From the IMG/VR virus record IMGVR_UViG_3300023109_000014, positions 1 to 64,000 of that record: 64,000 nucleotides of DNA. One strand, 5' to 3'. Source of the DNA: a virus. Below are positions 1 to 64,000 of the stretch, one piece after another. Every line of letters begins with the position of its first letter. The first letter of the stretch is position 1. The notes beneath the pieces are model-generated. The model had not been told where the DNA came from, searched no databases, and saw nothing but the letters and a program-made list of their open reading frames with translations. A program made the translations under genes and the position numbers.

Positions 1-184
1 GTAAACATATAACAAATAAATAAGAAGCAAATAAAGAACAAATAAATATGACTTAAATAAATAATAATTCAAATACAATTATCGGCGAAATAAACATATA
101 GTGTAAGTCACTGAAGGGCAACGCTTTGTGCAAATCGCCAGGCGAATTTAAAAAGTCAAGCATAAAGTTTATCAAAATTAAGGG
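1..184. other. leader region with no recognisable gene
   Basis: This is an AT-rich stretch with short A/T runs and one copy of the recurrent palindromic element near 132-149. I find no convincing coding sequence. The region ends in the promoter that drives the first gene, so it probably separates that gene from an unseen upstream operon. Confidence 0.5.
132..149. repeat. palindromic intergenic element, copy 1
   Basis: AAATCGCC-A-GGCGAATTT is an imperfect hairpin of the same design as nine further copies down to 13.7 kb. It lies upstream of the first promoter. The TGCCAA extension seen in other copies is absent here. Confidence 0.6.
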
Positions 185-213
185 TTGACAAGCAGAGTTG
201 ATTATACTATATT
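185..213 (+). promoter_or_regulatory. sigma-70-type promoter, predicted leaderless start
   Basis: The -35 TTGACA is at 185-190, followed by a 17 bp spacer and -10 TATATT at 208-213. The ATG at 220 lies 6 nt after the -10, which is where transcription itself should begin, so the mRNA has no room for a ribosome binding site. Confidence 0.7.
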
Positions 214-219
214 ATAGTT

Positions 220-444
220 ATGACAGATTTTATTGCAGACATGAAAGCATCTCTCGAAAGATGGAAAAGCCCAAAAGATTCTCAACCTCGCAAAGGTATG
301 ATGGTATACTTAGACAAAAGCACACCAATTCTCGTGCAGTACGCCAACGAAGATAGTTTCAACCACGCCAAGACGATTACTTCTCGCAAGGGTCAGCAAT
401 CTTGTCTTAGAAATGTAACACCAAACGGAGGAAAACTACAATGA
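220..444 (+). CDS. hypothetical protein, 74 aa
   Basis: This is a small soluble protein of unknown function with a basic, Lys/Arg-rich middle. No domain is recognised. The start is fixed by the promoter whose -10 ends 6 nt before the ATG. Its TGA overlaps the ATG of the next gene (ATGA), so the two are probably translationally coupled. It is the first gene of a run that leads into the DNA ligase, which hints at DNA metabolism, but the protein itself gives no evidence of that. Confidence 0.7.
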   Translation: MTDFIADMKASLERWKSPKDSQPRKGMMVYLDKSTPILVQYANEDSFNHAKTITSRKGQQSCLRNVTPNGGKLQ

Positions 445-632
445 TACTAACACAACCTAATCAAATCGCACAATTCAGAGCAAAAACCTTACTAAGAGGC
501 TTAAAGTTAGAAACTTTAGGAATGACCAAAAGAGGGCAGTCTTGCTATAGCATTATTAAGTCAGAATATGGTCTTAAAGGTAGCAAACAAAAAGTTTACG
601 ATCAATTCAAGAAAATCCTTGACATGGGTTAA
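441..632 (+). CDS. hypothetical protein, 63 aa
   Basis: This is a basic, probably helical protein with a central RGLKLE..GM.KRG segment and no recognised domain. It is coupled to the preceding gene by an ATGA overlap. Its last codons contain the -35 box of the ligase promoter (TTGACA at 619-624), showing how tightly promoters are embedded in coding sequence here. A DNA-binding role is possible from its charge but unproven. Confidence 0.65.
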   Translation: MILTQPNQIAQFRAKTLLRGLKLETLGMTKRGQSCYSIIKSEYGLKGSKQKVYDQFKKILDMG

Positions 633-647
633 AACAAGAACTAGAAT
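619..647 (+). promoter_or_regulatory. promoter for DNA ligase gene, predicted leaderless
   Basis: TTGACA at 619-624, a 17 bp spacer and TAGAAT at 642-647. The ATG at 655 lies 7 nt downstream. Because the -10 covers the alternative ATG at 646, the start at 655 is preferred. Confidence 0.6.
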
Positions 648-654
648 GACTACT

Positions 655-1869
655 ATGCAAAAACTTGATAAACTATACAAAATTGACTCCCTCGGTAAAT
701 TAAGAGAGTGGACAATGGTAATCGATGGAAACGCTTTCTACGCTGAGAAAGGTTTAGTCGGAGGTAAAATTCGATGCGATAAACCAACAACTACAACTAG
801 CAAGAACGAAGGCAAGAAAAATGCCACAACTGATATCGAACAAGCATTGGTTGAAGCAAAAGCTAGGTGGATAAAGAAACTTAAAGAGGGTTATGCCAAA
901 ACCCCCAAAGAAGCAGAGACAACTGCATTTTATGAACCCATGCTTGCACAAAAGTTTGAAGATAGGCAAAAAGAAATCAACAAATCTTTTTCAGATAACA
1001 TTGCCGTATGGAGTCAACCAAAACTAGATGGTATTCGTTGCATCATTCGTTCAGAAAATTGGGAAGTTGTTGCTCGAACACGCAAAGGTACAAGAATTGA
1101 TATGATTCCCCATGTATGCAAAGCATTGATGGAATTCTTCAACGAGTACCCCAATGCTATTTTGGATGGAGAGTTGTACAATCACGATTTGAAGCACGAC
1201 TTCAACAAGATTGTATCTCTTGTGCGTAAGCAAGCCCCCAAAAGAGGAAAAAATGACTCAGAAAAAGCGTGGGAAAAAAAGCTTAGAGCATATGCAGATA
1301 GACTTGACGAGGCAGAGAAATTGGTTCAGTATTGGATATATGATATTCCACGATTTAGCGAAGATTGGCACAATGAGTCAACCCCATTTGCTTCAAGAAT
1401 GTTTAACTTTCAAAGTTGCTATATGAGTATGGACGATTCAACACAAGATTACATAAAGTTAGTACATCCTACTTCTTGCAAGAATCACGATGACTTAGAT
1501 TTGTTTTACGGAAGTTATACAGATGAAGGGTACGAAGGGCAAATGGTAAGACTGAATTGTCCTTACGAAAGCAAAAGAAGTAAAAGTTTGCTCAAACGCA
1601 AAGAATTTCAAGATGCAGAATATAAAGTTATGGACATTGAAGAAGGTAATGGAAACAGAGGGGGAACTGCAAAACATTTGGTGTGTTATTGCCCCGAAGT
1701 AGATAAAACTTTTCACTCTAACATAAAAGGGTCATTTGATTATCTTGCAGAGATTTTGCAAAACAAAGATAATTACATTGGCAAACTCGCAACAATCAAA
1801 TTCTTTGAACTAACTCCTGATGGAGTGCCAAGATTCCCATATGCCATTGCATTTAGGGATTACGAATAA
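655..1869 (+). CDS. ATP-dependent DNA ligase with N-terminal WGR-like domain
   Basis: This enzyme seals nicks in duplex DNA through an enzyme-adenylate intermediate. The adenylation motif KLDGIR places the nucleophilic Lys near residue 123. DGE (motif III) is near 171, EGQMVR (motif IV) near 294 and LLKRK (motif V) near 314. The C-terminus (FELTPDG..RFP) fits an OB-fold. Residues of about 10-90 look like a WGR domain, with a GGK segment and a helix rich in Glu/Ala/Lys. The start at 655 follows a -10 box by 7 nt; in-frame ATGs at 568 and 646 lie inside the preceding gene or the promoter. The role is phage DNA replication and repair, next to two glycosylase-like genes. Confidence 0.93.
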   Translation: MQKLDKLYKIDSLGKLREWTMVIDGNAFYAEKGLVGGKIRCDKPTTTTSKNEGKKNATTDIEQALVEAKARWIKKLKEGYAKTPKEAETTAFYEPMLAQKFEDRQKEINKSFSDNIAVWSQPKLDGIRCIIRSENWEVVARTRKGTRIDMIPHVCKALMEFFNEYPNAILDGELYNHDLKHDFNKIVSLVRKQAPKRGKNDSEKAWEKKLRAYADRLDEAEKLVQYWIYDIPRFSEDWHNESTPFASRMFNFQSCYMSMDDSTQDYIKLVHPTSCKNHDDLDLFYGSYTDEGYEGQMVRLNCPYESKRSKSLLKRKEFQDAEYKVMDIEEGNGNRGGTAKHLVCYCPEVDKTFHSNIKGSFDYLAEILQNKDNYIGKLATIKFFELTPDGVPRFPYAIAFRDYE

Positions 1870-1890
1870 AAACAACCAACCCATGCTAAA

Positions 1891-2478
1891 ATGATTGATC
1901 CAAAAAAAGTAACTAATTATAAAAGAACTAAATCCGAACTGCAAGAATTCCTTTTGTTCTGTATTTGTGTCGCGGGCAAAAAAAGTACTATTGAAGCACC
2001 TAAGCTTGATAGATTTTTGAATTCACTTAAAAAAAGGTTTAAGTTAGAGGAACCTTTTGCTTTGATTGAATCCGCGAAAGAAGACGGAAGTCTTTGGGAT
2101 GAAATGCAAGAACATAGAATTGCTCCGTATGGACAAAGGTACAATAGTTTTGTGGATGTTATTTCAAAGCTTGATGCGTACAATCTAGAAGAATCTACTC
2201 TTGATCAATTACAATCGATTAGAGGTATTAGTACAAAGACTAGTAGGTTCTTTCTTACTCATTCTGTTGAGAAGTTTGATGATCCCGTTCTAGATACGCA
2301 TATCCTTAAATTTCTAACTGATTTCGGTTACAAAGATGTGCCAAAGTCAACCCCTCAAAACCCAAAGGTGTACGAAAGATTTTCTAAACTATTTCGTAGT
2401 ATCGCTAGATTTGAGGGAAAAAGTGTTGCAGATTTTGACTTAGAGATATGGACAAAATATTCCTACGGAAACGCTTGA
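1891..2478 (+). CDS. HhH-GPD-like DNA glycosylase relative
   Basis: It resembles the endonuclease III/HhH-GPD base-excision superfamily. A helix-hairpin-helix segment (LQSIRGISTKT, about 106-117) is followed by VLDTHILKFL, whose Asp near 135 matches the catalytic Asp of the family. The C-terminal Cys cluster of iron-sulphur members is absent. At 195 aa it is the usual length. It is separated from the ligase by about 20 nt and followed by a second protein with the same motif pair, so a paired repair or modified-base function is plausible. The substrate is unknown. Confidence 0.7.
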   Translation: MIDPKKVTNYKRTKSELQEFLLFCICVAGKKSTIEAPKLDRFLNSLKKRFKLEEPFALIESAKEDGSLWDEMQEHRIAPYGQRYNSFVDVISKLDAYNLEESTLDQLQSIRGISTKTSRFFLTHSVEKFDDPVLDTHILKFLTDFGYKDVPKSTPQNPKVYERFSKLFRSIARFEGKSVADFDLEIWTKYSYGNA

Positions 2479-2503
2479 CAAATTAAGATAACTTATATAA
2501 CAT
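2475..2503 (+). promoter_or_regulatory. promoter, predicted leaderless start
   Basis: TTGACA at 2475-2480, overlapping the end of the previous gene, then 17 bp and TAACAT at 2498-2503. The ATG at 2511 is 7 nt after the -10, and no Shine-Dalgarno sequence is present. Confidence 0.6.
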
Positions 2504-2510
2504 TATTATT

Positions 2511-3305
2511 ATGAAAATTGCTAAACAATCCGTCCTTGGTTTTATGGAAGATGTCTACCCTTTAGGGATAGATACGAGTTATTTTACAAATTGGCTCGAT
2601 TCTATTGATGAAGATAGAATGAAAACATATCAAAGTTATTGGGAGTCTCTTCGACCCAAAACAGAAGCTGACTTTATTAGAGTGTGGTTATTCGCCTTTA
2701 TGAGTATACATACCACATGGGAGAGTAATGTTAGAGGTTACGAAGCATTGAAAGACTTAAAGTGGATGAACGATAAAAAACTCTTACGAGAAAAGCTTGT
2801 AGAATGTAGAGCAGGTTTGTACAACATGAGAACAGATAGGTTGTGGAAATTTCGCAATCAATGGCTAAAGGATTCTAGCCAATTTTACAAAAAAACCAAT
2901 GAAGCTTGGCAAGATTACAGAGATCGTTTGACTGATAATGTGTATGGCATTGGTCTTGCGAAAACATCATTCGTAATTGAGATGGCATATCCAAATGCAG
3001 ATATCTGTTGTCTAGATGTTCATATCTTGCGTTACCTTGGTAGAGAACAAGAAAATGGATCTCTCAACAAGAAGACTTACCGAATCCGAGAAAATTATTG
3101 GATTGACGAATGCAGAAAAAGAAACTATGATCCAGCGATGGTAAGGCATTATTATTGGGATGATATGAAGGGATATAATGATACTCGTTATTGGTCATAT
3201 GTTCTAGAAGGTCAAAAACGATTCGACTTATCTTTATTTACTCAAAAACTTAAACATAAAATTACATCATGGACACCAAAGAAGACAGAATTACAAGCAG
3301 TTTAG
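2511..3305 (+). CDS. second HhH-GPD-like protein (DNA glycosylase fold)
   Basis: The helix-hairpin-helix-like GIGLAKT (146-152) is followed by ICCLDVHILRYLG, with a candidate catalytic Asp near residue 169. This is the same spacing and logic as in the preceding gene. The N-terminal 130 residues are helical and Trp-rich and are not recognised. At 264 aa it is longer than its neighbour. The two share little sequence outside the motif block, so they look like diverged members of one fold family rather than a recent duplication. It is transcribed from its own promoter. DNA repair or base excision is inferred from family and position. Confidence 0.6.
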   Translation: MKIAKQSVLGFMEDVYPLGIDTSYFTNWLDSIDEDRMKTYQSYWESLRPKTEADFIRVWLFAFMSIHTTWESNVRGYEALKDLKWMNDKKLLREKLVECRAGLYNMRTDRLWKFRNQWLKDSSQFYKKTNEAWQDYRDRLTDNVYGIGLAKTSFVIEMAYPNADICCLDVHILRYLGREQENGSLNKKTYRIRENYWIDECRKRNYDPAMVRHYYWDDMKGYNDTRYWSYVLEGQKRFDLSLFTQKLKHKITSWTPKKTELQAV

Positions 3306-3319
3306 ACGAGGAGGCGATA

Positions 3320-3514
3320 GTGTATACAGAATATGCAGACGCACTAATTGGGGTTGACTCGAAAGGTCGAGCAACCTACAATCTTGAAAAATGTATTAAC
3401 ATACTTATTGAAAGAGATGGTATGGATTACGAAGAGGCGACAGAATATTTTTGGTTCAATACTGAGGGGGCTTACTTTGGAGAACTAACTCCTTTGTTTG
3501 TTGAAGTATACTAA
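3320..3514 (+). CDS. conserved phage hypothetical protein
   Basis: It matches a common phage family I recognise by pattern: YADALIGVD at the start, then ILIERDGMDYEEA and an ending like EGAYFGELTPLF. The function is unknown. I choose the GTG at 3320 because a perfect GAGGAGG sits 5 nt upstream and the family typically begins just before this conserved stretch. An in-frame ATG at 3269 would add 17 residues, overlap the preceding gene and lack a ribosome binding site. Confidence 0.75.
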   Translation: MYTEYADALIGVDSKGRATYNLEKCINILIERDGMDYEEATEYFWFNTEGAYFGELTPLFVEVY

Positions 3515-3573
3515 GTGGATGCGGTTACGCTTTTTATAATCATCTCTGCTTACTTTTTTTACCTCAAACTGAA

Positions 3574-3750
3574 ATGAATATATCTGAAATCGAGTCTTAT
3601 TTTGATGCAATAGATTTTTTCGATAAAGTGTTTGACAAGGGCAAAATGAGCGCGGAAGAAACAGTAAAGAAAATGTATAAACATTGGCCAAATACCACTC
3701 TAAGGTTAACCGCTCAAGGTTTTTTTATGGCAATAGTAGAAAGAAATTAG
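3574..3750 (+). CDS. hypothetical protein, 58 aa
   Basis: This small ORF has coding-like composition: acidic N-terminus (ISEIESYFDAIDFFDKVFD), basic middle and hydrophobic end. Roughly 60 nt separate it from the preceding gene, and it is followed by the double-hairpin element at 3778-3842. No Shine-Dalgarno sequence is clear. No domain is recognised. It sits in a gap that would otherwise be empty in a very gene-dense region. Confidence 0.55.
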   Translation: MNISEIESYFDAIDFFDKVFDKGKMSAEETVKKMYKHWPNTTLRLTAQGFFMAIVERN

Positions 3751-3777
3751 TTTAGTTCAAATAGCATGGTAGCAATA

Positions 3778-3803
3778 GCCTTAGGGGCGTAAACCCCTGA
3801 GGC
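3778..3803 (+). repeat. GC-rich hairpin of a recurrent double-hairpin cassette
   Basis: GCCTTAGGGG pairs with CCCCTGAGGC (one wobble) around the loop CGTAAA. About a dozen nt later comes the recurrent ATCG palindrome. The same two-hairpin arrangement with a different stem sequence occurs at 7974-8040, so the structure is conserved more than the sequence. It could act as a terminator or an RNA processing site. Confidence 0.6.
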
Positions 3804-3816
3804 TTAGCTGTTTATA

Positions 3817-3842
3817 AAATCGCCCGCCGATTTCATGCCAAC
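3817..3842. repeat. palindromic intergenic element, copy 2
   Basis: AAAATCG-CCCG-CCGATTT is followed by CATGCCAA. It sits directly after the GC hairpin at 3778-3803 and before the next promoter. Confidence 0.7.
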
Positions 3843-3907
3843 TTTTAAAATATTTTTTTCTCAGAAAAAAGCTTGACTTTATACGATAAAGTGTCAAACT
3901 AACATAT

Positions 3908-4309
3908 ATGATACCACTAGCTAAGAAGTTGCAAACTAGATACAAACTAAACCTTAACAAACCCGTCTTTGTTTATAAAAACCTTCATCGAGATTGTTGG
4001 AGCGTCAAGCAAGATGGCTTAGTCAAGACTCACGCCCAAAACATAACCATGCATAGTTGCACTTTTAAGGTTAATAAAAATGGTAGGGAAAAAGTATTAA
4101 CAGAGAAAAGAAAGAATGTCCATGCGGGAGTACTTGGTTATATAGAAAAATGGATAGATTTAGATTGGGAGAAGAATCATTCTACCGCCCGACCCGTAAC
4201 ATATAATCCATATAAGTATAAGAATTTTGTTGACAAAGACACGGAACAAATGGTAGATTACTCTATTGCAGTTAAACTAGAAGGAAACCATGTATTGGCA
4301 GTATTATGA
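3908..4309 (+). CDS. conserved phage hypothetical protein
   Basis: The protein contains the signature GREKVLTEKRKNVHAGVLG (about 59-77), which recurs in small proteins of many large phages. Its function is not known. The ATG lies shortly after a TTGACT box (3873-3878) with a poor -10. The 3' end overlaps the next start codon by ATGA, so the genes are coupled. Basic residues are scattered throughout, and no membrane segment or signal is present. Confidence 0.75.
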   Translation: MIPLAKKLQTRYKLNLNKPVFVYKNLHRDCWSVKQDGLVKTHAQNITMHSCTFKVNKNGREKVLTEKRKNVHAGVLGYIEKWIDLDWEKNHSTARPVTYNPYKYKNFVDKDTEQMVDYSIAVKLEGNHVLAVL

Positions 4310-4455
4310 ATGAAACACAAATGACAAAAACAAAATTGAAAAAAGAAATCTTAGATGAATTTGATTATTTATCACCAAAAGAGTTAATTCAAATTTTCGA
4401 GATGATTTTCGGAAATGGCGAAGTAAAGCTTAACGAAGTAGATTGGAGCAAGTAA
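4306..4455 (+). CDS. hypothetical protein, 49 aa
   Basis: This is a short helical protein (LKKEILDEFDYLSPKELIQIF) coupled by ATGA to the preceding gene. No domain is recognised. The overlapping start and the absence of any gap support it as a real gene despite its size. Confidence 0.6.
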   Translation: MNETQMTKTKLKKEILDEFDYLSPKELIQIFEMIFGNGEVKLNEVDWSK

Positions 4456-4457
4456 TT

Positions 4458-4607
4458 ATGACCCTTATTGACCACATTATTCTTTTACCATCAGCTATAG
4501 CAGTTTTTGGTTTTATTTGGCACATGACATATGAGACATTCTTTGCAGAAGATAAAAGCGAAGATCTTTTCAAATTAGTTGTTGACAACAACAACAAACA
4601 AGGTTAG
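4458..4607 (+). CDS. small membrane protein, 49 aa
   Basis: One hydrophobic helix (about residues 5-22, IILLPSAIAVFGFIW) is followed by a charged tail. It starts 2 nt after the previous stop. The -35 and part of the -10 of the next promoter lie inside its 3' end (4582-4610). It is likely an inner-membrane single-pass peptide; function unknown. Confidence 0.55.
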   Translation: MTLIDHIILLPSAIAVFGFIWHMTYETFFAEDKSEDLFKLVVDNNNKQG

Positions 4608-4610
4608 ATT
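4582..4610 (+). promoter_or_regulatory. promoter, predicted leaderless start
   Basis: TTGACA at 4582-4587, 17 bp, TAGATT at 4605-4610, then TATTATTATG with the ATG at 4617, 6 nt downstream. The string TAGATTATTATTATG is repeated exactly at the promoter near 13207. Confidence 0.7.
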
Positions 4611-4616
4611 ATTATT

Positions 4617-4844
4617 ATGAAAAACATTGCAGAAAAACTCGCAGAAATCAAACAATGCTTTTTGGGTAACTTGCGTTACGCTGACCCAAGCGACCCAATC
4701 AATTTGGAACGAGCTAAACAGGTAGGTGTTAAAGGTTTTGCGATTCAGTCGCTTGATGAAGCACTAGCAGATGCCATTGCTGATTGCCAAGATGCTCATT
4801 ATGAGTATTTATTAGAAGAATCTAGAGAAGGAGCTTCTTTATAA
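4617..4844 (+). CDS. hypothetical protein, 75 aa
   Basis: This is an acidic, helix-rich protein (SLDEALADAIADCQDAHYEYLLEE in its second half, shown here in parts only for orientation). No family is recognised. It is expressed from a leaderless-type promoter and ends one base into the next ATG (TAATG), implying coupling with the MGLDQYAYA protein. Confidence 0.65.
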   Translation: MKNIAEKLAEIKQCFLGNLRYADPSDPINLERAKQVGVKGFAIQSLDEALADAIADCQDAHYEYLLEESREGASL

Positions 4845-5251
4845 TGGGTTTAGATCAATACGCTTACGCTCGTCCTCCACGCAAACGCAATGGAGATGAC
4901 GATGAACAGATTGCCGAATGGCGAAAGCATAATCGCTTGCAAGGTTGGATGGAGCAGTTGTGGAACGATAAAGGATGCCCTAATGCAGATGAGAGTGACA
5001 ATTTCAACTGCGTTGCACTTCAAATCACAGAAGAGGACTTAATCAATCTAGAAGATGCAATCGACAACTTTGAACTGCCCGAATCCAATGGTTTCTTTTG
5101 GGGAAGTGATTCTTATTTTTGGACAGATGAAAATGACGAGCCATTTCCCGAAAACGAATATTGGTATAAAGAATCAGATCTTAATTTTGTAAAAGATGCA
5201 AAAAAGATGCTTGACAAAGGTTATCGAATTTATTATAGTAGTTGGTATTGA
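4844..5251 (+). CDS. conserved phage protein of the MGLD.Y family
   Basis: The N-terminus MGLDQYAYA, the central WRKHNRLQGWMEQLW and a C-terminal YYSSWY are hallmarks of a phage protein family of unknown biochemical role. Such proteins are sometimes mislabelled phosphoglycerate kinase in databases, but no kinase motif is present. It is acidic and Trp-rich. A promoter for the next gene lies inside its 3' end (TTGACA at 5211). Confidence 0.8.
   Translation: MGLDQYAYARPPRKRNGDDDEQIAEWRKHNRLQGWMEQLWNDKGCPNADESDNFNCVALQITEEDLINLEDAIDNFELPESNGFFWGSDSYFWTDENDEPFPENEYWYKESDLNFVKDAKKMLDKGYRIYYSSWY
5211..5239 (+). promoter_or_regulatory. promoter inside the 3' end of the preceding gene
   Basis: TTGACA at 5211-5216, 17 bp and TATAGT at 5234-5239. 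The ATG at 5260 lies 20 nt downstream, so this transcript should have a short leader. Confidence 0.55.
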
Positions 5252-5259
5252 TAAAAACT

Positions 5260-5511
5260 ATGAAAACACTAAAAGATATAATTTCCCAAATGGGCTTCGT
5301 AAACTCTCTACAATGCGATGAACTTGCAGAACATTTCCCTCATACTAGAGTTGTTATTCAATGGGGCGGAATGCCTCGTGAGCGAGTGTCTGCTTTTGAG
5401 GTTGCAAAAAGAATTAAGTATGTAGAAGATAATGACATTGATTATGTAAGGCAATGCTTTATATGTTCTAAAGAATATAATATGTTGAAAGAAGTATTTG
5501 GGGTTGCATAA
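5260..5511 (+). CDS. hypothetical protein, 83 aa
   Basis: No domain is recognised. The protein has a hydrophilic N-terminus and a Cys-containing C-terminal segment (RQCFICSKEYN). The ATG at 5260 is chosen over an upstream TTG because it follows the promoter at 5211-5239. Its TAA shares a base with the ATG of the next gene, suggesting coupled translation. Confidence 0.6.
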   Translation: MKTLKDIISQMGFVNSLQCDELAEHFPHTRVVIQWGGMPRERVSAFEVAKRIKYVEDNDIDYVRQCFICSKEYNMLKEVFGVA

Positions 5512-5654
5512 TGAACTTAGAGGAAGCAATAGAACTGATTCAAGAGCAACTTAAGCTCGGCGAAAGAATGGTCATTACTAAAACCACATTTTCTTTAGAG
5601 GAGAATGATGATGATATTGATCTTGACATGATTAACCAAATGTACAATAATTAA
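5511..5654 (+). CDS. hypothetical protein, 47 aa
   Basis: This is an acidic short ORF (MNLEEAIELIQEQLKLGE then an Asp-rich stretch), coupled to the gene before by TAATG and to the next by a 3 nt gap. The amphipathic N-terminal helix suggests a partner-binding peptide. Function unknown. Confidence 0.55.
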   Translation: MNLEEAIELIQEQLKLGERMVITKTTFSLEENDDDIDLDMINQMYNN

Positions 5655-5657
5655 GAT

Positions 5658-5906
5658 ATGAAGCAAAAAGAATATATAGATGCAGTATGCGACCACGACC
5701 AATTTGGTATAAAGCCACCTATTTCTGACGAGGTAGAACATGACCAAGATGCAGATATGTGGAGGTTATGGTTTGAATTTAGGAACGAATTTACGGGCGA
5801 AGAGGATATAATTCCTGTTCATTTTGAAACAAAGGAGGATGCAGATGAAGCAATACAAGAAATCAACAATACTAGAATTTTTCAAGAAGAGCGTAAAAGT
5901 GCTTGA
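5658..5906 (+). CDS. hypothetical protein, 82 aa
   Basis: This is an acidic protein with MWRLWFEFRNEFTGEE in the middle, which looks like a beta-strand-rich fold, and a helical Glu/Asp-rich end. It follows the previous stop by 3 nt. Its stop codon overlaps the -35 of the next promoter (TTGACT at 5903). No family is recognised. Confidence 0.6.
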   Translation: MKQKEYIDAVCDHDQFGIKPPISDEVEHDQDADMWRLWFEFRNEFTGEEDIIPVHFETKEDADEAIQEINNTRIFQEERKSA

Positions 5907-5931
5907 CTTTATACATCGTATATGCGATAAT
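5903..5931 (+). promoter_or_regulatory. promoter, near-leaderless
   Basis: TTGACT at 5903-5908, 17 bp, GATAAT at 5926-5931. The ATG at 5941 lies 9 nt after the -10, leaving at most a few bases of leader. Confidence 0.65.
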
Positions 5932-5940
5932 ACTAACATA

Positions 5941-6231
5941 ATGAAGAAAATGAAAATGAAGAAACTAACTACTACTATAACTAATTTGCTTGGTCGAGGA
6001 ACTGCCATTGCAAGCTTTGACTACAACGGAACAACTCGAAATGTTGTTATTGGTGCTAACGCATCTTCTCAAGGAGAGAGGGTTTGGGGAGCAATGACCA
6101 ATCGAGCCATTATCGAGCATAAAGGTAACGCTTACTTATCCGCAAGGGTAAACAATGATCCTGCGGGTTATGTTAAAGCTTTTCGACTCGATAAGATCAG
6201 CAATTTTAAGGTAGACGGATCAGTCGTCTAG
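5941..6231 (+). CDS. small beta-rich protein, possibly WYL-like
   Basis: After a Lys/Met-rich start (KKMKMKK) the sequence alternates short strands: RNVVIGAN, RAIIEHKGNAYLSARVNND, and KAFRLDKISNFKV. The order Arg, then GN.YL.A, then an FRLDKI ending resembles the small WYL/Sm-like ligand-binding fold; this is a tentative reading. The promoter position fixes the start at 5941; an earlier in-frame ATG at 5824 lies inside the upstream gene. A strong terminator follows immediately, so this is a monocistronic unit or operon end. Confidence 0.6.
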   Translation: MKKMKMKKLTTTITNLLGRGTAIASFDYNGTTRNVVIGANASSQGERVWGAMTNRAIIEHKGNAYLSARVNNDPAGYVKAFRLDKISNFKVDGSVV

Positions 6232-6257
6232 TCTAGCAAGTTAGTAGCGGTGTTAAG

Positions 6258-6287
6258 CGGGGTCTGCGTAGCGGACCCCGTTTTTTT
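6258..6287 (+). terminator. Rho-independent terminator
   Basis: CGGGGTC pairs with GACCCCG around an eight- or nine-base loop and is followed by seven T. It ends the operon whose last gene stops at 6231. Confidence 0.9.
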
Positions 6288-6324
6288 ATACCCACTTAAA
6301 TAGGTTGCCTTAAATAGTATAATG

Positions 6325-6358
6325 TTTGGCACAAAAATCGCCAGCCGATTTAATGCCA
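6325..6358. repeat. palindromic intergenic element, copy 3 (complete dyad)
   Basis: This is the most complete copy: TTGGCAC-AAAAATCG on the left and CGATTTAA-TGCCA on the right of a short centre. It shows that the TGCCAA box seen on one side of other copies belongs to a longer inverted repeat. The surrounding stretch from 6288 to 6537 holds nothing else I can support apart from a promoter-like TTGCGT/TATA region near 6500-6530. Confidence 0.7.
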
Positions 6359-6537
6359 CAAATTGCATGGTATATCAAGCATAATGACGGCTAAACACAG
6401 AAAGGCTAAGGGTTTAGGCTTAAAACTTAACTTATGCATCTTATATCATGCATTCCTCATTGTTTCAAAAAAACTTATCAAATTAAGTATTTTTTGCTTG
6501 CGTTTAACATAAAAAAGTTTATTATTGTATATATAGA

Positions 6538-6642
6538 ATGAAAAAGATCAAAGTAAGAAAACCAATTTTATTTACTAAGTCTCGACCACATAAGGTCAAG
6601 AAGGTAATCCATCGCAAACTAAAACATAAAGAACAATTATGA
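6538..6642 (+). CDS. very basic 34-aa peptide
   Basis: The ORF encodes a short, strongly cationic peptide (about half Lys, Arg or His, beginning MKKIKVRKPILF). It lies just after an AT-rich promoter-like stretch (GTATATATAG then ATG). Its TGA overlaps the next ATG (ATGA), which supports real translation and coupling. A nucleic-acid or host-protein-binding role is only a guess. Confidence 0.5.
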   Translation: MKKIKVRKPILFTKSRPHKVKKVIHRKLKHKEQL

Positions 6643-6869
6643 ATATTAACGAAAATTATATAGAACAAGATATGCCAAGTGCAGTTCAGATCACAAACCT
6701 TGTCATGGATTCATTATTTGATATTGCTATCAAGCCTATGGAATCGAAACTTAACGAACAGCAAACAGCTTTAGTTGTCGAAGCGGGCATAGCGTTAAAG
6801 ATTATCGCTAAAGAGGCAGACGCTTATAGAAAACTAAAATTACACGGAAACGAATATTATAAAAATTAA
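6639..6869 (+). CDS. hypothetical protein, 76 aa
   Basis: This is a mostly helical protein with NEQQTALVVEAGIALKIIAKEADAY as its central segment. No family is recognised. It is coupled through ATGA to the basic peptide upstream and followed by the promoter of the DUF932-like gene. Confidence 0.6.
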   Translation: MNINENYIEQDMPSAVQITNLVMDSLFDIAIKPMESKLNEQQTALVVEAGIALKIIAKEADAYRKLKLHGNEYYKN

Positions 6870-6872
6870 GTG

Positions 6873-6901
6873 TTGACAATTGCACGAAAATTTAAGATAA
6901 T
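6873..6901 (+). promoter_or_regulatory. strong sigma-70-type promoter with conventional leader
   Basis: TTGACA at 6873-6878, 17 bp and GATAAT at 6896-6901. The ATG at 6938 is about 36 nt on and is preceded by an A/G-rich stretch containing GAAAGAA, so unlike its neighbours this mRNA has a leader. Confidence 0.7.
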
Positions 6902-6937
6902 TATAAACATAACCTAATCAAACGAAAGAAAAAAATT

Positions 6938-7690
6938 ATGAATAGACTAAACCTAAACATCTGCGGTGGCGAACATACTAAAGTAGGCTTTGATGAAGTC
7001 TGTGCGGTGGAAACACCTCAAGCTACCGATACTTGGAGACCAATTAGCCATAGCTACCTCATTGATAGAGTTCGCTCTCACCTTGACGATAATGGATACG
7101 ATATCGTTGCAGAGAATCATAACCTCGCTCGCTTCGGTCAACGCTATTTTGGGTTATTCCAAGTAAACGATAAGAATAGAGAAGATGAAGATCGGGGTAC
7201 TATTCTTGGTCTTCGTAATGCTCATGACAAATGCTTTCCTGCAGGACTTTGTGCAGGTGACGCCCCTTTCGTGTGTGACAACCTTGTTTTTCACAATGAG
7301 ATTGTGCTTGCTCGTAGGCATACTAAAAACATCATGACCGACCTTCCTCAAGTCATTGCTCGTACCATTGGCAAGTTGTCGGGAATGTGGAATACTCAAG
7401 ACAAGAGGATAGACGCTTATAAAGATTTCGAGGTTACAAACGCTCAAGCTAATGATCTTGTCATTCGTGCTTATCAGTCGGGTGCAATCAGCAAGGCTAA
7501 AATTGCAGATGTTGTTACTCAATGGCAAACGCCCGAACACCCCGAATTTAAGGATCGCAACATGAATTCCTTATACAATGGTTTTACTGCGGTATTGCGT
7601 GGTGGAGTCATGCAATTACCAAAGCGTTCTGATGCTTTGCATTCTGTGCTTGACTCAGAAGTCGGTCTAACTCTCTCAACTAAATCTTAA
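6938..7690 (+). CDS. DUF932-like phage protein
   Basis: The order of motifs is typical of the DUF932 family found in phages and plasmids: an FGQRYFGLFQV strand, then ILGLRNAHDKCFPAGLC, then DAPFVCDNLVFHNEIVLARRHT. Together these span roughly residues 66-130. The C-terminal third is helical. The biochemical role of the family is not established. It has its own strong promoter and a leader, suggesting higher expression than the leaderless neighbours, and is followed after 19 nt by a small gene with an AGAAAGGA ribosome binding site. Confidence 0.8.
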   Translation: MNRLNLNICGGEHTKVGFDEVCAVETPQATDTWRPISHSYLIDRVRSHLDDNGYDIVAENHNLARFGQRYFGLFQVNDKNREDEDRGTILGLRNAHDKCFPAGLCAGDAPFVCDNLVFHNEIVLARRHTKNIMTDLPQVIARTIGKLSGMWNTQDKRIDAYKDFEVTNAQANDLVIRAYQSGAISKAKIADVVTQWQTPEHPEFKDRNMNSLYNGFTAVLRGGVMQLPKRSDALHSVLDSEVGLTLSTKS

Positions 7691-7709
7691 TTCTAAGAAA
7701 GGATATACT

Positions 7710-7952
7710 ATGAAACATCATAATCTCTCAAGCGTACTCAATAACCTTCAAGGACGATTTGTTTCGGTTCTTGTAAAGAATGGGCAGACCCGTCAAGCCT
7801 ATTCAGCAAAGCTAGTTGGGCATTCTCCTTCAACTGTAACTTTTGTAGACACAAACGAAAACAAAGGGCGGAATTACCGCAAGGTAGATCGTAAATCTAT
7901 TATTGGCCTTAAAAGCGGATCAAATAGTTTTCGAAGAACAAAACAGCTTTAG
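7710..7952 (+). CDS. small beta-rich protein, 80 aa
   Basis: Strand-rich sequence (GRFVSVLVKNG, AKLVGHSPSTVTFVD, RKSIIGLKSG) suggests an SH3- or Sm-like barrel, similar to small phage proteins that bind peptides or nucleic acid. AGAAAGGA lies about 6-8 nt upstream of the ATG. It is very basic at the C-terminus. It is followed by the second copy of the double-hairpin cassette. Confidence 0.65.
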   Translation: MKHHNLSSVLNNLQGRFVSVLVKNGQTRQAYSAKLVGHSPSTVTFVDTNENKGRNYRKVDRKSIIGLKSGSNSFRRTKQL

Positions 7953-7973
7953 GTTAATAGGTAGTAGTCAAAT

Positions 7974-8001
7974 AGTCCCAAGGGCGCAAGCCCTTGGGGC
8001 T
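7974..8001 (+). repeat. GC-rich hairpin, second double-hairpin cassette
   Basis: AGTCCCAAGGGC-GCAA-GCCCTTGGGGCT is a 12 bp stem with one wobble and a GCAA tetraloop. It precedes the recurrent ATCG palindrome by about a dozen bases, as at 3778-3842, but has a different stem sequence. Confidence 0.7.
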
Positions 8002-8012
8002 TAACTGTTTGT

Positions 8013-8040
8013 GAAATCGCCTGCCGATTTCGTGCCAATT
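8013..8040. repeat. palindromic intergenic element, copy 4
   Basis: AAATCG-CCTGC-CGATTT followed by CGTGCCAA. It belongs to the cassette beginning at 7974. Confidence 0.7.
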
Positions 8041-8069
8041 TTAAAAAGTTAATTTTAGAAAAAAAAGGG

Positions 8070-8097
8070 TTGACTTTAAGTTAATTTACTTCATAAT
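8070..8097 (+). promoter_or_regulatory. promoter with leader and ribosome binding site
   Basis: TTGACT at 8070-8075, a 16 bp spacer and CATAAT at 8092-8097. The gene at 8128 has AGAAAGGA a few bases upstream of its ATG. Confidence 0.6.
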
Positions 8098-8127
8098 TGT
8101 ATACATAACACTAAAGAAAGGATTGCT

Positions 8128-8328
8128 ATGAAAAGAATTGTAAAAATACTAATGGAAAGAGACCAACTAAGCAAAGAAGATGCTATTCGCCAAACGGCCA
8201 CATTTTTTCGTGAAATGTCCGAAGATATTGCAACGGGCGGAGATCCGTCTGAATGGGAAGACAACTTTATGTCCGAGTTCGGATTAGAGCCAGATTTTTT
8301 CGAAGATTTGCTTTTTAGGCTTGCATAA
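8128..8328 (+). CDS. acidic hypothetical protein, 66 aa
   Basis: This is a helical, acidic protein with KEDAIRQTATFFREMSEDIA and a Phe-rich C-terminus (EPDFFEDLLFRL). A clear AAGAAAGGA ribosome binding site is present. The opening ILMERDQLSKEDA resembles the start of the protein at 3320 (ILIERDGMDYEEA), hinting at a shared motif family. Function unknown. Confidence 0.65.
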   Translation: MKRIVKILMERDQLSKEDAIRQTATFFREMSEDIATGGDPSEWEDNFMSEFGLEPDFFEDLLFRLA

Positions 8329-8349
8329 ACCACTTAACTAGACTATATT
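8321..8349 (+). promoter_or_regulatory. promoter, predicted leaderless start
   Basis: TTGCAT at 8321-8326, 17 bp, TATATT at 8344-8349. The ATG at 8356 is 6 nt downstream. The TATATTCTATATATG block is repeated at 13812-13826. Confidence 0.65.
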
Positions 8350-8355
8350 CTATAT

Positions 8356-9084
8356 ATGATTACAACAACATTGCTTACTCAAGGAAACTCCAAAATTGTA
8401 AAGGGAGAAAAACTAGGATACATAACAAAGGGAATTCATTTTGCCCCCGCAAATCTTTCAGGGTTTGAAGTTTGCCAATGGCGGTCAAAAGGTTGTACAA
8501 TGTCTTGTCTTAACACGGCAGGTCGTGGGCAAATGAATTCTATTCAAAATTCACGCATTGCAAAGACAAAGTTATTTTTCAATCAACAATTAGATTTCCT
8601 TGCCAAGCTATCGAAAGAAATTTCTAATTCAATTAAGAGTGCAACAAAGAAAGGGATGAAGTCAGCTTTTAGACTCAATCTCACAAGCGACATTGCTTGG
8701 GAATCCGTTTTCTTGAATGAAGATCAGCCAAAATCAATTTTTGACAAGTTTTCATCAACTCAATTTTACGATTACACAAAGTCGTTCAAAAGAATGGCTC
8801 AGTATCTTGGCAAGGATAAAGAATTTCCTAGCAACTATCATTTGACTTTTTCGCTTTCCGAAACTAATCAAAAGCTTGGGGAAATGATTCTTGAAATGGG
8901 CGGTAATGTTGCCGTTGTATTTCGCAATCAATTACCTAAGACATGGAAAGGTTACGAAGTTGTCAATGGCGATGACAATGACCTTCGCTTTCTTGACAAG
9001 AAAGGTGTTGTTGTAGGGCTTATCGAGAAAGGTATGGCAAAGAAAGATTCAACGGGATTTGTAAAAGAAGGGATTGATTCTTAA
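8356..9084 (+). CDS. GP88-like phage protein
   Basis: The pattern is that of the phage gene product 88 family: an NSKIVKGEKLGYITKGIHFAP opening, then a Cys block CQWRSKGCTMSCLNTAGRG (about 41-58), then RIAKTKLFF and RLNLTSDIAWE. The conserved Cys residues suggest metal or cluster binding, but the activity is not established. At 242 aa it is of normal family length. It starts 6 nt after its -10 box. Confidence 0.85.
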   Translation: MITTTLLTQGNSKIVKGEKLGYITKGIHFAPANLSGFEVCQWRSKGCTMSCLNTAGRGQMNSIQNSRIAKTKLFFNQQLDFLAKLSKEISNSIKSATKKGMKSAFRLNLTSDIAWESVFLNEDQPKSIFDKFSSTQFYDYTKSFKRMAQYLGKDKEFPSNYHLTFSLSETNQKLGEMILEMGGNVAVVFRNQLPKTWKGYEVVNGDDNDLRFLDKKGVVVGLIEKGMAKKDSTGFVKEGIDS

Positions 9085-9092
9085 ATTAGTTA

Positions 9093-9121
9093 TTGACAAA
9101 AGGCTTTTATTTATTCATTAT
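9093..9121 (+). promoter_or_regulatory. promoter, predicted leaderless start
   Basis: TTGACA at 9093-9098, 17 bp and CATTAT at 9116-9121. The ATG at 9129 follows by 7 nt. A naive gene call would use the TTG of the -35 box as a start codon. Confidence 0.6.
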
Positions 9122-9128
9122 TAGCATT

Positions 9129-9332
9129 ATGACAGATTACAACTTATTATTCGAATCAGGCGACACTTATTATGACTCAGCTTATGCAATGGACATTTCA
9201 CAGGATAGAGCGTTACAAGAATTGGCTAACCATGGAGTTACTACTAATGAGGGCATTGTAGAGTTTTATGAAGACATGGGAGACAAAGAGTCTTATCCTG
9301 CTCAAAAAGTGCTTGAATGGCTTGGCTATTGA
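9129..9332 (+). CDS. acidic hypothetical protein, 67 aa
   Basis: This is a small acidic protein (YYDSAYAMDISQDRALQEL and FYEDMGDKESYPAQKVLEWLG) of unknown function. The start at 9129 is set by the promoter at 9093-9121. It is followed by a hairpin plus T-run at 9380-9398 that may end the transcript. Confidence 0.6.
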   Translation: MTDYNLLFESGDTYYDSAYAMDISQDRALQELANHGVTTNEGIVEFYEDMGDKESYPAQKVLEWLGY

Positions 9333-9379
9333 ACCCTAAATAGGTCAAATAGAAATAGTTAACTTTTTAGGCGTATTGT

Positions 9380-9398
9380 AAATCGCCAGGCGATTTTT
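9380..9398 (+). terminator. palindromic element copy 5, terminator-like
   Basis: AAATCGCC-A-GGCGATTT runs directly into a stretch of T residues, so this copy has the form of an intrinsic terminator. It raises the possibility that the other copies, which lack the T-run, are derived from or related to termination signals. Confidence 0.6.
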
Positions 9399-9420
9399 TT
9401 TGATTTAAATTCGATTTTAT

Positions 9421-9449
9421 TTGACAAACTATCTTTTTTAGCTTAGTTT
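9421..9449 (+). promoter_or_regulatory. promoter with short leader
   Basis: TTGACA at 9421-9426, 17 bp and TAGTTT at 9444-9449, with the ATG at 9485. An alternative TATATA lies a few bases further on. Confidence 0.5.
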
Positions 9450-9484
9450 ATATATATTAACGCTAATACTAACACATAATCAAA

Positions 9485-9718
9485 ATGACAGATACTACAT
9501 ATAACGGATGGACAAATCGCACAACATGGCTTATTAATGTATGGTACAACCCTACTACCGCAGACCTTGATTGGATCAGGGAGGACTTAGAAGATAAGGT
9601 TAACAAGCTAGCTGATTCAGAGCAGGTATCTGATAAAGTGCTTGCAGATATGATAAACCTTGAAGAGGTAAACTGGTCCGAATTGGAAGAAAGCTTAGAA
9701 GACCCCGAGGACGAGTAG
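9485..9718 (+). CDS. conserved phage protein of the YNGWTN family
   Basis: The opening YNGWTNRTTWLINVWYN is the signature of a small phage family of unknown role, usually seen as YNGWTN.ETW at the N-terminus. The remainder is acidic and helical, ending in a Glu/Asp-rich tail. Copy 6 of the palindromic element follows within a few bases of the stop. Confidence 0.8.
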   Translation: MTDTTYNGWTNRTTWLINVWYNPTTADLDWIREDLEDKVNKLADSEQVSDKVLADMINLEEVNWSELEESLEDPEDE

Positions 9719-9722
9719 GGGT

Positions 9723-9748
9723 CAAATCGCCAGCCGATTCCGTGCCAA
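9723..9748. repeat. palindromic intergenic element, copy 6
   Basis: AAATCG-CCAGC-CGATTC followed by CGTGCCAA. It sits between the convergent ends of the plus-strand gene at 9485 and the minus-strand gene at 9749. Confidence 0.65.
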
Positions 9749-9907
9749 TTACTTAGCAGGAATCAATCTATATCGAAGCCGTTTTGCTCCCGTGTTTTGC
9801 ATTAGCCGTACTTTAAGCAAGGCATCTGCTTGCTTCTTATACATAGGGATAGATTCTGTTATCCATCCTGTTTTTTTTGTTAATGGAATTGATTGGAGAA
9901 TTAACAT
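9749..9907 (-). CDS. hypothetical protein, 52 aa
   Basis: This is a short basic protein (MLILQSIPLTKKTGW, then KKQADALLKVRLMQ) on the minus strand, filling a gap between the convergent gene at 9485-9718 and the acidic gene at 9921. It has normal start and stop codons and coding-like composition with a Lys/Arg-rich end. No homologous family is recognised. Confidence 0.5.
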   Translation of the reverse strand: MLILQSIPLTKKTGWITESIPMYKKQADALLKVRLMQNTGAKRLRYRLIPAK

Positions 9908-9920
9908 ATTAGCCTTTTGT

Positions 9921-10196
9921 TTAGGATTCTATTTCGTGCCAAAATGAACTTACCGAGTTCATGTCGACTAGGTTTTCGTCAGAGTCAAAATCTTCCTCTT
10001 CTTCTTCTTTATGCTCAAGAGAATCAAATTCTTCTTGAATGTCTTCTTTCTTTGCTTCGATTAAGCCATGCTCTACAACTAGCTTTTCTGCTAATTGCTC
10101 TGCCTTCAATTCGTCTAAAAGATTTTTGAATTTAGAGGTAACTTTGTTACTTTCTGCGTTATCTACTGCTTGTTTTATTAGGTCAATGTTATTCAT
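9921..10196 (-). CDS. acidic hypothetical protein, 91 aa
   Basis: The N-terminus is helical (NNIDLIKQAVDNAESNKV) and is followed by an extremely acidic tail with Glu and Asp runs. No domain is recognised. I take the ATG at 10196 because a TTGACT-17-TAGATT promoter ends 10 nt upstream; a longer version would extend through that promoter. The acidic tail suggests a DNA mimic or partner-binding protein, but this is only an inference from charge. Confidence 0.6.
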   Translation of the reverse strand: MNNIDLIKQAVDNAESNKVTSKFKNLLDELKAEQLAEKLVVEHGLIEAKKEDIQEEFDSLEHKEEEEEDFDSDENLVDMNSVSSFWHEIES

Positions 10197-10206
10197 ATTT
10201 ATATAC

Positions 10207-10235
10207 AATCTAATGGTTAAAGGTGTTAAAGTCAA
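10207..10235 (-). promoter_or_regulatory. minus-strand promoter
   Basis: On the minus strand TTGACT (10230-10235), 17 bp, TAGATT (10207-10212), with the start codon 10 nt on. The stop codon of the upstream gene lies inside the -35 box. Confidence 0.6.
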
Positions 10236-10399
10236 GCCCAAAAAGGATGTTTTTTTACAGATGACATAGGTACTGCAACCCTTTTGTTTGTGTTATATAT
10301 GCGAGCTAAAACAAAAGTTTCTGCTCCATCTTGTTGAATTCCCTCTACATGAAGGATGCGTTTTTGGTAATCTATTACAACATCGTTTTTGTTAATCAT
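10232..10399 (-). CDS. hypothetical protein, 55 aa
   Basis: This is a small strand-rich protein (NDVVIDYQKRILHVEGIQQDG, then TFVLARIYN) with a promoter of its own. It ends inside the promoter of the next gene. No family is recognised. The regular spacing promoter-gene-promoter-gene on this strand supports it. Confidence 0.55.
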   Translation of the reverse strand: MINKNDVVIDYQKRILHVEGIQQDGAETFVLARIYNTNKRVAVPMSSVKKHPFWA

Positions 10400-10404
10400 A
10401 CCTT

Positions 10405-10433
10405 AATCTAATCAATTTTTTTGTTAATTGCAA
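10405..10433 (-). promoter_or_regulatory. minus-strand promoter, near-leaderless
   Basis: TTGCAA (10428-10433), 17 bp, TAGATT (10405-10410). The start codon at 10399 follows by 5 nt. Confidence 0.6.
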
Positions 10434-10474
10434 GCTAAATCGTCTTTTTTTTAGCATTTTTATTTTATTTTTTT

Positions 10475-10499
10475 TGGCACGAAAATCGCGGGGCGATTT
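10475..10499. repeat. palindromic intergenic element, copy 7 (inverted orientation)
   Basis: TTGGCACG-AAAATCG-CGGGG-CGATTT. Here the TGGCA arm lies on the left, the mirror image of most copies, in keeping with the minus-strand genes around it. Confidence 0.65.
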
Positions 10500-10503
10500 G
10501 CCC

Positions 10504-10659
10504 TTATTCGCTTAGCTCTGTTTGGGCAATTCTGTCAAGATCGGCTTGTGCGGCTATGACTTGCATCTGTGCTGATGCAGAGCCGTTATTTGCCGCCTCG
10601 ATATTCTCATCGATGATTTTAGATAGTCTTCTTTTTTCTTGTAGTAGTGTGTTTGTCAT
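10504..10659 (-). CDS. hypothetical helical protein, 51 aa
   Basis: This is a probable small coiled-coil: LLQEKRRLSKIIDENIEAA followed by QMQVIAAQADLDRIAQTEL. It is preceded on the minus strand by TTGACT and a TA-rich -10 region. No family is recognised. It could form a helical dimer, but partners are unknown. Confidence 0.55.
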   Translation of the reverse strand: MTNTLLQEKRRLSKIIDENIEAANNGSASAQMQVIAAQADLDRIAQTELSE

Positions 10660-10708
10660 ATGTATATAAGTTAAACGATTTTTTAGATTAAGTCAAATTT
10701 ATTTTCAA

Positions 10709-10936
10709 TTACATTTCAAATTGATCATGGTAGCCGTAATCAAAGTCTTCGTAATGATCCCTACATTCTGGCTCTTCATGATTTCTATGCACTTCTGACA
10801 TAGGAGAATGCTTGCGAGAGTTATTTGCCTTATTGAAGGCATCAACTTCATCATTCATCTTCTGCATGAGTTCTTCTTGTTTTTTGAGAATCTCGGCGTT
10901 AACAGGTCGGTCAATGTGTGAGTATTTACTAATCAT
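10709..10936 (-). CDS. hypothetical protein, 75 aa, His/Asp-rich tail
   Basis: A helical N-terminus (AEILKKQEELMQKMNDEVDAF) is followed by a polar tail rich in His, Glu, Asp and Tyr (CRDHYEDFDYGYHDQFE). The tail could bind metal. The ATG at 10936 is chosen because a TTGCAA-17-TAGATT promoter lies 10 nt upstream. No family is recognised. Confidence 0.6.
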   Translation of the reverse strand: MISKYSHIDRPVNAEILKKQEELMQKMNDEVDAFNKANNSRKHSPMSEVHRNHEEPECRDHYEDFDYGYHDQFEM

Positions 10937-10946
10937 AACTAAGTAT

Positions 10947-10975
10947 AATCTAAGGGATAAAGAAGTTAATTGCAA
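10947..10975 (-). promoter_or_regulatory. minus-strand promoter
   Basis: TTGCAA (10970-10975), 17 bp, TAGATT (10947-10952), 10 nt before the start codon. It has the same two boxes as the promoter at 10405-10433. Confidence 0.6.
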
Positions 10976-10996
10976 GCAAAAACGTATTTTTCTTAA

Positions 10997-11023
10997 AAAA
11001 ATCGGCAGCCGATTTTGTGCCAA
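10997..11023. repeat. palindromic intergenic element, copy 8
   Basis: AAAAATCGGCAGCCGATTTT followed by GTGCCAA, a longer perfect stem than in most copies. It abuts the 3' end of the minus-strand gene at 11024. Confidence 0.65.
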
Positions 11024-11257
11024 TCAGCTTTCCTCTAGCAAGCCATCCCTCAAGAGATTGAGTTCTTGCAAGACTTTATTATATTCTTTTCTAGCTTGTT
11101 GTATCGCATGAAGTGCATCAAGAACGGCAGTGCCTTGAGTAATTGAAGCTGACTTTGATTCAGCAAGAAATTTAAGATTACCCTCGGCTTTAGACATTGA
11201 TAAAGCACATTGCAATGTAGGGTATTTTTTAAGAAGATCTTTTGTTGAGTTATTCAT
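11024..11257 (-). CDS. hypothetical helical protein, 77 aa
   Basis: The protein is largely helical, with LDALHAIQQARKEYNKVLQEL in its second half suggesting a coiled coil. It lies 3 nt downstream of the gene at 11261, so the two form a minus-strand operon. No family is recognised. Confidence 0.65.
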   Translation of the reverse strand: MNNSTKDLLKKYPTLQCALSMSKAEGNLKFLAESKSASITQGTAVLDALHAIQQARKEYNKVLQELNLLRDGLLEES

Positions 11258-11260
11258 GTA

Positions 11261-11734
11261 TTATTTCGTTTGGTTTTCAAGTTCCCACAATTCGGGATGC
11301 GATGCGTAGTGAAAAAAGAATCTGCCTTGATTTTGTTTGGCAGTTTTGATTTCAAATTCAGATGGCTCAACACCATAGGTTAAGCGAAAGTTTGCCTCAG
11401 AAGCAGAAATTCCAAGTTCTTTTTTGAGTTCAACTACTTGTCCCATGCGTGGGCGAGTTAATTTATTTTTGAACACTTTGACTTGAGTTACCTTTGGGGC
11501 GAAACGGTCTTCGTTAATTTTATATCGCTTAGGGGCATAAAAATTCCAAAGAATGGATACTTCTTTTGGTGTTGCTTGTTTAGTTTTCACAAGTGTTAAA
11601 GCGACATTTTCAAGCTGTTTTCGTGCGTTAAAACCTTTTTTCCATACGGAATGGTCATCCGAGAAGTCGTAAAACCAATCGTGATATTCTAGGTCGTTAG
11701 AGAATTCTGTTTTCAAGTCTTTTATCATAATCAT
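11261..11734 (-). CDS. hypothetical protein, 157 aa
   Basis: The sequence combines an aromatic N-terminus (YHDWFYDFSDDHSVW) with a central Lys-rich region and a possible helix-turn-helix (GQVVELKKELGISASEANF, about 100-118). That last stretch is the only hint of DNA binding, and I do not assign a function. A second ATG lies 6 nt further in. TTGACT (11776-11781) with a poor -10 (TACCTT) is the likely promoter. Confidence 0.6.
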   Translation of the reverse strand: MIMIKDLKTEFSNDLEYHDWFYDFSDDHSVWKKGFNARKQLENVALTLVKTKQATPKEVSILWNFYAPKRYKINEDRFAPKVTQVKVFKNKLTRPRMGQVVELKKELGISASEANFRLTYGVEPSEFEIKTAKQNQGRFFFHYASHPELWELENQTK

Positions 11735-11801
11735 TTATCTTTCTATATATATAAGGTAGTCTAGTTTTTAACTAAAGTCAAATTTATTTGCAATTATTTT
11801 A

Positions 11802-12077
11802 CTATTTTTTTTCTCTTATTTCTTGGATGTAGTATTGAGCATTATCACCATCTTTGCGTTGAATGCTTGTTTGGAATTGCAACTTTGGTTGAAGTGTGCG
11901 AATCATGCGAGCAACTTTGCGTCTGACTTCATGCTTATCTTCAGCTTGTATAGTGATTGCGTGGTGCGTCTTGTCAATGTCAATGTATGACTTAGTATTA
12001 CTATTCCATAAGGAAATTGCTTCACCATCGAGGGAAGAGACATGAACGCTTGCAATGAATGTTTTATTCTTAATCAT
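11802..12077 (-). CDS. hypothetical protein, 91 aa
   Basis: This is a strand-helix-strand protein (TFIASVHVSSLDGEAISLW, then KHEVRRKVARMIRTL, then QYYIQEIREKK) of unknown family. It has its own predicted leaderless promoter and is the first gene of the minus-strand block, divergent from the genes at 12239 and 12338. Confidence 0.65.
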   Translation of the reverse strand: MIKNKTFIASVHVSSLDGEAISLWNSNTKSYIDIDKTHHAITIQAEDKHEVRRKVARMIRTLQPKLQFQTSIQRKDGDNAQYYIQEIREKK

Positions 12078-12083
12078 ATATAC

Positions 12084-12112
12084 AATATGACATACAAATT
12101 AACAAAAGTCAA
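12084..12112 (-). promoter_or_regulatory. minus-strand promoter, predicted leaderless
   Basis: TTGACT (12107-12112), 17 bp, CATATT (12084-12089). The start codon at 12077 follows by exactly 6 nt, the same geometry as on the plus strand. Confidence 0.65.
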
Positions 12113-12159
12113 ATTTTTTTTCAATTACCTTTCAACTATGTTTTTGCACAATCCTACTG

Positions 12160-12183
12160 AATCGCCTGCCGATTTCATGCCAA
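12160..12183. repeat. palindromic intergenic element, copy 9
   Basis: GAATCG-CCTGC-CGATTT followed by CATGCCAA, in the divergent region between the minus-strand block and the gene at 12239. Confidence 0.65.
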
Positions 12184-12203
12184 TTTATTTTTAAAAAAAG
12201 CTC

Positions 12204-12232
12204 TTGACATTTAAAACATTTCTCTTTAGTGT
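12204..12232 (+). promoter_or_regulatory. promoter, predicted leaderless
   Basis: TTGACA at 12204-12209, 17 bp, TAGTGT at 12227-12232, ATG at 12239 (6 nt). Confidence 0.55.
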
Positions 12233-12238
12233 GTTGTT

Positions 12239-12307
12239 ATGGACATTATTATTATACTTATCATATTTGCGATTATGACTTGCCGAGAAGTGGTAAATTG
12301 TAGTTGA
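12239..12307 (+). CDS. 22-aa hydrophobic peptide
   Basis: The ORF encodes MDIIIILIIFAIMTC and a short polar end. It has its own consensus-spaced promoter with the ATG 6 nt downstream. Its stop codon overlaps the -35 of the next promoter (TTGACA at 12304). The promoter geometry is the main reason to believe it. It would be a single membrane helix, function unknown. Confidence 0.4.
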   Translation: MDIIIILIIFAIMTCREVVNCS

Positions 12308-12331
12308 CATTATTATTAAAACTATCATACT
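12304..12331 (+). promoter_or_regulatory. promoter, predicted leaderless
   Basis: TTGACA at 12304-12309, a 16 bp spacer, CATACT at 12326-12331, ATG at 12338 (6 nt). Confidence 0.55.
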
Positions 12332-12337
12332 TGTATT

Positions 12338-12970
12338 ATGAACCTTGCGAAAAACATAGACCACAATTTACTTAACAATTCCCTAAACAAAATTGCTTCT
12401 GATGGCTCAACCCATCATGGATATAGCTTTGAAGATTTTGTAACTCTTGCTTTAGGATTTACCGAAGCTGACGGCACACCCTATCGAGACAGAAAACAAG
12501 GAGGCACAAAAAATCATCGGCAGAGCTTTGACATCCCTCAAGAAGTTGCCGAACGCAACCCAATTTTACCCGAAGCATACAAGCTCCCATGGTCAATCAA
12601 AGCAGTAAAAATTGGAAGTCCTATTGGTCTAGGAACTGCACGACTTCAGTATGATGCGTGGTCAGCTTCGGGGCTTGTGCAGGTATCGGGCTTTTACTCC
12701 AAGAAAGGTGGAGAGAAAAGGCTTGAGCATTTTTCGATTGAAGTTGTTCCTCCTGATGTTGAATATTGGGGAAACATAACAAAAGAATTAGTTTATCGGC
12801 TTGATCCCAAAGGCGTTTCTAGAGAATGTTATTCTAGAAAAGAATTCGAGGCAGAAACAGGTCGAGTTAACAAAAGCAGAACAGGTGTTATCGGTTTGCG
12901 AGCATTAGGCAGACAGAGAAACTTGCAAGCGTATATGAATTTTTCTGACTATAACACTCTTGTTGCTTGA
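12338..12970 (+). CDS. hypothetical protein, possibly restriction-endonuclease-like fold
   Basis: Residues from YSFEDFVTLALGF through SFDIP to PWSIKAVKIGSP follow the helix-Glu, Asp, strand-Lys order of PD-(D/E)XK folds, although the third motif reads SIK rather than (D/E)XK. A beta-rich segment (GTARLQYDAWS, VQVSGFYS) follows. The C-terminus is basic. I call it hypothetical with a tentative nuclease-like fold. The next gene's promoter lies in its last codons. Confidence 0.6.
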   Translation: MNLAKNIDHNLLNNSLNKIASDGSTHHGYSFEDFVTLALGFTEADGTPYRDRKQGGTKNHRQSFDIPQEVAERNPILPEAYKLPWSIKAVKIGSPIGLGTARLQYDAWSASGLVQVSGFYSKKGGEKRLEHFSIEVVPPDVEYWGNITKELVYRLDPKGVSRECYSRKEFEAETGRVNKSRTGVIGLRALGRQRNLQAYMNFSDYNTLVA

Positions 12971-12997
12971 CATTTTGACAAAAAACATTACTATAAA
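12967..12997 (+). promoter_or_regulatory. promoter for the gene at 13002
   Basis: TTGACA at 12967-12972 and TATAAA at 12992-12997 (19 bp apart) precede the ATG at 13002. A second TTGACA at 12975 lies too close to the same -10. Confidence 0.4.
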
Positions 12998-13001
12998 ACT
13001 T

Positions 13002-13187
13002 ATGATTAAAACAAAGATAGATAACCTCACAGAAATGCTTAAGAAGTTAAGTGCCCAAAAAAATGCAGAATTAAGGGTTGGCAACATTATTTCTGCTAAC
13101 GCTTTAGAGTCAGTGCAAATGGATATCGAAGCAAAGATTCTTGAGCTTTCAGCAAAAACAGAAAAAGGTTTAGTCGTTAAGGCTTGA
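13002..13187 (+). CDS. hypothetical helical protein, 61 aa
   Basis: This is a short coiled-coil-like protein (KIDNLTEMLKKLSAQKNAEL, then ALESVQMDIEAKILELSAK). The ATG at 13002 follows the promoter; an in-frame ATG at 12960 lies inside the upstream gene and upstream of the -35 box. No family is recognised. Confidence 0.6.
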   Translation: MIKTKIDNLTEMLKKLSAQKNAELRVGNIISANALESVQMDIEAKILELSAKTEKGLVVKA

Positions 13188-13212
13188 CTTTCTTCTTAAA
13201 CTCTTATAGATT
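13184..13212 (+). promoter_or_regulatory. promoter, predicted leaderless
   Basis: TTGACT at 13184-13189, 17 bp, TAGATT at 13207-13212, ATG at 13219 (6 nt). The -10 to ATG string is identical to that at 4605-4619. Confidence 0.65.
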
Positions 13213-13218
13213 ATTATT

Positions 13219-13326
13219 ATGCGAAAATTATTTGATATGTTTACTATTGCGTTCATTCCATTTATTATTGGTGCAGTCCTACTTTTTGGATGTGCCTTAA
13301 TTGCTAACCTCATAAACCCATCATGA
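13219..13326 (+). CDS. small membrane protein, 35 aa
   Basis: The ORF encodes a short charged start and then one long hydrophobic helix (FTIAFIPFIIGAVLLFGC). It has its own consensus promoter, and its TGA overlaps the ATG of the next gene (ATGA). A holin-like or membrane-anchor role is possible but not shown. Confidence 0.55.
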   Translation: MRKLFDMFTIAFIPFIIGAVLLFGCALIANLINPS

Positions 13327-13514
13327 TTAAGATAAAAACACACCCTAATTTCGGTAATTGGTTTAACATATTTGCATTCAACAAATTAGTTGAACAAGTT
13401 CATACAAAATCCCAAGCACTAAAAAAGGCTAAAGAACTCGCTCGAAACAACGAGCAATCTTTTTATTTGCATGACGGAGTAAGAAAGGCGGTAGTTGTAA
13501 ATGAACCAAGCTGA
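13323..13514 (+). CDS. hypothetical protein, paralogue of the gene at 13824
   Basis: It starts MIKIKTHPNFGNWFNI and continues with a helix rich in Ala/Lys, matching MIKIETHPNFSEWLNI of the 60-aa protein at 13824 in both sequence and length. The two are clear paralogues. The function is unknown. It is coupled by ATGA to the membrane peptide upstream and overlaps the next gene by 14 nt. Confidence 0.65.
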   Translation: MIKIKTHPNFGNWFNIFAFNKLVEQVHTKSQALKKAKELARNNEQSFYLHDGVRKAVVVNEPS

Positions 13515-13695
13515 ACTTGAATCAAAAAATCCTTTTGTAATTACCGCTATAGAGAGAAGAACGATTATTCTCAGAAAAGATAGCCCGTACTACAAGCCAA
13601 AGCTGAATGACAGGGTTTTATCAATTGACTGCGTACTTGCAAATTCAGATCGACTGATAGAAATCCAGAAAGGAATCTTTGAGTTGACAGACTAA
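13501..13695 (+). CDS. hypothetical protein, 64 aa
   Basis: This is a strand-rich small protein (FVITAIERRTIILRKD, then DRVLSIDCVLANSD) that overlaps the previous gene by 14 nt. No family is recognised. Copy 10 of the palindromic element follows the stop. Confidence 0.6.
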   Translation: MNQAELESKNPFVITAIERRTIILRKDSPYYKPKLNDRVLSIDCVLANSDRLIEIQKGIFELTD

Positions 13696-13697
13696 AG

Positions 13698-13722
13698 TTG
13701 GCACGAAAATCGCGGGGCGATT
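13698..13722. repeat. palindromic intergenic element, copy 10
   Basis: TTGGCACG-AAAATCG-CGGGG-CGATTC, nearly identical to copy 7 including the GGGG centre. Confidence 0.65.
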
Positions 13723-13788
13723 CTACATAAACCATTGGTTATTAGTAGTTTAAGTATGTAAAAAAATCAATTATTTTTTCATTTGGGC

Positions 13789-13817
13789 TTGACTTTTGGA
13801 GCTAGCTATACTATATT
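13789..13817 (+). promoter_or_regulatory. promoter, predicted leaderless
   Basis: TTGACT at 13789-13794, 17 bp, TATATT at 13812-13817, ATG at 13824 (6 nt). The sequence from -10 to ATG matches that of the GP88-like gene. Confidence 0.65.
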
Positions 13818-13823
13818 CTATAT

Positions 13824-14006
13824 ATGATTAAGATTGAAACACACCCAAACTTTTCCGAATGGCTTAACATTTCATTATGGGGAAAGTTGATTGATAACGC
13901 TAAGTCTGAAGTTCAGGCATTAAAAATTGCTAAAACTATTCAGAAAGAACGCCAAGCTCAAGGCGAAAGAATAATGATTATTAACCATGTAGAGGAAAAC
14001 AACTAA
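13824..14006 (+). CDS. hypothetical protein, paralogue of the gene at 13323
   Basis: It shares the THPNF opening, the W.NI motif and the helical middle with the protein at 13323, but diverges after residue 40. The duplication spans only this gene; neighbours are not duplicated. It is separated by 1 nt from the next gene, so they are co-transcribed. Function unknown. Confidence 0.65.
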   Translation: MIKIETHPNFSEWLNISLWGKLIDNAKSEVQALKIAKTIQKERQAQGERIMIINHVEENN

Positions 14007-14007
14007 A

Positions 14008-14313
14008 ATGACTAAAATTTCACAACAGATTAAAGAGGCATTTCTTGCAGGCGTTCACGCTAAACATTCAAACACTACGACAGACGGAAACAATGTTTGG
14101 CTTTATGGTCACAAAATTATTAAGCGTACCGCAGATGGACTCATTCAAGCAAGTTGGGCGGGTTACCCAACAGCGACTACAGCAGAACGACTAAGAAACA
14201 TTACTGATGCCGACTTCAGAAGAAAGGGCGGCAATGTACTACTCAACAACGAAGTTGTTAACCCGCATGATTGGTACGCTATCAGGTTTGATTCTAATTG
14301 TCAAGATTTTTAG
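14008..14313 (+). CDS. conserved phage hypothetical protein
   Basis: The order NNVWLYGHKIIKR, ASWAGYPTATTAERLRNI and a C-terminal DWYAIRF matches a widespread small phage family (pattern: a Gly-Asn-His-type strand followed by aGW.T.TT.ERLN). The function of the family is not established. It is the last gene of the early block and is followed by a hairpin near 14352-14371. Confidence 0.7.
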   Translation: MTKISQQIKEAFLAGVHAKHSNTTTDGNNVWLYGHKIIKRTADGLIQASWAGYPTATTAERLRNITDADFRRKGGNVLLNNEVVNPHDWYAIRFDSNCQDF

Positions 14314-14351
14314 CCAAACAACCCCCCCCATTTTTTGGAATTTTACCTAAC

Positions 14352-14371
14352 CCTTTCTCTGAGGAAAGGGC
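14352..14371 (+). terminator. hairpin at the end of the early block
   Basis: CCCTTTC and GAAAGGG pair around a short loop; no clean T-run follows, so termination here is uncertain. The remaining stretch to 14461 is AT-rich with homopolymer runs and no gene. Confidence 0.4.
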
Positions 14372-14461
14372 GGGGGTGGTAGTTTTCAGTATAAAAACGA
14401 AAACATATTTATTTAGAATAATTGCTCGACCAAAAAAAAATCGGACCTTAACCAAAAATAG

Positions 14462-14848
14462 TTAAGTAATCTCTATGGTTTTTTTGCGTTGTTCGCTTTT
14501 TTCTTCTTTTAATTGAATCTCTAGAATTCCATTTTTAATGGATGCGTTAGATTTTGCGAGGTCAACTTTTATTTTCGTGGCAAACTCTCGATTTATTTTA
14601 GATGTCATGGTTTCGCTGATTTTCTTGTTGCCAGTAATTCTGACTGATCTACCATCAATATTAATTTTAAGGTCCTCCTTGGTCATCCCAGGGGCCGCCA
14701 AACGAATGATACAACCATCTTTAGTCTCTTCAATATCTGTGCCAGCATTAAAACTGCAGACTCTATCTTTTAAAGAGTTTTCGTTACTATTAAAAAAATC
14801 AGACAACCATGAGGTGTCGAAACCAGAATTTATAAGTGAATATTTCAT
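14462..14848 (-). CDS. small heat-shock protein (Hsp20/alpha-crystallin)
   Basis: This is an ATP-independent chaperone that binds unfolding proteins. The alpha-crystallin core runs from about residue 37: TDIEETKDGCIIRLAAPGM, then KEDLKINIDGRSVRITG, a central REF, and NGILEIQLKE matching the conserved G-[IV]-L motif. A short C-terminal extension IEI could be the I-x-I anchoring motif. At 128 aa it is typical of bacterial and phage members. In phages such proteins may help capsid or tail proteins fold. It is transcribed away from the early block. Confidence 0.9.
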   Translation of the reverse strand: MKYSLINSGFDTSWLSDFFNSNENSLKDRVCSFNAGTDIEETKDGCIIRLAAPGMTKEDLKINIDGRSVRITGNKKISETMTSKINREFATKIKVDLAKSNASIKNGILEIQLKEEKSEQRKKTIEIT

Positions 14849-14891
14849 ACAATATATATTGCATAAGTCATGCCAACTAAAAACGCGGTAA

Positions 14892-14913
14892 AATCGCGGT
14901 AAAATCTAGTTAG
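14892..14913. repeat. 11-bp tandem repeat between minus-strand genes
   Basis: CGCGGTAAAAT occurs twice in tandem in this area (within about 14883-14906) upstream of the heat-shock gene. It could be an operator, but nothing else supports that. Confidence 0.3.
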
Positions 14914-15197
14914 TTGCGACTTTCTGACCCAAACGGAGTTTTCTGTTGGCATGCGCATGAGTCATCGTGGCGCAAGTTATATTTTTGGCATTTATTTTTA
15001 TATCGTTCCCACATATAGTAGGGCCAAAAGAAGTGGAAAGCTAAATCGTCTTGGTTTTTTAAGGCTGCAGCTAGCTCAAGGGCGTAAACCTTCTCCCAAT
15101 TCTTTTCTTCTTCAGAAAATTTAGTATCTTCTGGTTTTAATTTAGGTTCTTTTAGCGAACAAGTACAAAAAAATAATACAATTAATAAAAACCTCAT
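14910..15197 (-). CDS. putative small lipoprotein, 95 aa
   Basis: A hydrophobic N-terminal segment (LLIVLFFCTC) ends in Cys and resembles a lipoprotein signal with a weak lipobox. The mature part is charged and aromatic (FHFFWPYYMWERYKNKC) with four further Cys, so disulphides or metal binding are possible. A perfect inverted repeat CCTCAT-AAT-ATGAGG covers the start codon (15192-15206) and could hide it in the mRNA. Function unknown. Confidence 0.55.
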   Translation of the reverse strand: MRFLLIVLFFCTCSLKEPKLKPEDTKFSEEEKNWEKVYALELAAALKNQDDLAFHFFWPYYMWERYKNKCQKYNLRHDDSCACQQKTPFGSESRN

Positions 15198-15206
15198 AAT
15201 ATGAGG
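15192..15206 (-). promoter_or_regulatory. inverted repeat over a start codon
   Basis: CCTCAT-AAT-ATGAGG is a 6 bp hairpin that includes the ATG of the lipoprotein gene, so it may limit translation initiation or bind a protein. Confidence 0.35.
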
Positions 15207-15228
15207 TACACAATTATTAACTAATAAA

Positions 15229-15300
15229 TTACCACTTGTATTTTTCCCAAGAGCAATATAAGTATAGTAGAGCTAGCACTCCAATAATAGCTAATGTCAT
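15229..15300 (-). CDS. 23-aa membrane peptide
   Basis: The ORF encodes MTLAIIGVLALLYLYCS and a short charged end, a single transmembrane helix. Its ATG overlaps the TGA of the pyrophosphatase gene in the ATGA manner, the best evidence for translation. Function unknown. Confidence 0.4.
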   Translation of the reverse strand: MTLAIIGVLALLYLYCSWEKYKW

Positions 15301-15803
15301 TTAACAATCCTTTCTTTAATAATTTGTTGGGCATATTCTTTACCATGCCAGCCTGAAAGTTCTACTCGGTTCCCAGAAGAAGATAAATCTTTATAATGTG
15401 CAAAAAAGTTTGTACAGATTTCAATAAAATGTTTATCTATACAAGACAGGTCTGAATATTTATCTTTGTAGAAATTCGGTACAGCAATTATTTTATAATC
15501 TTTTTCTCCATTGTCGTCCATGTCCAACACTCCCAAAACCTTAGCTTCAACGATTGTTCCCCTTTGAATAGGTTCTTTGTTAATAATTAATATATCTATT
15601 GGGTCTCCGTCTTCGCACATGGTCTGAGGGATGAATCCATAGTTAGCAGGATAAACCATTGAAGAGATTAAAGACCTGTCGAATATGAAACCCTGGAGGT
15701 CGGGGTCGTATTCATATTTATTTCGGTGACCTTCTTGTATTTCAATTATTGAATTAACTACAGATGGGCAGTGTTTATTTTGCGGGACATTATACAAATT
15801 CAT
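15297..15803 (-). CDS. ppa: inorganic pyrophosphatase, family I
   Basis: It hydrolyses pyrophosphate to two phosphates, pulling polymerase and sugar-nucleotide reactions forward. Family I signatures are intact: EIQEG..NKYEYD (Glu21, Lys29, Glu31), DGDPIDILI (65-73) and DMDDNGEKDYKIIAVP (94-109), followed by FFAHYKDL. The length of 168 aa is normal for bacterial enzymes. It is uncommon in phages. Here it lies divergent to a glycosyltransferase-like gene, so it may support DNA synthesis or a glycosylation pathway that releases pyrophosphate. Confidence 0.93.
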   Translation of the reverse strand: MNLYNVPQNKHCPSVVNSIIEIQEGHRNKYEYDPDLQGFIFDRSLISSMVYPANYGFIPQTMCEDGDPIDILIINKEPIQRGTIVEAKVLGVLDMDDNGEKDYKIIAVPNFYKDKYSDLSCIDKHFIEICTNFFAHYKDLSSSGNRVELSGWHGKEYAQQIIKERIVK

Positions 15804-15850
15804 TTTCTTAGCAAGTTCAACTATAATTACACGAGAATATTTTTTTTTGA

Positions 15851-15879
15851 TTGACTTTTATTGAGAAAAACAGTAATAT
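15851..15879 (+). promoter_or_regulatory. promoter, near-leaderless
   Basis: TTGACT at 15851-15856, 17 bp, TAATAT at 15874-15879, ATG at 15888 (8 nt). Confidence 0.6.
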
Positions 15880-15887
15880 TACTACCA

Positions 15888-16715
15888 ATGAATATGTTTC
15901 AAGAAGAACAATCGAAAGAAGATAAAATAAAGTTAGAAGCAAAAGCTAAATATGGAGTTCATTTCAATTTTTTCGAACAAGCTGGCAAAGAGTTGAATTG
16001 GTTGGAGGAAAATAATCCAACATTCGCAAAAAAAAATAAAGTTTGTATCATTGGTAATGGTTTATCTTTGTTAAGCAAAAAAGCTGGAGAGGCTATAGAT
16101 AAGTTTGACTACGTTTGTAGGGTTGATGATTTTGTAACTCCTGTTGAAAAAACAAAGTTTATCTTAGGTAGTAAGACTACTCATGTTGTGCACGGCGCAA
16201 GCCCTCTAGCTTCTGCGTGGTCAAAAGGCAGGGTTCTTCCTCGCGTAAGCAACATCTTGTTAATTCCTGCGGATCAATTCACCAGTATGCAGGCATGGCT
16301 TTATTATTTCTGCGGTAAGAATGGTTCGCTATTTGATTCTACCCCATTAATAAAATTACTTCTTTTAGAAAGATTAGGTATAGAGAATATAGAACAACAA
16401 GATATATGGAAAAATATAAATAGCCATGATCTATATGATACAAATCAAAACTGGAATTTTGTGTCATTAGCTTTGTGTAGAGAAATCGCGAATAAAACAG
16501 TTGAATACCCATCGGTGGGTATTTCAACAATATTCTATTTTAGATATATTTTAAATTGGGACGTATCTGTTATTGGTTTTGATTTTGAAGACAAGCATAT
16601 TTGCGAAGAGCTGACCAAAGACATTAAGGCGCCCATGCATGAAAAAATCGACTACACAGAAGAATCTGTAGTATTTGACGAATGGGTAGGTAACAAAATC
16701 ATTAAACTTCTTTGA
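15888..16715 (+). CDS. GT29/sialyltransferase-like glycosyltransferase
   Basis: KVCIIGNGLSLLSKKAGEAI followed by FDYVCRVDDF resembles the nucleotide-binding L motif of family 29 transferases (VVGN...L....G..ID..D.V.R.N). EYPSVGISTIFYF followed by VSVIGFDF resembles the S motif (P[ST].G...), which binds donor and acceptor. The C-terminal HEKIDYTEESVVF could supply the late His/Glu motif. At 275 aa without signal or membrane segment it would act in the cytoplasm. I use the ATG at 15888; a TTG at 15861 lies within the promoter. The sugar and acceptor are unknown: DNA, capsid or host glycan are all possible. Confidence 0.65.
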   Translation: MNMFQEEQSKEDKIKLEAKAKYGVHFNFFEQAGKELNWLEENNPTFAKKNKVCIIGNGLSLLSKKAGEAIDKFDYVCRVDDFVTPVEKTKFILGSKTTHVVHGASPLASAWSKGRVLPRVSNILLIPADQFTSMQAWLYYFCGKNGSLFDSTPLIKLLLLERLGIENIEQQDIWKNINSHDLYDTNQNWNFVSLALCREIANKTVEYPSVGISTIFYFRYILNWDVSVIGFDFEDKHICEELTKDIKAPMHEKIDYTEESVVFDEWVGNKIIKLL

Positions 16716-16742
16716 TCTTAAATCAAGTAGTTGTATTGTTTG

Positions 16743-16940
16743 TTATTTTATTTTTTTAATTGCTTCTTCTAGAAGATTAATTTGTGATAAGTTTAATTTT
16801 ACTTCTCCATTGTAATCATCTTTAATAATATATTCGTTATTTTTCGTTTTTATTATTTCGGGGCAACACTTGCCCCTACCACAACTTAATATAATTTTAT
16901 TTAAAATATGTGATTTTTCTTCTTTCATAAAGTAACACAA
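16743..16940 (-). CDS. hypothetical protein with CGRGKCCP motif
   Basis: The central SCGRGKCCPEI segment is followed by two short strands (NEYIIKDDYNGEVKL) and a C-terminal helix. The Cys residues might bind a metal. A start at the Met of MKEEK (16928) is equally good. It resembles small proteins I have seen in phages and bacteria with a CGRGK.CP opening, function unknown. Confidence 0.6.
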   Translation of the reverse strand: MCYFMKEEKSHILNKIILSCGRGKCCPEIIKTKNNEYIIKDDYNGEVKLNLSQINLLEEAIKKIK

Positions 16941-16966
16941 GGAGCTGTTTGTCAGCTCCTTTTTTT
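16940..16966 (+). terminator. intrinsic terminator for plus-strand transcription
   Basis: AGGAGCTG pairs with CAGCTCCT across a 5-base loop and is followed by six T on the plus strand. It would stop read-through from the glycosyltransferase gene before the late region. It overlaps the 3' end of the minus-strand gene at 16952. Confidence 0.8.
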
Positions 16967-17170
16967 CTTTTTAAGTTTTATTATTTTGATGTCCGCATTA
17001 AGTAGGGAAAATACCCTAGCTACATTTGTCCTCTTCATCATTTCATAAGGAGTCTTATTGTCAAGCTCTTGCCTGGGCATCCCTAGCCATGTAACTGACT
17101 CGTAGGAGTTCATGTGCTTTGCGAGCAGCTCCATTATTTGAATATGCGCTCGGTTAATTTTCAATTTCAT
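16952..17170 (-). CDS. DUF2384-like (Xre-MbcA-ParS) small protein
   Basis: The segment WLGMPRQELDNKTPYEMMKRTNVARVFSLL, described here by its order W.GMP..EL..KTP.EMM, resembles the C-terminal toxin-binding region of Xre/MbcA/ParS antitoxins (W..N....L.G.TP...l). No matching RES-type toxin lies next to it. At 72 aa it lacks a full helix-turn-helix. It could neutralise a host toxin or regulate transcription; both are inference. Confidence 0.5.
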   Translation of the reverse strand: MKLKINRAHIQIMELLAKHMNSYESVTWLGMPRQELDNKTPYEMMKRTNVARVFSLLNADIKIIKLKKKKRS

Positions 17171-17211
17171 TGAAGTATAATATAAGATCTATCAAAAAAA
17201 ACTATTTTAAT

Positions 17212-17220
17212 GTGTATATA
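17212..17220 (+). promoter_or_regulatory. candidate late promoter motif
   Basis: GTGTATATA ends 6 nt before the ATG at 17227. It belongs to a set of GTGTATAATA-like motifs found only ahead of late genes here. Confidence 0.5.
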
Positions 17221-17226
17221 TTTTAT

Positions 17227-17658
17227 ATGGGACCAGTACTAAATACAATCATAGGAGCAGGAATAAAAGTTTTCGCAAACCTGCTTAATTACTGGATCGA
17301 ACAAAAAAGGCAGGATCAAATGGTGCTTGCAGCAAGAGACAATGCAATGTTAACTGCGTTAATAGATAATCATTCAAAGCAGGCCTCCGACCCATTTGTT
17401 AAAGTTACAAGAAGAATGCTTTTTCTAACTATAACATTTACAATGTGTTTTTTAATGATTTATTATGCAATGAATCCAAATATTCAATATGATGTAATAA
17501 TTGACAAACCTTCGAGTGGAGGCTTGTTTTCTTTTTTGTTTGGCGGGAATAAATCTTGGGAAAAGGTGCAATTAACAGGAGGATTACTATTGACATCTTT
17601 TATGGATTTATGTTTTATGGTAGTTGGTTTTTACGCAATCCCTAGTAGGTCCAAATGA
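17227..17658 (+). CDS. membrane protein, holin-like candidate
   Basis: An amphipathic N-terminus (VLNTIIGAGIKVFANLLNYW) precedes a charged stretch and two hydrophobic helices (about 72-90, MLFLTITFTMCFLMIYYAM; and 119-138, LLLTSFMDLCFMVVGFYAI). Size and topology fit a holin or a small structural membrane protein, but no family is recognised. The ATG at 17227 is preferred to an upstream TTG that would overlap the divergent gene and the candidate late promoter. It overlaps the lipoprotein gene downstream by 4 nt. Confidence 0.55.
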   Translation: MGPVLNTIIGAGIKVFANLLNYWIEQKRQDQMVLAARDNAMLTALIDNHSKQASDPFVKVTRRMLFLTITFTMCFLMIYYAMNPNIQYDVIIDKPSSGGLFSFLFGGNKSWEKVQLTGGLLLTSFMDLCFMVVGFYAIPSRSK

Positions 17659-17936
17659 GAGTAATATATATCACATTTTGCTTACTCCTAATTAGTTGTT
17701 CTACTAGCATACTGAGGAATACTACAGAGCCAAAAGCGGTAAATTTTAATAGCAACACGAACGAATTCCAGAATATTGACCAAAATAACGACGGAGTTGT
17801 ATCAAAGAAAGAATTTGAAAAAGTTAAAACAAACCAACATAATTATGCTTATGATGAACCAATCACAATTACCCTTATTATATGCGGCATCACTCTTCTT
17901 TCGTGCGCCTTTAGTGGGGCTTTTAAAAAAAAATAA
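17655..17936 (+). CDS. lipoprotein with EF-hand-like loop
   Basis: The signal FCLLLISC ends in a good lipobox (LISC), so the protein should be exported and lipidated. Residues around 41-53 read DQNNDGVVSKKE, an intact EF-hand calcium loop (D-x-N-x-D-G-x-V-x-x-x-E). A C-terminal hydrophobic helix (TLIICGITLLSCAFSGAF) precedes KKK. A role in lysis or in modifying the host envelope is plausible given the membrane protein upstream. It does not have a recognisable spanin pattern. Confidence 0.6.
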   Translation: MRVIYITFCLLLISCSTSILRNTTEPKAVNFNSNTNEFQNIDQNNDGVVSKKEFEKVKTNQHNYAYDEPITITLIICGITLLSCAFSGAFKKK

Positions 17937-18569
17937 ATGAATATTCTTGAATACGAAACTTTACTAGCGTCAATCATAACACTAGGATCCACCCTTGGAG
18001 GTTTATGGTTGAGGACGTATCTTCAGAAGAAGAACTCAAACCAAAGTTTGCACCCAAATAAAAAGGCTCAGCAAAAAATGGAGGCAATAGGCAAAATCAA
18101 TCAGGAGGTATATAATTTTCTATCACATACTAGAAAAGAGCTTAATGCAGATAGATCATATATTTTTGAATTTAGTAATGGAAGCTATTTTTCTTCAGGC
18201 TTACCCATATCAAAATTCACATGCACCTATGAAACCGTAGGAGAGGGTATAACCTCTGAAAGCCATAATCCTGGAGAGTATAGAGTATCTAATTTTAATG
18301 AATATATTAAAATATTAATAGATGGAGAAAATTTCATTCTAGAGGATATAAGGTCTTGCGAGAAAACATTGCTAAAAGAGCTTTTAATTAAAAAAGGAGT
18401 TTCCAGTCTATATAACTTTCCGATTAAAGATATTCATGGTAGAGTAATTGGTTTTTTGGGTTTAGACTTTGTTAAAACTCCCCAGAAGTTAACATCTGGT
18501 CAAATTAACCATTGCAATAAAGCTGCTGATAAGTTGAGTGGTTATTTAAATGCAGATGATATCTGTTAA
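17937..18569 (+). CDS. membrane-anchored GAF-like protein
   Basis: An N-terminal hydrophobic helix (about 7-26) is followed by a cytoplasmic domain with the order ADRSYIFEFSNG, then a Phe/Tyr strand, then VSSLYNFPIKDIHGRVIGFLGLDF. This is typical of GAF domains, which bind small molecules or partners. Such membrane-GAF proteins occur in other phages near lysis genes, but no activity is established. The ATG abuts the previous stop. Confidence 0.6.
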   Translation: MNILEYETLLASIITLGSTLGGLWLRTYLQKKNSNQSLHPNKKAQQKMEAIGKINQEVYNFLSHTRKELNADRSYIFEFSNGSYFSSGLPISKFTCTYETVGEGITSESHNPGEYRVSNFNEYIKILIDGENFILEDIRSCEKTLLKELLIKKGVSSLYNFPIKDIHGRVIGFLGLDFVKTPQKLTSGQINHCNKAADKLSGYLNADDIC

Positions 18570-18611
18570 AAACAAAAGCTAGAATTTTAATATTTAAATA
18601 TTATCATAGGT

Positions 18612-18968
18612 ATGGCTTTTACCTACTGTCAACACTGCGGAACTAAACACGAATACTCTTCATCTATACCCAACTTTTGCACGAATTGCGGCACCTCCTT
18701 TGGCGCAGCAAGAGCACCTTCAGGCAATTTAAAAAATGAAGAAGAAGAAATTACTAAAAAACCCTCATCAATTCCAGAGATCAACAAGTTAGATTATGAG
18801 ATAAAACATAATGATTATCAAGAATCTACAATTGGTTCAGTAATGAAGGAAGAAAAATTAAATATCTCTACTCCTCGAAGGTCCCGAAAAAGTTTAACTG
18901 GAGATTCAGTAAAAGACTGTATTGAAGAATGTAAGCCTGCCAGGGAAGCGAAAGAGATTGACGGATAA
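18612..18968 (+). CDS. zinc-ribbon protein with disordered tail
   Basis: Residues 5-30 form a zinc ribbon with two CxxC knuckles (YCQHCGTKH and FCTNCGTSF). The rest is polar and charged, probably disordered, ending within the sigma factor gene, which it overlaps by about 47 nt in another frame. This linkage suggests an accessory transcription function such as a coactivator or RNA polymerase-binding factor, but only position supports that. Confidence 0.65.
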   Translation: MAFTYCQHCGTKHEYSSSIPNFCTNCGTSFGAARAPSGNLKNEEEEITKKPSSIPEINKLDYEIKHNDYQESTIGSVMKEEKLNISTPRRSRKSLTGDSVKDCIEECKPAREAKEIDG

Positions 18969-19665
18969 AAATAAAAAATTAACCTACGAAGAATGCCACG
19001 ATATTGTGGTTGAAGAGATTTTAAAACGTAGGCATAAATGGTTCTTAACTTCTGTTTCGTGGATGGATTTTGACGACGTTACTCAAATTATTTCTTCGCA
19101 TATATACGTTAAGTGGGATAAGTTTGACCAGTCCAAACCACTAAAGCCATGGTTGAATAAAACAATCTCGAATCAATTGAAGAATATTCTTCGAAATAAT
19201 TATTCTAACTTTGTTCGCCCATGCATGAGCTGCCCTTTTAACCTTTCTGGTTCTGGGGGTGATGATGGAGCTTGTTCATTTACCCCTTCAGGCGCACAAG
19301 ATTCATCATGCCCGCTGTTTGCAAAATGGGAAAAAACAAAAAAAAGCGCTTATGACATAAAATTACCTTTATCAATTCACGCAGAAGAAACTGACTATAT
19401 AGAAATAAAAGACTCTCATGCAGAAATTCAAAACCCAGAGCAAAGACTGCACCTAGAAATGAAAAAAGTACTTGCTCCTAGACAATACATAATCTATGAT
19501 ATGTTATATATACAACACAAGTCAGAAGAAGATGTTGCATTAAGAATGGGTTATAAAACTTCAGAAACTGGAAGGAAGGCTGGATACAAGCAAATAAAAA
19601 ACCTAAAAAAACAATTTAAAGAAAAAGCAAAAATGTTAATTGCAACCAAGGATATTTTCATTTAA
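18922..19665 (+). CDS. divergent RNA polymerase sigma factor with Cys4 insertion
   Basis: Residues about 48-92 match sigma-70 region 2: MDFDDVTQIISSHIYVKWDKF, then KPLKPWLNKTISNQLKNILRN, the part that opens the -10. Between regions 2 and 4 there is an insertion with four Cys (101, 104, 118, 130) that looks zinc-binding. The C-terminal 60 residues have a helix-turn-helix typical of region 4 (KSEEDVALRMGYKTS). The TTG at 18922 overlaps the upstream gene; a TTG at 18958 is possible. It precedes the packaging and structural genes, so it is the likely late-gene switch. A GTGTATAATA-like motif ahead of late genes is a candidate target. Confidence 0.75.
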   Translation: MKNVSLPGKRKRLTDKNKKLTYEECHDIVVEEILKRRHKWFLTSVSWMDFDDVTQIISSHIYVKWDKFDQSKPLKPWLNKTISNQLKNILRNNYSNFVRPCMSCPFNLSGSGGDDGACSFTPSGAQDSSCPLFAKWEKTKKSAYDIKLPLSIHAEETDYIEIKDSHAEIQNPEQRLHLEMKKVLAPRQYIIYDMLYIQHKSEEDVALRMGYKTSETGRKAGYKQIKNLKKQFKEKAKMLIATKDIFI

Positions 19666-20723
19666 TGAATAAAGTTAATTTAACAGAAGACCAAAAACAG
19701 TTTATTCAAAAAAACAAAGATAAACTTACCGACCTTGGAGAAATGACTCGGTCTGTATTTATGGACGAAAGCCTTGATGGAAGAACTACTGAAGGTAGAT
19801 CTGTGAGAGAATATTTGATTGAGATAGGTCAAAAGTTCGACACGACAAAAGCTGTACCCGCTAAAAATATTACTTTATCAGAAGAGCAAAAAAGTTTCAT
19901 ATCTGGCTATGCGAAAGACGGAATGAACGCTTTTCAGATTTCTAAAATTATTTTTGCAGATGGAGGCGTAACCCCTTTGAGTAAAGAAACTATCGTTATA
20001 GCCGACTTTATTAGAGAGAGTATGCCTGAGGGCTTAGCAGATCAAGATTCTGCAAGAGGGGTTGAGTACAACCCTCCTTGTTCTGTACTTGCTGCAGTTA
20101 AAAAAATTAACTCCGTATCTGGAACAAAATTAAATCAAGAAAAACTCACGAGGCACGAAAAGCTTTGCGCAGAAAATTTAACTAACCTACTATCTTCTCC
20201 AAGGTTCACTTCTCAGATTAATAGTTATACCAGTCAGGGAGATAGGCTTTTATTTGAAGCTGAGTTTACGAGAGCTTGTTGGGATAAGCCAGACCTTACT
20301 CCTGATGAAATAAATATGTATATTAACGTATGTATGGACTATATTAATTTAAAACAGATTGAGATTCAAAAATTAAAATTGAATGATATGTTTAATGCTG
20401 CTGAAGAAGAGACTGATCTTACTATGCGACTTACTGAAATATTAAAAACAAAGAGCGAAGAATATAATCAATGCATAAACAGAATTGATAGAGCAATAAC
20501 CAAGCTGCAGGGAGATAGATCGAAAAGATTACAATCTAGACAGCAAAGTACAGCAAGTATGCTATCATTAGTTAAACTATTTCAAGAAGAAGAAGAAAGA
20601 AATATAATGATTAAAATGGCTGAAATGCAGAAGAAAATAATTAGTGAAGAAGCGGAAAGAATGGAGGCCATGCCAGAATGGAAAGCTAGAGTACTTGGAA
20701 TATCCAGAGATGAAGCAATATGA
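19665..20723 (+). CDS. putative small terminase or DNA-binding protein
   Basis: Two similar helical units lie at the N-terminus: LTEDQKQFIQKNKDKLTDLGE (about 5-25) and LSEEQKSFISGYAKDGMNAFQ (about 71-91). Each is followed by a Phe-containing loop, like repeated helix-turn-helix modules. The C-terminal half is a long charged coiled coil (IDRAITKLQGDRSKRLQ, LVKLFQEEEERN). DNA-binding modules plus oligomerising helices, and its place two genes before the large terminase, suggest the small terminase subunit. It overlaps both neighbours by 1-4 nt, so translation is coupled. Confidence 0.5.
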   Translation: MNKVNLTEDQKQFIQKNKDKLTDLGEMTRSVFMDESLDGRTTEGRSVREYLIEIGQKFDTTKAVPAKNITLSEEQKSFISGYAKDGMNAFQISKIIFADGGVTPLSKETIVIADFIRESMPEGLADQDSARGVEYNPPCSVLAAVKKINSVSGTKLNQEKLTRHEKLCAENLTNLLSSPRFTSQINSYTSQGDRLLFEAEFTRACWDKPDLTPDEINMYINVCMDYINLKQIEIQKLKLNDMFNAAEEETDLTMRLTEILKTKSEEYNQCINRIDRAITKLQGDRSKRLQSRQQSTASMLSLVKLFQEEEERNIMIKMAEMQKKIISEEAERMEAMPEWKARVLGISRDEAI

Positions 20724-21685
20724 TTAATGAAGATAAAATGTATGTATGTAAAGTTTGCGGCGAATCCTTTAATACTGAACGTAGCCTACACGCGCATTTA
20801 AAAAAACATAATTTGACTGTTGCGGAATATTATACCACGCATTTTCCTAAAAAAGATTTATTGACAGGAGACCCTTTACCTTTTAAGAATAAAAAAGATT
20901 ACTTTAATAGAGATTTTTTATCTAGAAACAGATTGATAAAATGGTTAAGCATGCAGTCTAGGGAGGATGCTGAGGTAAGAAAATATATAATTAATAAACT
21001 TGAAAAAAGAATCAAGTCTAAAAATCTACCTCATGCTCCTTGCCATATAGAATTGCAATTATGTCAATTACCGCCTATAGAATATTACAAAAAGATATTT
21101 GGGAGTTATAGCGAAGCCTGCAAGGAATTGCAGGGCAGCAATATGGAACCTATCTATTCCCAGAATATTGTATCTGATTTTTTTGAATCCAATAAGCGTT
21201 ATGACGATGTTGAAGTATTGATAGACACTCGAGAGCAACAACCGTTACAGTTTAACAAATCAAGAATTTTAAAATTAGACTTTGGCGATTATACTACTGG
21301 TGGAGATCAATACTCTTACACTTACGTGGACAGAAAAAGCGAGGCAGACTTTAAGTCAACTCTTTCAGTTGGTTTCGAAAGATTTAAGAAAGAAATTTGC
21401 AGGGCTGTTGAGTTTGACAGTTTTTTATATATTGTTGTTGATTCTAGCATTAATCAAATAGAAAAGAATAATGGTTTCTCCGCTCATAAAGCTAACCTTG
21501 CTTTCATATGGCATAACATGCGATTTTTAATAAATGAATATCCTAAAAATTGCCAATTTATATTTTCTAGCAGTCGAGCAGCTTCTGAATTTTTAATTCC
21601 TAGATTACTAATTGAGGGAAAAAACTTATGGGGTTGCGACATGCAGTTTCATATAGACAAAAGAATAAGAGAAAAGAAACAATGA
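20720..21685 (+). CDS. C2H2 zinc finger plus ERCC4-type nuclease
   Basis: Residues 8-30 form a C2H2 finger (CKVCGESFNTERSLHAHLKKH). A middle helical region follows. Residues about 163-230 match the ERCC4/XPF nuclease core: LIDTREQQPL, then LDFGDYTTGG, then YVDRKSEADFKSTL, that is GD..x(n)..[ED]RKs..D with Asp in place of the usual Glu. Such enzymes cut branched or flapped DNA. It lies between the putative small and the large terminase with ATGA overlaps on both sides, so it is probably made with the packaging motor and may resolve branches before packaging. Confidence 0.8.
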   Translation: MINEDKMYVCKVCGESFNTERSLHAHLKKHNLTVAEYYTTHFPKKDLLTGDPLPFKNKKDYFNRDFLSRNRLIKWLSMQSREDAEVRKYIINKLEKRIKSKNLPHAPCHIELQLCQLPPIEYYKKIFGSYSEACKELQGSNMEPIYSQNIVSDFFESNKRYDDVEVLIDTREQQPLQFNKSRILKLDFGDYTTGGDQYSYTYVDRKSEADFKSTLSVGFERFKKEICRAVEFDSFLYIVVDSSINQIEKNNGFSAHKANLAFIWHNMRFLINEYPKNCQFIFSSSRAASEFLIPRLLIEGKNLWGCDMQFHIDKRIREKKQ

Positions 21686-23547
21686 CCTGGGATACTGGAA
21701 AACAACTTCAAAGAGAATCGTTTAAAGATATTAACGATATCATACTAAATAAAAAAGGTTTTTTAGAAGAAAGGGAGGCGAAGTTACTTTTGTATAAATT
21801 CTTAAGAAACAATATTACTTTTGCTGCCGATTTACTTGCAGGAGTAAAACTTTTTCCTTTTCAGCATATGGGTGTTAAGTCAATGTTTCAGACTGATTAT
21901 TTCTTAGGCGTATGGAGTCGAGGAATGTCAAAATCATGGACTACTGGCGTTTTTGCGTTTCTCGACGCAATATTAAATCAAGGTGTTCAAATTGGTATTA
22001 TCTCTAAGTCCTTTAGGCAATCTAAGATGATATTTAAAAAAATTGAAGATATTGCCAACAAACCAGAAGCAGCTTTGCTTGCGCAATGTATCACTAAAAC
22101 TTCAAAGACTAATGATCAATGGACTATGCATATCGGGGAAAGTCAGATTCATGCTTTGCCATTGGGTGATGGAGAAAAATTGAGAGGTTTTCGATTTCAC
22201 AGAATTATTATCGACGAATTTCTTTTGATGCCAGAAAGAATTTATAACGAAGTTATTATTCCTTTTTTGAGTGTTGTTGAGAATCCCACTCAAAGGGATG
22301 ATCTTTACTCGCTTGAGACCGAACTTATTAATAGGGGAGAAATGGAAGAAAAGGATAGGTATGTTTGGCCAAACAATAAGTTGATTATGCTTTCTTCTGC
22401 AAGTTATAAATTTGAATATATGTATAAAGTGTATTCACAATTTGATGAATTGATAAAGACTGGAAATAAGAAGCCTTCTGAAGCAAATAGGGTTGTTATG
22501 CATTTTAGCTATGACTGCGCCCCTACTCAATTATATGATCAAAATTTAATAGATCAGGCAAGAAGCTCAATGAGTCAATCTCAGTTTGATAGAGAATTTG
22601 GAGCCGTCTTTACTGATGATAGCTCAGGTTATTTCAAGACCTCTAAAATGGCAGAGTGTACGCTTCCTGAAGGCGCTTCTCCTAGCGTTGAGGTCGCTGG
22701 AGAGGTTGGTCAGAAGTATATCCTCTCTTTCGATCCCAGTTGGGCCGAAAGTGAAAGTAGTGATAATTTCGCCATGCAGGTGTTTAAATTAAGTGATGCA
22801 AAAAAACTAGGTACACTTGTTCACAGTTATGCGCTTGCTGGTGCGCCCATGCGGTCACATATATTGTATATGCATTACATTCTAACTCATTTTAATATTG
22901 TGGGAATGGTTGGAGATTACAATGGTGGCGTACAGTTTTTAAGCGCCGCCAATGAAAGTTCGATATTTAAAAAAGATGGAATTAATATAAAAATGATTGA
23001 CGCAGACTTTGATAATATTGAAGAATACAATAAGGCTTTATTGGATGCTAAGTCGCAATACGATTTAAAGAGCAAGAGAATATGTATTTTAAGAAAACCT
23101 ACAAGTGCATGGATTCGAAGAGCTAACGAACTACTTCAGTCAAACTTTGATCATAAGAGGATATTTTTTGCCTCTCCTGCTATTGATGATTTTTACGAAG
23201 AGCAAAGAAAAAAAAGGATTCCAATTAATAAATTAAAATTTTCAAACGTTATCGATAAAGACAATAGTTCTGAGGCGTCGAAAATGATCGACTTTGTTGA
23301 GCATCAGGAATCTATGATTTATGCCACAAAGGGAGAATGTTCACTAATTCAAATTACTACTTCTCCACAAGGAACACAAACTTTTGACTTGCCTCCGTCT
23401 CTTAAAAGACAAACTGGCCCAGAGAAGGCTAGAAAAGACAGTTACTCCGCCTTAATCTTGGGCAACTGGATGATTAAGACATATTATGATTTTTCAAATT
23501 CTAAAGATAATACTATTTATACATTTACCCCAATGTTTATTCGTTAA
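21682..23547 (+). CDS. terL: terminase large subunit
   Basis: This is the ATPase-nuclease motor that cuts and packages phage DNA. The Walker A-like segment is SRGMSKSW (79-86), a Ser replacing the usual Gly of GKS. Walker B is IIIDEF (about 175-180). The nuclease part has FDPSW near residue 351 and VGDYNGG near 411-417, candidate metal ligands, and a late DNA-binding tail. The ATG at 21682 overlaps the upstream TGA (ATGA); an in-frame ATG at 21628 would overlap that gene by more. The length of 621 aa is usual. Confidence 0.92.
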   Translation: MTWDTGKQLQRESFKDINDIILNKKGFLEEREAKLLLYKFLRNNITFAADLLAGVKLFPFQHMGVKSMFQTDYFLGVWSRGMSKSWTTGVFAFLDAILNQGVQIGIISKSFRQSKMIFKKIEDIANKPEAALLAQCITKTSKTNDQWTMHIGESQIHALPLGDGEKLRGFRFHRIIIDEFLLMPERIYNEVIIPFLSVVENPTQRDDLYSLETELINRGEMEEKDRYVWPNNKLIMLSSASYKFEYMYKVYSQFDELIKTGNKKPSEANRVVMHFSYDCAPTQLYDQNLIDQARSSMSQSQFDREFGAVFTDDSSGYFKTSKMAECTLPEGASPSVEVAGEVGQKYILSFDPSWAESESSDNFAMQVFKLSDAKKLGTLVHSYALAGAPMRSHILYMHYILTHFNIVGMVGDYNGGVQFLSAANESSIFKKDGINIKMIDADFDNIEEYNKALLDAKSQYDLKSKRICILRKPTSAWIRRANELLQSNFDHKRIFFASPAIDDFYEEQRKKRIPINKLKFSNVIDKDNSSEASKMIDFVEHQESMIYATKGECSLIQITTSPQGTQTFDLPPSLKRQTGPEKARKDSYSALILGNWMIKTYYDFSNSKDNTIYTFTPMFIR

Positions 23548-23571
23548 AGTTAAAAGTCGACTTTAACTTTA
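23545..23571 (+). other. AT-rich perfect hairpin after terminase
   Basis: TAAAGTTAAA and TTTAACTTTA form a perfect 10 bp stem around AGTCGAC, overlapping the terminase stop codon. It may attenuate transcription or protect the mRNA end. It lacks a T-run. Confidence 0.5.
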
Positions 23572-23586
23572 CTTTTAAACTTTTTC

Positions 23587-23596
23587 GTGTATAATA
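23587..23596 (+). promoter_or_regulatory. candidate late promoter motif
   Basis: GTGTATAATA, the best example of the late motif, ends 4 nt before the portal ATG at 23601. Confidence 0.55.
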
Positions 23597-23600
23597 ATTT

Positions 23601-25640
23601 ATGTCTAGAAAATATACCAAACGTTCAGATTATTGGAAAAAATTTGACCAAACAAACAATAACCTTTCCGACCTTACCTCTCAAGATAATCCTGTCGAGC
23701 CTAAGTTTTGCGGCACAAACTATTACAGCAAGTCTTCGCAAATATCCAGAAGCCAACCATCTTCGGGCCGATCTGGCGCAAGCAAAAGCAATTCAACTTT
23801 TAAGAAATCAAAGCAGAATAAATATTCGAATATAAGAGAGGGTATTCTTCCTTTTGAGCCTGGATCATCTGGAGTTTCAATTCAAGATGCTATTGAACTT
23901 TGCCAGAAAGCTTATGCAAATATTGCTATATTTCGTAACGCTGTAGATATAATGTCAGAATTTGCAAACTCTAATATTCACCTTGAGGGAGGAACTGAGC
24001 CCGCTAGGCAGTTTATTGACCGTTGGTTAAATAAAATTAAAATCTGGAATTTAAAAGATCAATACTTTAGAGAATATTACAGATCTGGAAATGTTTTCTT
24101 GTACAGGGTTGATGGCAAATTTGATAAAGAAGACCTTAAGAAGATTTCTACGATTTACGCTTCGTCTTTACCTTTAGGGCAAGTACCCGTTAAGTATATA
24201 TTACTCAACCCCTATGATATTGTAGTAACAAAAACAACCTCTTTTGAAGAAGGAGATTATAAAAAGGTATTATCTGAGTATGAACTAGATCGATTAAGGA
24301 ACCCAAAAACTCAAGAGGATAAAGAGTTCTTTAATGCGCTTCCCGAAAAAACTAAAAAAGAAATTAAAGAAAAAAGATTTTCTCGAGAAGGAATATATGT
24401 TCAACTTGATCCAACAAAATTAAATTATAGCTTTTATAAAAAACAGGATTATGAACCTTTTGCAATTCCTTTTGGCTTTCCCGTATTGGATGATATTAAC
24501 TGGAAGTTAGAATTAAAAAAAGTTGACCAAGCAATTAGTAGAACTGTTGAAAATGTTATTCTTTTAATAACCATGGGTGCAGAGCCTGATAAGGGAGGAA
24601 TTAATCCAACCAATCTAAATGCCATGCAATCTTTATTTATGAATGAAAGTGTTGGTAGAGTGTTGGTTAGCGACCATACCACAAAAGCAAATTTTATTAT
24701 TCCAGAAATAAATAAAATTCTGGGGCCAGAAAAGTATGAAATTGTTAATGCCGACATTCGAGATGCATTACAGAATGTTATCGTCGGACAGGAAAAGTAT
24801 TCTAATACTCAAGTTAAGGCTCAAATATTTTTAGAAAGACTCAAAGAGGCTAGAAACGCTTTTATTCAAGATTTTCTACAGCCTCAAATTAAAATGGTCT
24901 GCCGCAATATGGGGTTTCGACAATTTCCAGAAGCCAAATTTGAAGATATTGATATTAAAGATGAAGTCCAACTGCAAAGAATCGCAACAAGATTAATTGA
25001 ATTAGGAATTTTAACTCCTGAAGATGGATTACGCACAATTCAGTCAGGCGTTTACCCGACGATAGATCAATTAGAGAAAAACCAAAAAGAATATGCAACT
25101 CAAAGAGAACAGGGGATGTATAACCCTCTAGTGGGCGGCGTACCTTCTGTAGAACCTCCTGGAGCAGAAGAAGATCGAAAGATTAACGAAAAACTGTCTA
25201 AGGAAAAGATTAAGCAGGATGCAAAAAATAAAAGCGAACAGGTTAAGCAACAAGGAGAGCAGGCTGGACAAAATCAAAATAAAGTACCTCAAGAAGTTGG
25301 TAGGCCAACAGGAGCAACAGCCAGCTATAGTCAAAAAGCAATCCAGGAAACCGTTTATGCTGTTGAGAGCTTGAGGTCTGAATTAAATAAAACAATGAAA
25401 AAGAAGATTAAAAAAAGAAAACTAAACGAACAGCAAGTTGATTCGATAGATAAACTCGTTCAGTCTGTTGTGGTTTCTTCAAAAATAGAAGATTGGCAAA
25501 ATACTGGAACTCAATGTATTGAAGATTTTAATAAAATCTCTCAACTTAATATTCTTGATGAGGTTAGTGAAATATCATCTGCTCACGAATTAGCAGATTA
25601 TCCTTCAGCGATTCTTTTTCACAGCAAGACAAAAAAATAA
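23601..25640 (+). CDS. portal protein
   Basis: The portal is the dodecameric ring through which DNA enters and leaves the head. After a disordered, Ser-rich N-terminus (about 1-85) come the hallmarks of the fold: a helical region starting DAIELCQKAYANIAIFRNAVD, then EYYRSGNVFLYRV, then KYILLNPYDIVV. A long stem region and an extended Gln/Lys-rich C-terminal tail (coiled coil and disordered, about 500-620) follow. At 679 aa it is on the large side. It lies directly after the terminase, as is usual. Confidence 0.85.
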   Translation: MSRKYTKRSDYWKKFDQTNNNLSDLTSQDNPVEPKFCGTNYYSKSSQISRSQPSSGRSGASKSNSTFKKSKQNKYSNIREGILPFEPGSSGVSIQDAIELCQKAYANIAIFRNAVDIMSEFANSNIHLEGGTEPARQFIDRWLNKIKIWNLKDQYFREYYRSGNVFLYRVDGKFDKEDLKKISTIYASSLPLGQVPVKYILLNPYDIVVTKTTSFEEGDYKKVLSEYELDRLRNPKTQEDKEFFNALPEKTKKEIKEKRFSREGIYVQLDPTKLNYSFYKKQDYEPFAIPFGFPVLDDINWKLELKKVDQAISRTVENVILLITMGAEPDKGGINPTNLNAMQSLFMNESVGRVLVSDHTTKANFIIPEINKILGPEKYEIVNADIRDALQNVIVGQEKYSNTQVKAQIFLERLKEARNAFIQDFLQPQIKMVCRNMGFRQFPEAKFEDIDIKDEVQLQRIATRLIELGILTPEDGLRTIQSGVYPTIDQLEKNQKEYATQREQGMYNPLVGGVPSVEPPGAEEDRKINEKLSKEKIKQDAKNKSEQVKQQGEQAGQNQNKVPQEVGRPTGATASYSQKAIQETVYAVESLRSELNKTMKKKIKKRKLNEQQVDSIDKLVQSVVVSSKIEDWQNTGTQCIEDFNKISQLNILDEVSEISSAHELADYPSAILFHSKTKK

Positions 25641-25645
25641 AATAC

Positions 25646-25654
25646 GTGTATCTA
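25646..25654 (+). promoter_or_regulatory. candidate late promoter motif
   Basis: GTGTATCTA, 5 nt before the ATG at 25660. Confidence 0.4.
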
Positions 25655-25659
25655 TCCTT

Positions 25660-25854
25660 ATGATTCAATTTTACAACGTTAGAAAAAAAGAAAAAGTGCA
25701 GATTGATCCATCTAAAGTAGAAAAAAAAGTTTATACTAGAACTACTAAAAATGGAAAGATTAGTGAACGTTATGCATTCGCAGCGGTGGATGAAGATGGA
25801 ACAAAAATGACTAAATTCTGCAGTAAAGCAGATTACGATAAATTAGAAAACTAA
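25660..25854 (+). CDS. hypothetical protein, 64 aa
   Basis: This is a basic small protein with strand-rich repeats (EKKVYTRTTKNGKISERYAFAAVDEDG) of unknown role, placed between portal and protease. Its TAA shares a base with the next ATG. The position suggests a head-assembly accessory such as a decoration or scaffold partner. Confidence 0.6.
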   Translation: MIQFYNVRKKEKVQIDPSKVEKKVYTRTTKNGKISERYAFAAVDEDGTKMTKFCSKADYDKLEN

Positions 25855-27401
25855 TGAGTAAGTTTAAATATTCTACGACATTTAATTTTGAAGCAGTCGC
25901 TTCAGCTTCTCCAATTTCTAAAACAGAAATATCTAAGGCATCGATTACGAATCTAGAAGGCTTAATTCCTAAAAATATTGATCTCGAGAGAAATATTGAT
26001 TTGTTAGGAGTTGCATTTAATGCAGCTGTTGTAAATAAATTCAATAAAAATGGCGACGGTATTGATTCTAATACCGCTTTAGCTATAAAAGATTACTTTG
26101 TTCACAAACCTACAAACATAGAACATAATAGGGATCAGGTTGTTGGGCATATAGTTTCTTCTGGTTTTTCTTCTTATGAAGATAGCGTCATAATGTCTGA
26201 CGAACAAGTAAAATCTCAAGAAGAACCTTTTAATATTTCTTTGGCTGCAGTAGTTTATAAAAACTCGAGTCCGCAATTTTCAGATCTTTTAGAATCATCT
26301 GCAGATGAAAATGGAGATTTTTCCACGATAATATCTACAAGTTGGGAATTGGGGTTTAATGAGTTTGCTGTATCAATTGGATCTGAAGAGTTAAAAGATA
26401 ATGAGGTTGTTTACGGCGAAGATATAGAAAAATATAAAGAACATCTTGTGGCATTCGGCGGTAGTGGAAAATTAGAAGACGGAAGAACTGTTCATCGACT
26501 AGTTACTGGCGAAGTTTATCCTCTTGGAGTAGCGTTTACAACAAAGCCTGCTGCGGATGTTAATGGTGTTTTGCTTGCCGATCGGGAAGAAAATAATCAA
26601 GACGCTCCAAGCACTAATGATGCTTTTTTAAATAAAATTCAAGAAAAAAGTTCTCATCTGAATAAAAACAATGTAATTCTACCAAAGGAAACAAATTTAG
26701 ATAATACTATGGAAACAGAAAAAATAATTAATAGCTTAGAAGCTCTTCTTGATGAGAAGCGTCGTGCAAACGATTTCTCTGATGAAGCCGTGGCTAGCAT
26801 TTCTAAACTCGTCAATGATGTGATTATAGAAAAGTCCTCAGAATGGAAGTCTCAAGTAGAAGAAGCTCAAAGTAAAGCTGAGCAACTTGAAAACTCCCAA
26901 GCTGAAATGGCTGAAAAATATGATTTACTTCAGAAGGATTTTGAAGATGCTAATAAAAATTTAGAACAACTGAAAATAGATAATGCCGAAAGAGATGCTC
27001 AGGAATCTTTCAATTCTAGAATGGAATCCCTTTCAAGCGATTACGATTTAAGCGAAGAAGATCTTAAGATCGTCGCTTCGGAATTACAATCTATTCCTGT
27101 TGGTATAGAGGCTTTTGCAGGATACAAAGAAAAATTCATGCAAATTTGGTCTCATAAAAATAAAGAAGTTATCGCAACTAAAGAAGCTGAAATTGAGTCT
27201 AGAATTCTTGCCGAAGTCGAAAAAAGAACTTCAGGCGAAGAAAAGCAAGACTCAGCAGAAGTTGTTGATGCTGCGCTCGAAAACGTAGAAGAGTCTGAAG
27301 AATTGATTCCAAATAACAATTCCGAATCCTTGGAAGAAGAATCTTTATCAGATCGATTTGAGAAAGCATTTTCTCAAGAAAACATTTCAATCAAATACTA
27401 A
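25854..27401 (+). CDS. prohead protease fused to scaffold
   Basis: Residues about 70-260 resemble a prohead maturation protease: HKPTNIEHNRDQVVGHIVSSGF with the conserved His, then a Ser-containing stretch (SWELGFNEFAVSIGS), then VYPLGVAFTTKPA. From about residue 285 the sequence becomes an acidic, Gln/Glu-rich coiled coil typical of scaffolding protein. A Met at 26709, near the junction, could serve as an internal start for a free scaffold. It sits between portal and capsid genes. During assembly the scaffold should organise capsid subunits and then be digested. Confidence 0.75.
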   Translation: MSKFKYSTTFNFEAVASASPISKTEISKASITNLEGLIPKNIDLERNIDLLGVAFNAAVVNKFNKNGDGIDSNTALAIKDYFVHKPTNIEHNRDQVVGHIVSSGFSSYEDSVIMSDEQVKSQEEPFNISLAAVVYKNSSPQFSDLLESSADENGDFSTIISTSWELGFNEFAVSIGSEELKDNEVVYGEDIEKYKEHLVAFGGSGKLEDGRTVHRLVTGEVYPLGVAFTTKPAADVNGVLLADREENNQDAPSTNDAFLNKIQEKSSHLNKNNVILPKETNLDNTMETEKIINSLEALLDEKRRANDFSDEAVASISKLVNDVIIEKSSEWKSQVEEAQSKAEQLENSQAEMAEKYDLLQKDFEDANKNLEQLKIDNAERDAQESFNSRMESLSSDYDLSEEDLKIVASELQSIPVGIEAFAGYKEKFMQIWSHKNKEVIATKEAEIESRILAEVEKRTSGEEKQDSAEVVDAALENVEESEELIPNNNSESLEEESLSDRFEKAFSQENISIKY

Positions 27402-27418
27402 TTTAACAAAGATAAAAT

Positions 27419-28033
27419 ATGGCTATTCGAATACTACCATTCCGACAGTACGACGAAAATGACGTTGTCAATATGTTCTCTATGGACGTTGCTAACAGCA
27501 ATCCTAGTGATACAGTTGCCGACGCTGGACTACTCGTCTCCGTGAGTGCGAAAGACATGGACAAAGATCCTATCGAGCTTAACGCCGCTGACGGCGGACT
27601 GCTCGGAAAGAGAGATTATCCTCATGTTGCTCGCAACTATTACCCTTCAGTTCCACTCAAGATTACAGCTTGCGATGGAGGAGTTCCTTTTGGAATTACT
27701 TTGGCTCAAACTTTAACTCACGACGAAAACGGCGAAAATCTTCTTCGTTATCCTCAAAAGAAAGCTGAATTATATGCAGTAACTTCTGGAGAAGCAGTTC
27801 CCGTTGCAACCAAAGGAATTTTTACCTTGGCTGAAAGCGCGTTTACAGCCGCTCCATTAGTCACCGATACATACGTTACAGCTGCTACTGGCAACAATAA
27901 AGGAAAATTAACCGCAGGAACCAATGCTTCTGGTGCTGTAGGAAAAATTCTTGGAGTTGGAAGCAGAACTTCTCAGAATGGAAATGCCGATCAGTTTGAG
28001 GGTAAATACGTAGTCGTAAAACTTGACCTTTAA
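27419..28033 (+). CDS. putative head decoration protein
   Basis: The protein lies between the protease-scaffold and the major capsid gene, the usual place of head-stabilising proteins. It is beta-rich with repeated Gly/Ala/Thr segments (VPVATKGIFTLAESAFTAAP, KGKLTAGTNASGAVGKIL) and few charged helices. Codon choice is closer to the capsid gene than to the early genes, which fits high expression. No precise family is recognised. Confidence 0.6.
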   Translation: MAIRILPFRQYDENDVVNMFSMDVANSNPSDTVADAGLLVSVSAKDMDKDPIELNAADGGLLGKRDYPHVARNYYPSVPLKITACDGGVPFGITLAQTLTHDENGENLLRYPQKKAELYAVTSGEAVPVATKGIFTLAESAFTAAPLVTDTYVTAATGNNKGKLTAGTNASGAVGKILGVGSRTSQNGNADQFEGKYVVVKLDL

Positions 28034-28056
28034 TATAGGAGATAAATTATATAATT

Positions 28057-29196
28057 ATGGAAATTACACTTAAACATACTGACGAACAGGTAGAACTTGT
28101 AAAAGCTATGGCCTCAAACGATAGAGATATCGCTTATGAAGCTCAAGCAGCTTTAGCAAAATTTATCGCTCCCGTCCTCGCAGAAGTTGTTAATCAAGCT
28201 CCTACGCTTGCTAATAAATTTCAAAGCTTTTCTTTTAATTCTGAAGATAACCCCAGTTTTCCTCTTGACTTGTACTATGATGTAACTGACGAAGATTACA
28301 TTCATACTTGGAGTCAAACTCTTGCTGGTGGACTACCAACCAATCAGGTTCAGCCCACTCATAGCGAAATGAAGTTTACCACTTATCGTCTTGATAGTGC
28401 TATTAGCTTCGAAAAACGTTATGCAGCTAAATCTCGCATGGATGTTATCGGAAAGAGCATGACTCGCATTGCCCAAGAAATCATGATCAAGCAGGAAACT
28501 ACTTCTGCTAATTTGATTCTTGGAGCTCTTGCAGAAGCTAAAACCGATAGCATATCTCATATCCACGAATCTACTCATGGCAAGCTCATGTTGGAAGATT
28601 TTAATAAGCTTATCACTCTCTCCAAGAGAATTCATAAGTCCTGGTATGGCGGAACTCCTGACAGCAGTGCTCGTCGTGGAGTAACTGACTTGTTGGTATC
28701 CCCTGAAGTTATCGAAAACCTTCGCTCGCTCGCTTACAACCCTGTTAACACCTCTGCTGGCGTTAAGGTTGATGGTACTGGTACTGGAGTAGCTGATTCT
28801 TCAATCGCTGCTACTGACTCTATGCGTGAAGGTCTCTGGCGTAACTCTGGCATTCCTGAATTTTTTGGAATTCGACTTCAAGAGTTCTCTGAGCTTGGTA
28901 GAGGTGAGCGTTTCAATAATGTTTTCGCAAGCATGATTACTGCTGCTGGCAACAATAAGTCTGTATCTTCTTTCACTAGTGCTAGTGGAGCAGGAGATGA
29001 GATTGTTATTGGTCTTGACGCGTCTGTAAGTTCTCTTTGGAGAGCTGTTGCAACAGATTCAGAAACTGGTTCTGAATTCTCGTTGGCCGTGGACGATCAA
29101 TACAGCGTTCGCCAAGGAAAGATTGGTTACTATGGAAGCCTTGAAGAAGGTCGAGTTATTCTTGACAATCGGGCTTTATATGGTATAAAGATCTAA
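28057..29196 (+). CDS. major capsid protein
   Basis: It has the size, position and organisation of an HK97-fold capsid protein: a helical N-terminal part (AYEAQAALAKFIAPVLAEVV), a central beta domain (SEMKFTTYRLDSAISFEKRY) and a Gly/Ala-rich C-terminal half (SVSSFTSASGAGDEIVIG, REGLWRNSGIPEFFGIRL). The gene is richer in CGT/CGC Arg and in codons ending in C than its neighbours, a sign of very high expression. AGGAGA lies upstream. A terminator follows within 60 nt. Confidence 0.85.
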   Translation: MEITLKHTDEQVELVKAMASNDRDIAYEAQAALAKFIAPVLAEVVNQAPTLANKFQSFSFNSEDNPSFPLDLYYDVTDEDYIHTWSQTLAGGLPTNQVQPTHSEMKFTTYRLDSAISFEKRYAAKSRMDVIGKSMTRIAQEIMIKQETTSANLILGALAEAKTDSISHIHESTHGKLMLEDFNKLITLSKRIHKSWYGGTPDSSARRGVTDLLVSPEVIENLRSLAYNPVNTSAGVKVDGTGTGVADSSIAATDSMREGLWRNSGIPEFFGIRLQEFSELGRGERFNNVFASMITAAGNNKSVSSFTSASGAGDEIVIGLDASVSSLWRAVATDSETGSEFSLAVDDQYSVRQGKIGYYGSLEEGRVILDNRALYGIKI

Positions 29197-29220
29197 GTTT
29201 CTTTGTTCCCCCCACTCCTC

Positions 29221-29260
29221 AAAAGGGTCTGTGCCAAGTGCGCAGGCCCTTTTGTTTTTT
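29221..29260 (+). terminator. terminator after the capsid gene
   Basis: AAAAGGGTCTG pairs with CAGGCCCTTTT (two wobbles) across a short loop, followed by GTTTTTT. It would keep capsid mRNA separate from the downstream neck genes. Confidence 0.8.
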
Positions 29261-29278
29261 CACAAGAAATGGACTTTT

Positions 29279-29288
29279 GTGTATGATA
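29279..29288 (+). promoter_or_regulatory. candidate late promoter motif
   Basis: GTGTATGATA lies just after the capsid terminator, with a further TATAAT at 29293-29298 and an AAAGGATAA ribosome binding site before the ATG at 29314. Confidence 0.5.
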
Positions 29289-29313
29289 TATATATAATAT
29301 ATAAAGGATAACT

Positions 29314-29712
29314 ATGGCAAAATCAAAAAATACAAATAAAAAAATCACCGATCAAGTTCATGGAAAAGACGAAAGTCCTAGAGACGAGGTCCAGGCAAGA
29401 ATTAAATTACAAAAAGATTTAAATGAAATAATGGGAATAAAGAAGAGCAATCCTTACAAGGTAAACTCTGAGAAAGAGTTGAGCGAAGCTTTATCTTCAA
29501 TGAATTTATCTGACATGCGGGAGATGGCTGTTTCTGCAGGTATTTTTCCTAGTGGAAATCGAACTGTTTTAAAGAAAAAGTTAGAAAAAGGATTTTCTGA
29601 ATATTCCCGAGGAGGTTCTCAAGATGTCAAGACAATACCTATGAATAATTCTGCTCGAGCTCCTGACTCGAAACTTCAAAAAGAAATTGATGAAATTTGG
29701 TCAAGAAAGTAA
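29314..29712 (+). CDS. SAP-like domain protein
   Basis: The C-terminal half reads LSDMREMAVSAGIFPSG, then RTVLKKKLEKGF, matching the SAP motif (two helices separated by a Gly-Ile turn), a DNA-binding fold. The N-terminal half is charged and probably disordered. The gene lies between capsid and neck genes and has its own promoter and ribosome binding site. It may bind packaged DNA or link head and connector; that is inferred. Confidence 0.65.
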   Translation: MAKSKNTNKKITDQVHGKDESPRDEVQARIKLQKDLNEIMGIKKSNPYKVNSEKELSEALSSMNLSDMREMAVSAGIFPSGNRTVLKKKLEKGFSEYSRGGSQDVKTIPMNNSARAPDSKLQKEIDEIWSRK

Positions 29713-29724
29713 TGCTTAAAAATA

Positions 29725-30306
29725 ATGTACAAATTAGATGCTACCTATAATGTCGGCGATTTGGCTGATGAAATTTTTGAAAATGAATTTGATGGTGATT
29801 TAACACTTTCCAATACAACAAGGATTTCTGGCTGGCTGTCTGCAAATATAGGCAAGCTAAACAATAGGATTTACACAGAATTCGTTGATGTTAGCGGGCA
29901 TTTTGCTGCACCCGAAGAACTTGGATATTCTTTCGGTTATGAAGAAGCATCTATTTTTACTCAGATGTACATGGCAAATTATTACCAAAAATCTTCAAGA
30001 AAAACTTTAATGGGTCAAACCATTGAAATTCCGACTGGGGTTAGCGGAGGAACAAGTACAGGTGGAAGTAGCCAGGTTTATTTGGGAATGAGTGAGTGGA
30101 CCAAAATACAAGAGGGAGATACAACTATTGAGCGGCAGCCATTATACACGACCTCTTCGGGAGCCACAGTTACTTCTGCTTCTTCTACCGTAGATATTGA
30201 CGCTCTAGCTAAAGAATATCGAGGGTTAATGAATGATGCAAAAAGCCATATGGAGCAGTTAATTATTGCTTACAATCTTCACGGCGCTAAGCCAAGGCAG
30301 ACATAA
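29725..30306 (+). CDS. putative head-tail connector (adaptor) protein
   Basis: It is the second gene after the capsid gene and is followed by two further neck-sized proteins. N-terminal helices (LADEIFENEFDG, ISGWLSANIGKLNNRIY) precede a Gly/Ser/Thr-rich loop and a C-terminal helix, the arrangement of phage adaptor proteins that extend the portal. No sequence family is recognised. It overlaps the next gene by 1 nt. Confidence 0.5.
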   Translation: MYKLDATYNVGDLADEIFENEFDGDLTLSNTTRISGWLSANIGKLNNRIYTEFVDVSGHFAAPEELGYSFGYEEASIFTQMYMANYYQKSSRKTLMGQTIEIPTGVSGGTSTGGSSQVYLGMSEWTKIQEGDTTIERQPLYTTSSGATVTSASSTVDIDALAKEYRGLMNDAKSHMEQLIIAYNLHGAKPRQT

Positions 30307-30758
30307 TGGCAAAAAACCTTATTGATTCAGAAATGAGGTCTCAAATAGAAGAGGCTCTTGACGACGTGCATGAAACATTCGCAAAGGAAATTAAAATCTT
30401 TCAAAGGAAAACAGAAACATTTGTAGCAACATCTACAAGCACATATAATGCCCTGTACAACCGTTTGAAAAACGAGCAAAAAACTTTAGGGAAGGTTACA
30501 GAAACTTCTGCTCAAGCTAGAGTTGAGTATATTAACACTACGGAAGATTCTCGGTTATCTGGAACAAGCGCTCAAACAAATTTAATTTTGCCTGACGGAT
30601 CTGTTAGACTAAAAATAGATTCGGACGGATATCAAAAAATCAAAAGAGCTTCTAAAGTTGAAATTGATGAAAAGCTGTACGAGTTAGTTAGCGATTCTGG
30701 ATTTACTGGACCATTCGAGACAAAGTATCACGTATTGTACCTAAAAAGGAAAGATTAA
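30306..30758 (+). CDS. putative head-closure protein
   Basis: A helical N-terminus (EEALDDVHETFAKEIKIF) is followed by strands (RVEYINT, VRLKIDSDGYQKIKRASKVEID, KYHVLYLKRKD), compatible with the beta-barrel head-completion proteins that plug the connector. Placement between the adaptor and tail-completion candidates is the main support. Confidence 0.5.
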   Translation: MAKNLIDSEMRSQIEEALDDVHETFAKEIKIFQRKTETFVATSTSTYNALYNRLKNEQKTLGKVTETSAQARVEYINTTEDSRLSGTSAQTNLILPDGSVRLKIDSDGYQKIKRASKVEIDEKLYELVSDSGFTGPFETKYHVLYLKRKD

Positions 30759-30760
30759 TT

Positions 30761-31345
30761 GTGGCCTGGATTAACATGAAAGGTTTGCAGAGAGAGATAT
30801 CTAAACAATACTCAATGGGATTCAGAAAAAGGGTTGAGAGAAAAATAAGACAAGATGTTAAAAAAGCTCAATTAAGAATGATTCTGGCATTTGAATCTCA
30901 TGAAGTTACCCGAGATCTAGATAAAGGCGCTTCTGGTTCATCTTTTCCTGGGGGAGGAAGTTTATTTTCCTTTATAGGTTTTAATTCTGGGGATCAACCA
31001 ACAAACGCATTGAGGCTTTTATTAACTAAAAATATTAAAGTTAAATTTATTAAGTCTGCAAAGAGCGAAATCGAAGCGACTTTCCAAATTGACTTACCCT
31101 CTCGAGAACAAATCGAAATGCTTACTCCAATGCCTTGGGCTTCAGGCAGAAGTTGGGCTAGGGAAGTTGAGTTTGGTATTCCTGGGCTTGGGCAATATTT
31201 AGTAAAAGATTCTCAAGCTAGTCGTTCTGGAAAAGCTATACAGGTAAAAAGTGTAATACGTACCGCTCAGTTCGGAGCAAAACCATATATGACAAAAATC
31301 CTTTCAACTTTTATTTTGGACTTAACCAAAACATTATCCAAATGA
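30761..31345 (+). CDS. putative tail-completion or neck protein
   Basis: A basic helical N-terminus (FRKRVERKIRQDVKKAQLRM) is followed by a Gly-rich loop and beta segments (IEATFQIDLPSREQIEML), reminiscent of HK97 gp10-like neck proteins. The start is a GTG at 30761 with AAAAAGGAAAG upstream. The 3' end overlaps the next gene by ATGA. Confidence 0.5.
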   Translation: MAWINMKGLQREISKQYSMGFRKRVERKIRQDVKKAQLRMILAFESHEVTRDLDKGASGSSFPGGGSLFSFIGFNSGDQPTNALRLLLTKNIKVKFIKSAKSEIEATFQIDLPSREQIEMLTPMPWASGRSWAREVEFGIPGLGQYLVKDSQASRSGKAIQVKSVIRTAQFGAKPYMTKILSTFILDLTKTLSK

Positions 31346-32253
31346 AAGAACAATTTGATCATTTATTACAATCTAGTTTTTACTTATGGTTTGACGACCG
31401 ACTAACTAGGGCTGGCCAGGCTTATACTCAGCCAGTTAATGGGCAGTCGTTTGACGTTGTTGTGAGGGGAGAAAATGGAGGTGGATTAGATTTACCCACA
31501 AATTATGATGCATATTACTGCGCTGATAGACAGCTTGTTGCAAACGGCTCCTCTGAGCCTAGTGGAATTTATATTAATGGATCGTTTGTAGAACAAGGAG
31601 ACTTAACGCATAATTTAATCATCGATCACAACGAGGGCAGAATACTAACCAAAGCTGCGTCGCAAGGCGGTCAAGATTTATCAAGCTCAACAATTAGTGG
31701 GTATTTTAAAAAGAAAGAAATTAATGTTTATATTACAAACGAAACAGAAGAACAATTACTTCTTCAAAATGATTTTATATTAAGTGATATTGCTGGAGAA
31801 CCAACATATCTTCAGCAACAATCAGACCTTGGCGATAAGAAATATTCTTTGCCAGCCGCTTTTATCAGTTTAAATTCTTCGTCTAATGAACCATGGGCAA
31901 TGGGAGGTGTTGATGATACAAGAACAGTTATTAGAGTGGTTGTTATTGCTGATAGTAATTATAGCCTTGACGCAACCTTGTCTTTGTTTAGGGACGCGCA
32001 AAAAACAAAATTTGACCTCGTTGAGTTTGAAGACTTTCCATTTGGAGAGTTTTTTAGAGTAAAAGAATTTCCTTATAGTTATCCAGATTTCATAAAAAAT
32101 AAAAGCCAAAATAGATTTCCAGCGTTTATCGAGAGGGTTTTGGTCTCAAAATTATTTGATCGTTCAGGAACTCAGATTCCGCAAGGGTTAAGGATTGGAT
32201 TTATGGACTTTGAGATATCCTCTATTCGAAAACCTAGAAGTGATAGTTATTAA
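31342..32253 (+). CDS. putative tail-terminator or neck protein
   Basis: This beta-rich protein has repeated DD/ND turns (DLPTNYDAYYCADRQLV, TRTVIRVVVIADSNYSLDATL). The stretch RVVVIADSN followed by a helix and then FDFxDFPF resembles the alpha/beta layout of tail terminators. Position between neck and tail tube genes supports it. No family is firmly recognised. Confidence 0.5.
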   Translation: MKEQFDHLLQSSFYLWFDDRLTRAGQAYTQPVNGQSFDVVVRGENGGGLDLPTNYDAYYCADRQLVANGSSEPSGIYINGSFVEQGDLTHNLIIDHNEGRILTKAASQGGQDLSSSTISGYFKKKEINVYITNETEEQLLLQNDFILSDIAGEPTYLQQQSDLGDKKYSLPAAFISLNSSSNEPWAMGGVDDTRTVIRVVVIADSNYSLDATLSLFRDAQKTKFDLVEFEDFPFGEFFRVKEFPYSYPDFIKNKSQNRFPAFIERVLVSKLFDRSGTQIPQGLRIGFMDFEISSIRKPRSDSY

Positions 32254-32338
32254 TTTTTTTTAAAAAAAAAGTTCTCATTTTAGTTTTGCCTATGTAATAT
32301 AGGGTAACCCCTAATCTTACAATCAAAATTTAATAATT

Positions 32339-33610
32339 ATGGCTAGAAACAGAGTAATATATCAATCAGAAGCTTTATTCGTAAAAGAGAAAGATCAACA
32401 TCATCAGTTGTCTTCCGCTGACCAGCTTCTTCGTGTACAAGACATCTCTCATGGTGTTGAAATTAATCGTACAGACATCAATGAATTTGGTCAATTGACC
32501 GCAATCGAAAGAAAAGTTGTTGAGCCTCCTGTAGTGAACCTTGACTTTAGTTACTATGCTCATGGTGGACACAACGAGAAAAATGTCGGTTTTCAATTTA
32601 CTACCGATCGTGCTGTTGACTCCGCAGATGGCTTAAAGCAAGCACTGTCTGGTTTTATGACCGCCGCTTCTGACGACAAAAACTATTACATTAGTGTTGC
32701 TTCTTATGGAGACGACAATAATGAGTTGGTAGATGGAGCTCAAGAAGGTGTTATTGGTATCGGAAATGGTTCTGTTACTAGTTACAGTCTTGAAGCTGCA
32801 GTTGGAGATATCGCTACATGTTCCGTAAGTGTTGAAGCAAGTAATATCCTTTTCCAGTCTTCTGGAACAAACATTGCTAATCCTGCCCTTAATGCTGGAA
32901 CTGGTGCAACGCTTTATCCTCAAGACGCAGGTGGCGCAGGAAATCTTACGGCTTTCCCTGCTGGTGCACTTGCTGGATCAAAAGCTGACGACTATGACGT
33001 TGCTTGTGTACGTCCTGGTGATATCATCATCAACTTCAATGACGCTGGTAATGCTGGAGCAAAAGACTCAAGTACTCTTACTGGAAACGCTGCCGCAATG
33101 GGTGGTGCATTCATGGAGAGTGATAGTTCCTGCCACATTCAAAGCTTTACTTTGGACGTGCCAATGTCTCGTACCGCTCTTAATCGTATTGGAAGTGTAT
33201 TTCCTTATGGTCGTGAGCTTGACACCCCAATGACTCTTACCTTGAGTGTAAGTGCATTGATGTCTGATATGGCTGACGGCGCACTTGCCGACTTGCTTTG
33301 TTCTGACGCAGAACAGCGTAACGTTCGTATCACACTTCGTGAGCCATGTTCCGCTGATGCAGCCGATGGTGAAAATGCAGCAAACTCTGAAATTGTTCAA
33401 GAATATCTTATCAAGGGATTATCCTTGGATAGTCAAAACTTCTCCGCTTCAATTGGAGATAACAAGACTGTCGACTTGGTATTCAGCACACAACAAGGTG
33501 GCGCTAATGGTACTGGAAATGGTCTTTACATGTGGAAGACTAGCACCCTAGACTATGCAATCGGAGATAATCCGAAGGTTTATGGTCAGGATAAATCAAA
33601 CCCTAACTGA
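32339..33610 (+). CDS. major tail tube protein candidate
   Basis: This large beta-rich protein is followed by a terminator and has capsid-like codon choice (many CGT, GAC and TTC codons), both signs of a very abundant product. Sequence order includes RVQDISHGVEINRTDINEFGQL and VVNLDFSYYAHGG near the N-terminus, consistent with a tail tube barrel, and a low-complexity Gly/Ala-rich middle that may be a surface Ig-like addition. A role as the tube subunit is inferred from position and expression. Confidence 0.6.
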   Translation: MARNRVIYQSEALFVKEKDQHHQLSSADQLLRVQDISHGVEINRTDINEFGQLTAIERKVVEPPVVNLDFSYYAHGGHNEKNVGFQFTTDRAVDSADGLKQALSGFMTAASDDKNYYISVASYGDDNNELVDGAQEGVIGIGNGSVTSYSLEAAVGDIATCSVSVEASNILFQSSGTNIANPALNAGTGATLYPQDAGGAGNLTAFPAGALAGSKADDYDVACVRPGDIIINFNDAGNAGAKDSSTLTGNAAAMGGAFMESDSSCHIQSFTLDVPMSRTALNRIGSVFPYGRELDTPMTLTLSVSALMSDMADGALADLLCSDAEQRNVRITLREPCSADAADGENAANSEIVQEYLIKGLSLDSQNFSASIGDNKTVDLVFSTQQGGANGTGNGLYMWKTSTLDYAIGDNPKVYGQDKSNPN

Positions 33611-33633
33611 TAAGTTAGATAAATCTTAAAATA

Positions 33634-33665
33634 AAAAACCTCCGTCAATTGGCGGGGGTTTTTTT
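33634..33665 (+). terminator. terminator after the tail tube gene
   Basis: AAACCTCCG pairs with CGGGGGTTT (one wobble) around a short loop with a following T-run. Confidence 0.85.
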
Positions 33666-33676
33666 GTGTATATATT
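33666..33676 (+). promoter_or_regulatory. candidate late promoter motif
   Basis: GTGTATATATT, 3 nt before the ATG at 33680, directly at the end of the terminator T-run. Confidence 0.5.
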
Positions 33677-33679
33677 ACA

Positions 33680-34531
33680 ATGAGAGGGCATAAACACGAT
33701 ACTCAAAATTTATATATCAATCGAGAAAGAATACGAGGGGTTCAATCATGTGCAGTAGGATGGTCCGCCGAAGAAACATATGTTAATGCCATCGGAAGAG
33801 ATGCGGGTTTTTTAGGAGGTGTAGTTGAACAACCCTTAACATCTACGTGTGATATCGAAAGATTCATGGTTTCTCCAACAGATCCTATTATTGATTTATT
33901 TAATAGCGTGGAAATTTATGGAGAAACAAAATATACAAATGGACAAAATTATATTTTTTCAAGAGCTCAAATAACAAATTATTCATGCGAATGCGCTGTT
34001 GGATCTATACCTACGCTAAATTTCTCCTTGTTGTGTTATGGAAATTCTGGAGGAGATACAGATATATTTCTTAATCAATCCCCAGAACGTGATCCTACCA
34101 TTATGATCGCTAGCCCAGGAAGCGTGTCTTTAAATGTTAAAGGTCATTCCTCTAATAGAATTCAATCTTTTAATTTTCAAATTAATGTTGACAGAGATCC
34201 AATTTTTAAATTAGGCTCACTAGAGCCTTTAGATTTTCGGGTAGAATTTCCGATACAAGTGGATTGTCAGTTTGTTCTACATGTAGATGATTATGAATCT
34301 AAAAATTTATTTGATTTTATTTGTTCCCCCGAGATTCAAGATTTAACACTTGGTTTTAAAGATTGTGAGTCAGGAGAAAATATTAGAAGTTTTTTCATGA
34401 AAGATGCTAAATTAATGGATTACAATCAGTCTGGTTCGATTCATGAATTTTTAGAGGCCACATTCTCTTATAAGTCATACATTACAAACATTCAAGACTT
34501 AAGAAAAATATTAAATGGTCTTTCTTATTGA
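33680..34531 (+). CDS. second tail-tube-like or tail structural protein
   Basis: This is a beta-rich protein (LYINRERIRGVQSCAVGWSAEE, SVSLNVKGHSSNRIQSFNFQINVDR in outline) with the strand pattern of phage tube or minor tail proteins. It uses AT-rich codons, unlike the tube candidate upstream, so it is probably less abundant. It overlaps a possible upstream start of the next gene. No family is recognised. Confidence 0.5.
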   Translation: MRGHKHDTQNLYINRERIRGVQSCAVGWSAEETYVNAIGRDAGFLGGVVEQPLTSTCDIERFMVSPTDPIIDLFNSVEIYGETKYTNGQNYIFSRAQITNYSCECAVGSIPTLNFSLLCYGNSGGDTDIFLNQSPERDPTIMIASPGSVSLNVKGHSSNRIQSFNFQINVDRDPIFKLGSLEPLDFRVEFPIQVDCQFVLHVDDYESKNLFDFICSPEIQDLTLGFKDCESGENIRSFFMKDAKLMDYNQSGSIHEFLEATFSYKSYITNIQDLRKILNGLSY

Positions 34532-34537
34532 TTTTTA

Positions 34538-34548
34538 GTGTATTAATA
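34538..34548 (+). promoter_or_regulatory. candidate late promoter motif
   Basis: GTGTATTAATA ends 3 nt before the ATG at 34552. Confidence 0.45.
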
Positions 34549-34551
34549 GTT

Positions 34552-35325
34552 ATGGCGATATTTTATTCAGATGTGTTAGTTAAGATTGGTGAGCATGAAT
34601 TTTTTGCTTCGAGCGCAAGCATGAATGCTCAGAAAGGGTACGAAGGAATTCGTAGTGTAGGTTATAAAGGTACGGTTGGCGTTGTTCCATCTGGCCCATC
34701 AGGAGGAGATGCTAATTTTGAAATGGTTGGTTCTGCTCTAGATCCTGAATATTTTGAAATGCTTAATCCAGAAGTGAATGGAGAAAACATACAGGTCGGA
34801 GGAAGTGCTGGCCAGGACGGTTTACTAACAGATCTATCTGTAGATGTTGAACCCAATCAAGTTGTTACTTCATCCGCTAGTTTTCAATTTTTTGCACCAC
34901 CTTCTCTAGATCCAAATACCACCCCGAGGGGCGGAGGCATTGAGGTTGCAAATAAAGCGGTAGTCGGTGGAGATTTGCTTCACGGCGCAGGAGATGGAAC
35001 TACTGTTGGTTTAGATTCTTTTCGAGCGTCATATAGTTTATCTCAAGGATTCGACTCGATCTATGGATTGGGAGGTTTTTGTCCAATTTTTAAATATCGT
35101 ACAGACGGAACAGAAGAGTTAACTATGGAGGGAGATAATTTGAGTGGAGCTATTGGAGATTGCGGTTATAAATGCCCAGAAATGCAATCTCTTGTTCTAA
35201 ATCTTGGAGGTCTTTGTGGAGGACAGTGGAAGCGTCAGGTCGATGGATTTATAACTTCTCAAGGAGTTACAGTGAGTGAAGGTGGCGTTTTAACTGGAAC
35301 AATGACTGTAACTGATTTTAGTTAA
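34552..35325 (+). CDS. tail structural protein, unknown type
   Basis: This is a Gly-rich, beta-rich protein with Cys clusters near the C-terminus (CGYKCPEM, GGLCGGQW). The Cys could bind metal or form disulphides. The start at 34552 is chosen because the candidate late promoter lies directly upstream; earlier in-frame starts lie inside it. Codon use is intermediate. It is probably part of the tail tube or a tail decoration. Confidence 0.5.
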   Translation: MAIFYSDVLVKIGEHEFFASSASMNAQKGYEGIRSVGYKGTVGVVPSGPSGGDANFEMVGSALDPEYFEMLNPEVNGENIQVGGSAGQDGLLTDLSVDVEPNQVVTSSASFQFFAPPSLDPNTTPRGGGIEVANKAVVGGDLLHGAGDGTTVGLDSFRASYSLSQGFDSIYGLGGFCPIFKYRTDGTEELTMEGDNLSGAIGDCGYKCPEMQSLVLNLGGLCGGQWKRQVDGFITSQGVTVSEGGVLTGTMTVTDFS

Positions 35326-35347
35326 AAATAAATTTAAATTTTTAAAT

Positions 35348-35369
35348 AACTAGATATAATAGTCTAGTT
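35348..35369 (+). promoter_or_regulatory. inverted repeat around a TATAAT box
   Basis: AACTAGA-TATAATAG-TCTAGTT forms a perfect 7 bp dyad with a -10-like TATAAT in its centre, ahead of the gene at 35383. This could be an operator overlapping a promoter, or a weak terminator. Confidence 0.5.
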
Positions 35370-35382
35370 AAAACTATTTATT

Positions 35383-36252
35383 ATGGCCGTTACTGCAATT
35401 AACAAAGAATTATATTCCTTCTCCGTGTCTCTTGAGGTAAACTCTCAAAAAGAAGTTGAAGTCGAGAAAGAGGTTGAAATTGAAAAAGAAGTTGAAGTCG
35501 AAAGAAAAAGAAAAAACAAAGAAACTAAAAAAATGGAAACGGTTCTTGTTACAGAAACAAGAAAAGTTAAAGAGAAAAAAATCGTCAAAGAAATGCGAGA
35601 TGTTGTTGAAGAGCAGCCCGTCAGAATTATTTTAAGGAAACCTACTCGTACTCAATTAGAGGATGGAGATATGTTTTATAGTATTTGGCTAAACAAGTAC
35701 ATTAAGATGGGTTTGCTTACTAGAGCAATGCTAGCCAAGCAACATTTAGATGTTGGTGGGTCCTTGACGGAAGAAGAAAAACAAAGATATTCTCAGCTTT
35801 ACGTAAGACTTTACGAAAAGCAACAAGCTGTTCAAAGGTTTAGCTTAAAAACAGAAGAAGAAAGAACTAACGACGAATCAGAAAGATTAAAGGTCGCTGT
35901 AGAAGAATTAGGGATCATCAGGAAAGAATTGACCGATTTTGAAGCTGTGCAGGCCAGTATGTTTGATCATACCGCAGATATTAAAGCAAGAAATAAAACT
36001 ATTACTTGGTACCTATTAAGTCTTGCAAATGTTTCTTATGGAGATCAAGATAATTCAGAAGTTATTCCTTTGTTTCCTGGAGAAACTTACGATGATAAGT
36101 ATCAATCTTACCTAGAGCTTGACGAACAAAACGATGAAGTTTATTTGAGATCAATTGATAAAATTAGTTCTCTCGTCACAATTTGGTACATGAGTGGAGT
36201 CTCCAATCAAGAAGATTTTGATAGACTGTTAGAAGAGATTGACTCCGAATAA
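35383..36252 (+). CDS. putative tail assembly chaperone
   Basis: Residues about 22-75 are a Glu/Lys/Val repeat (VEVEKEVEIEKEVEVER) forming a charged beta or coiled segment. The rest is helical and acidic. It is one of two genes between the tail tube block and the tape measure gene, exactly where most tailed phages encode their two chaperones. No -1 frameshift site is evident and the second gene has its own start. The KEVEVE repeat is unusual. Confidence 0.5.
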   Translation: MAVTAINKELYSFSVSLEVNSQKEVEVEKEVEIEKEVEVERKRKNKETKKMETVLVTETRKVKEKKIVKEMRDVVEEQPVRIILRKPTRTQLEDGDMFYSIWLNKYIKMGLLTRAMLAKQHLDVGGSLTEEEKQRYSQLYVRLYEKQQAVQRFSLKTEEERTNDESERLKVAVEELGIIRKELTDFEAVQASMFDHTADIKARNKTITWYLLSLANVSYGDQDNSEVIPLFPGETYDDKYQSYLELDEQNDEVYLRSIDKISSLVTIWYMSGVSNQEDFDRLLEEIDSE

Positions 36253-36265
36253 CATGCCATGAAGC

Positions 36266-37342
36266 ATGGTCGAGAAACCTTCTAAAGAAAAAGAGCTTAG
36301 TCCAGACAAAATTGAAGAGCTGAATGAAATTCGGCTCCGAAAAGTACTTAGTGCCCTAATTCAAGGATCTTCTTTGATTAAAATATCTCCCAGTAAAGAT
36401 AGCGTTATGCATGACATTAGCAGGACAGAGATAAAGTGTTACGCTAAGCATTTCTCGCTTGCCGATCAAATTCATCTAGATCAGAAATATGAAGAGTTTT
36501 TTTCCAAAGCTCAGGCAGGAGAAATTCCTACTAAGCAAGAAGCCTTGCAAAGAATGTACGATAATGGGCTATGGACAGAGGAAAATGAAAAATGGGTCGC
36601 CGCTCAAAAAGAATTTATTAAAAATCTAGAACAAACAAAGTTAAAATTGACTATGTCTGCGCAGATTGCTAGCGTCCAAAAAAGCATTGATGGGGTTGAA
36701 GGTAAACTTAAAAAGCAGCAAGAAAAACGAGCAAAGCATATAGGAACTACTTGCGAGAGTTACGCAAACGTACAAATGAATTCTTATACAATGATTTATT
36801 GTTTGTTTTCAGATGCAGAATGTAGCGAGCCCTTATTCTCTAAAGAAGATCAGGATTATTTATCTCACGAAGATATTGGTTTGATAGTCATGTCTTACAA
36901 TCAAGGCATGAAAAATCTTGATATTAGCGCAGTTAAAGAGTTATCTGTTAGCCCTTTTTTTACTTCTTATTTTTCTTTAATTGAGGAGTCTCCCGCAGAT
37001 TTTTTCGGAAGGCCTGTGCATCAGTTGAGTTTTTACCAGTTAAATTTATTAAGCTACGCAAGAGTTTTGAGATCAATAATTAAAAATACAGCTCCTCCAA
37101 AACAATATCACAGAGACCCAGACAAACTATTTGAGTGGGCAGAAAAAGGAGATAAGGCTAGAAAGCTAATGGAAAAAGCTGGTAACGAAGACAAGGCCTT
37201 TTCAATGGTTGGCGCAAAAAAAGAAGATTATGAACAAGCGGGTGTCGAAAGGCAAGGTAAAGATATTTTTGATTTAGCTAAAAGCAAAAAAGGTAAAAAG
37301 TCAGGAACTTTATCAATTATGGATTTCTTGGATGAATCTTAG
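36266..37342 (+). CDS. second putative tail assembly chaperone
   Basis: This is a helical, charged protein with a Glu/Lys/Gln coiled coil around residues 110-160 (KLKLTMSAQIASVQKSIDGVEGKL in outline) and a Lys-rich end. It lies 13 nt after the previous gene and just before the tape measure gene. Chaperones of this kind hold the tape measure protein during tail assembly, a heavy task with a product this long. Assignment rests on position. Confidence 0.45.
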   Translation: MVEKPSKEKELSPDKIEELNEIRLRKVLSALIQGSSLIKISPSKDSVMHDISRTEIKCYAKHFSLADQIHLDQKYEEFFSKAQAGEIPTKQEALQRMYDNGLWTEENEKWVAAQKEFIKNLEQTKLKLTMSAQIASVQKSIDGVEGKLKKQQEKRAKHIGTTCESYANVQMNSYTMIYCLFSDAECSEPLFSKEDQDYLSHEDIGLIVMSYNQGMKNLDISAVKELSVSPFFTSYFSLIEESPADFFGRPVHQLSFYQLNLLSYARVLRSIIKNTAPPKQYHRDPDKLFEWAEKGDKARKLMEKAGNEDKAFSMVGAKKEDYEQAGVERQGKDIFDLAKSKKGKKSGTLSIMDFLDES

Positions 37343-37359
37343 ATAAATAGATTAGTTTA

Positions 37360-37368
37360 GTGTAAATA
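37360..37368 (+). promoter_or_regulatory. candidate late promoter motif
   Basis: GTGTAAATA, 9 nt before the ATG at 37378. It is weaker than the others because of the A at position 6. Confidence 0.35.
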
Positions 37369-37377
37369 CTATTTGAA

Positions 37378-40300
37378 ATGGCGCAAGAAAATATTAGAGT
37401 AAGAGTTAAGGCGATTGGGTTAGATCAAGACATCGCCAACCAAGCAAAAATAGGCGAAAAGAAAATAAAACCTATTAAGCTTTCTTTGAATGAAAAAGGG
37501 CTTGTGCAACCTCTCGGTAGAATTACTGGGCAAATGGGAGAATTCGAGAAATCGATGGATGCTGCGGTTGCTCGTGTATTCGCTTTTGGAGCTGCTGTTT
37601 CTGTTATAAATGGAGTATCTAGCGCATTAAAAGCTATGGCGCAATCTGCAATGGAAGTTCAAAAAGCTTTGAAGGATATCAATGTTATTATGAATATGTC
37701 AGAATCTGCTTTGCAAAATTTTGGCGGAGCTTTATTTGATGTTGCTAGAGATACTGCTTCATCATTTGATGATATTTCTGCAGCAGCAACTGAATTTGCC
37801 AGACAAGGCTTAAGCGCTGACGAAACACTGCAGAGAATTGCTGACGCTATGACCTTAACGAGATTGTCTGGCATGGACTCTGTAGAAGCTGTAAATGCTT
37901 TAACCGCTGCAATTAATGGTTTTAATGACGCAGCAATCAATTCCTCTGATATTGTGAATAGGCTAGCTAATGTTGATGCCGCATTCGCTGTATCTTCAAA
38001 AGATTTAGCTGATGGATTGGCGCGAGCAGGGGCAACTGCCCAAGCTGCAAAAGTAGAATTTAACGAGCTGCTTGCTGCAGTTACAAGCGTTCAACAGCAA
38101 ACCGCTAGAGGTGGCGCAGTGATTGGAAACTCTTTTAAAAGTATATTTACTAGGCTTCAGAGATCGAGCGTAAAAGAAGCTATGGAGGCTATAGGTGTCG
38201 CGACCCAGGATGCTTCTGGTTCATTTAGGTCTGGAATGGCAATCTTGCAAGATTATGCTAGAGGTTATGATAATTTATCTGACTCGCAAAAAGCTGCCAC
38301 TGACGAATTAGTTGCTGGGGTTTTTCAGGTTAATAATTTAAAAGCTTTGATTAAAGATTTAAATAGTGAGTTTAGTATATACGATCAAGCTTTAAAAACT
38401 GCAAACAGTAGTACAAACGAAGCCACTCAAAGAAATCAAGAATTGAACAAGACTATGTCGGCTTTGATGACTCAAACTGGTCTATCTATTAAAGAGCTTG
38501 CTGCAGGCCTTGGAGAAATGACCCTTGGGCCTGGGATCGAGAAAGTTCTCGAAACAGTAAAATCTTTATCTGACGGTTTAAATAACTTAATAGGTGAAGA
38601 TACTGGCTCAAGCATAGGTAAAACTCTTTTAAAAGGCATTGGTAGTTTTATTAGTGGTCCTGGGATGGTTTTAATTGGGGGTGCGTTTATTAAATTATTT
38701 GCGTTTGTCGCACAACAAGGTTCGAGTGCACTAAAATCAATCTTTTCCATCAATAGCGAAACTAAAAGACAAGAAGGTTTGCAGGCAGCAATTCTGCAAA
38801 TATTAATGAATGAAGAAAGTATTCGACAGAAAATCCTGGGTGGCGCCGCAAGTCAAGCGGCGAAAGAGCAAACGATTTTAAGCGTTTTAAAAAAGCAAAC
38901 CATGGAAAGGCAGGCGCAAGATGCGCTTTTAAAAAAAATCGCTGCGTCGTCTACATTAGCAAATGTCGCAATAAGTAATCAAGGAACCATTGTTCCGCAT
39001 GGTAGGGGTTCTAGAGCTGCCGCAGGCAGAAAAGATCTTGGAATGTCTAAGGGTTATGTTCCTCCAGCCACTAAAGATTCTAAATTTATTCCATCTTTCG
39101 AGGCTGAACAAAAAGATATAGAGAGAAGGGTTGGAGGCGCAACTAAATCAGCTTCTCCAGTTTTAATAAAAGGTTTTCAAAAAACTAAAACGCAAAAACA
39201 AGATGTCGTCGCTAATACGGACGAGGTTGTTGTTGAAAATTATATGGGTTCGGGCGCTTCCGCCATTTTAAACAAAAACATGGCTCAAAGGTTTAGTTTT
39301 GATAATGGGGTAGAGAAATATTACTCTGCTGCAGAATATGGTTCAAAAAATTTCTATTCGTCTGGCTATGTTCCTAATTTCAAAGCAACAAATAAGCAGG
39401 TAATTAAATTAAATGCAGCTGGACAAGGAATTATAACTGCAGAAGCTGGAAAGTCAGAAGTTGGTAAAAATCATACAGTTACTGCTTCTTCAGTTTTTGA
39501 TGGCCCAGTTCCTCCAGCATTTAAAGGTTCAAAATTTGAAGCAAGAAATTTTACAGTTGGAAGATTAGAACAATCTAAAGGAGGCTTTCATAGTATTGTA
39601 GATAAGCATATGACTACTGCATTAAGAGACGTTGCCCAAGATGTTGTTCCAGGTGGAAAGGTTAAAGGTTCTGGACCCCTGAGTGATTATTTAGATAAAT
39701 CTGCAGGACCTCAATTTACTGGAAGAATTTTTGAGGCAACCTTAAATTATATTAAAAATTCAGTAGTTAAAAATGATCCTGGAACAGCTGGCTGGGATTT
39801 TCCTGGAGGACAGTTTCAAAAAAATCTAACTACTGCATTTAATCTTGATTCAAGAAAAGGAAAAAATGTCGATGCAAAAGTGTCATCCAGCAAAAAAAAC
39901 ATAGGAAGCGGCATTAAGAAAATTATTGACTCTAGGGGTGGTTATAAAAATTTAAAGCAGTACAAAGATTTTGAAAAACAAAATAAAACTAAAAAAGCTT
40001 CTGCAGTTGGAAAACCAAGAGCTTCAAAAGGAATGATTCCATCAAATACCGCAAGTGTTCCGAATTTTGTATCCACTTGGGGTAAACCAGAATTGCTTAA
40101 AAAGATTAGAGAAAAGAATTTATCAAGAGCTCAAAAAGATATTAAAGGTTTTGACGGCATGAAGGCAACTAATGAATGGAGCGGTCAATTACCTATTATA
40201 CAAGTCGCCGATAAAAAAACTGGAACAACAACTAGATTTACTTATGGTAAGGGAGAGTATGATAACGAAAATAAGACTGACATTTTATATTCAGAAAGAG

Positions 40301-43300
40301 CTAAAGGGGTAGACGTAAACGATCCTTCTATGAAAGGTGGAGCTAATAGAAATTTTGATAAAATCGCAGAGTTTACAGGAAAAAGAAGTTGGAAAAATAA
40401 AGAGATTCATAGCACCTTTGACCAAATTCGAGCTTCTTCAGGCAAGACTCCTTGGGAAACCATAATCAATTCATTCCCGCAATTAAAACAAAGAGTTAAG
40501 CCAGGAATGTCAACCTCGGGAACTTTTCAAATTGGTACTGATGAAATCGAATATAGAAATATTAAATCTTTAAAAACTAAAGTTAATAAATGGGTTAAAG
40601 AAAATGGTATAGAGTCATTTAATAATTGGTCAGAAGCAAATTTAGGCTTTAATACAAAAAACTCAATTTTAAGCGGAACTGCATCTGGCGAATATTTTGC
40701 TATGGATGCATATACAAAAATATTAAAAAAAGGAGACAAGCATTTTAATCGAGATGAAAAAGCTGGCTTTTATTCTCAGGGAACTGTCCCTAATTTTATT
40801 ATTGATAAGAATACTGAAAGATCTATATTGCTTAAACAATGGCAGGGAAAACTTGATCAAGCCAGAACTCTCGCTAAATCAGGAAAACCCAGAGCTCAAA
40901 CAGACCCTCAAATTAGCCAACTGAATGGCGAAGCAAATGGAATATGGAGCCAGATTGTTAAAATGCAATCCCCTCAAAAGCCAAAAACCAAAAACGAAAA
41001 AAGCCACTCTGAAGGTTTGATCCCTAACTTCTCTAGTTATTTAGATGCTGGCAGCAATGTTGATAAAAGTTTTGGAGGAGGGATTGTTCCTAATTTTGTC
41101 AAGGTTGGCGAAACAAATCTAGAGAGAGACCGCCTTTTAAAGCAATGGCAAGGCAAACTTGCACAAGCAAAAACCTTATCTCAATCGGGTAAACCCAGAG
41201 CTCAAATAGATCCTCAAATTAGCCAGCTTAACGCAGAGGCAAATGGGGTATGGAGCCAAATCCAAAGTTTAAAAACTTCAAAAAAAGAAAAAACAGGAAA
41301 ATTAGGAAAAGGTTCTACGCTTAGAAGATCTGAGGGTCTTGTTCCCGCTTTGGCAAAAGGTGGAATACCAAACTTTAGCGAAGATAAGATGCGTGAAGAA
41401 ACGTTAAGTAGGACAATATCGAAAATGTCTGAAGGTTTAGTTCCCAACTTTGCTCTCAAAAGAAATGCTGGACTAAGAAAGTTTTACGATTTTGACGAAA
41501 CTTTAGGAACGTATTCTAAAAACGTTAAATCTAAGGATTTATTTCAAGCGGAGTCAGCAGGGCTTGCGAAACCAACCCCTCTCGCAAAAGAACTTGAGGG
41601 GCAAGCCGTAACTATTTTAACCGCAAGAGCAAAGCAGTCAACTCCATTTATTGAAGAAAAATTAAAGAAGTGGGGTATTAATCCTGAAAAGATTATGACT
41701 ACTGCGGATATGTTTAATAATCTTAAAATTGCTAATGACGGGTCTGGAAAAATTATTAAGGCTCAAGGAGGAAGAATCTCTGGTTATAGAAATTTAAAAC
41801 CTGCCGAGAAAAAAGCTATTCTTCTTGAAAGAATATGGAAAAAACAAGGAGGTCAATACGATTTAATTGATGATGCGATTGAAAACATCGAAGCAATTAA
41901 AAACTTAAGGAATGAAAATATAACTGGCACTCATTATCAATTTAGTGGTCAGCATTCTGGAAGAGGTAGTGGGAATGCCGAAGGTTTAGTTCCCAACTTT
42001 GTTCAATCAGAAAATACTCAAAAAGATCTTGTCCCCAATTTTGCTGCAAAAAGCATGCCTGTTCCTGGTTATTTAGAAAAAGTTTCCAGAGAAATTCAGT
42101 CTGCAGGGGGTAGTGCTCAAATTGTTGGTGGGGCTCCTAGAGATTTTTTAATGGGAAAATTTCCTAAAGATTGGGATGTAGAGGTTTTTGGTTTAGAACA
42201 AGAAAAGTTGCAAAAAATATTGTCTCCATCTTTAACTAAAGAAGGTTTAGTTGGTAAAGATTTTGGAGTATTCAAAGCTAAAAGTGGAGGTCAAGATTTT
42301 GAGTTCTCGATGCCAAGAAGAGAAAAGAAAGTGGGTGTTGGGCATAGAGGTTTTGAGGTTGAAGTAGATCCTAACATGGGGCGTAAAGAAGCTGCACAAA
42401 GAAGAGATTTAACAATCAATTCTATTTCTTACGACCCCCTTACAAAGAAATTTATTGACCCCTTGGGGGGGAGGAAGGATTTACAAGACGGCATCATGAA
42501 GCCTACGTCTCCCAGATTTAAAGAAGACCCTTTGAGAGTGTTAAGATCTATGCAGATGGCTGGAAGGTTTAATCTTTCTGCAGATAAAGAATTGGTCAAC
42601 TATTCTCGAGAAATGACTGGACAATTTAAAGACCTTCCGAAAGAAAGAGTGAGAGAAGAATGGATGAAATGGGCATCTAAATCTACCAATCCAGAAAAAG
42701 GTTTACAATTTTTAAAAGAGTCTGGGTGGATAAAACATTTTCCTGAAATTGATCAATTGCAGGGAGTTCCCCAGTCTCCCAAGCATCACCCTGAAGGAGA
42801 TGTGTTTAATCACACAAAGCTTGTGACGAATGCAATGGCGAATAATAAAAACTGGCAAATGCTTCCAGAGAAAGAGAGGGGTAAATTAATGTTTTCTGCT
42901 TTGACTCATGATTTTGGAAAAGTTACAAATACACAAATAAGTAAAGATGGCGCTATAACTTCTTATGGGCACGAGAAAGCTGGAGTAGCACCAATGAAAA
43001 GTTTCTTGGGTAGGATTATGTCTCAAGGAGAAGCGAGTAAATTATCTAAAGACTTAACGCCTTTTGTTGAAAGACATATGTTTCACTCAAATTTTCCTCA
43101 GAATTTGACGCAGAAATCTATTAATAGGTTGACTAAGGACGTAGGGGACCTAAGCAAGTTTCAAATATTGCTTGAATCTGACATGGGTAAAAATTTATCG
43201 GATGATGTAACTGCCAGAAAATTTACTCAGGTTGACGAAAAAAATATTAATAAGATGAGTTCAATCGCAAAAGAAAGTGGAATATATAAAGAGCCGCCTA

Positions 43301-46300
43301 AGCCGATTGTACAAGGTAGGGATTTGATGCAAGAAAAATTAATAGAACCTGGCCCTCAAATGGGTTCTGTATTAAAACATCTAGAAGAAGCTCAAATAAG
43401 TGGAGAGTTTAAAACTAAAAAAGGGGGAATTGAATATTTTAAAAATAACAAAGAAGATATATTAAAACGTATTAATAAATTTACCCCAAAAGGTAGAATG
43501 TTGAGAGGGAGAGCTAGCGGAGAAGTTCCAGAAAAAATAAATTATTCTCAAGGCTTGGTGCCTAATTTTGCTAGAATACCTTCTATGTTTAACGTTAAGC
43601 AAACTAAAACTGGCAAGGATTACGTAATGCAAAAAGATTTGGAACTTGCTAAGACGCAGTTTCCTGACGCAACTTTTAAACAATGGGGCAAGAATCCAAA
43701 GATGCATTTCATTTCTGGACATAAACCTCAAAATAAAATAACGAAGGACAAGGTATCCTTCGCGTCTAACGTAGACTTGCAGGAGTTCGGTAGCTTTGCC
43801 GCCCAAAAAGGATATCCAGAAGTAATGGGAGCGATTGTTAAGTCAACTCAAGTTAAACAGAATTCTTCAGGTAATAGAAATTATGATCGATTGACATCTT
43901 GGAAAAACAAAAAAGAAGAAGTTCCTAATCAAATAAATATTAAAGATGCCCAATCTCTCTCTACTGAAGACTACAAATCTTTTCCAATGGGTAAAGCTGG
44001 AGCAGATTTAAAAAGATTATATAATCCTGACAGTTTTGATAATGTATCTAATACAATTTTTACTTCTTCAGCACCTCAAAAAGCTCTTGCAAAATCCGCA
44101 GAGAAATTCACTACAAATAAGATAGAAAATTCTGAGGATATATTAAATTTTGTTAAGAAATCTCGTGGGTCAGAATCAATTTCAACCGAACAAATAAATA
44201 AATTATATCAAGAGTTTGCTGAAATGAAAGGTCTTGCAGTTATGTCTGATGGACATGTGCCTAATTTTGCTTCTCCTGCTTTTAATAAATTCATAAAAGA
44301 TAATATACATAATAAAAATTATAAAAATATTTCTGATAAAGTAACTAAATTGAATCTATCTGTTGGCAATGCGTATGGAGTTGGTGGTGATATTCCTCAA
44401 GATGTTAAAATTTTAAATCGTTTAACTTCTCAATTATCTAAAGTAACAAACCCGCTCATGGGTCCAACAGGCAAAGGTTCAAGGGATAGAGTATACGAAT
44501 CAAAAGAATTTGCGCAGAAATTTAACAAAACTGAGTATGACAAAATCTCAAAAGAAATTACAACATTGCAAAAAGAAAAGTTTCAATTAAGTCGCCCATC
44601 AAATCCAGACAAAAATCCAGACAGAGTTAAAAAAATTGAGTCTCAAATTTTAAAGAAAAAAGAGCAGGCAACTAATACGCAATTTTATAAAGCTAAATCT
44701 GAAGCGGTGAAGAAAGAAGATCAAGGAATAGAAAGGTTGTTTCAAGAAAAATTTACCGTCCAAAAAGATCAAATTGTTTCGCCTACAGGTAAAACTGTAT
44801 CAACTAAAGATTTAAATTCTATTGAAGAAGAGTTTAATGAATATATGTTTGCCAAGCAACAAAAAAGAACTAATACAAACGAAGAATTAGTCTTGCCCAA
44901 TTTTTCTGTTACTGCCCCAGAAACAGTCCCAAACTTTGTCAACGTAAAAGCAATGAGAGAGCTTGCAAAAAGAGGTGCAACTGAAGGAGAGAGAGCTGCC
45001 GCTCAAAACATGTTAGCAAAGCATGGGTTTAAGAGTAAAACAATCACATCTAGAAGTTGGCACGATAAAATATTTTTAGAAAATTATATTAAAAATAACG
45101 GTCCTAAGTCTGACCTTGAGATGTTAATTAAGAAAGGTTATGCTGAGAAAGAATTAGTTTCCCTAAAAAAACAATATCAAAATGACCCTCAATCTGTTAA
45201 AATTGCAAATCACGGTATTGTTCCAAGCTTCTCAAAACAAAAAGACCGAATAAGTGAAGCGGATTACGAAACCCAATTGTATAAAGAAAACTTTAAAGAC
45301 TCATCTCAAAAACAAAACGTCAACAATTTTAGCTTTGTCGATGACAGAACAACCTCTTCTTCAGGCTCTCAAAGTTTTGCAGAGGGTATGGTTTCTAAAG
45401 ACGTAAGCTCTAGCAGTTCTTCTGTAGACTCCAAAAGTTTTGCAAGTGGAACTGTTTCCAATATTTCTTCGCAAGAAACTGAAACTTTAGCAACTGGGTT
45501 TATTCCAAACTTTGGTATTCAATCTGACCGAATCAAGGAAGCGAGTCAAGCCTCTCAACTTTACGGACAAAATGTTGGGTATAAAGATACTCAAGTTAAA
45601 AAATTAGAAATTAACGGAAAGAAAGAGAGAGTTGTAGTAAACAATAAAGAAAAATTTTACTCTACTGGTTCAGAAGTTCAAAAAGCTTTTAGCCTCCCTT
45701 TTAAACCTAATGGAGGAATGGTTTTGCCTCCAAAAAATACTAAAGTCGGAAAAGAAAGAAGTAGAGAGTTTAGTAGTTTGGTTAATTCTTTTTCTAGCGG
45801 CGTAACTCCTACTGCCGATTCTTCTCCTCCTACTTTGGCTTATGGAGCTATGCCAAATTTCGCGGTATTCAGAAAATATTCTCCAAACACCTTAAGGAAA
45901 TCCAAGATTAAGGATTATTCTAACGAAGAGTTTTCTTCGATAAGTAGAGCTTTATCGGAATTTAACCTTATGTCTATGGGGTCTAGAGGAGGTTTGATGG
46001 GTCAAAAATTAAAGTCTGAGTCTCGAGCAGAAGGTTTATTTAAGACTAAGACGCAAGAGCAAAAAGATGATTTTAGACAATTTTTTAATTCAAGAGAGTT
46101 TAGAAGCTTAACAAAGAATGTTCAGGAAAAACTTAAAGTTGATTTTCCCGATTTATCCAGGGGTTACGGTTATAACGTTGACCCTTTTGCTGTGAGGCAA
46201 CTCGAGAATGTAAGCGCTGGAACAGTTCCAAATTATGCAAATTTAAGTTTATATAGAGGGCAAAAAAAATCAACTATAGATAAACCCAGCGTTGGTAAAA

Positions 46301-49300
46301 ATATGCCAAGCTTTGGCGGCGCACAAACTCCTCGAGACATTATTAATATAATTCAAAATTTTGTTAAGTCTCACGTCAGCGGCCCTCTCTCTGGAAGAAG
46401 AGATATTGGAGAGTTAGATAATGTTGCTCCGTCTGGCGCTACCTCATTTAGCACTTCAGAAACTGTCGCTAAGAAATTTGCTGGAGGAGGTTTAAATAAG
46501 CCTGCAAAAGATAATATACTTTCCACTCAGGTTCCAGAAAAAAATGTATTTAATAAAAAGAAAATTCTTAAATTATTAAATCGAGGAGCTAATCCAAAAA
46601 AAGGCCAATACCCAGAAGTAGAAAAATTTAAAAAAGCGATGGCTTCTGGACAAATTCAAAAATGGGCAGAGCAAGCTGGGGGACTTTTCTTGAATGTTTC
46701 TGGCAGAAGAAATGATAAGTCTCTTCAGAAATTTAATAAAACGGAATACGGTCGAAAAGAGTATGATTTTTATGATAGACCTATGAGTTCAATTGTGCCT
46801 GAGTCTGATATTGGTTGGAATCCTAGTGGAACTAAACAAATCAGTCCCCACGAGAATGAGGTTATGCAAATTTTTGACGAAGGAATTGTACCTAATTTTT
46901 CTGGAGCAGCTGGTTCTGCAGGCAGGCAAAAAAATAAAGCCTATCAGGACGACCCCGACAATATTATAGATTTAAGGCCGTTTACTACATTTGATTATTC
47001 TTTATTATTTCCCCAAAGAGGTGCTGGAAAATCTAAAGATGAAACATTAAGAGGGAGTGGGCCATATGCAAAAAAATATCAAAGTCAATTTCTTGTTGGT
47101 TGGAATGCAAAAGGAATAAATCCAAAAATCCCTAAAGAAGCTGATAAGATCGCAAAAATAGGAGACGCTGTAGAAAGAGATGTTAAAACTATAGTTAAAG
47201 CTCATTCTGAAAATTTCGTTAGAGCTTTTGGCGAAGAAAAGATTAGAATACAGGATTCGTCTGCAATTGATGGAGTTGTTCAAAAACATTTTAACGAAGG
47301 AACTTTAACGGCGATGGCTGGGAACGCTTTTGAGGCCGCTGCAAATACAGCTTTTAGCAACGTACCTGTAAACGCGGGAGGAGGAGATTTTGATGTTAGA
47401 GGCCCAACCGATCAGTTAAGGAGGTTTTTTAATTGGCCTTCTGCTCACGGATCCGTAGGAGATTTTAAGGCCAACTCTCAGTCGGGAGATATTAAAGCTA
47501 GCATGGCGGACAAGATATTAAAGGAGCTTGATTATAGAGGTTTATTATCTGGACAAGTTGCAAAAGAAAAAGCTGACTTTGATCAGTATGATAAAGATAA
47601 GGCGGCAAAAAACAAAGCAGCTACCATCTCTCGATTTAAAAATGTTCCTGGGTCAAATTCTTTAAGAGGAGGGATTACCCAAAAAGCTCCAAAAGGTTCA
47701 GCACCTTCGGAATCAAACCAGCAACATTCTAAAATCGTCGGCTCTAGTCGATCGGGTCAGGAACAAGAGGATTTCTACTTTTCTCAAGATAAAAACTTAT
47801 CTCTCGGTTGGGTTCCAAACTTTAAAATAAATCAAAATCTTGCGGGAGATTCTGTTCCAAGTTTTATTGATAAACCTAAGGAGCAGTTAAATAATTCGCT
47901 AAAAGTTAAAAGCGAAAAAGTTGACTTGCAAAAATCCCTTAAAGCAAAAAAAGGTACTTCTGTAGATTCTCAGAACGAGCTCAGAAGTCAAAATGTATCT
48001 AACGCTTCGGCGAAAAAGTTTGAGTCAATCATTAATAATCGATTTATTGATTCGCAGGAAAACAAAAAGTTTTCTTCTAGCTCTTTCGCAGATTCCGCTC
48101 AGTCTAAAAGTTTACAATTTTCTCGATCATCCAGCAACCTTTCTTCAGATTTTCTTAATACTCGATCTGAAAATAAAGTTTCGAAAGACGCTTCTGTGGA
48201 TTCGCAAACTTACTCGCAGGGCATGGTGTCGAAAGACGCTTCTGTGGATTCGCAAACTTACTCGCAGGGCATGGTGTCGAAAGATAACCAAGTGCCTTCT
48301 AAATCTTTAGAAGCCTCTAAATTTGATTTGACTACCATACATAGGCTGAGAGATAAATTTTTGTCAAGAGAGGAAGCTGTACAGAAAAATATTTCGCCTA
48401 GTGAGCGTAAGCTTGCGTTGCCTAAAGGTAAAAAGCAAGAAGGCAACTCTGAGTTAATCAATTCAATTTATTCTCACGGCAAAGATTTCTCTGCGGATAG
48501 GTTATCTAATGGTTACATTCCTAACTTTGCAATTAATGCAAATAATTATTCAAAGACTAATGATGCTTTAGGTTCCGCAATTAAAAGAGAAAATCAGGCG
48601 GGAATTCCAATGAATAAAATTAGAGTGGGTCAAAGCAATCGATTGAAAAATGAAAAAAATCCTGGAGGAGTTGGAGTGTTTAATACAATTGATGAACCAA
48701 GAGGTTTAAATCAAGGTATTAGTAGGTCTATATCTCAAGGAATCAATCCTCATAAACATGGCCTTGTTTCTTCTGGTTATGTCCCCCAACAAACAATTAA
48801 CGTTCCTAATTTTGTTGGAAGGTTTATTCCTAAAATGTTTAAAGGCGGAAGTAAGGGGGGTAAAGGTGTTGACGCTCCAATTCCAACTTCGGGTGGAGGT
48901 GGAGGCGGAATGTTAGGGGGTGGCGGAGGCTTAATGAATACTATATTTATGGGGCAAATGATGTTTGGAGGCATAGAAGGTAAAACTGGTACTGCAGGAG
49001 GATATGCGGCAGATGCTACTGGAGACGCTTTGCAGATTGCAGGAATAACATCAATGATCACAGATAAAAAGAAGTGGGTTGCTTTAGCTGCAACAGTTGG
49101 AGCTTTGAATGGAATGCTTGACCAATATTCAAAAAGCTTAAAAATGCAGGGAGAGCAAATCCAGAAGAATATTCAAATTAATGGAAAAGCTATTGAGAGC
49201 GCAACTCAAGTTGTTTCTGCCCAAACAAGACTTAATTCTGCAATAGAATCTGGCAACACAGACAATATATCTAAAGCTATTGAATCCCTCCAAAAAGAAA

Positions 49301-52300
49301 TAGAAAGGTTTCCAACAAATGGAAGCGACGCTATAATTAAACTTCGCAGCGACCTTGTTGGCGCTGGTGGAGATGTAGAGATTATGTCGAAAGCTTTAGA
49401 ATCATTTTCTCAATCTGCTCTTAAGGTTTCTAAATTAGGAGAACTAACAGTTAAAACTCAAGCTGTTAACGAAAATAGAGAAGGTTTAATTTTTGGAATG
49501 GGGCCTTCTCAACTGCCTGAATGGATGGGTGGAGCTAAAGGAGATTTAAAAGAAGAGGGTTCAAATGAAATTAGGCAAATAGGTAGAGAATCTGTGACTA
49601 ACTTAGCGCTTGCAGAAGATCAGGTTTCAGCATTTTCTTCTAAAATTTCAAAAATTGATTTTACAAAAATGTCTCCCGATGATATTAAGTCTACGATTAA
49701 AGAGTTTTCTAGAACTTTAGACGAAGAAACTAGAGTTTTGTTCGATCAGATTGTTGATAATGTTCCTGATGATGCTGTTGTCGATTTTACCATGGGTATT
49801 GGCGAGCAATTAAAGCTAAGAAAATCTTCCATAGAGGCTGGCAAGGCTGTTGGAAAAACATCTCAAGCTCTTGGTAATTTAAAAAGTACAATTGTAAATT
49901 TATCTACAGCTGTCAGCAGAAGTATATCAGAATTAAATTCTAATATTTCTAAAGCTTTTGATATTGCTGAAAACCAATTAAATTCTGAATTGAGTATTAT
50001 GACAGGGATGAATTATATTAGCCCTAAGGAAGCGAATGAAACTAAGGAACAGTTTGAGGTTACAAGAATCGAAAGTGAAGCTGCTGCAGGCACTGAATTT
50101 GAGGTATCTAAATTCGTATCTCAATTAATTAAAGATACGAAACTTGACGATGTAGAGGGTAAGGATGCATCTATTTTTTCTGGAAAACTTGGAAATATTC
50201 TTTCAAAAATGGGAGAGCGAGCAAATCCATTGCAAGACGAAGATCCGAGGTTTATGGCAAATGAAATAGTTTCTGCTATAAGTCAAATGGATCCAGCAGA
50301 CCGAACTCAAGGCGAACAAGAATTATTAGATGCAGTCAAGCAGATTGGGGACAAGGCCGCTTCTCAAATTACTTTATTAAAACAGGCTAACGAATTGGCT
50401 TCTAGACAGCAAACAATGCAGAGCAGAATGAACCTGCAAAATGCTCAAATCGATATGGAGAGAGACGGCGATACGCTATCTCAATTTTCATGGTCTCAAG
50501 GCTTAGAACCTAGAACTCAGCTAGATAAAGATATGCAGACTCGCTCTAGTATGGATATGATTGGTTTACTTGAGCCTTTATTTGGACCTAGTGAAGATCT
50601 GACTAAAATGAAGCAAGACGTAGGCGTTCAAAATGCAATTGGCAATGTACAAAGAATACTTCTTGGAATGGGTATTGAAAACGATGCTGGTTTTGATGCT
50701 GGCGCTAATGAAGATATTAGTATGCAAACAATGATTTCTGAAATGCAAAAAGTTTTAGCTCAAGGAGATTTAAATAAAGGGCAAGAAAAAATCGTAAACT
50801 ACATGGTTGGCCAATTAAAAAAGCAGGAGGCCGCTATTTCTGCAACCCCGCAAAATACAGAAGATCTAAAGAGACAGACTGTTCAGTCTACATCTGATGT
50901 TCTCGGTGTTGATTTAAGCGAAGTTGGTATTGATTTAGAGTCTTTGGATTTTAGTTCCCTCAATGCTATTGCTGATCAACTCGCAGAAGATGGCGTTGAG
51001 ATAAAATATTTATCAAGCATCGAAGAAAATACGAAAGTTATGGCTGCAAAATTAAATGATGCCCAAGGAATTACCAAGGAAGATATAATAAGCGCTATAC
51101 AGAACATACAAATTAAAGATGCTGAAAAAGTAGAGAAAAGAAAGGAAGCTGTTAAGCAAAAAGAAGACACTCGTAGTAAAATACAAGATATTGCTATATC
51201 TGGCGCCGATGTGAAAGTTGAAGGGGGTGCAGATATAAATGTAGGCGGTAGCACTACTATTAACGCTAACCCTCAAAGTTCTCAACCTCCTCAACCGCAA
51301 TTTAATCCATTTGTACCTAACTTTGCAAAAGATGAGTCCAGCAATAATAAACAATCTCCAATGCGAGGTTTTGTGAAATCCCTTAAAAGAGATAACAATA
51401 CTGAAAACAGGGGTTTTGAAAAGTTTGATGGAAAAACTTTTACTGGCGGTAAGGCATTGCAAGTGGCAAATTATTATCCTGGAGCTATCGACTCAATCTA
51501 TAGAGAAGTTGACGTTTTGGAAAATAGAGGTGTGCAGAATGCTATTAGCAAAATACAGTTAACTGTTCCATCTACATCTAACTCGACCACAAAATATCAA
51601 GGCCCAGTAGTTACAAATATGATGGACGAAGGAAGCGTTTCTGCCCAAAGCTATTTGAATAAAATTAACAACGTACATAATTTAAAACATTCTGATTCAA
51701 ATTTTAGTATTGCTGGCGCAGTTCCTAATTTTGCATCCTCTTCTCAGTCTCGCGGTTCAGTTAATGCTTCTGTGAGAAATGTTAATGCTAAATCAATTGC
51801 AAATAATATTTCAAGAATAAATCAAAAAAGTGATTGGAAGATGGCAAGAGGGGAAGAGAGCGCTGGAAAAACTTATTCTTCTGGAGCTGCATTAAGGGTT
51901 GCGAATTATTACCCAGAAACAAAAGAAATGTTAGACCAGGAAATTTCAATTCTTAAAAGTAGGGGTATAGATAGCCCATTAAGCCAAGTTCAGTTAACTG
52001 TTCCAGACGAAAACACTACAACTTTTCAAAATAAGAATACATTAGATCCTACAATATCGAATCGATTTGATGATGGTTCTGTATCAATATCAAATTATAC
52101 AAAAAAAATTAGGAACGCTCACAAGGTAGGGTTGCTGACTCCCCAGAAACCAGCAAGCGTCGGAGAGCATGCTCGTGAAAGGGCAAAAAATTTAGTTAAT
52201 AACGAACAAGCTTTAAGGAATCAGCTGCACGAAAACATTCTTAAGAAAAGAAAATCCGTTGTTCTCTCCGAGGAGTTAAAATCCAGAAATGAAAGTATAG

Positions 52301-55300
52301 ATGAGCCTGAGGCAAAAAAAATAAATATTACTGAGAAAGAGGGTTTGAAGTATGAAGGAGGAACATTTTCTGCGGGAGCTGCTTTGAGGGTTGCAAAATA
52401 TTATCCTGGAGCAACAGAATCTATATTTAGGGAAATTCGATCTTTGGAAGAAAAAGGCGTTTCAAGCCCTCTTGATCAAGTCCAGCTTACTATTCCAGAA
52501 AAAGGTTCGAAAGAATTTTCTTCTTATAACGGACCAGTGGTTACGAACAAAATTGATGAAGGAGGAGTAAGTTCTAAAAATTATCTTAATAAAATTAGAA
52601 GCGTTCATAAGGTAACTCCTAATGAAGGGCAATTTGCTTCTGTAGGAATGCCTAATATTGATGCGAAAAGTCAATATACTAGAGGGGCAATAAATAGCTT
52701 TTCTCAATTCGATTATGTTCCTAATTTTAGCAAAACAGAGGGTCGAGCAAAGGGAATTATTCGTTCTGCTAGAGAGCTAAGTATTGCTATGGAAAAAATG
52801 AATGAGCTTCCTGAAAATATTACCCCTTCTCAAATTGCGGAATTTAATCAAAAGGGGTCTGCCGTATTAGAAAATATTAATAGCTTAGGCAACCCAAACC
52901 AGCAAACTCTCACAAAAACACAAAAAGCTCTTGTTTCAAAAATGCAGGATCCAGAAGTTGTTAAAACTTTTCAGTCCATTGGGATAGATAACTTTAATTC
53001 TGATCTTGCTCAATTTGTTAACCCTGACAGTCTTGGAGAACCTCCTCAACCAGCTAGATTTAACCCTTTAGTTATTCAAAGTGCCGAAACAGGGCGGGCG
53101 GTTGAAAGCGGCACAAAGGTACTTCCGAGAGATATTAAGAGCGGTAAGTTTAACGTTGCGCAAGTTATGCTTAATGATGAAAATTTAGATGAATTTATTG
53201 AACCTTCAGAATCTAAAAATATTCAAGCAGTCGTTCAGTCTTCTCAAGACAGCGGGCAAAAGTTTAACGAAAATAAGAAAAAGTTACAAGAAAAGCGGCC
53301 AAATTATGCTAGTGGTAAGGGTACTCGCTATACTGATGAACCTACCGCTCCAAAAGCTGGAACACTAACTACCGCAAAGAAAGAAGGTTTTGTTGGTATA
53401 GAGTCTCACGGCCCTTCAAAAGCGCTCGCAACCCAAGTGAGAAACGAGGAAAACGCTTTAAAGAACACTACAAAAGAATTAGTTAAGGATGGTGAAGGAG
53501 GATTCATGAGAAATGCTTCCTCTTGGATTCGCAAAAAATTACAAACTATAAGGTTTCTTGATGGCAGCTCCAACGAGCAGAAACAAGGGATGTCTATAGA
53601 AAAAGAAAATGCTGTATTAAAGCAAATAGAAGATGATGGAATTGTTCGATACCCATCAGATGATAGCGCTTCCCCTTTAGAGAAATCGCCAGAATTTAAA
53701 CAACAAATTTCTGAAGTTTTAGACAATCAAGATTTGTCTTCTCAGGAAAGGGGTACGTCCCAAATTGAACAGCAAACAGAAACTTGGAGAAAAAGAGAGC
53801 ACTCTCTTACAGAAAAAATTCAGAGAGCTACAAAAGCAAGACAACTCAAAAGACAAAGAAGCAGGGCTCAAGAGCTAGGTTCTGCCGAACGACAAAGAAA
53901 AACAAATTTAGATGCCAAAAATAAAAGACAAGAAGCTAAAGAAAGAGAGAAGCGGAAGGTTCGAGAAATCCAAGAAAGGCAAATTGATGAAGGTTTAGGT
54001 CGACAGAAAATTGGCACCAATTCAGAAACTGGAAAAAGTATTTATCATTACGATAACCCTCAACTTAGAGAATTAAGCTCTTGGGATAAGTTGAAGCATC
54101 ACATGCTAAAATTTGTTGGGTTAGACGAGGGTTCGTATTACGAAGAGGTTGAACGTCAAAATAAGATCGTAAGAAACAAACAAATGCAGGATATTGCTAC
54201 TGGCGGAATTAATACTCAGCAATCTAAGTCTATGTCAACTCTTGAGAAGCTTAAATTAATGTCTGAACGCGATGTTCTAATTGAGTCTAGCGAGTTTGCA
54301 AAAGAAACAGACGGACAAAAAATATTAAGAGGAACTCCAGGCGAGCGAAGAAAATCTTCTTTGTTTGACATTCAACAAAAAGCAGGGGTCGGCGGAAAGC
54401 CTGCGGTTATTAATCTTGCGGGAGATATTTCTAGCCAAACGAATATCGCTGGCAGTTCATCTAAGTCTAGTAGTTTGACTCAATTATCTCAATCTAGAGC
54501 TGCCGAAGCTCAGCCCACGTTAATGGATAAGATAAGGAACGTTAAAAAACAACTGTCTGAAAAATTTGGAAAAGTAACATTAAGTCCAACAAGCTCGGCC
54601 TCTGTTCTGCAAGAGTATGATATTCTTGATTCTAGTGGAAGGGTCGTAGCTAAAATGGGTTCCAATGGTGAGGTGCTACCTTTTGAAGTTGATAATTCAC
54701 CTGTTATATATAACGCTCAGGGTCAAAAAATAGGAGCGGATAAAGTAATTCAAGTTCAGGAGAAACAGTTTGCGTTGCAAAGCTCTCCCATGAATGATGG
54801 CCAGTTATCTACAAGCGTTAATCAATCTGACGTGTTAGAACAAAAAGCTTTATTTGATATTGGTGAAAAAATTAAAAGCGGAGCGCCTATTTCTTCAGCG
54901 GAAACTAATTTAGTTCAAAATTGGGCAAATAAAAATTCAGAACTTGTCGGCTCGATTAATGCAGACGATGTAGATAACGCTCTTTTGTTAGAAAATAACG
55001 TTGTCGATAATAAGCAAATTAGAATTGGTAGGATGGGCGAGGAACTTTCAAATTTAACATCTGTTACGAATGCAGCAAATGCAGAAGCTCAGGTAGAGTC
55101 TTTAATTAAAGACCCTCAGTTCGTTGATAGCGCAACTAGGACAATGCCTGGAGATAACTTGCATTTGCAAAGAGTTTTTGATTCTATAGATGATAAAAAT
55201 AGGAAAACGAAAAGTACCCCAATCAAAACAGAGACTGCGTTGGATAGGGTTAAGAGCAATGCTAATATAAATCAAAGAGCAAATGCTTTAAGCAAAGAAA

Positions 55301-58300
55301 TGGTATCTAGAGATATAAGAAAAAATTCATCCCTAGAACTTCAGAAAAGATTAAGACTAAACAAAGGTTTTGATACAACCGAATTAAATACAAAGTTTTC
55401 CAACGAAAAATCCAGGCTTGAGGAGTTATTGAAAAATCCAAGTATTCCTTCTGATAAGAAAGTTGGCCTAAACGAAGATTTAAAAATATTGACAAGAAAT
55501 CGGAATGAGCATTTAAATACTCTTAGACCTGGTTTTATGGAGAGAAAGGAAATATTAATAAACGAACAGTTTAAAAATATTATGAGAGACACTGGTTTAA
55601 TGTCGTTGACTGGAGGTGGCGCAGACGGAGTTTCTTCTAACGATCCAGTTAATCAGTTTATGAAAGATAAGCTTGGGCCGAAAGTTTGGAACATGGATGG
55701 AAATTTTGTTAAAACTAAACAGCATTTGGCCAGCGCAATTTTTGGCGAAGAGCATAAATTTAATAAAGAGTTGACTGAGTCATTAGTTGATAGGCAGTTA
55801 AGATCGACAATATTAAATACAAAAAGTGAAACTTTTGGGTTGAGTGATCATATGCGTTCTAACCTTATAGACATGGATAAATTTGTAGGTATGGGTTTAG
55901 GCGATGAATTTTTGAACAGTGCAAAAAAACAAGGATTACATCAATCAGATATAGGCGTTTCTAAAATGGTGGACTTTATGGATCTTATGGATCCTGCTGG
56001 CAATAAAATTGACGGAGAGGGTAAACAAAAATTAAAAAAACAAGGCATTCAAAAGATATTTCAAAAAATCCAGAACGGAGAATTATTTTCTCAAACTGCG
56101 ATTAGAGGAAGAACAGTTCCTATAATACCTAAAGATGCAGAAACTGTCTTAAAGAACCTTTCTGGAGAAAGTACATCCGCACAAATAAACGCTGCGAGAT
56201 TAATTGAAAATGAACAGAAGATATCTTCTTTAGCTGCAGAAAAAGGAAGTGGCGTAATTAGCCAGTCAAATTTAAAAATCGCTGCAAGTGAATTAGAGGC
56301 GGGAGATATTAACGAAAATGGTATAGACTTTGACAAAGTTAGGATGAGCTCTGAAGAAATTTCAAACGTTCAATCTATGATGGATTCTATTGACGCAGAC
56401 CCCGATCAAAAAACAGATCAAAGAGTTTCTCAATTGTCTGAAGCTCTTGATCCACAATCAAGCAACGAATCTGTGCGAAGTTTATCTCAATTAAAATCTC
56501 TTGAATTAGAGGCTGACAGAGCTGCAGAAAAAGCAGAATTTAAAAAGTTATTAAGTTTGGGTAGCGGGGCTACTCCTGAAGATGTAGGTAGAATGTCTGA
56601 CCTGCTTCAGTTACATGACCAAAAAATAGAATTAGGTAGATCTTCTAATTTTGATTTAGAAGACGTAAATCAAGCGAGAACAACTATTAAAAATACCGCC
56701 AAGGAAAAAGTTGCAACAGCTAGCTCCACTATTGGTAAAGAACTTTCTCAAAAGAGTGAGCCTGGACAAGCACAAAAAAGAGCTATAGAGGAATTAGAAA
56801 AAATTGATCAAGCTGATCCTGTTGAGCAGGCTGAAGCTATACGTTCAACAAATCAAGAGGCAGAGGCAAAGGTTCGGTCAGCGAGTTTGGATCAGGGAGA
56901 AGATATAGTTCAACAAACAGTTGATCAGGTCGAAGATGTTGATGAAACATGGAAGGAAACTAAGGAGTCTCACATGTCTGATCCAGATAGAGCTGCTTCT
57001 GCTGGAAGACTGGAAGAATTGGGTGAAAAGTATCGAGCAATAATCCAATCCGCTACAGATAGTAAAGCATGGAGAACGACAAGGTCATTAACTAAAAATG
57101 TTCTAGGTGCTGGAATGGGACTTGTTCATCTTCCAGGAAAAGCTAAAGATTTAACAACTGAAGCTTATGGAAGCGTTAAGGAAAGAATTGATGCATTTAA
57201 AAAGGCTCAGGCAGAGAAATTTAATAAAAGAAAAGCAGAACAAATAAAGCATCCAGACGGAAAATCTTCAGGAAATTTTGAACAGCAAGAGAAAAGCAGA
57301 GTAATTGACGCTAAACTAGCTCAGCTGCCAAACACGAAAACAAGCAGAGGGGATTCAAGCTTGGACGATAGCCTTCAGAAAACAAAAAGATTTCATATTG
57401 ATGGAGAAAATATGACACCCTTTGAGCAAGATCTTCATGATAGAATGACTGGCAAAGTTAGAGTCAAGGATTCTGCAGGCAAAACAGTAGAAACTTTTTA
57501 CGATAAAAAAATTGCATCAGTGATTACAAACTCAGATGTTGGTAGAATTTCCAGGGTTGAGGATTCTATTACTGGTAGCTCTTATACTAATCGAGGTTTA
57601 AAGTTGAGAAATCTTCTTCCTGGAACTGCAAGTAGAAACATTGAGGGTCGATCTTTTATTCCTCCAGCTTTGCAGGAGATCGCATCGCTAGGTGGTCTTG
57701 ATGGTCAAGGTAGCAAATTAAAGCTTGATAAAGAAGGCCTTGCTCAAAGAGCTAAAAATATTGGCTCAGAAATATTTACTGGAAAACTTAGCTCTCCCGT
57801 TCAGAGCCTTTTTTCTACTAAAGAATTTCAGACTCAACTTGCGGAAACTAAATCTAGCGGAGCTCATGTAGCAATTCCTGAAGAATTTTCAAAAACCGTA
57901 AAATACGGAAAAAAGGGAGAAGCTAGTGTTTTAGATATAGATGGTGCTGCAGATGAACTTATAAAAGAAACAAGATTGATTGATCATGTTGGAGATGATG
58001 GCAAGCTAACTAGTTTTTCTTCAGATGAATTTCAAGCTTTCAGGGAATCAGAATTTCAAAAAATAGAACAAAGATTTGCGGGCGTTGATAATCCTGCAGA
58101 TCCAGTTCAGAACGAACAAAGAATAACTCAAATTAACGAACAAAAAGAAATGTTCGATAATAAAATTCTTGCCAATAATGCAGTTGATGAATCTGGCCAA
58201 GTTGTTGGTAGAAACACATTAACCTCAGAAGCCGCTCGAAAAAGAATTGCAAACATCCAAAAAATGTCGGTATCTGATGGTATGATTAGAAAGCAAAAGG

Positions 58301-61300
58301 CTATTAGTGATGCAGCCAATTTTGGTGGAGGGTCTGCCCGAGGAATGACTGTATCGAGCTTGATTAATATAGGAGCAATTGGTTTGGCTCAAACCGAAAC
58401 TGGAATGTCTACTATTGATTCTCTCGCAGGGTCGTTTGATTTTAGCAGAAAAGATAAATTTGGCGTAAGGCTAGCTGGCGGCGAACTTGCGACTTCTTCT
58501 GGGGTAAGTGTTAAAAGTCAGCAACACTTACTTAACGAAGAAAAAATGAGTCAATTAAAATCTATGGCCGAGAGCAAGCGAGATGGAGATCGAGCTGCTA
58601 CGGAAAAATATAGAACACAAGGCAAAGACTTTTTAGAATCTACTGGCCTTGCAGAAGCTGGTTCCGCTAAACCAATTCTTTTTGACACAAAAGAAGAGGC
58701 AGAACAATGGTCTAAGACTATGACAGACAAACATGGTACTCAATTCGCTGGCACTCAAAATTTATCAGCCTCCAAAGACGGACAGAAAATATTGAGAGAA
58801 ATGGGGGTAAGTTTTTCTCAAGAAGAATTAATTGCTGGTCAGTCGGGCGCAACTGTAGTTGGCGCTACAGGAGGTTTACTTGCTGAAAGTGGCGCAATGG
58901 CTCTAAAGGCTAGAATAGGAATTAATGGAACAAGAATGACTACGGGAGCAGCTTTACGAATAGGCGCTACACAGGCTTTCTTGCCTGGTTTAGCTATTGA
59001 GGCTGGTATTGCTACAGGAGAACATTTTAGAGATAGTCATTCTGGCCACCTGTTTAGTGTTGCGGGAATTGATGTCGATGAGGGCGAAGCTTTAGGTCTA
59101 GCTGGTTATATGGCAGGAGGCGCTGTTGCAGGAACTTTCTTGGGGGGCCCTATGGGTGCTGTGGTCGGTGGCCTTGCTGGAGCAGGGGCGTATGGGGCAA
59201 GAGTCGCAATTGGTGAGCATGTAAATTTTGACCCAGATGAAATAAATTCTGGAACGTTTAGAATGAGTCCCGATGAGCTTAAGGCTAGACAACAAGAAAT
59301 TATAGAACTTGCAAGAAGTAAATCCAACGAAATTAGGAAAATTATGGATACTGCTGCAATGTCTAATTATACCTCTCGCAATAAAAAAATTAAAAGCGAT
59401 TTTGTTTCAGAGGAGGGGTTTGAGACGTTTTATGAGAGATCTGAAATGCAAAAACAACAAAGACTATTGACTGAAAAAGCTTCAATAATAAGAGAGAGTT
59501 TTTTACTCGCAGAGAAAATGGACGCAAAAATATTAGCGAACAGAGAATTAAAGCAGAAAGGGGAGGTTAATGATAATTGGTTTGCTGAAGACGATCCAGT
59601 ATTTAAGCAGAATTATACTGCTGACGCTATTTCTAAAATTTTAAGTGATACAACCTCTCTTTATGACCCTAATATGTTTACAGATATTAAGACTATGAGA
59701 AAGATGGCTAAAGAAGGAAAAACTCAAAATGAAATTCATGCAGAGATGCAGTCTGCAGATTTTAAGTTTGAAAGAATAAATCCAGACACTGGACAGATGG
59801 AAACTATTATGCCTAACACAGAAGAAGCTTTAGCGCAGAGAGGTATTAAGTCTCAGAAGTATTTAAGTGGCTTAGGTAGAATAAATGACTTCAATGCCAA
59901 ACAAGGCTTAATGAGATCTAGTACTGATTTTGCCTCTGCAAGTTCTGTAGAGGAAGCTATAGAAATTGGTTCTATGTCTCAAGGCCAGTTTGAGGAAGAA
60001 AAGCTTCGCTGGAATCCCAAGTCTGAAGGAAAATTTGCAAAGCTAAAAGACAGAAGACATAAATTATTTTATTCAGAAGGTAAAAAAATTACCAATCATG
60101 ATCAGTGGTTAGAAGCTATTCAAAGAGGGCAATTGGATTACGGTCGAATTAACTATCCGATGGAAATGGCTCAAGTAATGGGAGTACCTACAATGGAGGG
60201 GGAGAGAGTCGTGAAGAATGCTGATATCACTTCTGATGTCAAAAATGCATTTAATTATTTTCAAGATAAGGGTACTTTGTATAGAAAACCTATTCAGGCT
60301 ACAGATAGAATTATAGAATCTATGGGAATGAAGAGTAAGGGTTCAGATGATCAGGGAGAGTCTAAAATTGATGAATGGATGTTAGGAAAGCAAGATGATG
60401 GATGGAATGTTCAGTATCATCCTGAATCAAAATCTGTTATGATGCAGCACGAAAAGCACGGCCTCATTTCTTTTCCAAGAGGAGCTGATCCTAGTGATCC
60501 TAGAAGTCTTGAAAGCTTGTATGAGAAATATATGTTTGATATTACAAAGAGTAAGTATGAGGATGGAATTATTCATAATAATAAGAGTGGGTATGACCCT
60601 GCTAATACTGCTGGAATGTCAGATTCTGACCCGCTTAGGGATATTAACTCTTCTGATCAAGTGGGTTTTTCAAAAAGTAAATTTAAAACATTTGAAGAAT
60701 TTGATAAAACTATTCCCGAAGAACAGAGAGTTATGCTTTCTGCGATGTCCGCTTTGTTTAAAAGAGGCGAAGGCTTAAATGATGTTCGAAAAAATAGAGT
60801 AAGTACTGGCAATAAAGTTGACGAGTACGCTCAAGCTTTTGAGGATTTGAAAAATGATCACAGTATGTATGGAGAATTCCAGAAAGCAATCACAGAAAGA
60901 AATATTGGAATAAACACTTCTAAAACAATGATTGGGCAAGCTGGTTTTGATATGCAAAAAGGTTTGGGTAATACAAGTCAGTTGGAAAATATTAATTCAG
61001 AACTTGGTATTAAAGATAAAGCTTATAATTTTAACCTTGGAAACTTAAGCGAAGAAGATCTTCAATCTTATACAAGTAGGTTTAGCGGAGCTATTGCAAA
61101 AAAACAACAAGATTATCAAGTAGTAAAAGAAAAGGTTTCAAGCAGGCAGGCAGAAATATCTCTCATAAATAAAAAAATAAATAGCGGAGTTAATCAAGAC
61201 GAGAAAAATAAACTTATAACAAAAAGAACAAAAATTGAAGAAGCTCTAAAACAAACAAAAATTAAAAAAGGCAACTTAGAATCTTTTATTACTGCTCCAG

Positions 61301-64000
61301 AAAAAATTAAACAAGCTAACCAATTAAAGAGAGGTTCTCAATTTAAGTTTCAAGAGAGTATAAATAGGTTATCTAAGAAATTTAATATTGATGAGGGCGC
61401 TTCTCTGGGAAGTAAGGTCGCAAGATTGCAGGGTCACTTTGATCGCAATCCTGCACTCCAATCAAAAAGTAGTTGGATGGATAGAGAAAAAGCTATTCAA
61501 ATGAACGTTCTTAAGAACAGAAGACTCGCTAAACAAAAAAGAGATGGCAAGAAACTTTTAACAGATCAAGATTTAACGGATGCAAATGGTAACTCTGTAG
61601 ATAGCCTTGTCGCTCAAAGAGCAAAACGTTTAAAAGAGGGTGGAGCTAAAATGTTAGATAGTAATCTTTTTGCGTCAGATGTTGGTCGACAAAAACAATT
61701 AAAGCAAAATGTTGATGATTGGGCAAATAAAAGAGGCGATTACCACTTAGGCACAGTTGGTAATGTGAGTTATAGCCCAGAAACACTAAATTTGGAGAAA
61801 AAGATGAAGCTTTCTCAAAAACAGAAAGGTATGGTTATCGCTGATTTTGATAAAGAAAATATTCATGGAGAAAGAAGAGAAACTGCAATCAAATTGTATG
61901 ACAAAGAAATTCAAGATTACATGGTTAAATTTGAGGAAAGTAAAGCGAAAGATGTTCTTAATTATAAATTAATTAATCCAACTGTAACGAAAAGCGCTGT
62001 AGAAGATCAGAAAAAATTCCAAGACCTCCAAAGCAAACATAGTCACTGGGATGAAGTTATATCTAGCAACGAGTCTACAGATGATTTCGAATCTCTATAT
62101 AAACAAAAACAGGAAGCTTTTCAAGATTGGGATTTGGTTCGAGGCTTACCTAATATGATGAAGCATACCGCTACCATGCAGGCTGCTGGAAGGAAGCAAG
62201 CTGGATTTTTCTTAGAGCCAGATGTAGCTGTTGGAGCAATTCCTTACAAAGAGATTAAAAGCGAAAAAGCTTCCTTAAATAAACATTTAAGTACTGCAGG
62301 GCTATCGATGGATTGGTGGCGACAAAAAGATGTTGGCTCCAGACCCGCAGAATTTAATAAATTATTAATGCGTAACGCTAGAACTCAATCTAAACTTGTT
62401 GGAAAAGATCAAATTTCAGAAGTTGGAGGGGCTAGAATTTCTGGAAATTTAGGTCAAGGCGTTATAGATGGAGATAGGGCAAAACAAGACTTTACTAATA
62501 TAGTCGATCCTGATGGAAACCTTGCTCGTTCTGGGCATGATAGGGCTAAGGGAGCCCTCATGAAAGTAATCAAGAATGACTGGGACTTATTTGACCTCAA
62601 TAAAGATGGAAAGTTAACTTCTGAAGAAATATCAATTATGGGTGGAACGTTTGATCCTACTAAGTTTACTTCTTCCGCTATTACTGGAAAGAATAATGAT
62701 CCCTATAGCGAGCTGCAAAGAAATATGTTTGGCGCTAGAGCGGGCACAATTACGCCTGAAGTTTTTCAAGATTTACTTTCTTTTGATAAGGCAGTTAGCG
62801 GGGGAAATGAAGACGGCGTACTCGATCGAAATGAAATTTTTGCAAACGATCCAGAGAAGGGTAATGAAATTATACAAACTAGAGTCAAAGACTTTTTGAC
62901 AAAAAAATATGTCAAGGAAGTTTCACCTTATGGAGAAACTTTAAAGCACGGGCTTGAGTCATATTTCACTGGTTCGGACGAAGGCGGACTTTCCTCAATT
63001 AATACGTGGAAAGAATTATCTAATCTTGAGAAATCTAATTTGCCAGAAAATATTAGAGAAGAGTATTCTTCTGCCAAGACAGAAGCGGAAGCTTTGATTA
63101 CTTCCGTTCCTTACCATAAAACAATTATTAATAAAGGTTCAAAATTAGAAGAAGACTCTCAATCGAAGTTTGGGAAATTGTTTGACATGAAAGAAAGGAT
63201 AAAGCTTTCTCCTTCAGAAATTGAAGCGGGTGGACAGCTAAACCTTCAGTTAAAAAGTATGAAGGGAAAAGAGGCTACTCCCGCTTACAAACAAAAGAAA
63301 GCTCAGTTTGATTCCTTAATGCAAAGAAAGCAAGATTATAAAAATATAGAAAAAGAACTTAATTCATCTTTTACAGAAGATGGAATGATTAAGGGTCGAC
63401 CATTTAGCTTGCCTCATTTTTTAACTAAAAAAGGTTTGCTTAATTCTGGAGATATTAAACAAAATCCAAACTGGGCTCCTGCTAGCATAGATGACAATTG
63501 GAAAAATTATGATGAAAAATATTTTGGAAATGTTCAGGGTGTTGCCAGACAGATAGATGCTGTGCAGGCAGCTACCGTAGATTCAAATATTGGTGTATCT
63601 GTCGGTGGTGGCGTTGCCGATGCAGAGGAAAATAAATTCTTTAATGAAACCATAAGAAAGGCGAAGGAAGAAAAAGTTACCAAAGAAAGAGAAAAGTTTC
63701 TTAAAGAAAATACCAACGAAAGAGCAAGAAAAATATTTGAACAAGAAATGATTGGAGCAGACCCTTCTTCTAGAAACTTGTTTGATCCTTCTGCGAATAT
63801 TAAGCTTCAGGCGCAAGGTTTTAGAAGTGGAGAAAAGCAGGCGCAGGAAAAGCGTGACGAAGGCTTAAAACGTATGGTTGATAATGCAAAACAAAGAAAT
63901 GCGCAGCGTCAAGCTTTTACAGATGTTAGAGATCCGTTGCAGTTTATACAAAATTACAGCAGCGATTACAACGAAAGAAAAGGTCAGCTCTGGAGAAATG
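37378..64000 (+). CDS. giant tape measure polyprotein with embedded enzymes (3' end beyond window)
   Basis: A single frame stays open for at least 8,874 codons, through the last base of the window. Residues about 60-450 match the TP901-type tape measure core. Residues about 650-5120 contain the PNF-motif region: two nuclease-like folds, a HAD phosphatase, a CCA-adding enzyme, an ADP-ribosyltransferase, several unknown units, a low-complexity Ser-rich stretch, tape-measure-like helices (about 3810-4640) and a thrice-repeated 90-residue unit. The remainder is mostly helical and Glu/Lys/Gln-rich, with a Gly-zipper hydrophobic segment near residue 7245 and an EF-hand near 8406. It should set tail length and may be injected. 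The largest phage tape measures I know of are much shorter. I translated every line of the frame and found no stop. Confidence 0.92.
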   Translation, partial: MAQENIRVRVKAIGLDQDIANQAKIGEKKIKPIKLSLNEKGLVQPLGRITGQMGEFEKSMDAAVARVFAFGAAVSVINGVSSALKAMAQSAMEVQKALKDINVIMNMSESALQNFGGALFDVARDTASSFDDISAAATEFARQGLSADETLQRIADAMTLTRLSGMDSVEAVNALTAAINGFNDAAINSSDIVNRLANVDAAFAVSSKDLADGLARAGATAQAAKVEFNELLAAVTSVQQQTARGGAVIGNSFKSIFTRLQRSSVKEAMEAIGVATQDASGSFRSGMAILQDYARGYDNLSDSQKAATDELVAGVFQVNNLKALIKDLNSEFSIYDQALKTANSSTNEATQRNQELNKTMSALMTQTGLSIKELAAGLGEMTLGPGIEKVLETVKSLSDGLNNLIGEDTGSSIGKTLLKGIGSFISGPGMVLIGGAFIKLFAFVAQQGSSALKSIFSINSETKRQEGLQAAILQILMNEESIRQKILGGAASQAAKEQTILSVLKKQTMERQAQDALLKKIAASSTLANVAISNQGTIVPHGRGSRAAAGRKDLGMSKGYVPPATKDSKFIPSFEAEQKDIERRVGGATKSASPVLIKGFQKTKTQKQDVVANTDEVVVENYMGSGASAILNKNMAQRFSFDNGVEKYYSAAEYGSKNFYSSGYVPNFKATNKQVIKLNAAGQGIITAEAGKSEVGKNHTVTASSVFDGPVPPAFKGSKFEARNFTVGRLEQSKGGFHSIVDKHMTTALRDVAQDVVPGGKVKGSGPLSDYLDKSAGPQFTGRIFEATLNYIKNSVVKNDPGTAGWDFPGGQFQKNLTTAFNLDSRKGKNVDAKVSSSKKNIGSGIKKIIDSRGGYKNLKQYKDFEKQNKTKKASAVGKPRASKGMIPSNTASVPNFVSTWGKPELLKKIREKNLSRAQKDIKGFDGMKATNEWSGQLPIIQVADKKTGTTTRFTYGKGEYDNENKTDILYSERAKGVDVNDPSMKGGANRNFDKIAEFTGKRSWKNKEIHSTFDQIRASSGKTPWETIINSFPQLKQRVKPGMSTSGTFQIGTDEIEYRNIKSLKTKVNKWVKENGIESFNNWSEANLGFNTKNSILSGTASGEYFAMDAYTKILKKGDKHFNRDEKAGFYSQGTVPNFIIDKNTERSILLKQWQGKLDQARTLAKSGKPRAQTDPQISQLNGEANGIWSQIVKMQSPQKPKTKNEKSHSEGLIPNFSSYLDAGSNVDKSFGGGIVPNFVKVGETNLERDRLLKQWQGKLAQAKTLSQSGKPRAQIDPQISQLNAEANGVWSQIQSLKTSKKEKTGKLGKGSTLRRSEGLVPALAKGGIPNFSEDKMREETLSRTISKMSEGLVPNFALKRNAGLRKFYDFDETLGTYSKNVKSKDLFQAESAGLAKPTPLAKELEGQAVTILTARAKQSTPFIEEKLKKWGINPEKIMTTADMFNNLKIANDGSGKIIKAQGGRISGYRNLKPAEKKAILLERIWKKQGGQYDLIDDAIENIEAIKNLRNENITGTHYQFSGQHSGRGSGNAEGLVPNFVQSENTQKDLVPNFAAKSMPVPGYLEKVSREIQSAGGSAQIVGGAPRDFLMGKFPKDWDVEVFGLEQEKLQKILSPSLTKEGLVGKDFGVFKAKSGGQDFEFSMPRREKKVGVGHRGFEVEVDPNMGRKEAAQRRDLTINSISYDPLTKKFIDPLGGRKDLQDGIMKPTSPRFKEDPLRVLRSMQMAGRFNLSADKELVNYSREMTGQFKDLPKERVREEWMKWASKSTNPEKGLQFLKESGWIKHFPEIDQLQGVPQSPKHHPEGDVFNHTKLVTNAMANNKNWQMLPEKERGKLMFSALTHDFGKVTNTQISKDGAITSYGHEKAGVAPMKSFLGRIMSQGEASKLSKDLTPFVERHMFHSNFPQNLTQKSINRLTKDVGDLSKFQILLESDMGKNLSDDVTARKFTQVDEKNINKMSSIAKESGIYKEPPKPIVQGRDLMQEKLIEPGPQMGSVLKHLEEAQISGEFKTKKGGIEYFKNNKEDILKRINKFTPKGRMLRGRASGEVPEKINYSQGLVPNFARIPSMFNVKQTKTGKDYVMQKDLELAKTQFPDATFKQWGKNPKMHFISGHKPQNKITKDKVSFASNVDLQEFGSFAAQKGYPEVMGAIVKSTQVKQNSSGNRNYDRLTSWKNKKEEVPNQINIKDAQSLSTEDYKSFPMGKAGADLKRLYNPDSFDNVSNTIFTSSAPQKALAKSAEKFTTNKIENSEDILNFVKKSRGSESISTEQINKLYQEFAEMKGLAVMSDGHVPNFASPAFNKFIKDNIHNKNYKNISDKVTKLNLSVGNAYGVGGDIPQDVKILNRLTSQLSKVTNPLMGPTGKGSRDRVYESKEFAQKFNKTEYDKISKEITTLQKEKFQLSRPSNPDKNPDRVKKIESQILKKKEQATNTQFYKAKSEAVKKEDQGIERLFQEKFTVQKDQIVSPTGKTVSTKDLNSIEEEFNEYMFAKQQKRTNTNEELVLPNFSVTAPETVPNFVNVKAMRELAKRGATEGERAAAQNMLAKHGFKSKTITSRSWHDKIFLENYIKNNGPKSDLEMLIKKGYAEKELVSLKKQYQNDPQSVKIANHGIVPSFSKQKDRISEADYETQLYKENFKDSSQKQNVNNFSFVDDRTTSSSGSQSFAEGMVSKDVSSSSSSVDSKSFASGTVSNISSQETETLATGFIPNFGIQSDRIKEASQASQLYGQNVGYKDTQVKKLEINGKKERVVVNNKEKFYSTGSEVQKAFSLPFKPNGGMVLPPKNTKVGKERSREFSSLVNSFSSGVTPTADSSPPTLAYGAMPNFAVFRKYSPNTLRKSKIKDYSNEEFSSISRALSEFNLMSMGSRGGLMGQKLKSESRAEGLFKTKTQEQKDDFRQFFNSREFRSLTKNVQEKLKVDFPDLSRGYGYNVDPFAVRQLENVSAGTVPNYANLSLYRGQKKSTIDKPSVGKNMPSFGGAQTPRDIINIIQNFVKSHVSGPLSGRRDIGELDNVAPSGATSFSTSETVAKKFAGGGLNKPAKDNILSTQVPEKNVFNKKKILKLLNRGANPKKGQYPEVEKFKKAMASGQIQKWAEQAGGLFLNVSGRRNDKSLQKFNKTEYGRKEYDFYDRPMSSIVPESDIGWNPSGTKQISPHENEVMQIFDEGIVPNFSGAAGSAGRQKNKAYQDDPDNIIDLRPFTTFDYSLLFPQRGAGKSKDETLRGSGPYAKKYQSQFLVGWNAKGINPKIPKEADKIAKIGDAVERDVKTIVKAHSENFVRAFGEEKIRIQDSSAIDGVVQKHFNEGTLTAMAGNAFEAAANTAFSNVPVNAGGGDFDVRGPTDQLRRFFNWPSAHGSVGDFKANSQSGDIKASMADKILKELDYRGLLSGQVAKEKADFDQYDKDKAAKNKAATISRFKNVPGSNSLRGGITQKAPKGSAPSESNQQHSKIVGSSRSGQEQEDFYFSQDKNLSLGWVPNFKINQNLAGDSVPSFIDKPKEQLNNSLKVKSEKVDLQKSLKAKKGTSVDSQNELRSQNVSNASAKKFESIINNRFIDSQENKKFSSSSFADSAQSKSLQFSRSSSNLSSDFLNTRSENKVSKDASVDSQTYSQGMVSKDASVDSQTYSQGMVSKDNQVPSKSLEASKFDLTTIHRLRDKFLSREEAVQKNISPSERKLALPKGKKQEGNSELINSIYSHGKDFSADRLSNGYIPNFAINANNYSKTNDALGSAIKRENQAGIPMNKIRVGQSNRLKNEKNPGGVGVFNTIDEPRGLNQGISRSISQGINPHKHGLVSSGYVPQQTINVPNFVGRFIPKMFKGGSKGGKGVDAPIPTSGGGGGGMLGGGGGLMNTIFMGQMMFGGIEGKTGTAGGYAADATGDALQIAGITSMITDKKKWVALAATVGALNGMLDQYSKSLKMQGEQIQKNIQINGKAIESATQVVSAQTRLNSAIESGNTDNISKAIESLQKEIERFPTNGSDAIIKLRSDLVGAGGDVEIMSKALESFSQSALKVSKLGELTVKTQAVNENREGLIFGMGPSQLPEWMGGAKGDLKEEGSNEIRQIGRESVTNLALAEDQVSAFSSKISKIDFTKMSPDDIKSTIKEFSRTLDEETRVLFDQIVDNVPDDAVVDFTMGIGEQLKLRKSSIEAGKAVGKTSQALGNLKSTIVNLSTAVSRSISELNSNISKAFDIAENQLNSELSIMTGMNYISPKEANETKEQFEVTRIESEAAAGTEFEVSKFVSQLIKDTKLDDVEGKDASIFSGKLGNILSKMGERANPLQDEDPRFMANEIVSAISQMDPADRTQGEQELLDAVKQIGDKAASQITLLKQANELASRQQTMQSRMNLQNAQIDMERDGDTLSQFSWSQGLEPRTQLDKDMQTRSSMDMIGLLEPLFGPSEDLTKMKQDVGVQNAIGNVQRILLGMGIENDAGFDAGANEDISMQTMISEMQKVLAQGDLNKGQEKIVNYMVGQLKKQEAAISATPQNTEDLKRQTVQSTSDVLGVDLSEVGIDLESLDFSSLNAIADQLAEDGVEIKYLSSIEENTKVMAAKLNDAQGITKEDIISAIQNIQIKDAEKVEKRKEAVKQKEDTRSKIQDIAISGADVKVEGGADINVGGSTTINANPQSSQPPQPQFNPFVPNFAKDESSNNKQSPMRGFVKSLKRDNNTENRGFEKFDGKTFTGGKALQVANYYPGAIDSIYREVDVLENRGVQNAISKIQLTVPSTSNSTTKYQGPVVTNMMDEGSVSAQSYLNKINNVHNLKHSDSNFSIAGAVPNFASSSQSRGSVNASVRNVNAKSIANNISRINQKSDWKMARGEESAGKTYSSGAALRVANYYPETKEMLDQEISILKSRGIDSPLSQVQLTVPDENTTTFQNKNTLDPTISNRFDDGSVSISNYTKKIRNAHKVGLLTPQKPASVGEHARERAKNLVNNEQALRNQLHENILKKRKSVVLSEELKSRNESIDEPEAKKINITEKEGLKYEGGTFSAGAALRVAKYYPGATESIFREIRSLEEKGVSSPLDQVQLTIPEKGSKEFSSYNGPVVTNKIDEGGVSSKNYLNKIRSVHKVTPNEGQFASVGMPNIDAKSQYTRGAINSFSQFDYVPNFSKTEGRAKGIIRSARELSIAMEKMNELPENITPSQIAEFNQKGSAVLENINSLGNPNQQTLTKTQKALVSKMQDPEVVKTFQSIGIDNFNSDLAQFVNPDSLGEPPQPARFNPLVIQSAETGRAVESGTKVLPRDIKSGKFNVAQVMLNDENLDEFIEPSESKNIQAVVQSSQDSGQKFNENKKKLQEKRPNYASGKGTRYTDEPTAPKAGTLTTAKKEGFVGIESHGPSKALATQVRNEENALKNTTKELVKDGEGGFMRNASSWIRKKLQTIRFLDGSSNEQKQGMSIEKENAVLKQIEDDGIVRYPSDDSASPLEKSPEFKQQISEVLDNQDLSSQERGTSQIEQQTETWRKREHSLTEKIQRATKARQLKRQRSRAQELGSAERQRKTNLDAKNKRQEAKEREKRKVREIQERQIDEGLGRQKIGTNSETGKSIYHYDNPQLRELSSWDKLKHHMLKFVGLDEGSYYEEVERQNKIVRNKQMQDIATGGINTQQSKSMSTLEKLKLMSERDVLIESSEFAKETDGQKILRGTPGERRKSSLFDIQQKAGVGGKPAVINLAGDISSQTNIAGSSSKSSSLTQLSQSRAAEAQPTLMDKIRNVKKQLSEKFGKVTLSPTSSASVLQEYDILDSSGRVVAKMGSNGEVLPFEVDNSPVIYNAQGQKIGADKVIQVQEKQFALQSSPMNDGQLSTSVNQSDVLEQKALFDIGEKIKSGAPISSAETNLVQNWANKNSELVGSINADDVDNALLLENNVVDNKQIRIGRMGEELSNLTSVTNAANAEAQVESLIKDPQFVDSATRTMPGDNLHLQRVFDSIDDKNRKTKSTPIKTETALDRVKSNANINQRANALSKEMVSRDIRKNSSLELQKRLRLNKGFDTTELNTKFSNEKSRLEELLKNPSIPSDKKVGLNEDLKILTRNRNEHLNTLRPGFMERKEILINEQFKNIMRDTGLMSLTGGGADGVSSNDPVNQFMKDKLGPKVWNMDGNFVKTKQHLASAIFGEEHKFNKELTESLVDRQLRSTILNTKSETFGLSDHMRSNLIDMDKFVGMGLGDEFLNSAKKQGLHQSDIGVSKMVDFMDLMDPAGNKIDGEGKQKLKKQGIQKIFQKIQNGELFSQTAIRGRTVPIIPKDAETVLKNLSGESTSAQINAARLIENEQKISSLAAEKGSGVISQSNLKIAASELEAGDINENGIDFDKVRMSSEEISNVQSMMDSIDADPDQKTDQRVSQLSEALDPQSSNESVRSLSQLKSLELEADRAAEKAEFKKLLSLGSGATPEDVGRMSDLLQLHDQKIELGRSSNFDLEDVNQARTTIKNTAKEKVATASSTIGKELSQKSEPGQAQKRAIEELEKIDQADPVEQAEAIRSTNQEAEAKVRSASLDQGEDIVQQTVDQVEDVDETWKETKESHMSDPDRAASAGRLEELGEKYRAIIQSATDSKAWRTTRSLTKNVLGAGMGLVHLPGKAKDLTTEAYGSVKERIDAFKKAQAEKFNKRKAEQIKHPDGKSSGNFEQQEKSRVIDAKLAQLPNTKTSRGDSSLDDSLQKTKRFHIDGENMTPFEQDLHDRMTGKVRVKDSAGKTVETFYDKKIASVITNSDVGRISRVEDSITGSSYTNRGLKLRNLLPGTASRNIEGRSFIPPALQEIASLGGLDGQGSKLKLDKEGLAQRAKNIGSEIFTGKLSSPVQSLFSTKEFQTQLAETKSSGAHVAIPEEFSKTVKYGKKGEASVLDIDGAADELIKETRLIDHVGDDGKLTSFSSDEFQAFRESEFQKIEQRFAGVDNPADPVQNEQRITQINEQKEMFDNKILANNAVDESGQVVGRNTLTSEAARKRIANIQKMSVSDGMIRKQKAISDAANFGGGSARGMTVSSLINIGAIGLAQTETGMSTIDSLAGSFDFSRKDKFGVRLAGGELATSSGVSVKSQQHLLNEEKMSQLKSMAESKRDGDRAATEKYRTQGKDFLESTGLAEAGSAKPILFDTKEEAEQWSKTMTDKHGTQFAGTQNLSASKDGQKILREMGVSFSQEELIAGQSGATVVGATGGLLAESGAMALKARIGINGTRMTTGAALRIGATQAFLPGLAIEAGIATGEHFRDSHSGHLFSVAGIDVDEGEALGLAGYMAGGAVAGTFLGGPMGAVVGGLAGAGAYGARVAIGEHVNFDPDEINSGTFRMSPDELKARQQEIIELARSKSNEIRKIMDTAAMSNYTSRNKKIKSDFVSEEGFETFYERSEMQKQQRLLTEKASIIRESFLLAEKMDAKILANRELKQKGEVNDNWFAEDDPVFKQNYTADAISKILSDTTSLYDPNMFTDIKTMRKMAKEGKTQNEIHAEMQSADFKFERINPDTGQMETIMPNTEEALAQRGIKSQKYLSGLGRINDFNAKQGLMRSSTDFASASSVEEAIEIGSMSQGQFEEEKLRWNPKSEGKFAKLKDRRHKLFYSEGKKITNHDQWLEAIQRGQLDYGRINYPMEMAQVMGVPTMEGERVVKNADITSDVKNAFNYFQDKGTLYRKPIQATDRIIESMGMKSKGSDDQGESKIDEWMLGKQDDGWNVQYHPESKSVMMQHEKHGLISFPRGADPSDPRSLESLYEKYMFDITKSKYEDGIIHNNKSGYDPANTAGMSDSDPLRDINSSDQVGFSKSKFKTFEEFDKTIPEEQRVMLSAMSALFKRGEGLNDVRKNRVSTGNKVDEYAQAFEDLKNDHSMYGEFQKAITERNIGINTSKTMIGQAGFDMQKGLGNTSQLENINSELGIKDKAYNFNLGNLSEEDLQSYTSRFSGAIAKKQQDYQVVKEKVSSRQAEISLINKKINSGVNQDEKNKLITKRTKIEEALKQTKIKKGNLESFITAPEKIKQANQLKRGSQFKFQESINRLSKKFNIDEGASLGSKVARLQGHFDRNPALQSKSSWMDREKAIQMNVLKNRRLAKQKRDGKKLLTDQDLTDANGNSVDSLVAQRAKRLKEGGAKMLDSNLFASDVGRQKQLKQNVDDWANKRGDYHLGTVGNVSYSPETLNLEKKMKLSQKQKGMVIADFDKENIHGERRETAIKLYDKEIQDYMVKFEESKAKDVLNYKLINPTVTKSAVEDQKKFQDLQSKHSHWDEVISSNESTDDFESLYKQKQEAFQDWDLVRGLPNMMKHTATMQAAGRKQAGFFLEPDVAVGAIPYKEIKSEKASLNKHLSTAGLSMDWWRQKDVGSRPAEFNKLLMRNARTQSKLVGKDQISEVGGARISGNLGQGVIDGDRAKQDFTNIVDPDGNLARSGHDRAKGALMKVIKNDWDLFDLNKDGKLTSEEISIMGGTFDPTKFTSSAITGKNNDPYSELQRNMFGARAGTITPEVFQDLLSFDKAVSGGNEDGVLDRNEIFANDPEKGNEIIQTRVKDFLTKKYVKEVSPYGETLKHGLESYFTGSDEGGLSSINTWKELSNLEKSNLPENIREEYSSAKTEAEALITSVPYHKTIINKGSKLEEDSQSKFGKLFDMKERIKLSPSEIEAGGQLNLQLKSMKGKEATPAYKQKKAQFDSLMQRKQDYKNIEKELNSSFTEDGMIKGRPFSLPHFLTKKGLLNSGDIKQNPNWAPASIDDNWKNYDEKYFGNVQGVARQIDAVQAATVDSNIGVSVGGGVADAEENKFFNETIRKAKEEKVTKEREKFLKENTNERARKIFEQEMIGADPSSRNLFDPSANIKLQAQGFRSGEKQAQEKRDEGLKRMVDNAKQRNAQRQAFTDVRDPLQFIQNYSSDYNERKGQLWRN
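37558..38730 (+). other. tape measure core domain (PhageMin_Tail/TP901 type)
   Basis: The helical sequence VARVFAFGAAVSVINGVSSA, then FARQGLSADETLQRIADAM, then RAGATAQAAKVEFNELLAAV and RGGAVIGNSFKSIFTRL follows the TP901-1 tape measure pattern. A hydrophobic segment (about 38640-38720, GSFISGPGMVLIGGAFIKLF) closes the core. This part identifies the protein. Confidence 0.9.
39382..40056 (+). other. embedded PD-(D/E)XK nuclease-like unit 1
   Basis: Motif order GRIFEATLNYI (Glu near residue 786), GWDFPGG (Asp near 807) and NVDAKVSS (DxK near 832) is that of PD-(D/E)XK nucleases. VPNF motifs lie on each side. The substrate and activity are unknown. Confidence 0.6.
40816..41268 (+). repeat. duplicated ~48-residue segment
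   Basis: Residues encoded at 40816-40956 and 41122-41268 are nearly identical (LLKQWQGKL, SGKPRAQ, DPQISQLN, WSQI). Two PNF motifs lie between the copies. It shows that modules in this region duplicate. Confidence 0.85.
41461..41988 (+). other. embedded HAD-superfamily phosphatase domain
   Basis: FYDFDETL (DxD motif I, residues 1371-1375), ILTAR (motif II, about 1413), a Lys-rich helix, and LIDDAIENI (motif IV, about 1498) match HAD hydrolases. The pattern resembles the phosphatase of RNA end-healing enzymes, but the substrate cannot be told from sequence alone. Confidence 0.75.
42049..43500 (+). other. embedded CCA-adding tRNA nucleotidyltransferase with HD domain
   Basis: All diagnostic motifs are present: GGAPRDFLMG (residues 1584-1593), DWDVEV (the DxD metal site at 1598-1603), RRDLTINSI (1675), EDPLRVLRS (1716), then a HD domain with HHPEGDVFNH (about 1803) and THDFGK (1843-1848). 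The length matches a complete free-standing enzyme that builds or repairs the CCA end of tRNA. It sits in frame between VPNF motifs at 42031 and 43558. Confidence 0.92.
44938..45231 (+). other. embedded small unit, possibly DUF2786-like
   Basis: AMRELAKRGATEGERAAAQ followed by MLAKHG resembles the short N-terminal motif of DUF2786 proteins (lxkLA..gat..Ea..A...a..L). It is delimited by VPNF at 44926 and VPSF at 45220. Low confidence. Confidence 0.4.
46225..46899 (+). other. embedded ADP-ribosyltransferase domain (R-S-E type)
   Basis: The triad is intact: LYRGQ (Arg near residue 2960), SFSTSETVAKKFAG (STS at 3025-3027) and HENEVMQI (E-x-E at 3159-3161), in the right order with plausible spacing. 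The E-x-E form is typical of arginine-modifying enzymes. The domain is bracketed exactly by VPNY (46225) and VPNF (46888). T4 Alt, an ADP-ribosyltransferase injected with the phage DNA, is the closest functional parallel. Confidence 0.8.
47050..47640 (+). other. embedded PD-(D/E)XK nuclease-like unit 2
   Basis: GNAFEAAANTAF (Glu near 3319), GGGDFDVRG (Asp near 3337 and 3339) and GDFKANSQ (DxK at 3362-3364) match the PD-(D/E)XK order well. It lies between VPNF motifs at 46888 and 47812. The activity is unknown. Confidence 0.65.
48181..48276 (+). repeat. perfect 48-bp tandem duplication
   Basis: Two identical 48-bp copies (48181-48228 and 48229-48276) encode the 16-residue unit SKDASVDSQTYSQGMV twice. 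Perfect identity implies a recent event. Related but diverged Ser-rich units lie near 45361-45460. Confidence 0.95.
48529..48801 (+). other. embedded conserved segment with IRVGQS and NTIDEP motifs
   Basis: The order AIKRENQAGIPMNKIRVGQS, then NPGGVGVFNTIDEPRGL resembles a segment I have seen repeatedly in long phage tail proteins. It lies between IPNF (48517) and VPNF (48802). Function unknown. Confidence 0.5.
48817..51290 (+). other. tape-measure-like helical scaffold resumes
   Basis: After a Gly-rich stretch (poly-Gly near 48890-48930) a hydrophobic segment is followed by long amphipathic helices (QIQKNIQINGKAIESATQVV, ISRSISELNSNISKAFDIAEN in outline). No enzyme motif is seen. This looks like the continuation of the tape measure body after the cargo region. 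Confidence 0.65.
51424..52617 (+). repeat. three copies of a ~90-residue unit
   Basis: Copies at about 51424-51684, 51844-52131 and 52342-52617 share G..F..G.ALRVANYYP, then QLTVP, then DEGSVS..NYLNKI and VHK. They are separated by PNF motifs and linkers. The repeated unit is not recognised; a binding domain is likely. Confidence 0.8.
58831..59215 (+). other. glycine-zipper hydrophobic region
   Basis: Segments such as GATVVGATGGLLAESGAMAL and GYMAGGAVAGTFLGGPMG, then AVVGGLAGAGAYGA are hydrophobic with GxxxG spacing, typical of membrane-inserting, pore-forming helices. In a tape measure this could form the channel across the inner membrane during DNA entry. Confidence 0.65.
62593..62835 (+). 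other. EF-hand-like calcium loops
   Basis: DLNKDGKLTSEE at 62593-62628 is a textbook EF-hand loop. A degenerate second loop (GGNEDGVLDRNE, 62800-62835) lies about 70 residues later. Calcium could control folding of this part. Confidence 0.7.

What the first reader, a model, noticed from the sequence alone, without database searches (positions are those of the whole stretch)
39088..52728. PNF-motif zone looks like a modular cargo polyprotein
Twenty exact [VI]PNF motifs and several variants occur only in this zone and sit at the edges of independently foldable enzymes (HAD, CCA enzyme, ADP-ribosyltransferase, nucleases). The tape measure scaffold is clear before and after. The simplest reading is a string of cargo modules separated by a common short signal, either a flexible docking linker or a site for protease release. 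I do not know of a described system with this architecture, but I cannot search for one.
Basis: partly seen in the sequence, partly recalled or inferred. Interest (0 to 1): 0.97.

Follow-up and report, generated by a model that had tools for sequence, protein, structure and literature searches.

The report
Motif-punctuated enzyme cargo in phage tape-measure
The protein that sets this virus's tail length contains a string of swappable enzymes separated by a short repeated signal, and the same design occurs in scores of uncultured bacterial viruses, which suggests a general way of carrying enzymes into bacteria together with viral DNA.

Summary
The window lies in an 82-kb phage record and contains a 10,437-residue tape measure protein (TMP). 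It has 22 [VI]PN[FY] sites against 0.14 expected; all but one lie in residues 665-5114.

The motif is not private to this phage. Of 68 TMP relatives chosen without reference to it, 67 carry it (usually four copies), always C-terminal of the TMP core. Four related TMPs from isolated phages have none.

The consensus is A[AS]xG[FY][IV]PN[FY]A, held by protein-level, not DNA-level, selection. Homology between TMPs begins and ends at the motif far more often than chance, and the segments between motifs recur in different orders.

One module is a complete CCA-adding enzyme, also motif-bounded in another contig and free-standing elsewhere. HAD, ADP-ribosyltransferase and two nuclease assignments rest on sequence signatures.

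Best reading: the TMP carries a cassette of exchangeable effector enzymes punctuated by a short linear motif. What the motif does is unresolved; docking or handling by a tail chaperone seems likelier than proteolytic release.

The nearest known things are polyvalent phage effectors and the TMP-fused RNA polymerase of phage P23-45. I found no description of this arrangement in the papers searched.

The parts
37378..64000 (+). Tape measure protein ORF, 10,437 aa; continues to record position 68691
   Evidence: PhageMin_Tail E=6e-29, PHROG tape measure E=2e-50
37378..39087 (+). N-terminal TMP scaffold with the core element TARGGAVIGNxxKSIFTR
39088..39099 (+). IPSF variant motif
39370..39381 (+). 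PNF motif, residue 665 (first canonical copy)
39382..40056 (+). Module: PD-(D/E)xK-like (GRIFE...DAK signature), function inferred
   Evidence: conserved in two homologues
40057..40068 (+). PNF motif, residue 894
40069..40785 (+). Module of unknown function; resembles a recurrent module family seen in other PNF TMPs (FPQLKxR...TSG)
40786..40797 (+). PNF motif, residue 1137
40798..41019 (+). Small repeat module, copy 1 (LLKQWQGKL...)
41020..41031 (+). PNF motif, residue 1215
41086..41097 (+). PNF motif, residue 1237
41098..41364 (+). Small repeat module, copy 2
41365..41376 (+). PNF motif, residue 1330
41440..41451 (+). PNF motif, residue 1355
41452..41988 (+). Module: HAD-like phosphatase (DxDxT, T, K, D invariant in 7 modules)
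   Evidence: no significant Pfam or PDB profile hit
41989..42042 (+). Double PNF motif, residues 1538 and 1552
   Evidence: low pLDDT in model
42043..43557 (+). Module: CCA-adding tRNA nucleotidyltransferase with HD domain (enzyme proper 42121-43398)
   Evidence: PHROG 2244 E=9e-68, PolyA_pol E=2e-19, PDB profile E=8e-31, Foldseek E=7e-15, stand-alone homologue
43558..43569 (+). PNF motif, residue 2061
43570..44256 (+). Module of unknown function
44257..44268 (+). PNF motif, residue 2294
44269..44892 (+). Module of unknown function
44893..44937 (+). Double motif LPNF 2506 / VPNF 2517; homology to the G2 homologue resumes exactly at 2517
44938..45219 (+). Small module (MRELAKRG...)
45220..45231 (+). 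VPSF variant, residue 2615 (PNF in a homologue)
45502..45513 (+). PNF motif, residue 2709
45514..45849 (+). Entry-type module of about 100 aa
45850..45861 (+). MPNF motif, residue 2825
45862..46224 (+). Module of unknown function
46225..46236 (+). VPNY motif, residue 2950
46237..46887 (+). Module: ADP-ribosyltransferase-like (YRG...SFSTS), signature level only
   Evidence: no Pfam, PDB or phage hit
46888..46899 (+). PNF motif, residue 3171
46900..47811 (+). Module: PD-(D/E)xK-like nuclease (G-x-x-F-E...D...DxK), the commonest large cargo module of the family
   Evidence: fold not confirmed
47812..47865 (+). PNF 3479 and VPSF 3493
47866..48516 (+). Ser/Gln-rich low-confidence spacer with decayed motif copies
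48517..48528 (+). PNF motif, residue 3714
48529..48801 (+). Exit module: conserved domain of about 60 aa that closes the cargo zone in most relatives
48802..48813 (+). PNF motif, residue 3809
48814..51312 (+). TMP-like segment inside the reported zone, judged scaffold rather than cargo
51313..51324 (+). PNF motif, residue 4646
51325..52716 (+). Three tandem repeats of about 110 aa, with PNF at 51721 (residue 4782)
52717..52728 (+). Last clustered PNF motif, residue 5114
35383..36252 (+). Gene upstream of the TMP, present in 73 of 78 relatives; candidate tail chaperone or motif reader (inference)
36266..37342 (+). Gene directly upstream of the TMP, present in 72 of 78 relatives; candidate tail chaperone or motif reader (inference)

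Best explanation
The tape measure protein of this phage family carries, between its N-terminal core and its C-terminal scaffold, a cassette of exchangeable effector domains. The domains are punctuated by a short linear motif, A[AS]xG[FY][IV]PN[FY]A. Shown here: the motif is selected at protein level, is restricted to the part of the TMP after the core element, bounds units that are gained, lost and reordered, and bounds at least one complete enzyme that also exists as a stand-alone phage gene. Inferred: the cassette is in the tail and enters the cell with the DNA, where the enzymes act early, for example CCA-adding and HAD domains repairing tRNA cut or blocked by host defences. Also inferred: the motif is a handling site in the linkers, bound by a TMP chaperone or the tail tube (about 0.5 of the probability), rather than a protease site (about 0.25) or a passive spacer (about 0.2).
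For: Motif excess 22 against 0.14. 67 of 68 TMP relatives picked without the motif have it; 0 of 404 copies lie before the TMP core. Four related isolate TMPs have none. Homology-block ends, with motifs masked, fall within 10 aa of a motif in both proteins 1358 times against 14.7 expected; shifted controls give 27-300, except 60-aa shifts (633-652), which equal the exit-module length. In the G2 homologue, W 835-2516 is replaced by other modules and alignment restarts at the motif. 532 modules form 167 clusters with many neighbour contexts. The CCA module is a full enzyme, motif-bounded in contig L144 and free-standing in L145. Motif codons: 22 synonymous against 4 nonsynonymous differences; flanks 202 against 214. 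Codon choice at the motif is ordinary. An unrelated HAD profile and nuclease profile align only over the 13-residue motif.
Against: No direct evidence that the region is in virions or is injected. Most modules lack a recognised fold; ART and nuclease calls are signature-level. A folded 50-kDa enzyme should not fit a tail lumen of about 4 nm (general knowledge), so it would have to be unfolded or sit elsewhere. Low model confidence at motifs also reflects shallow alignments.
Confidence: 0.72

Rival explanations
1. PNF is a processing site: a phage or host protease cuts at the motif after assembly or after injection and frees the enzymes one by one.
For: The motif lies at both ends of each module, in predicted unstructured linkers, and is strongly conserved at protein level. 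A zincin-like sequence is itself a cargo module in some relatives. Metallopeptidase processing is the proposal made for polyvalent proteins (PMC5512222).
Against: Tandem motif pairs 11-22 residues apart and motifs flanking a 60-aa module would release small peptides of no obvious use. No protease gene was shown to track the motif across relatives. Cutting at every site would sever the N-terminal TMP core from the scaffold.
Confidence: 0.22
2. PNF is only a convenient linker or turn sequence that marks where recombination is tolerated; it has no binding partner.
For: Exchange boundaries coincide with it. Flanking sequence is variable and low-complexity in places.
Against: Codons at the motif vary freely while the residues do not (22 synonymous, 4 nonsynonymous), so a specific peptide is kept, and it is kept at junctions that differ in everything else. 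Generic linkers are not usually held to a 10-residue consensus.
Confidence: 0.15
3. The motif is a DNA-level recombination or regulatory repeat that happens to be translated.
For: It is repeated and coincides with module borders.
Against: Codon usage at the motif equals the gene background and differs from copy to copy; synonymous differences are common.
Confidence: 0.03
4. The PNF region is an oversized part of the ruler itself: structural repeats of the tape measure with degenerate enzyme relics.
For: It lies within the TMP frame; part of the reported zone (48814-51312) is scaffold-like and the 51325-52716 repeats look structural.
Against: Catalytic motifs of the CCA enzyme and HAD are intact. 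In 38 complete relatives the motif-bounded span varies far more (CV 0.78) than the rest (CV 0.28).
Confidence: 0.1

Closest known systems
Polyvalent proteins of phages and conjugative elements (Iyer et al. 2017, PMC5512222)
   Same: Many unrelated effector domains (metallopeptidase, ADP-ribosyltransferase, nuclease-type) in one polypeptide inferred to be delivered with DNA.
   Different: Those reported are tied to head, portal, MuF or virion RNA polymerase contexts; the paper does not mention tape measure proteins (0 occurrences). Here the carrier is the TMP and a short conserved motif separates the units.
P23-45 tape measure fused to virion RNA polymerase (PMC10770324)
   Same: An enzyme domain built into a giant TMP (5,002 aa) and acting early in infection.
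   Different: One N-terminal RNA polymerase; no punctuating motif found in the passages read. Here there are many small exchangeable modules after the core, in a TMP twice as long.
SPbeta/Slashvirus/Audreyjarvisvirus tape measure proteins
   Same: Share the TMP core detected by Pfam PhageMin_Tail and tblastn.
   Different: No PNF motifs in four tested.
Sle1-type contractile-injection-system effectors related to TMPs (PMC13277306)
   Same: TMP-related protein with exchangeable functional domains, packaged in a tail-like particle.
   Different: Bacterial contractile nanoparticle with a variable functional domain, not a phage TMP with a motif-separated array.

Membership tests
Phage tail tape measure protein | TMP core domain at the expected locus, after tail tube and chaperone genes | tested here: met
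   PhageMin_Tail E=6e-29, PHROG TMP families to E=2e-50; syntenic tail genes in 66-73 of 78 relatives
Phage tail tape measure protein | Length sets tail length | not testable with these tools
   No virion image; uncultured phage
Polyvalent proteins | Several unrelated effector domains in one polypeptide of a mobile element | tested here: met
   CCA enzyme proven; HAD signature complete; ART and nuclease signatures
Polyvalent proteins | Delivered into the host with DNA | not testable with these tools
   Inferred from location in the TMP only
Polyvalent proteins | Processing metallopeptidase or other peptidase domain in the same protein | tested here: inconclusive
   No zincin identified in the window protein; zincin-like sequences are modules in relatives L025, L067 and L094, without a Pfam peptidase hit
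CCA-adding tRNA nucleotidyltransferase | Nucleotidyltransferase head with DxD and RRD motifs, plus neck, body and HD | tested here: met
   DWDVEVFG, RRDLTIN and HD motifs present; E=9e-68 over 378 of 392 profile positions; 46 Foldseek matches at E<=0.001, all of CCA-adding or related tRNA-processing enzymes
HAD phosphatase | DxDx[TV], T, K and D motifs | tested here: met
   All invariant across 7 modules; no profile hit, so fold unproven
PD-(D/E)xK nuclease | E...D...(D/E)xK in a characteristic fold | tested here: inconclusive
   Signature conserved; fold search negative
ADP-ribosyltransferase (R-S-E) | R, STS and ExE motifs in ART fold | tested here: inconclusive
   YRG and SFSTS seen; no profile or structure hit

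The most novel reading that the evidence does not exclude
A dedicated cargo system: the PNF peptide is a docking code read by conserved tail chaperones (the two genes upstream of the TMP), which load any PNF-flanked enzyme into the tail for injection, so that new effectors are acquired simply by landing between two motifs.
Probability: 0.3. Interest if true: 0.95.

Novelty: new variant of a known kind. Interest (0 to 1): 0.88.

Why it matters
It would identify tape measure proteins as a common carrier for injected effectors in uncultured phages and give a simple sequence signature to find many unrecognised anti-host enzymes. If the motif is a docking code, it would make protein delivery through a phage tail directly testable.

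Tried and rejected
DNA-level repeat: rejected by codon usage and synonymous changes. CCA hits in MT835871, MT836608 and LR756501: no PNF array there. Weak S-CAM7 match to the pre-motif region: no motif within the fetched S-CAM7 stretch, treated as chance. No phage in the INPHARED set matched the HAD module or the ART module, and the motif-rich exit region of a relative gave only chance-level matches. Fold of the nuclease module: model too weak, no PDB match. Profile searches of the HAD and nuclease modules against PDB: nothing significant. Literature for the motif string or 'PNF motif' with tape measure: nothing relevant. Bacterial genomes: nine relatives, from Halobacteriovorax, Flavobacteriales, Verrucomicrobiales and Proteobacteria assemblies; the motif array is present in several.
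Full report
What is there. The window is the first 64 kb of an 82,461-bp viral record. From window 37378 one open frame runs to record position 68691 and encodes 10,437 aa. Its N-terminus is a tape measure protein (PhageMin_Tail E=6e-29; PHROG families to E=2e-50). For comparison, the P23-45 TMP, called giant by its authors, has 5,002 residues (PMC10770324).

The motif is real. 20 [VI]PNF and 2 [VI]PNY sites are present where composition predicts 0.14 [VI]PN[FY]. All but one are in residues 665-5114. Several decayed copies (SKGYVPP, SEGLVPA, SQGMVSK) sit in the same zone. Codon usage at the motif is ordinary and copies use different codons. Between the window and its near homologue G3, PN[FY] positions are 94% identical with 22 synonymous and 4 nonsynonymous codon differences, against 69% identity and 202/214 in flanks. 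The peptide is selected, not the DNA.

It is a family trait. Two homologues have open frames of 10,562 aa (G3) and 8,166 aa (G2) and carry the same kind of array. A DNA pattern for GF[VI]PNFA in viral contigs gave 111 in-frame ORFs, 91 with at least two motifs; the consensus is A[AS]xG[FY][IV]PN[FY]A with no conservation beyond about 10 residues (this set was selected by the motif, which biases the consensus). A set chosen by the TMP core element instead gave 68 TMPs with more than 900 aa downstream, of which 67 have the motif and 65 have at least two; none of 404 copies precedes the core. Four related TMPs of isolated phages have none.

It bounds modules. With motifs masked, 1358 of 4585 internal homology-block ends lie within 10 aa of a motif in both proteins (14.7 expected). 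Shifted controls give 27 to 300, with a secondary rise (633-652) at 60 aa that equals the exit-module length. The pairs are not independent, so the ratio is an indication, not a probability. In G2 the stretch corresponding to W 835-2516 holds different content and alignment restarts at the motif, W 2517 = G2 1206. Across 169 non-redundant TMPs, 532 modules fall in 167 clusters, 103 of them singletons; common modules appear in up to 36 neighbour contexts. The profiles of a HAD module family and a nuclease-like family share only the 13-residue motif.

The modules include enzymes. The CCA-adding enzyme is proven by profile (E=9e-68), PDB sequence profile (E=8e-31) and fold (E=7e-15). The same module lies between two motifs in contig L144, and a 463-aa stand-alone relative in L145 matches it nearly end to end. 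The HAD module keeps all HAD motifs in seven representatives but has no significant profile hit. ART and PD-(D/E)xK assignments rest on signatures; structure search did not confirm the nuclease. Relatives carry a Staphylococcal-nuclease domain, a GHKL-ATPase-like module (just below Pfam cut-off), and P-loop-like, zincin-like, kinase-like and GNAT-like modules, mostly at signature level.

Predicted structures of two window stretches put every motif in segments of pLDDT below 50, outside the CCA core (mostly 70-93), the nuclease-like domain and the 60-aa exit domain. Shallow alignments limit this test.

Mechanism. Best reading: a cassette of injected effectors inside the TMP, punctuated by a handling motif. 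Gain, loss and reshuffling of modules are shown. Presence in the tail, injection and early action are inferred from the carrier and from the P23-45 precedent. Because a folded 50-kDa enzyme should not fit a tail lumen (general knowledge), I think the cassette is threaded unfolded and the motif is a grip for a chaperone; the two genes upstream of the TMP, conserved in 73 and 72 of 78 relatives, are candidates. Tandem motif pairs and motif-bounded 60-aa units speak against cleavage at every copy but do not exclude it. In 38 complete relatives the motif-bounded span varies much more (CV 0.78) than the rest of the TMP (CV 0.28), as expected if cargo is not the ruler.

Novelty. Polyvalent proteins are the nearest known kind; the papers on them that I read describe head-, portal- and MuF-linked carriers, and the founding paper does not mention tape measure proteins. 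Searches of the held open-access papers found no PNF motif. Subscription papers could not be searched, so prior description cannot be excluded. I file it as a new variant of a known kind.

Noticed in passing
G000:C1:81157-82461: Collagen-like ORF of GTDGTH/GTP repeats on the minus strand at the record end
   Followed up: no
window 14462-14848: Small heat-shock (Hsp20)-like ORF on the minus strand
   Followed up: no
window 15297-15803: ORF resembling inorganic pyrophosphatase, with a chance VPNF
   Followed up: no
window 25854-27401: ORF resembling a prohead protease joined to a scaffold region; a possible protease for the cleavage rival
   Followed up: no
L051:5015-6784: A PNF-bounded module joining a GHKL/HSP90-like ATPase to a zincin-like HEAAH sequence (read in its relative L067)
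   Followed up: partly
L226, L227, L228, L230, L232: The TMP family occurs in Halobacteriovorax, Flavobacteriales and Verrucomicrobiales genome bins, hinting at hosts
   Followed up: partly
window 48529-48801 and relatives: The 60-aa exit module is very common at the end of the cargo zone and no relative of known function was found
   Followed up: partly
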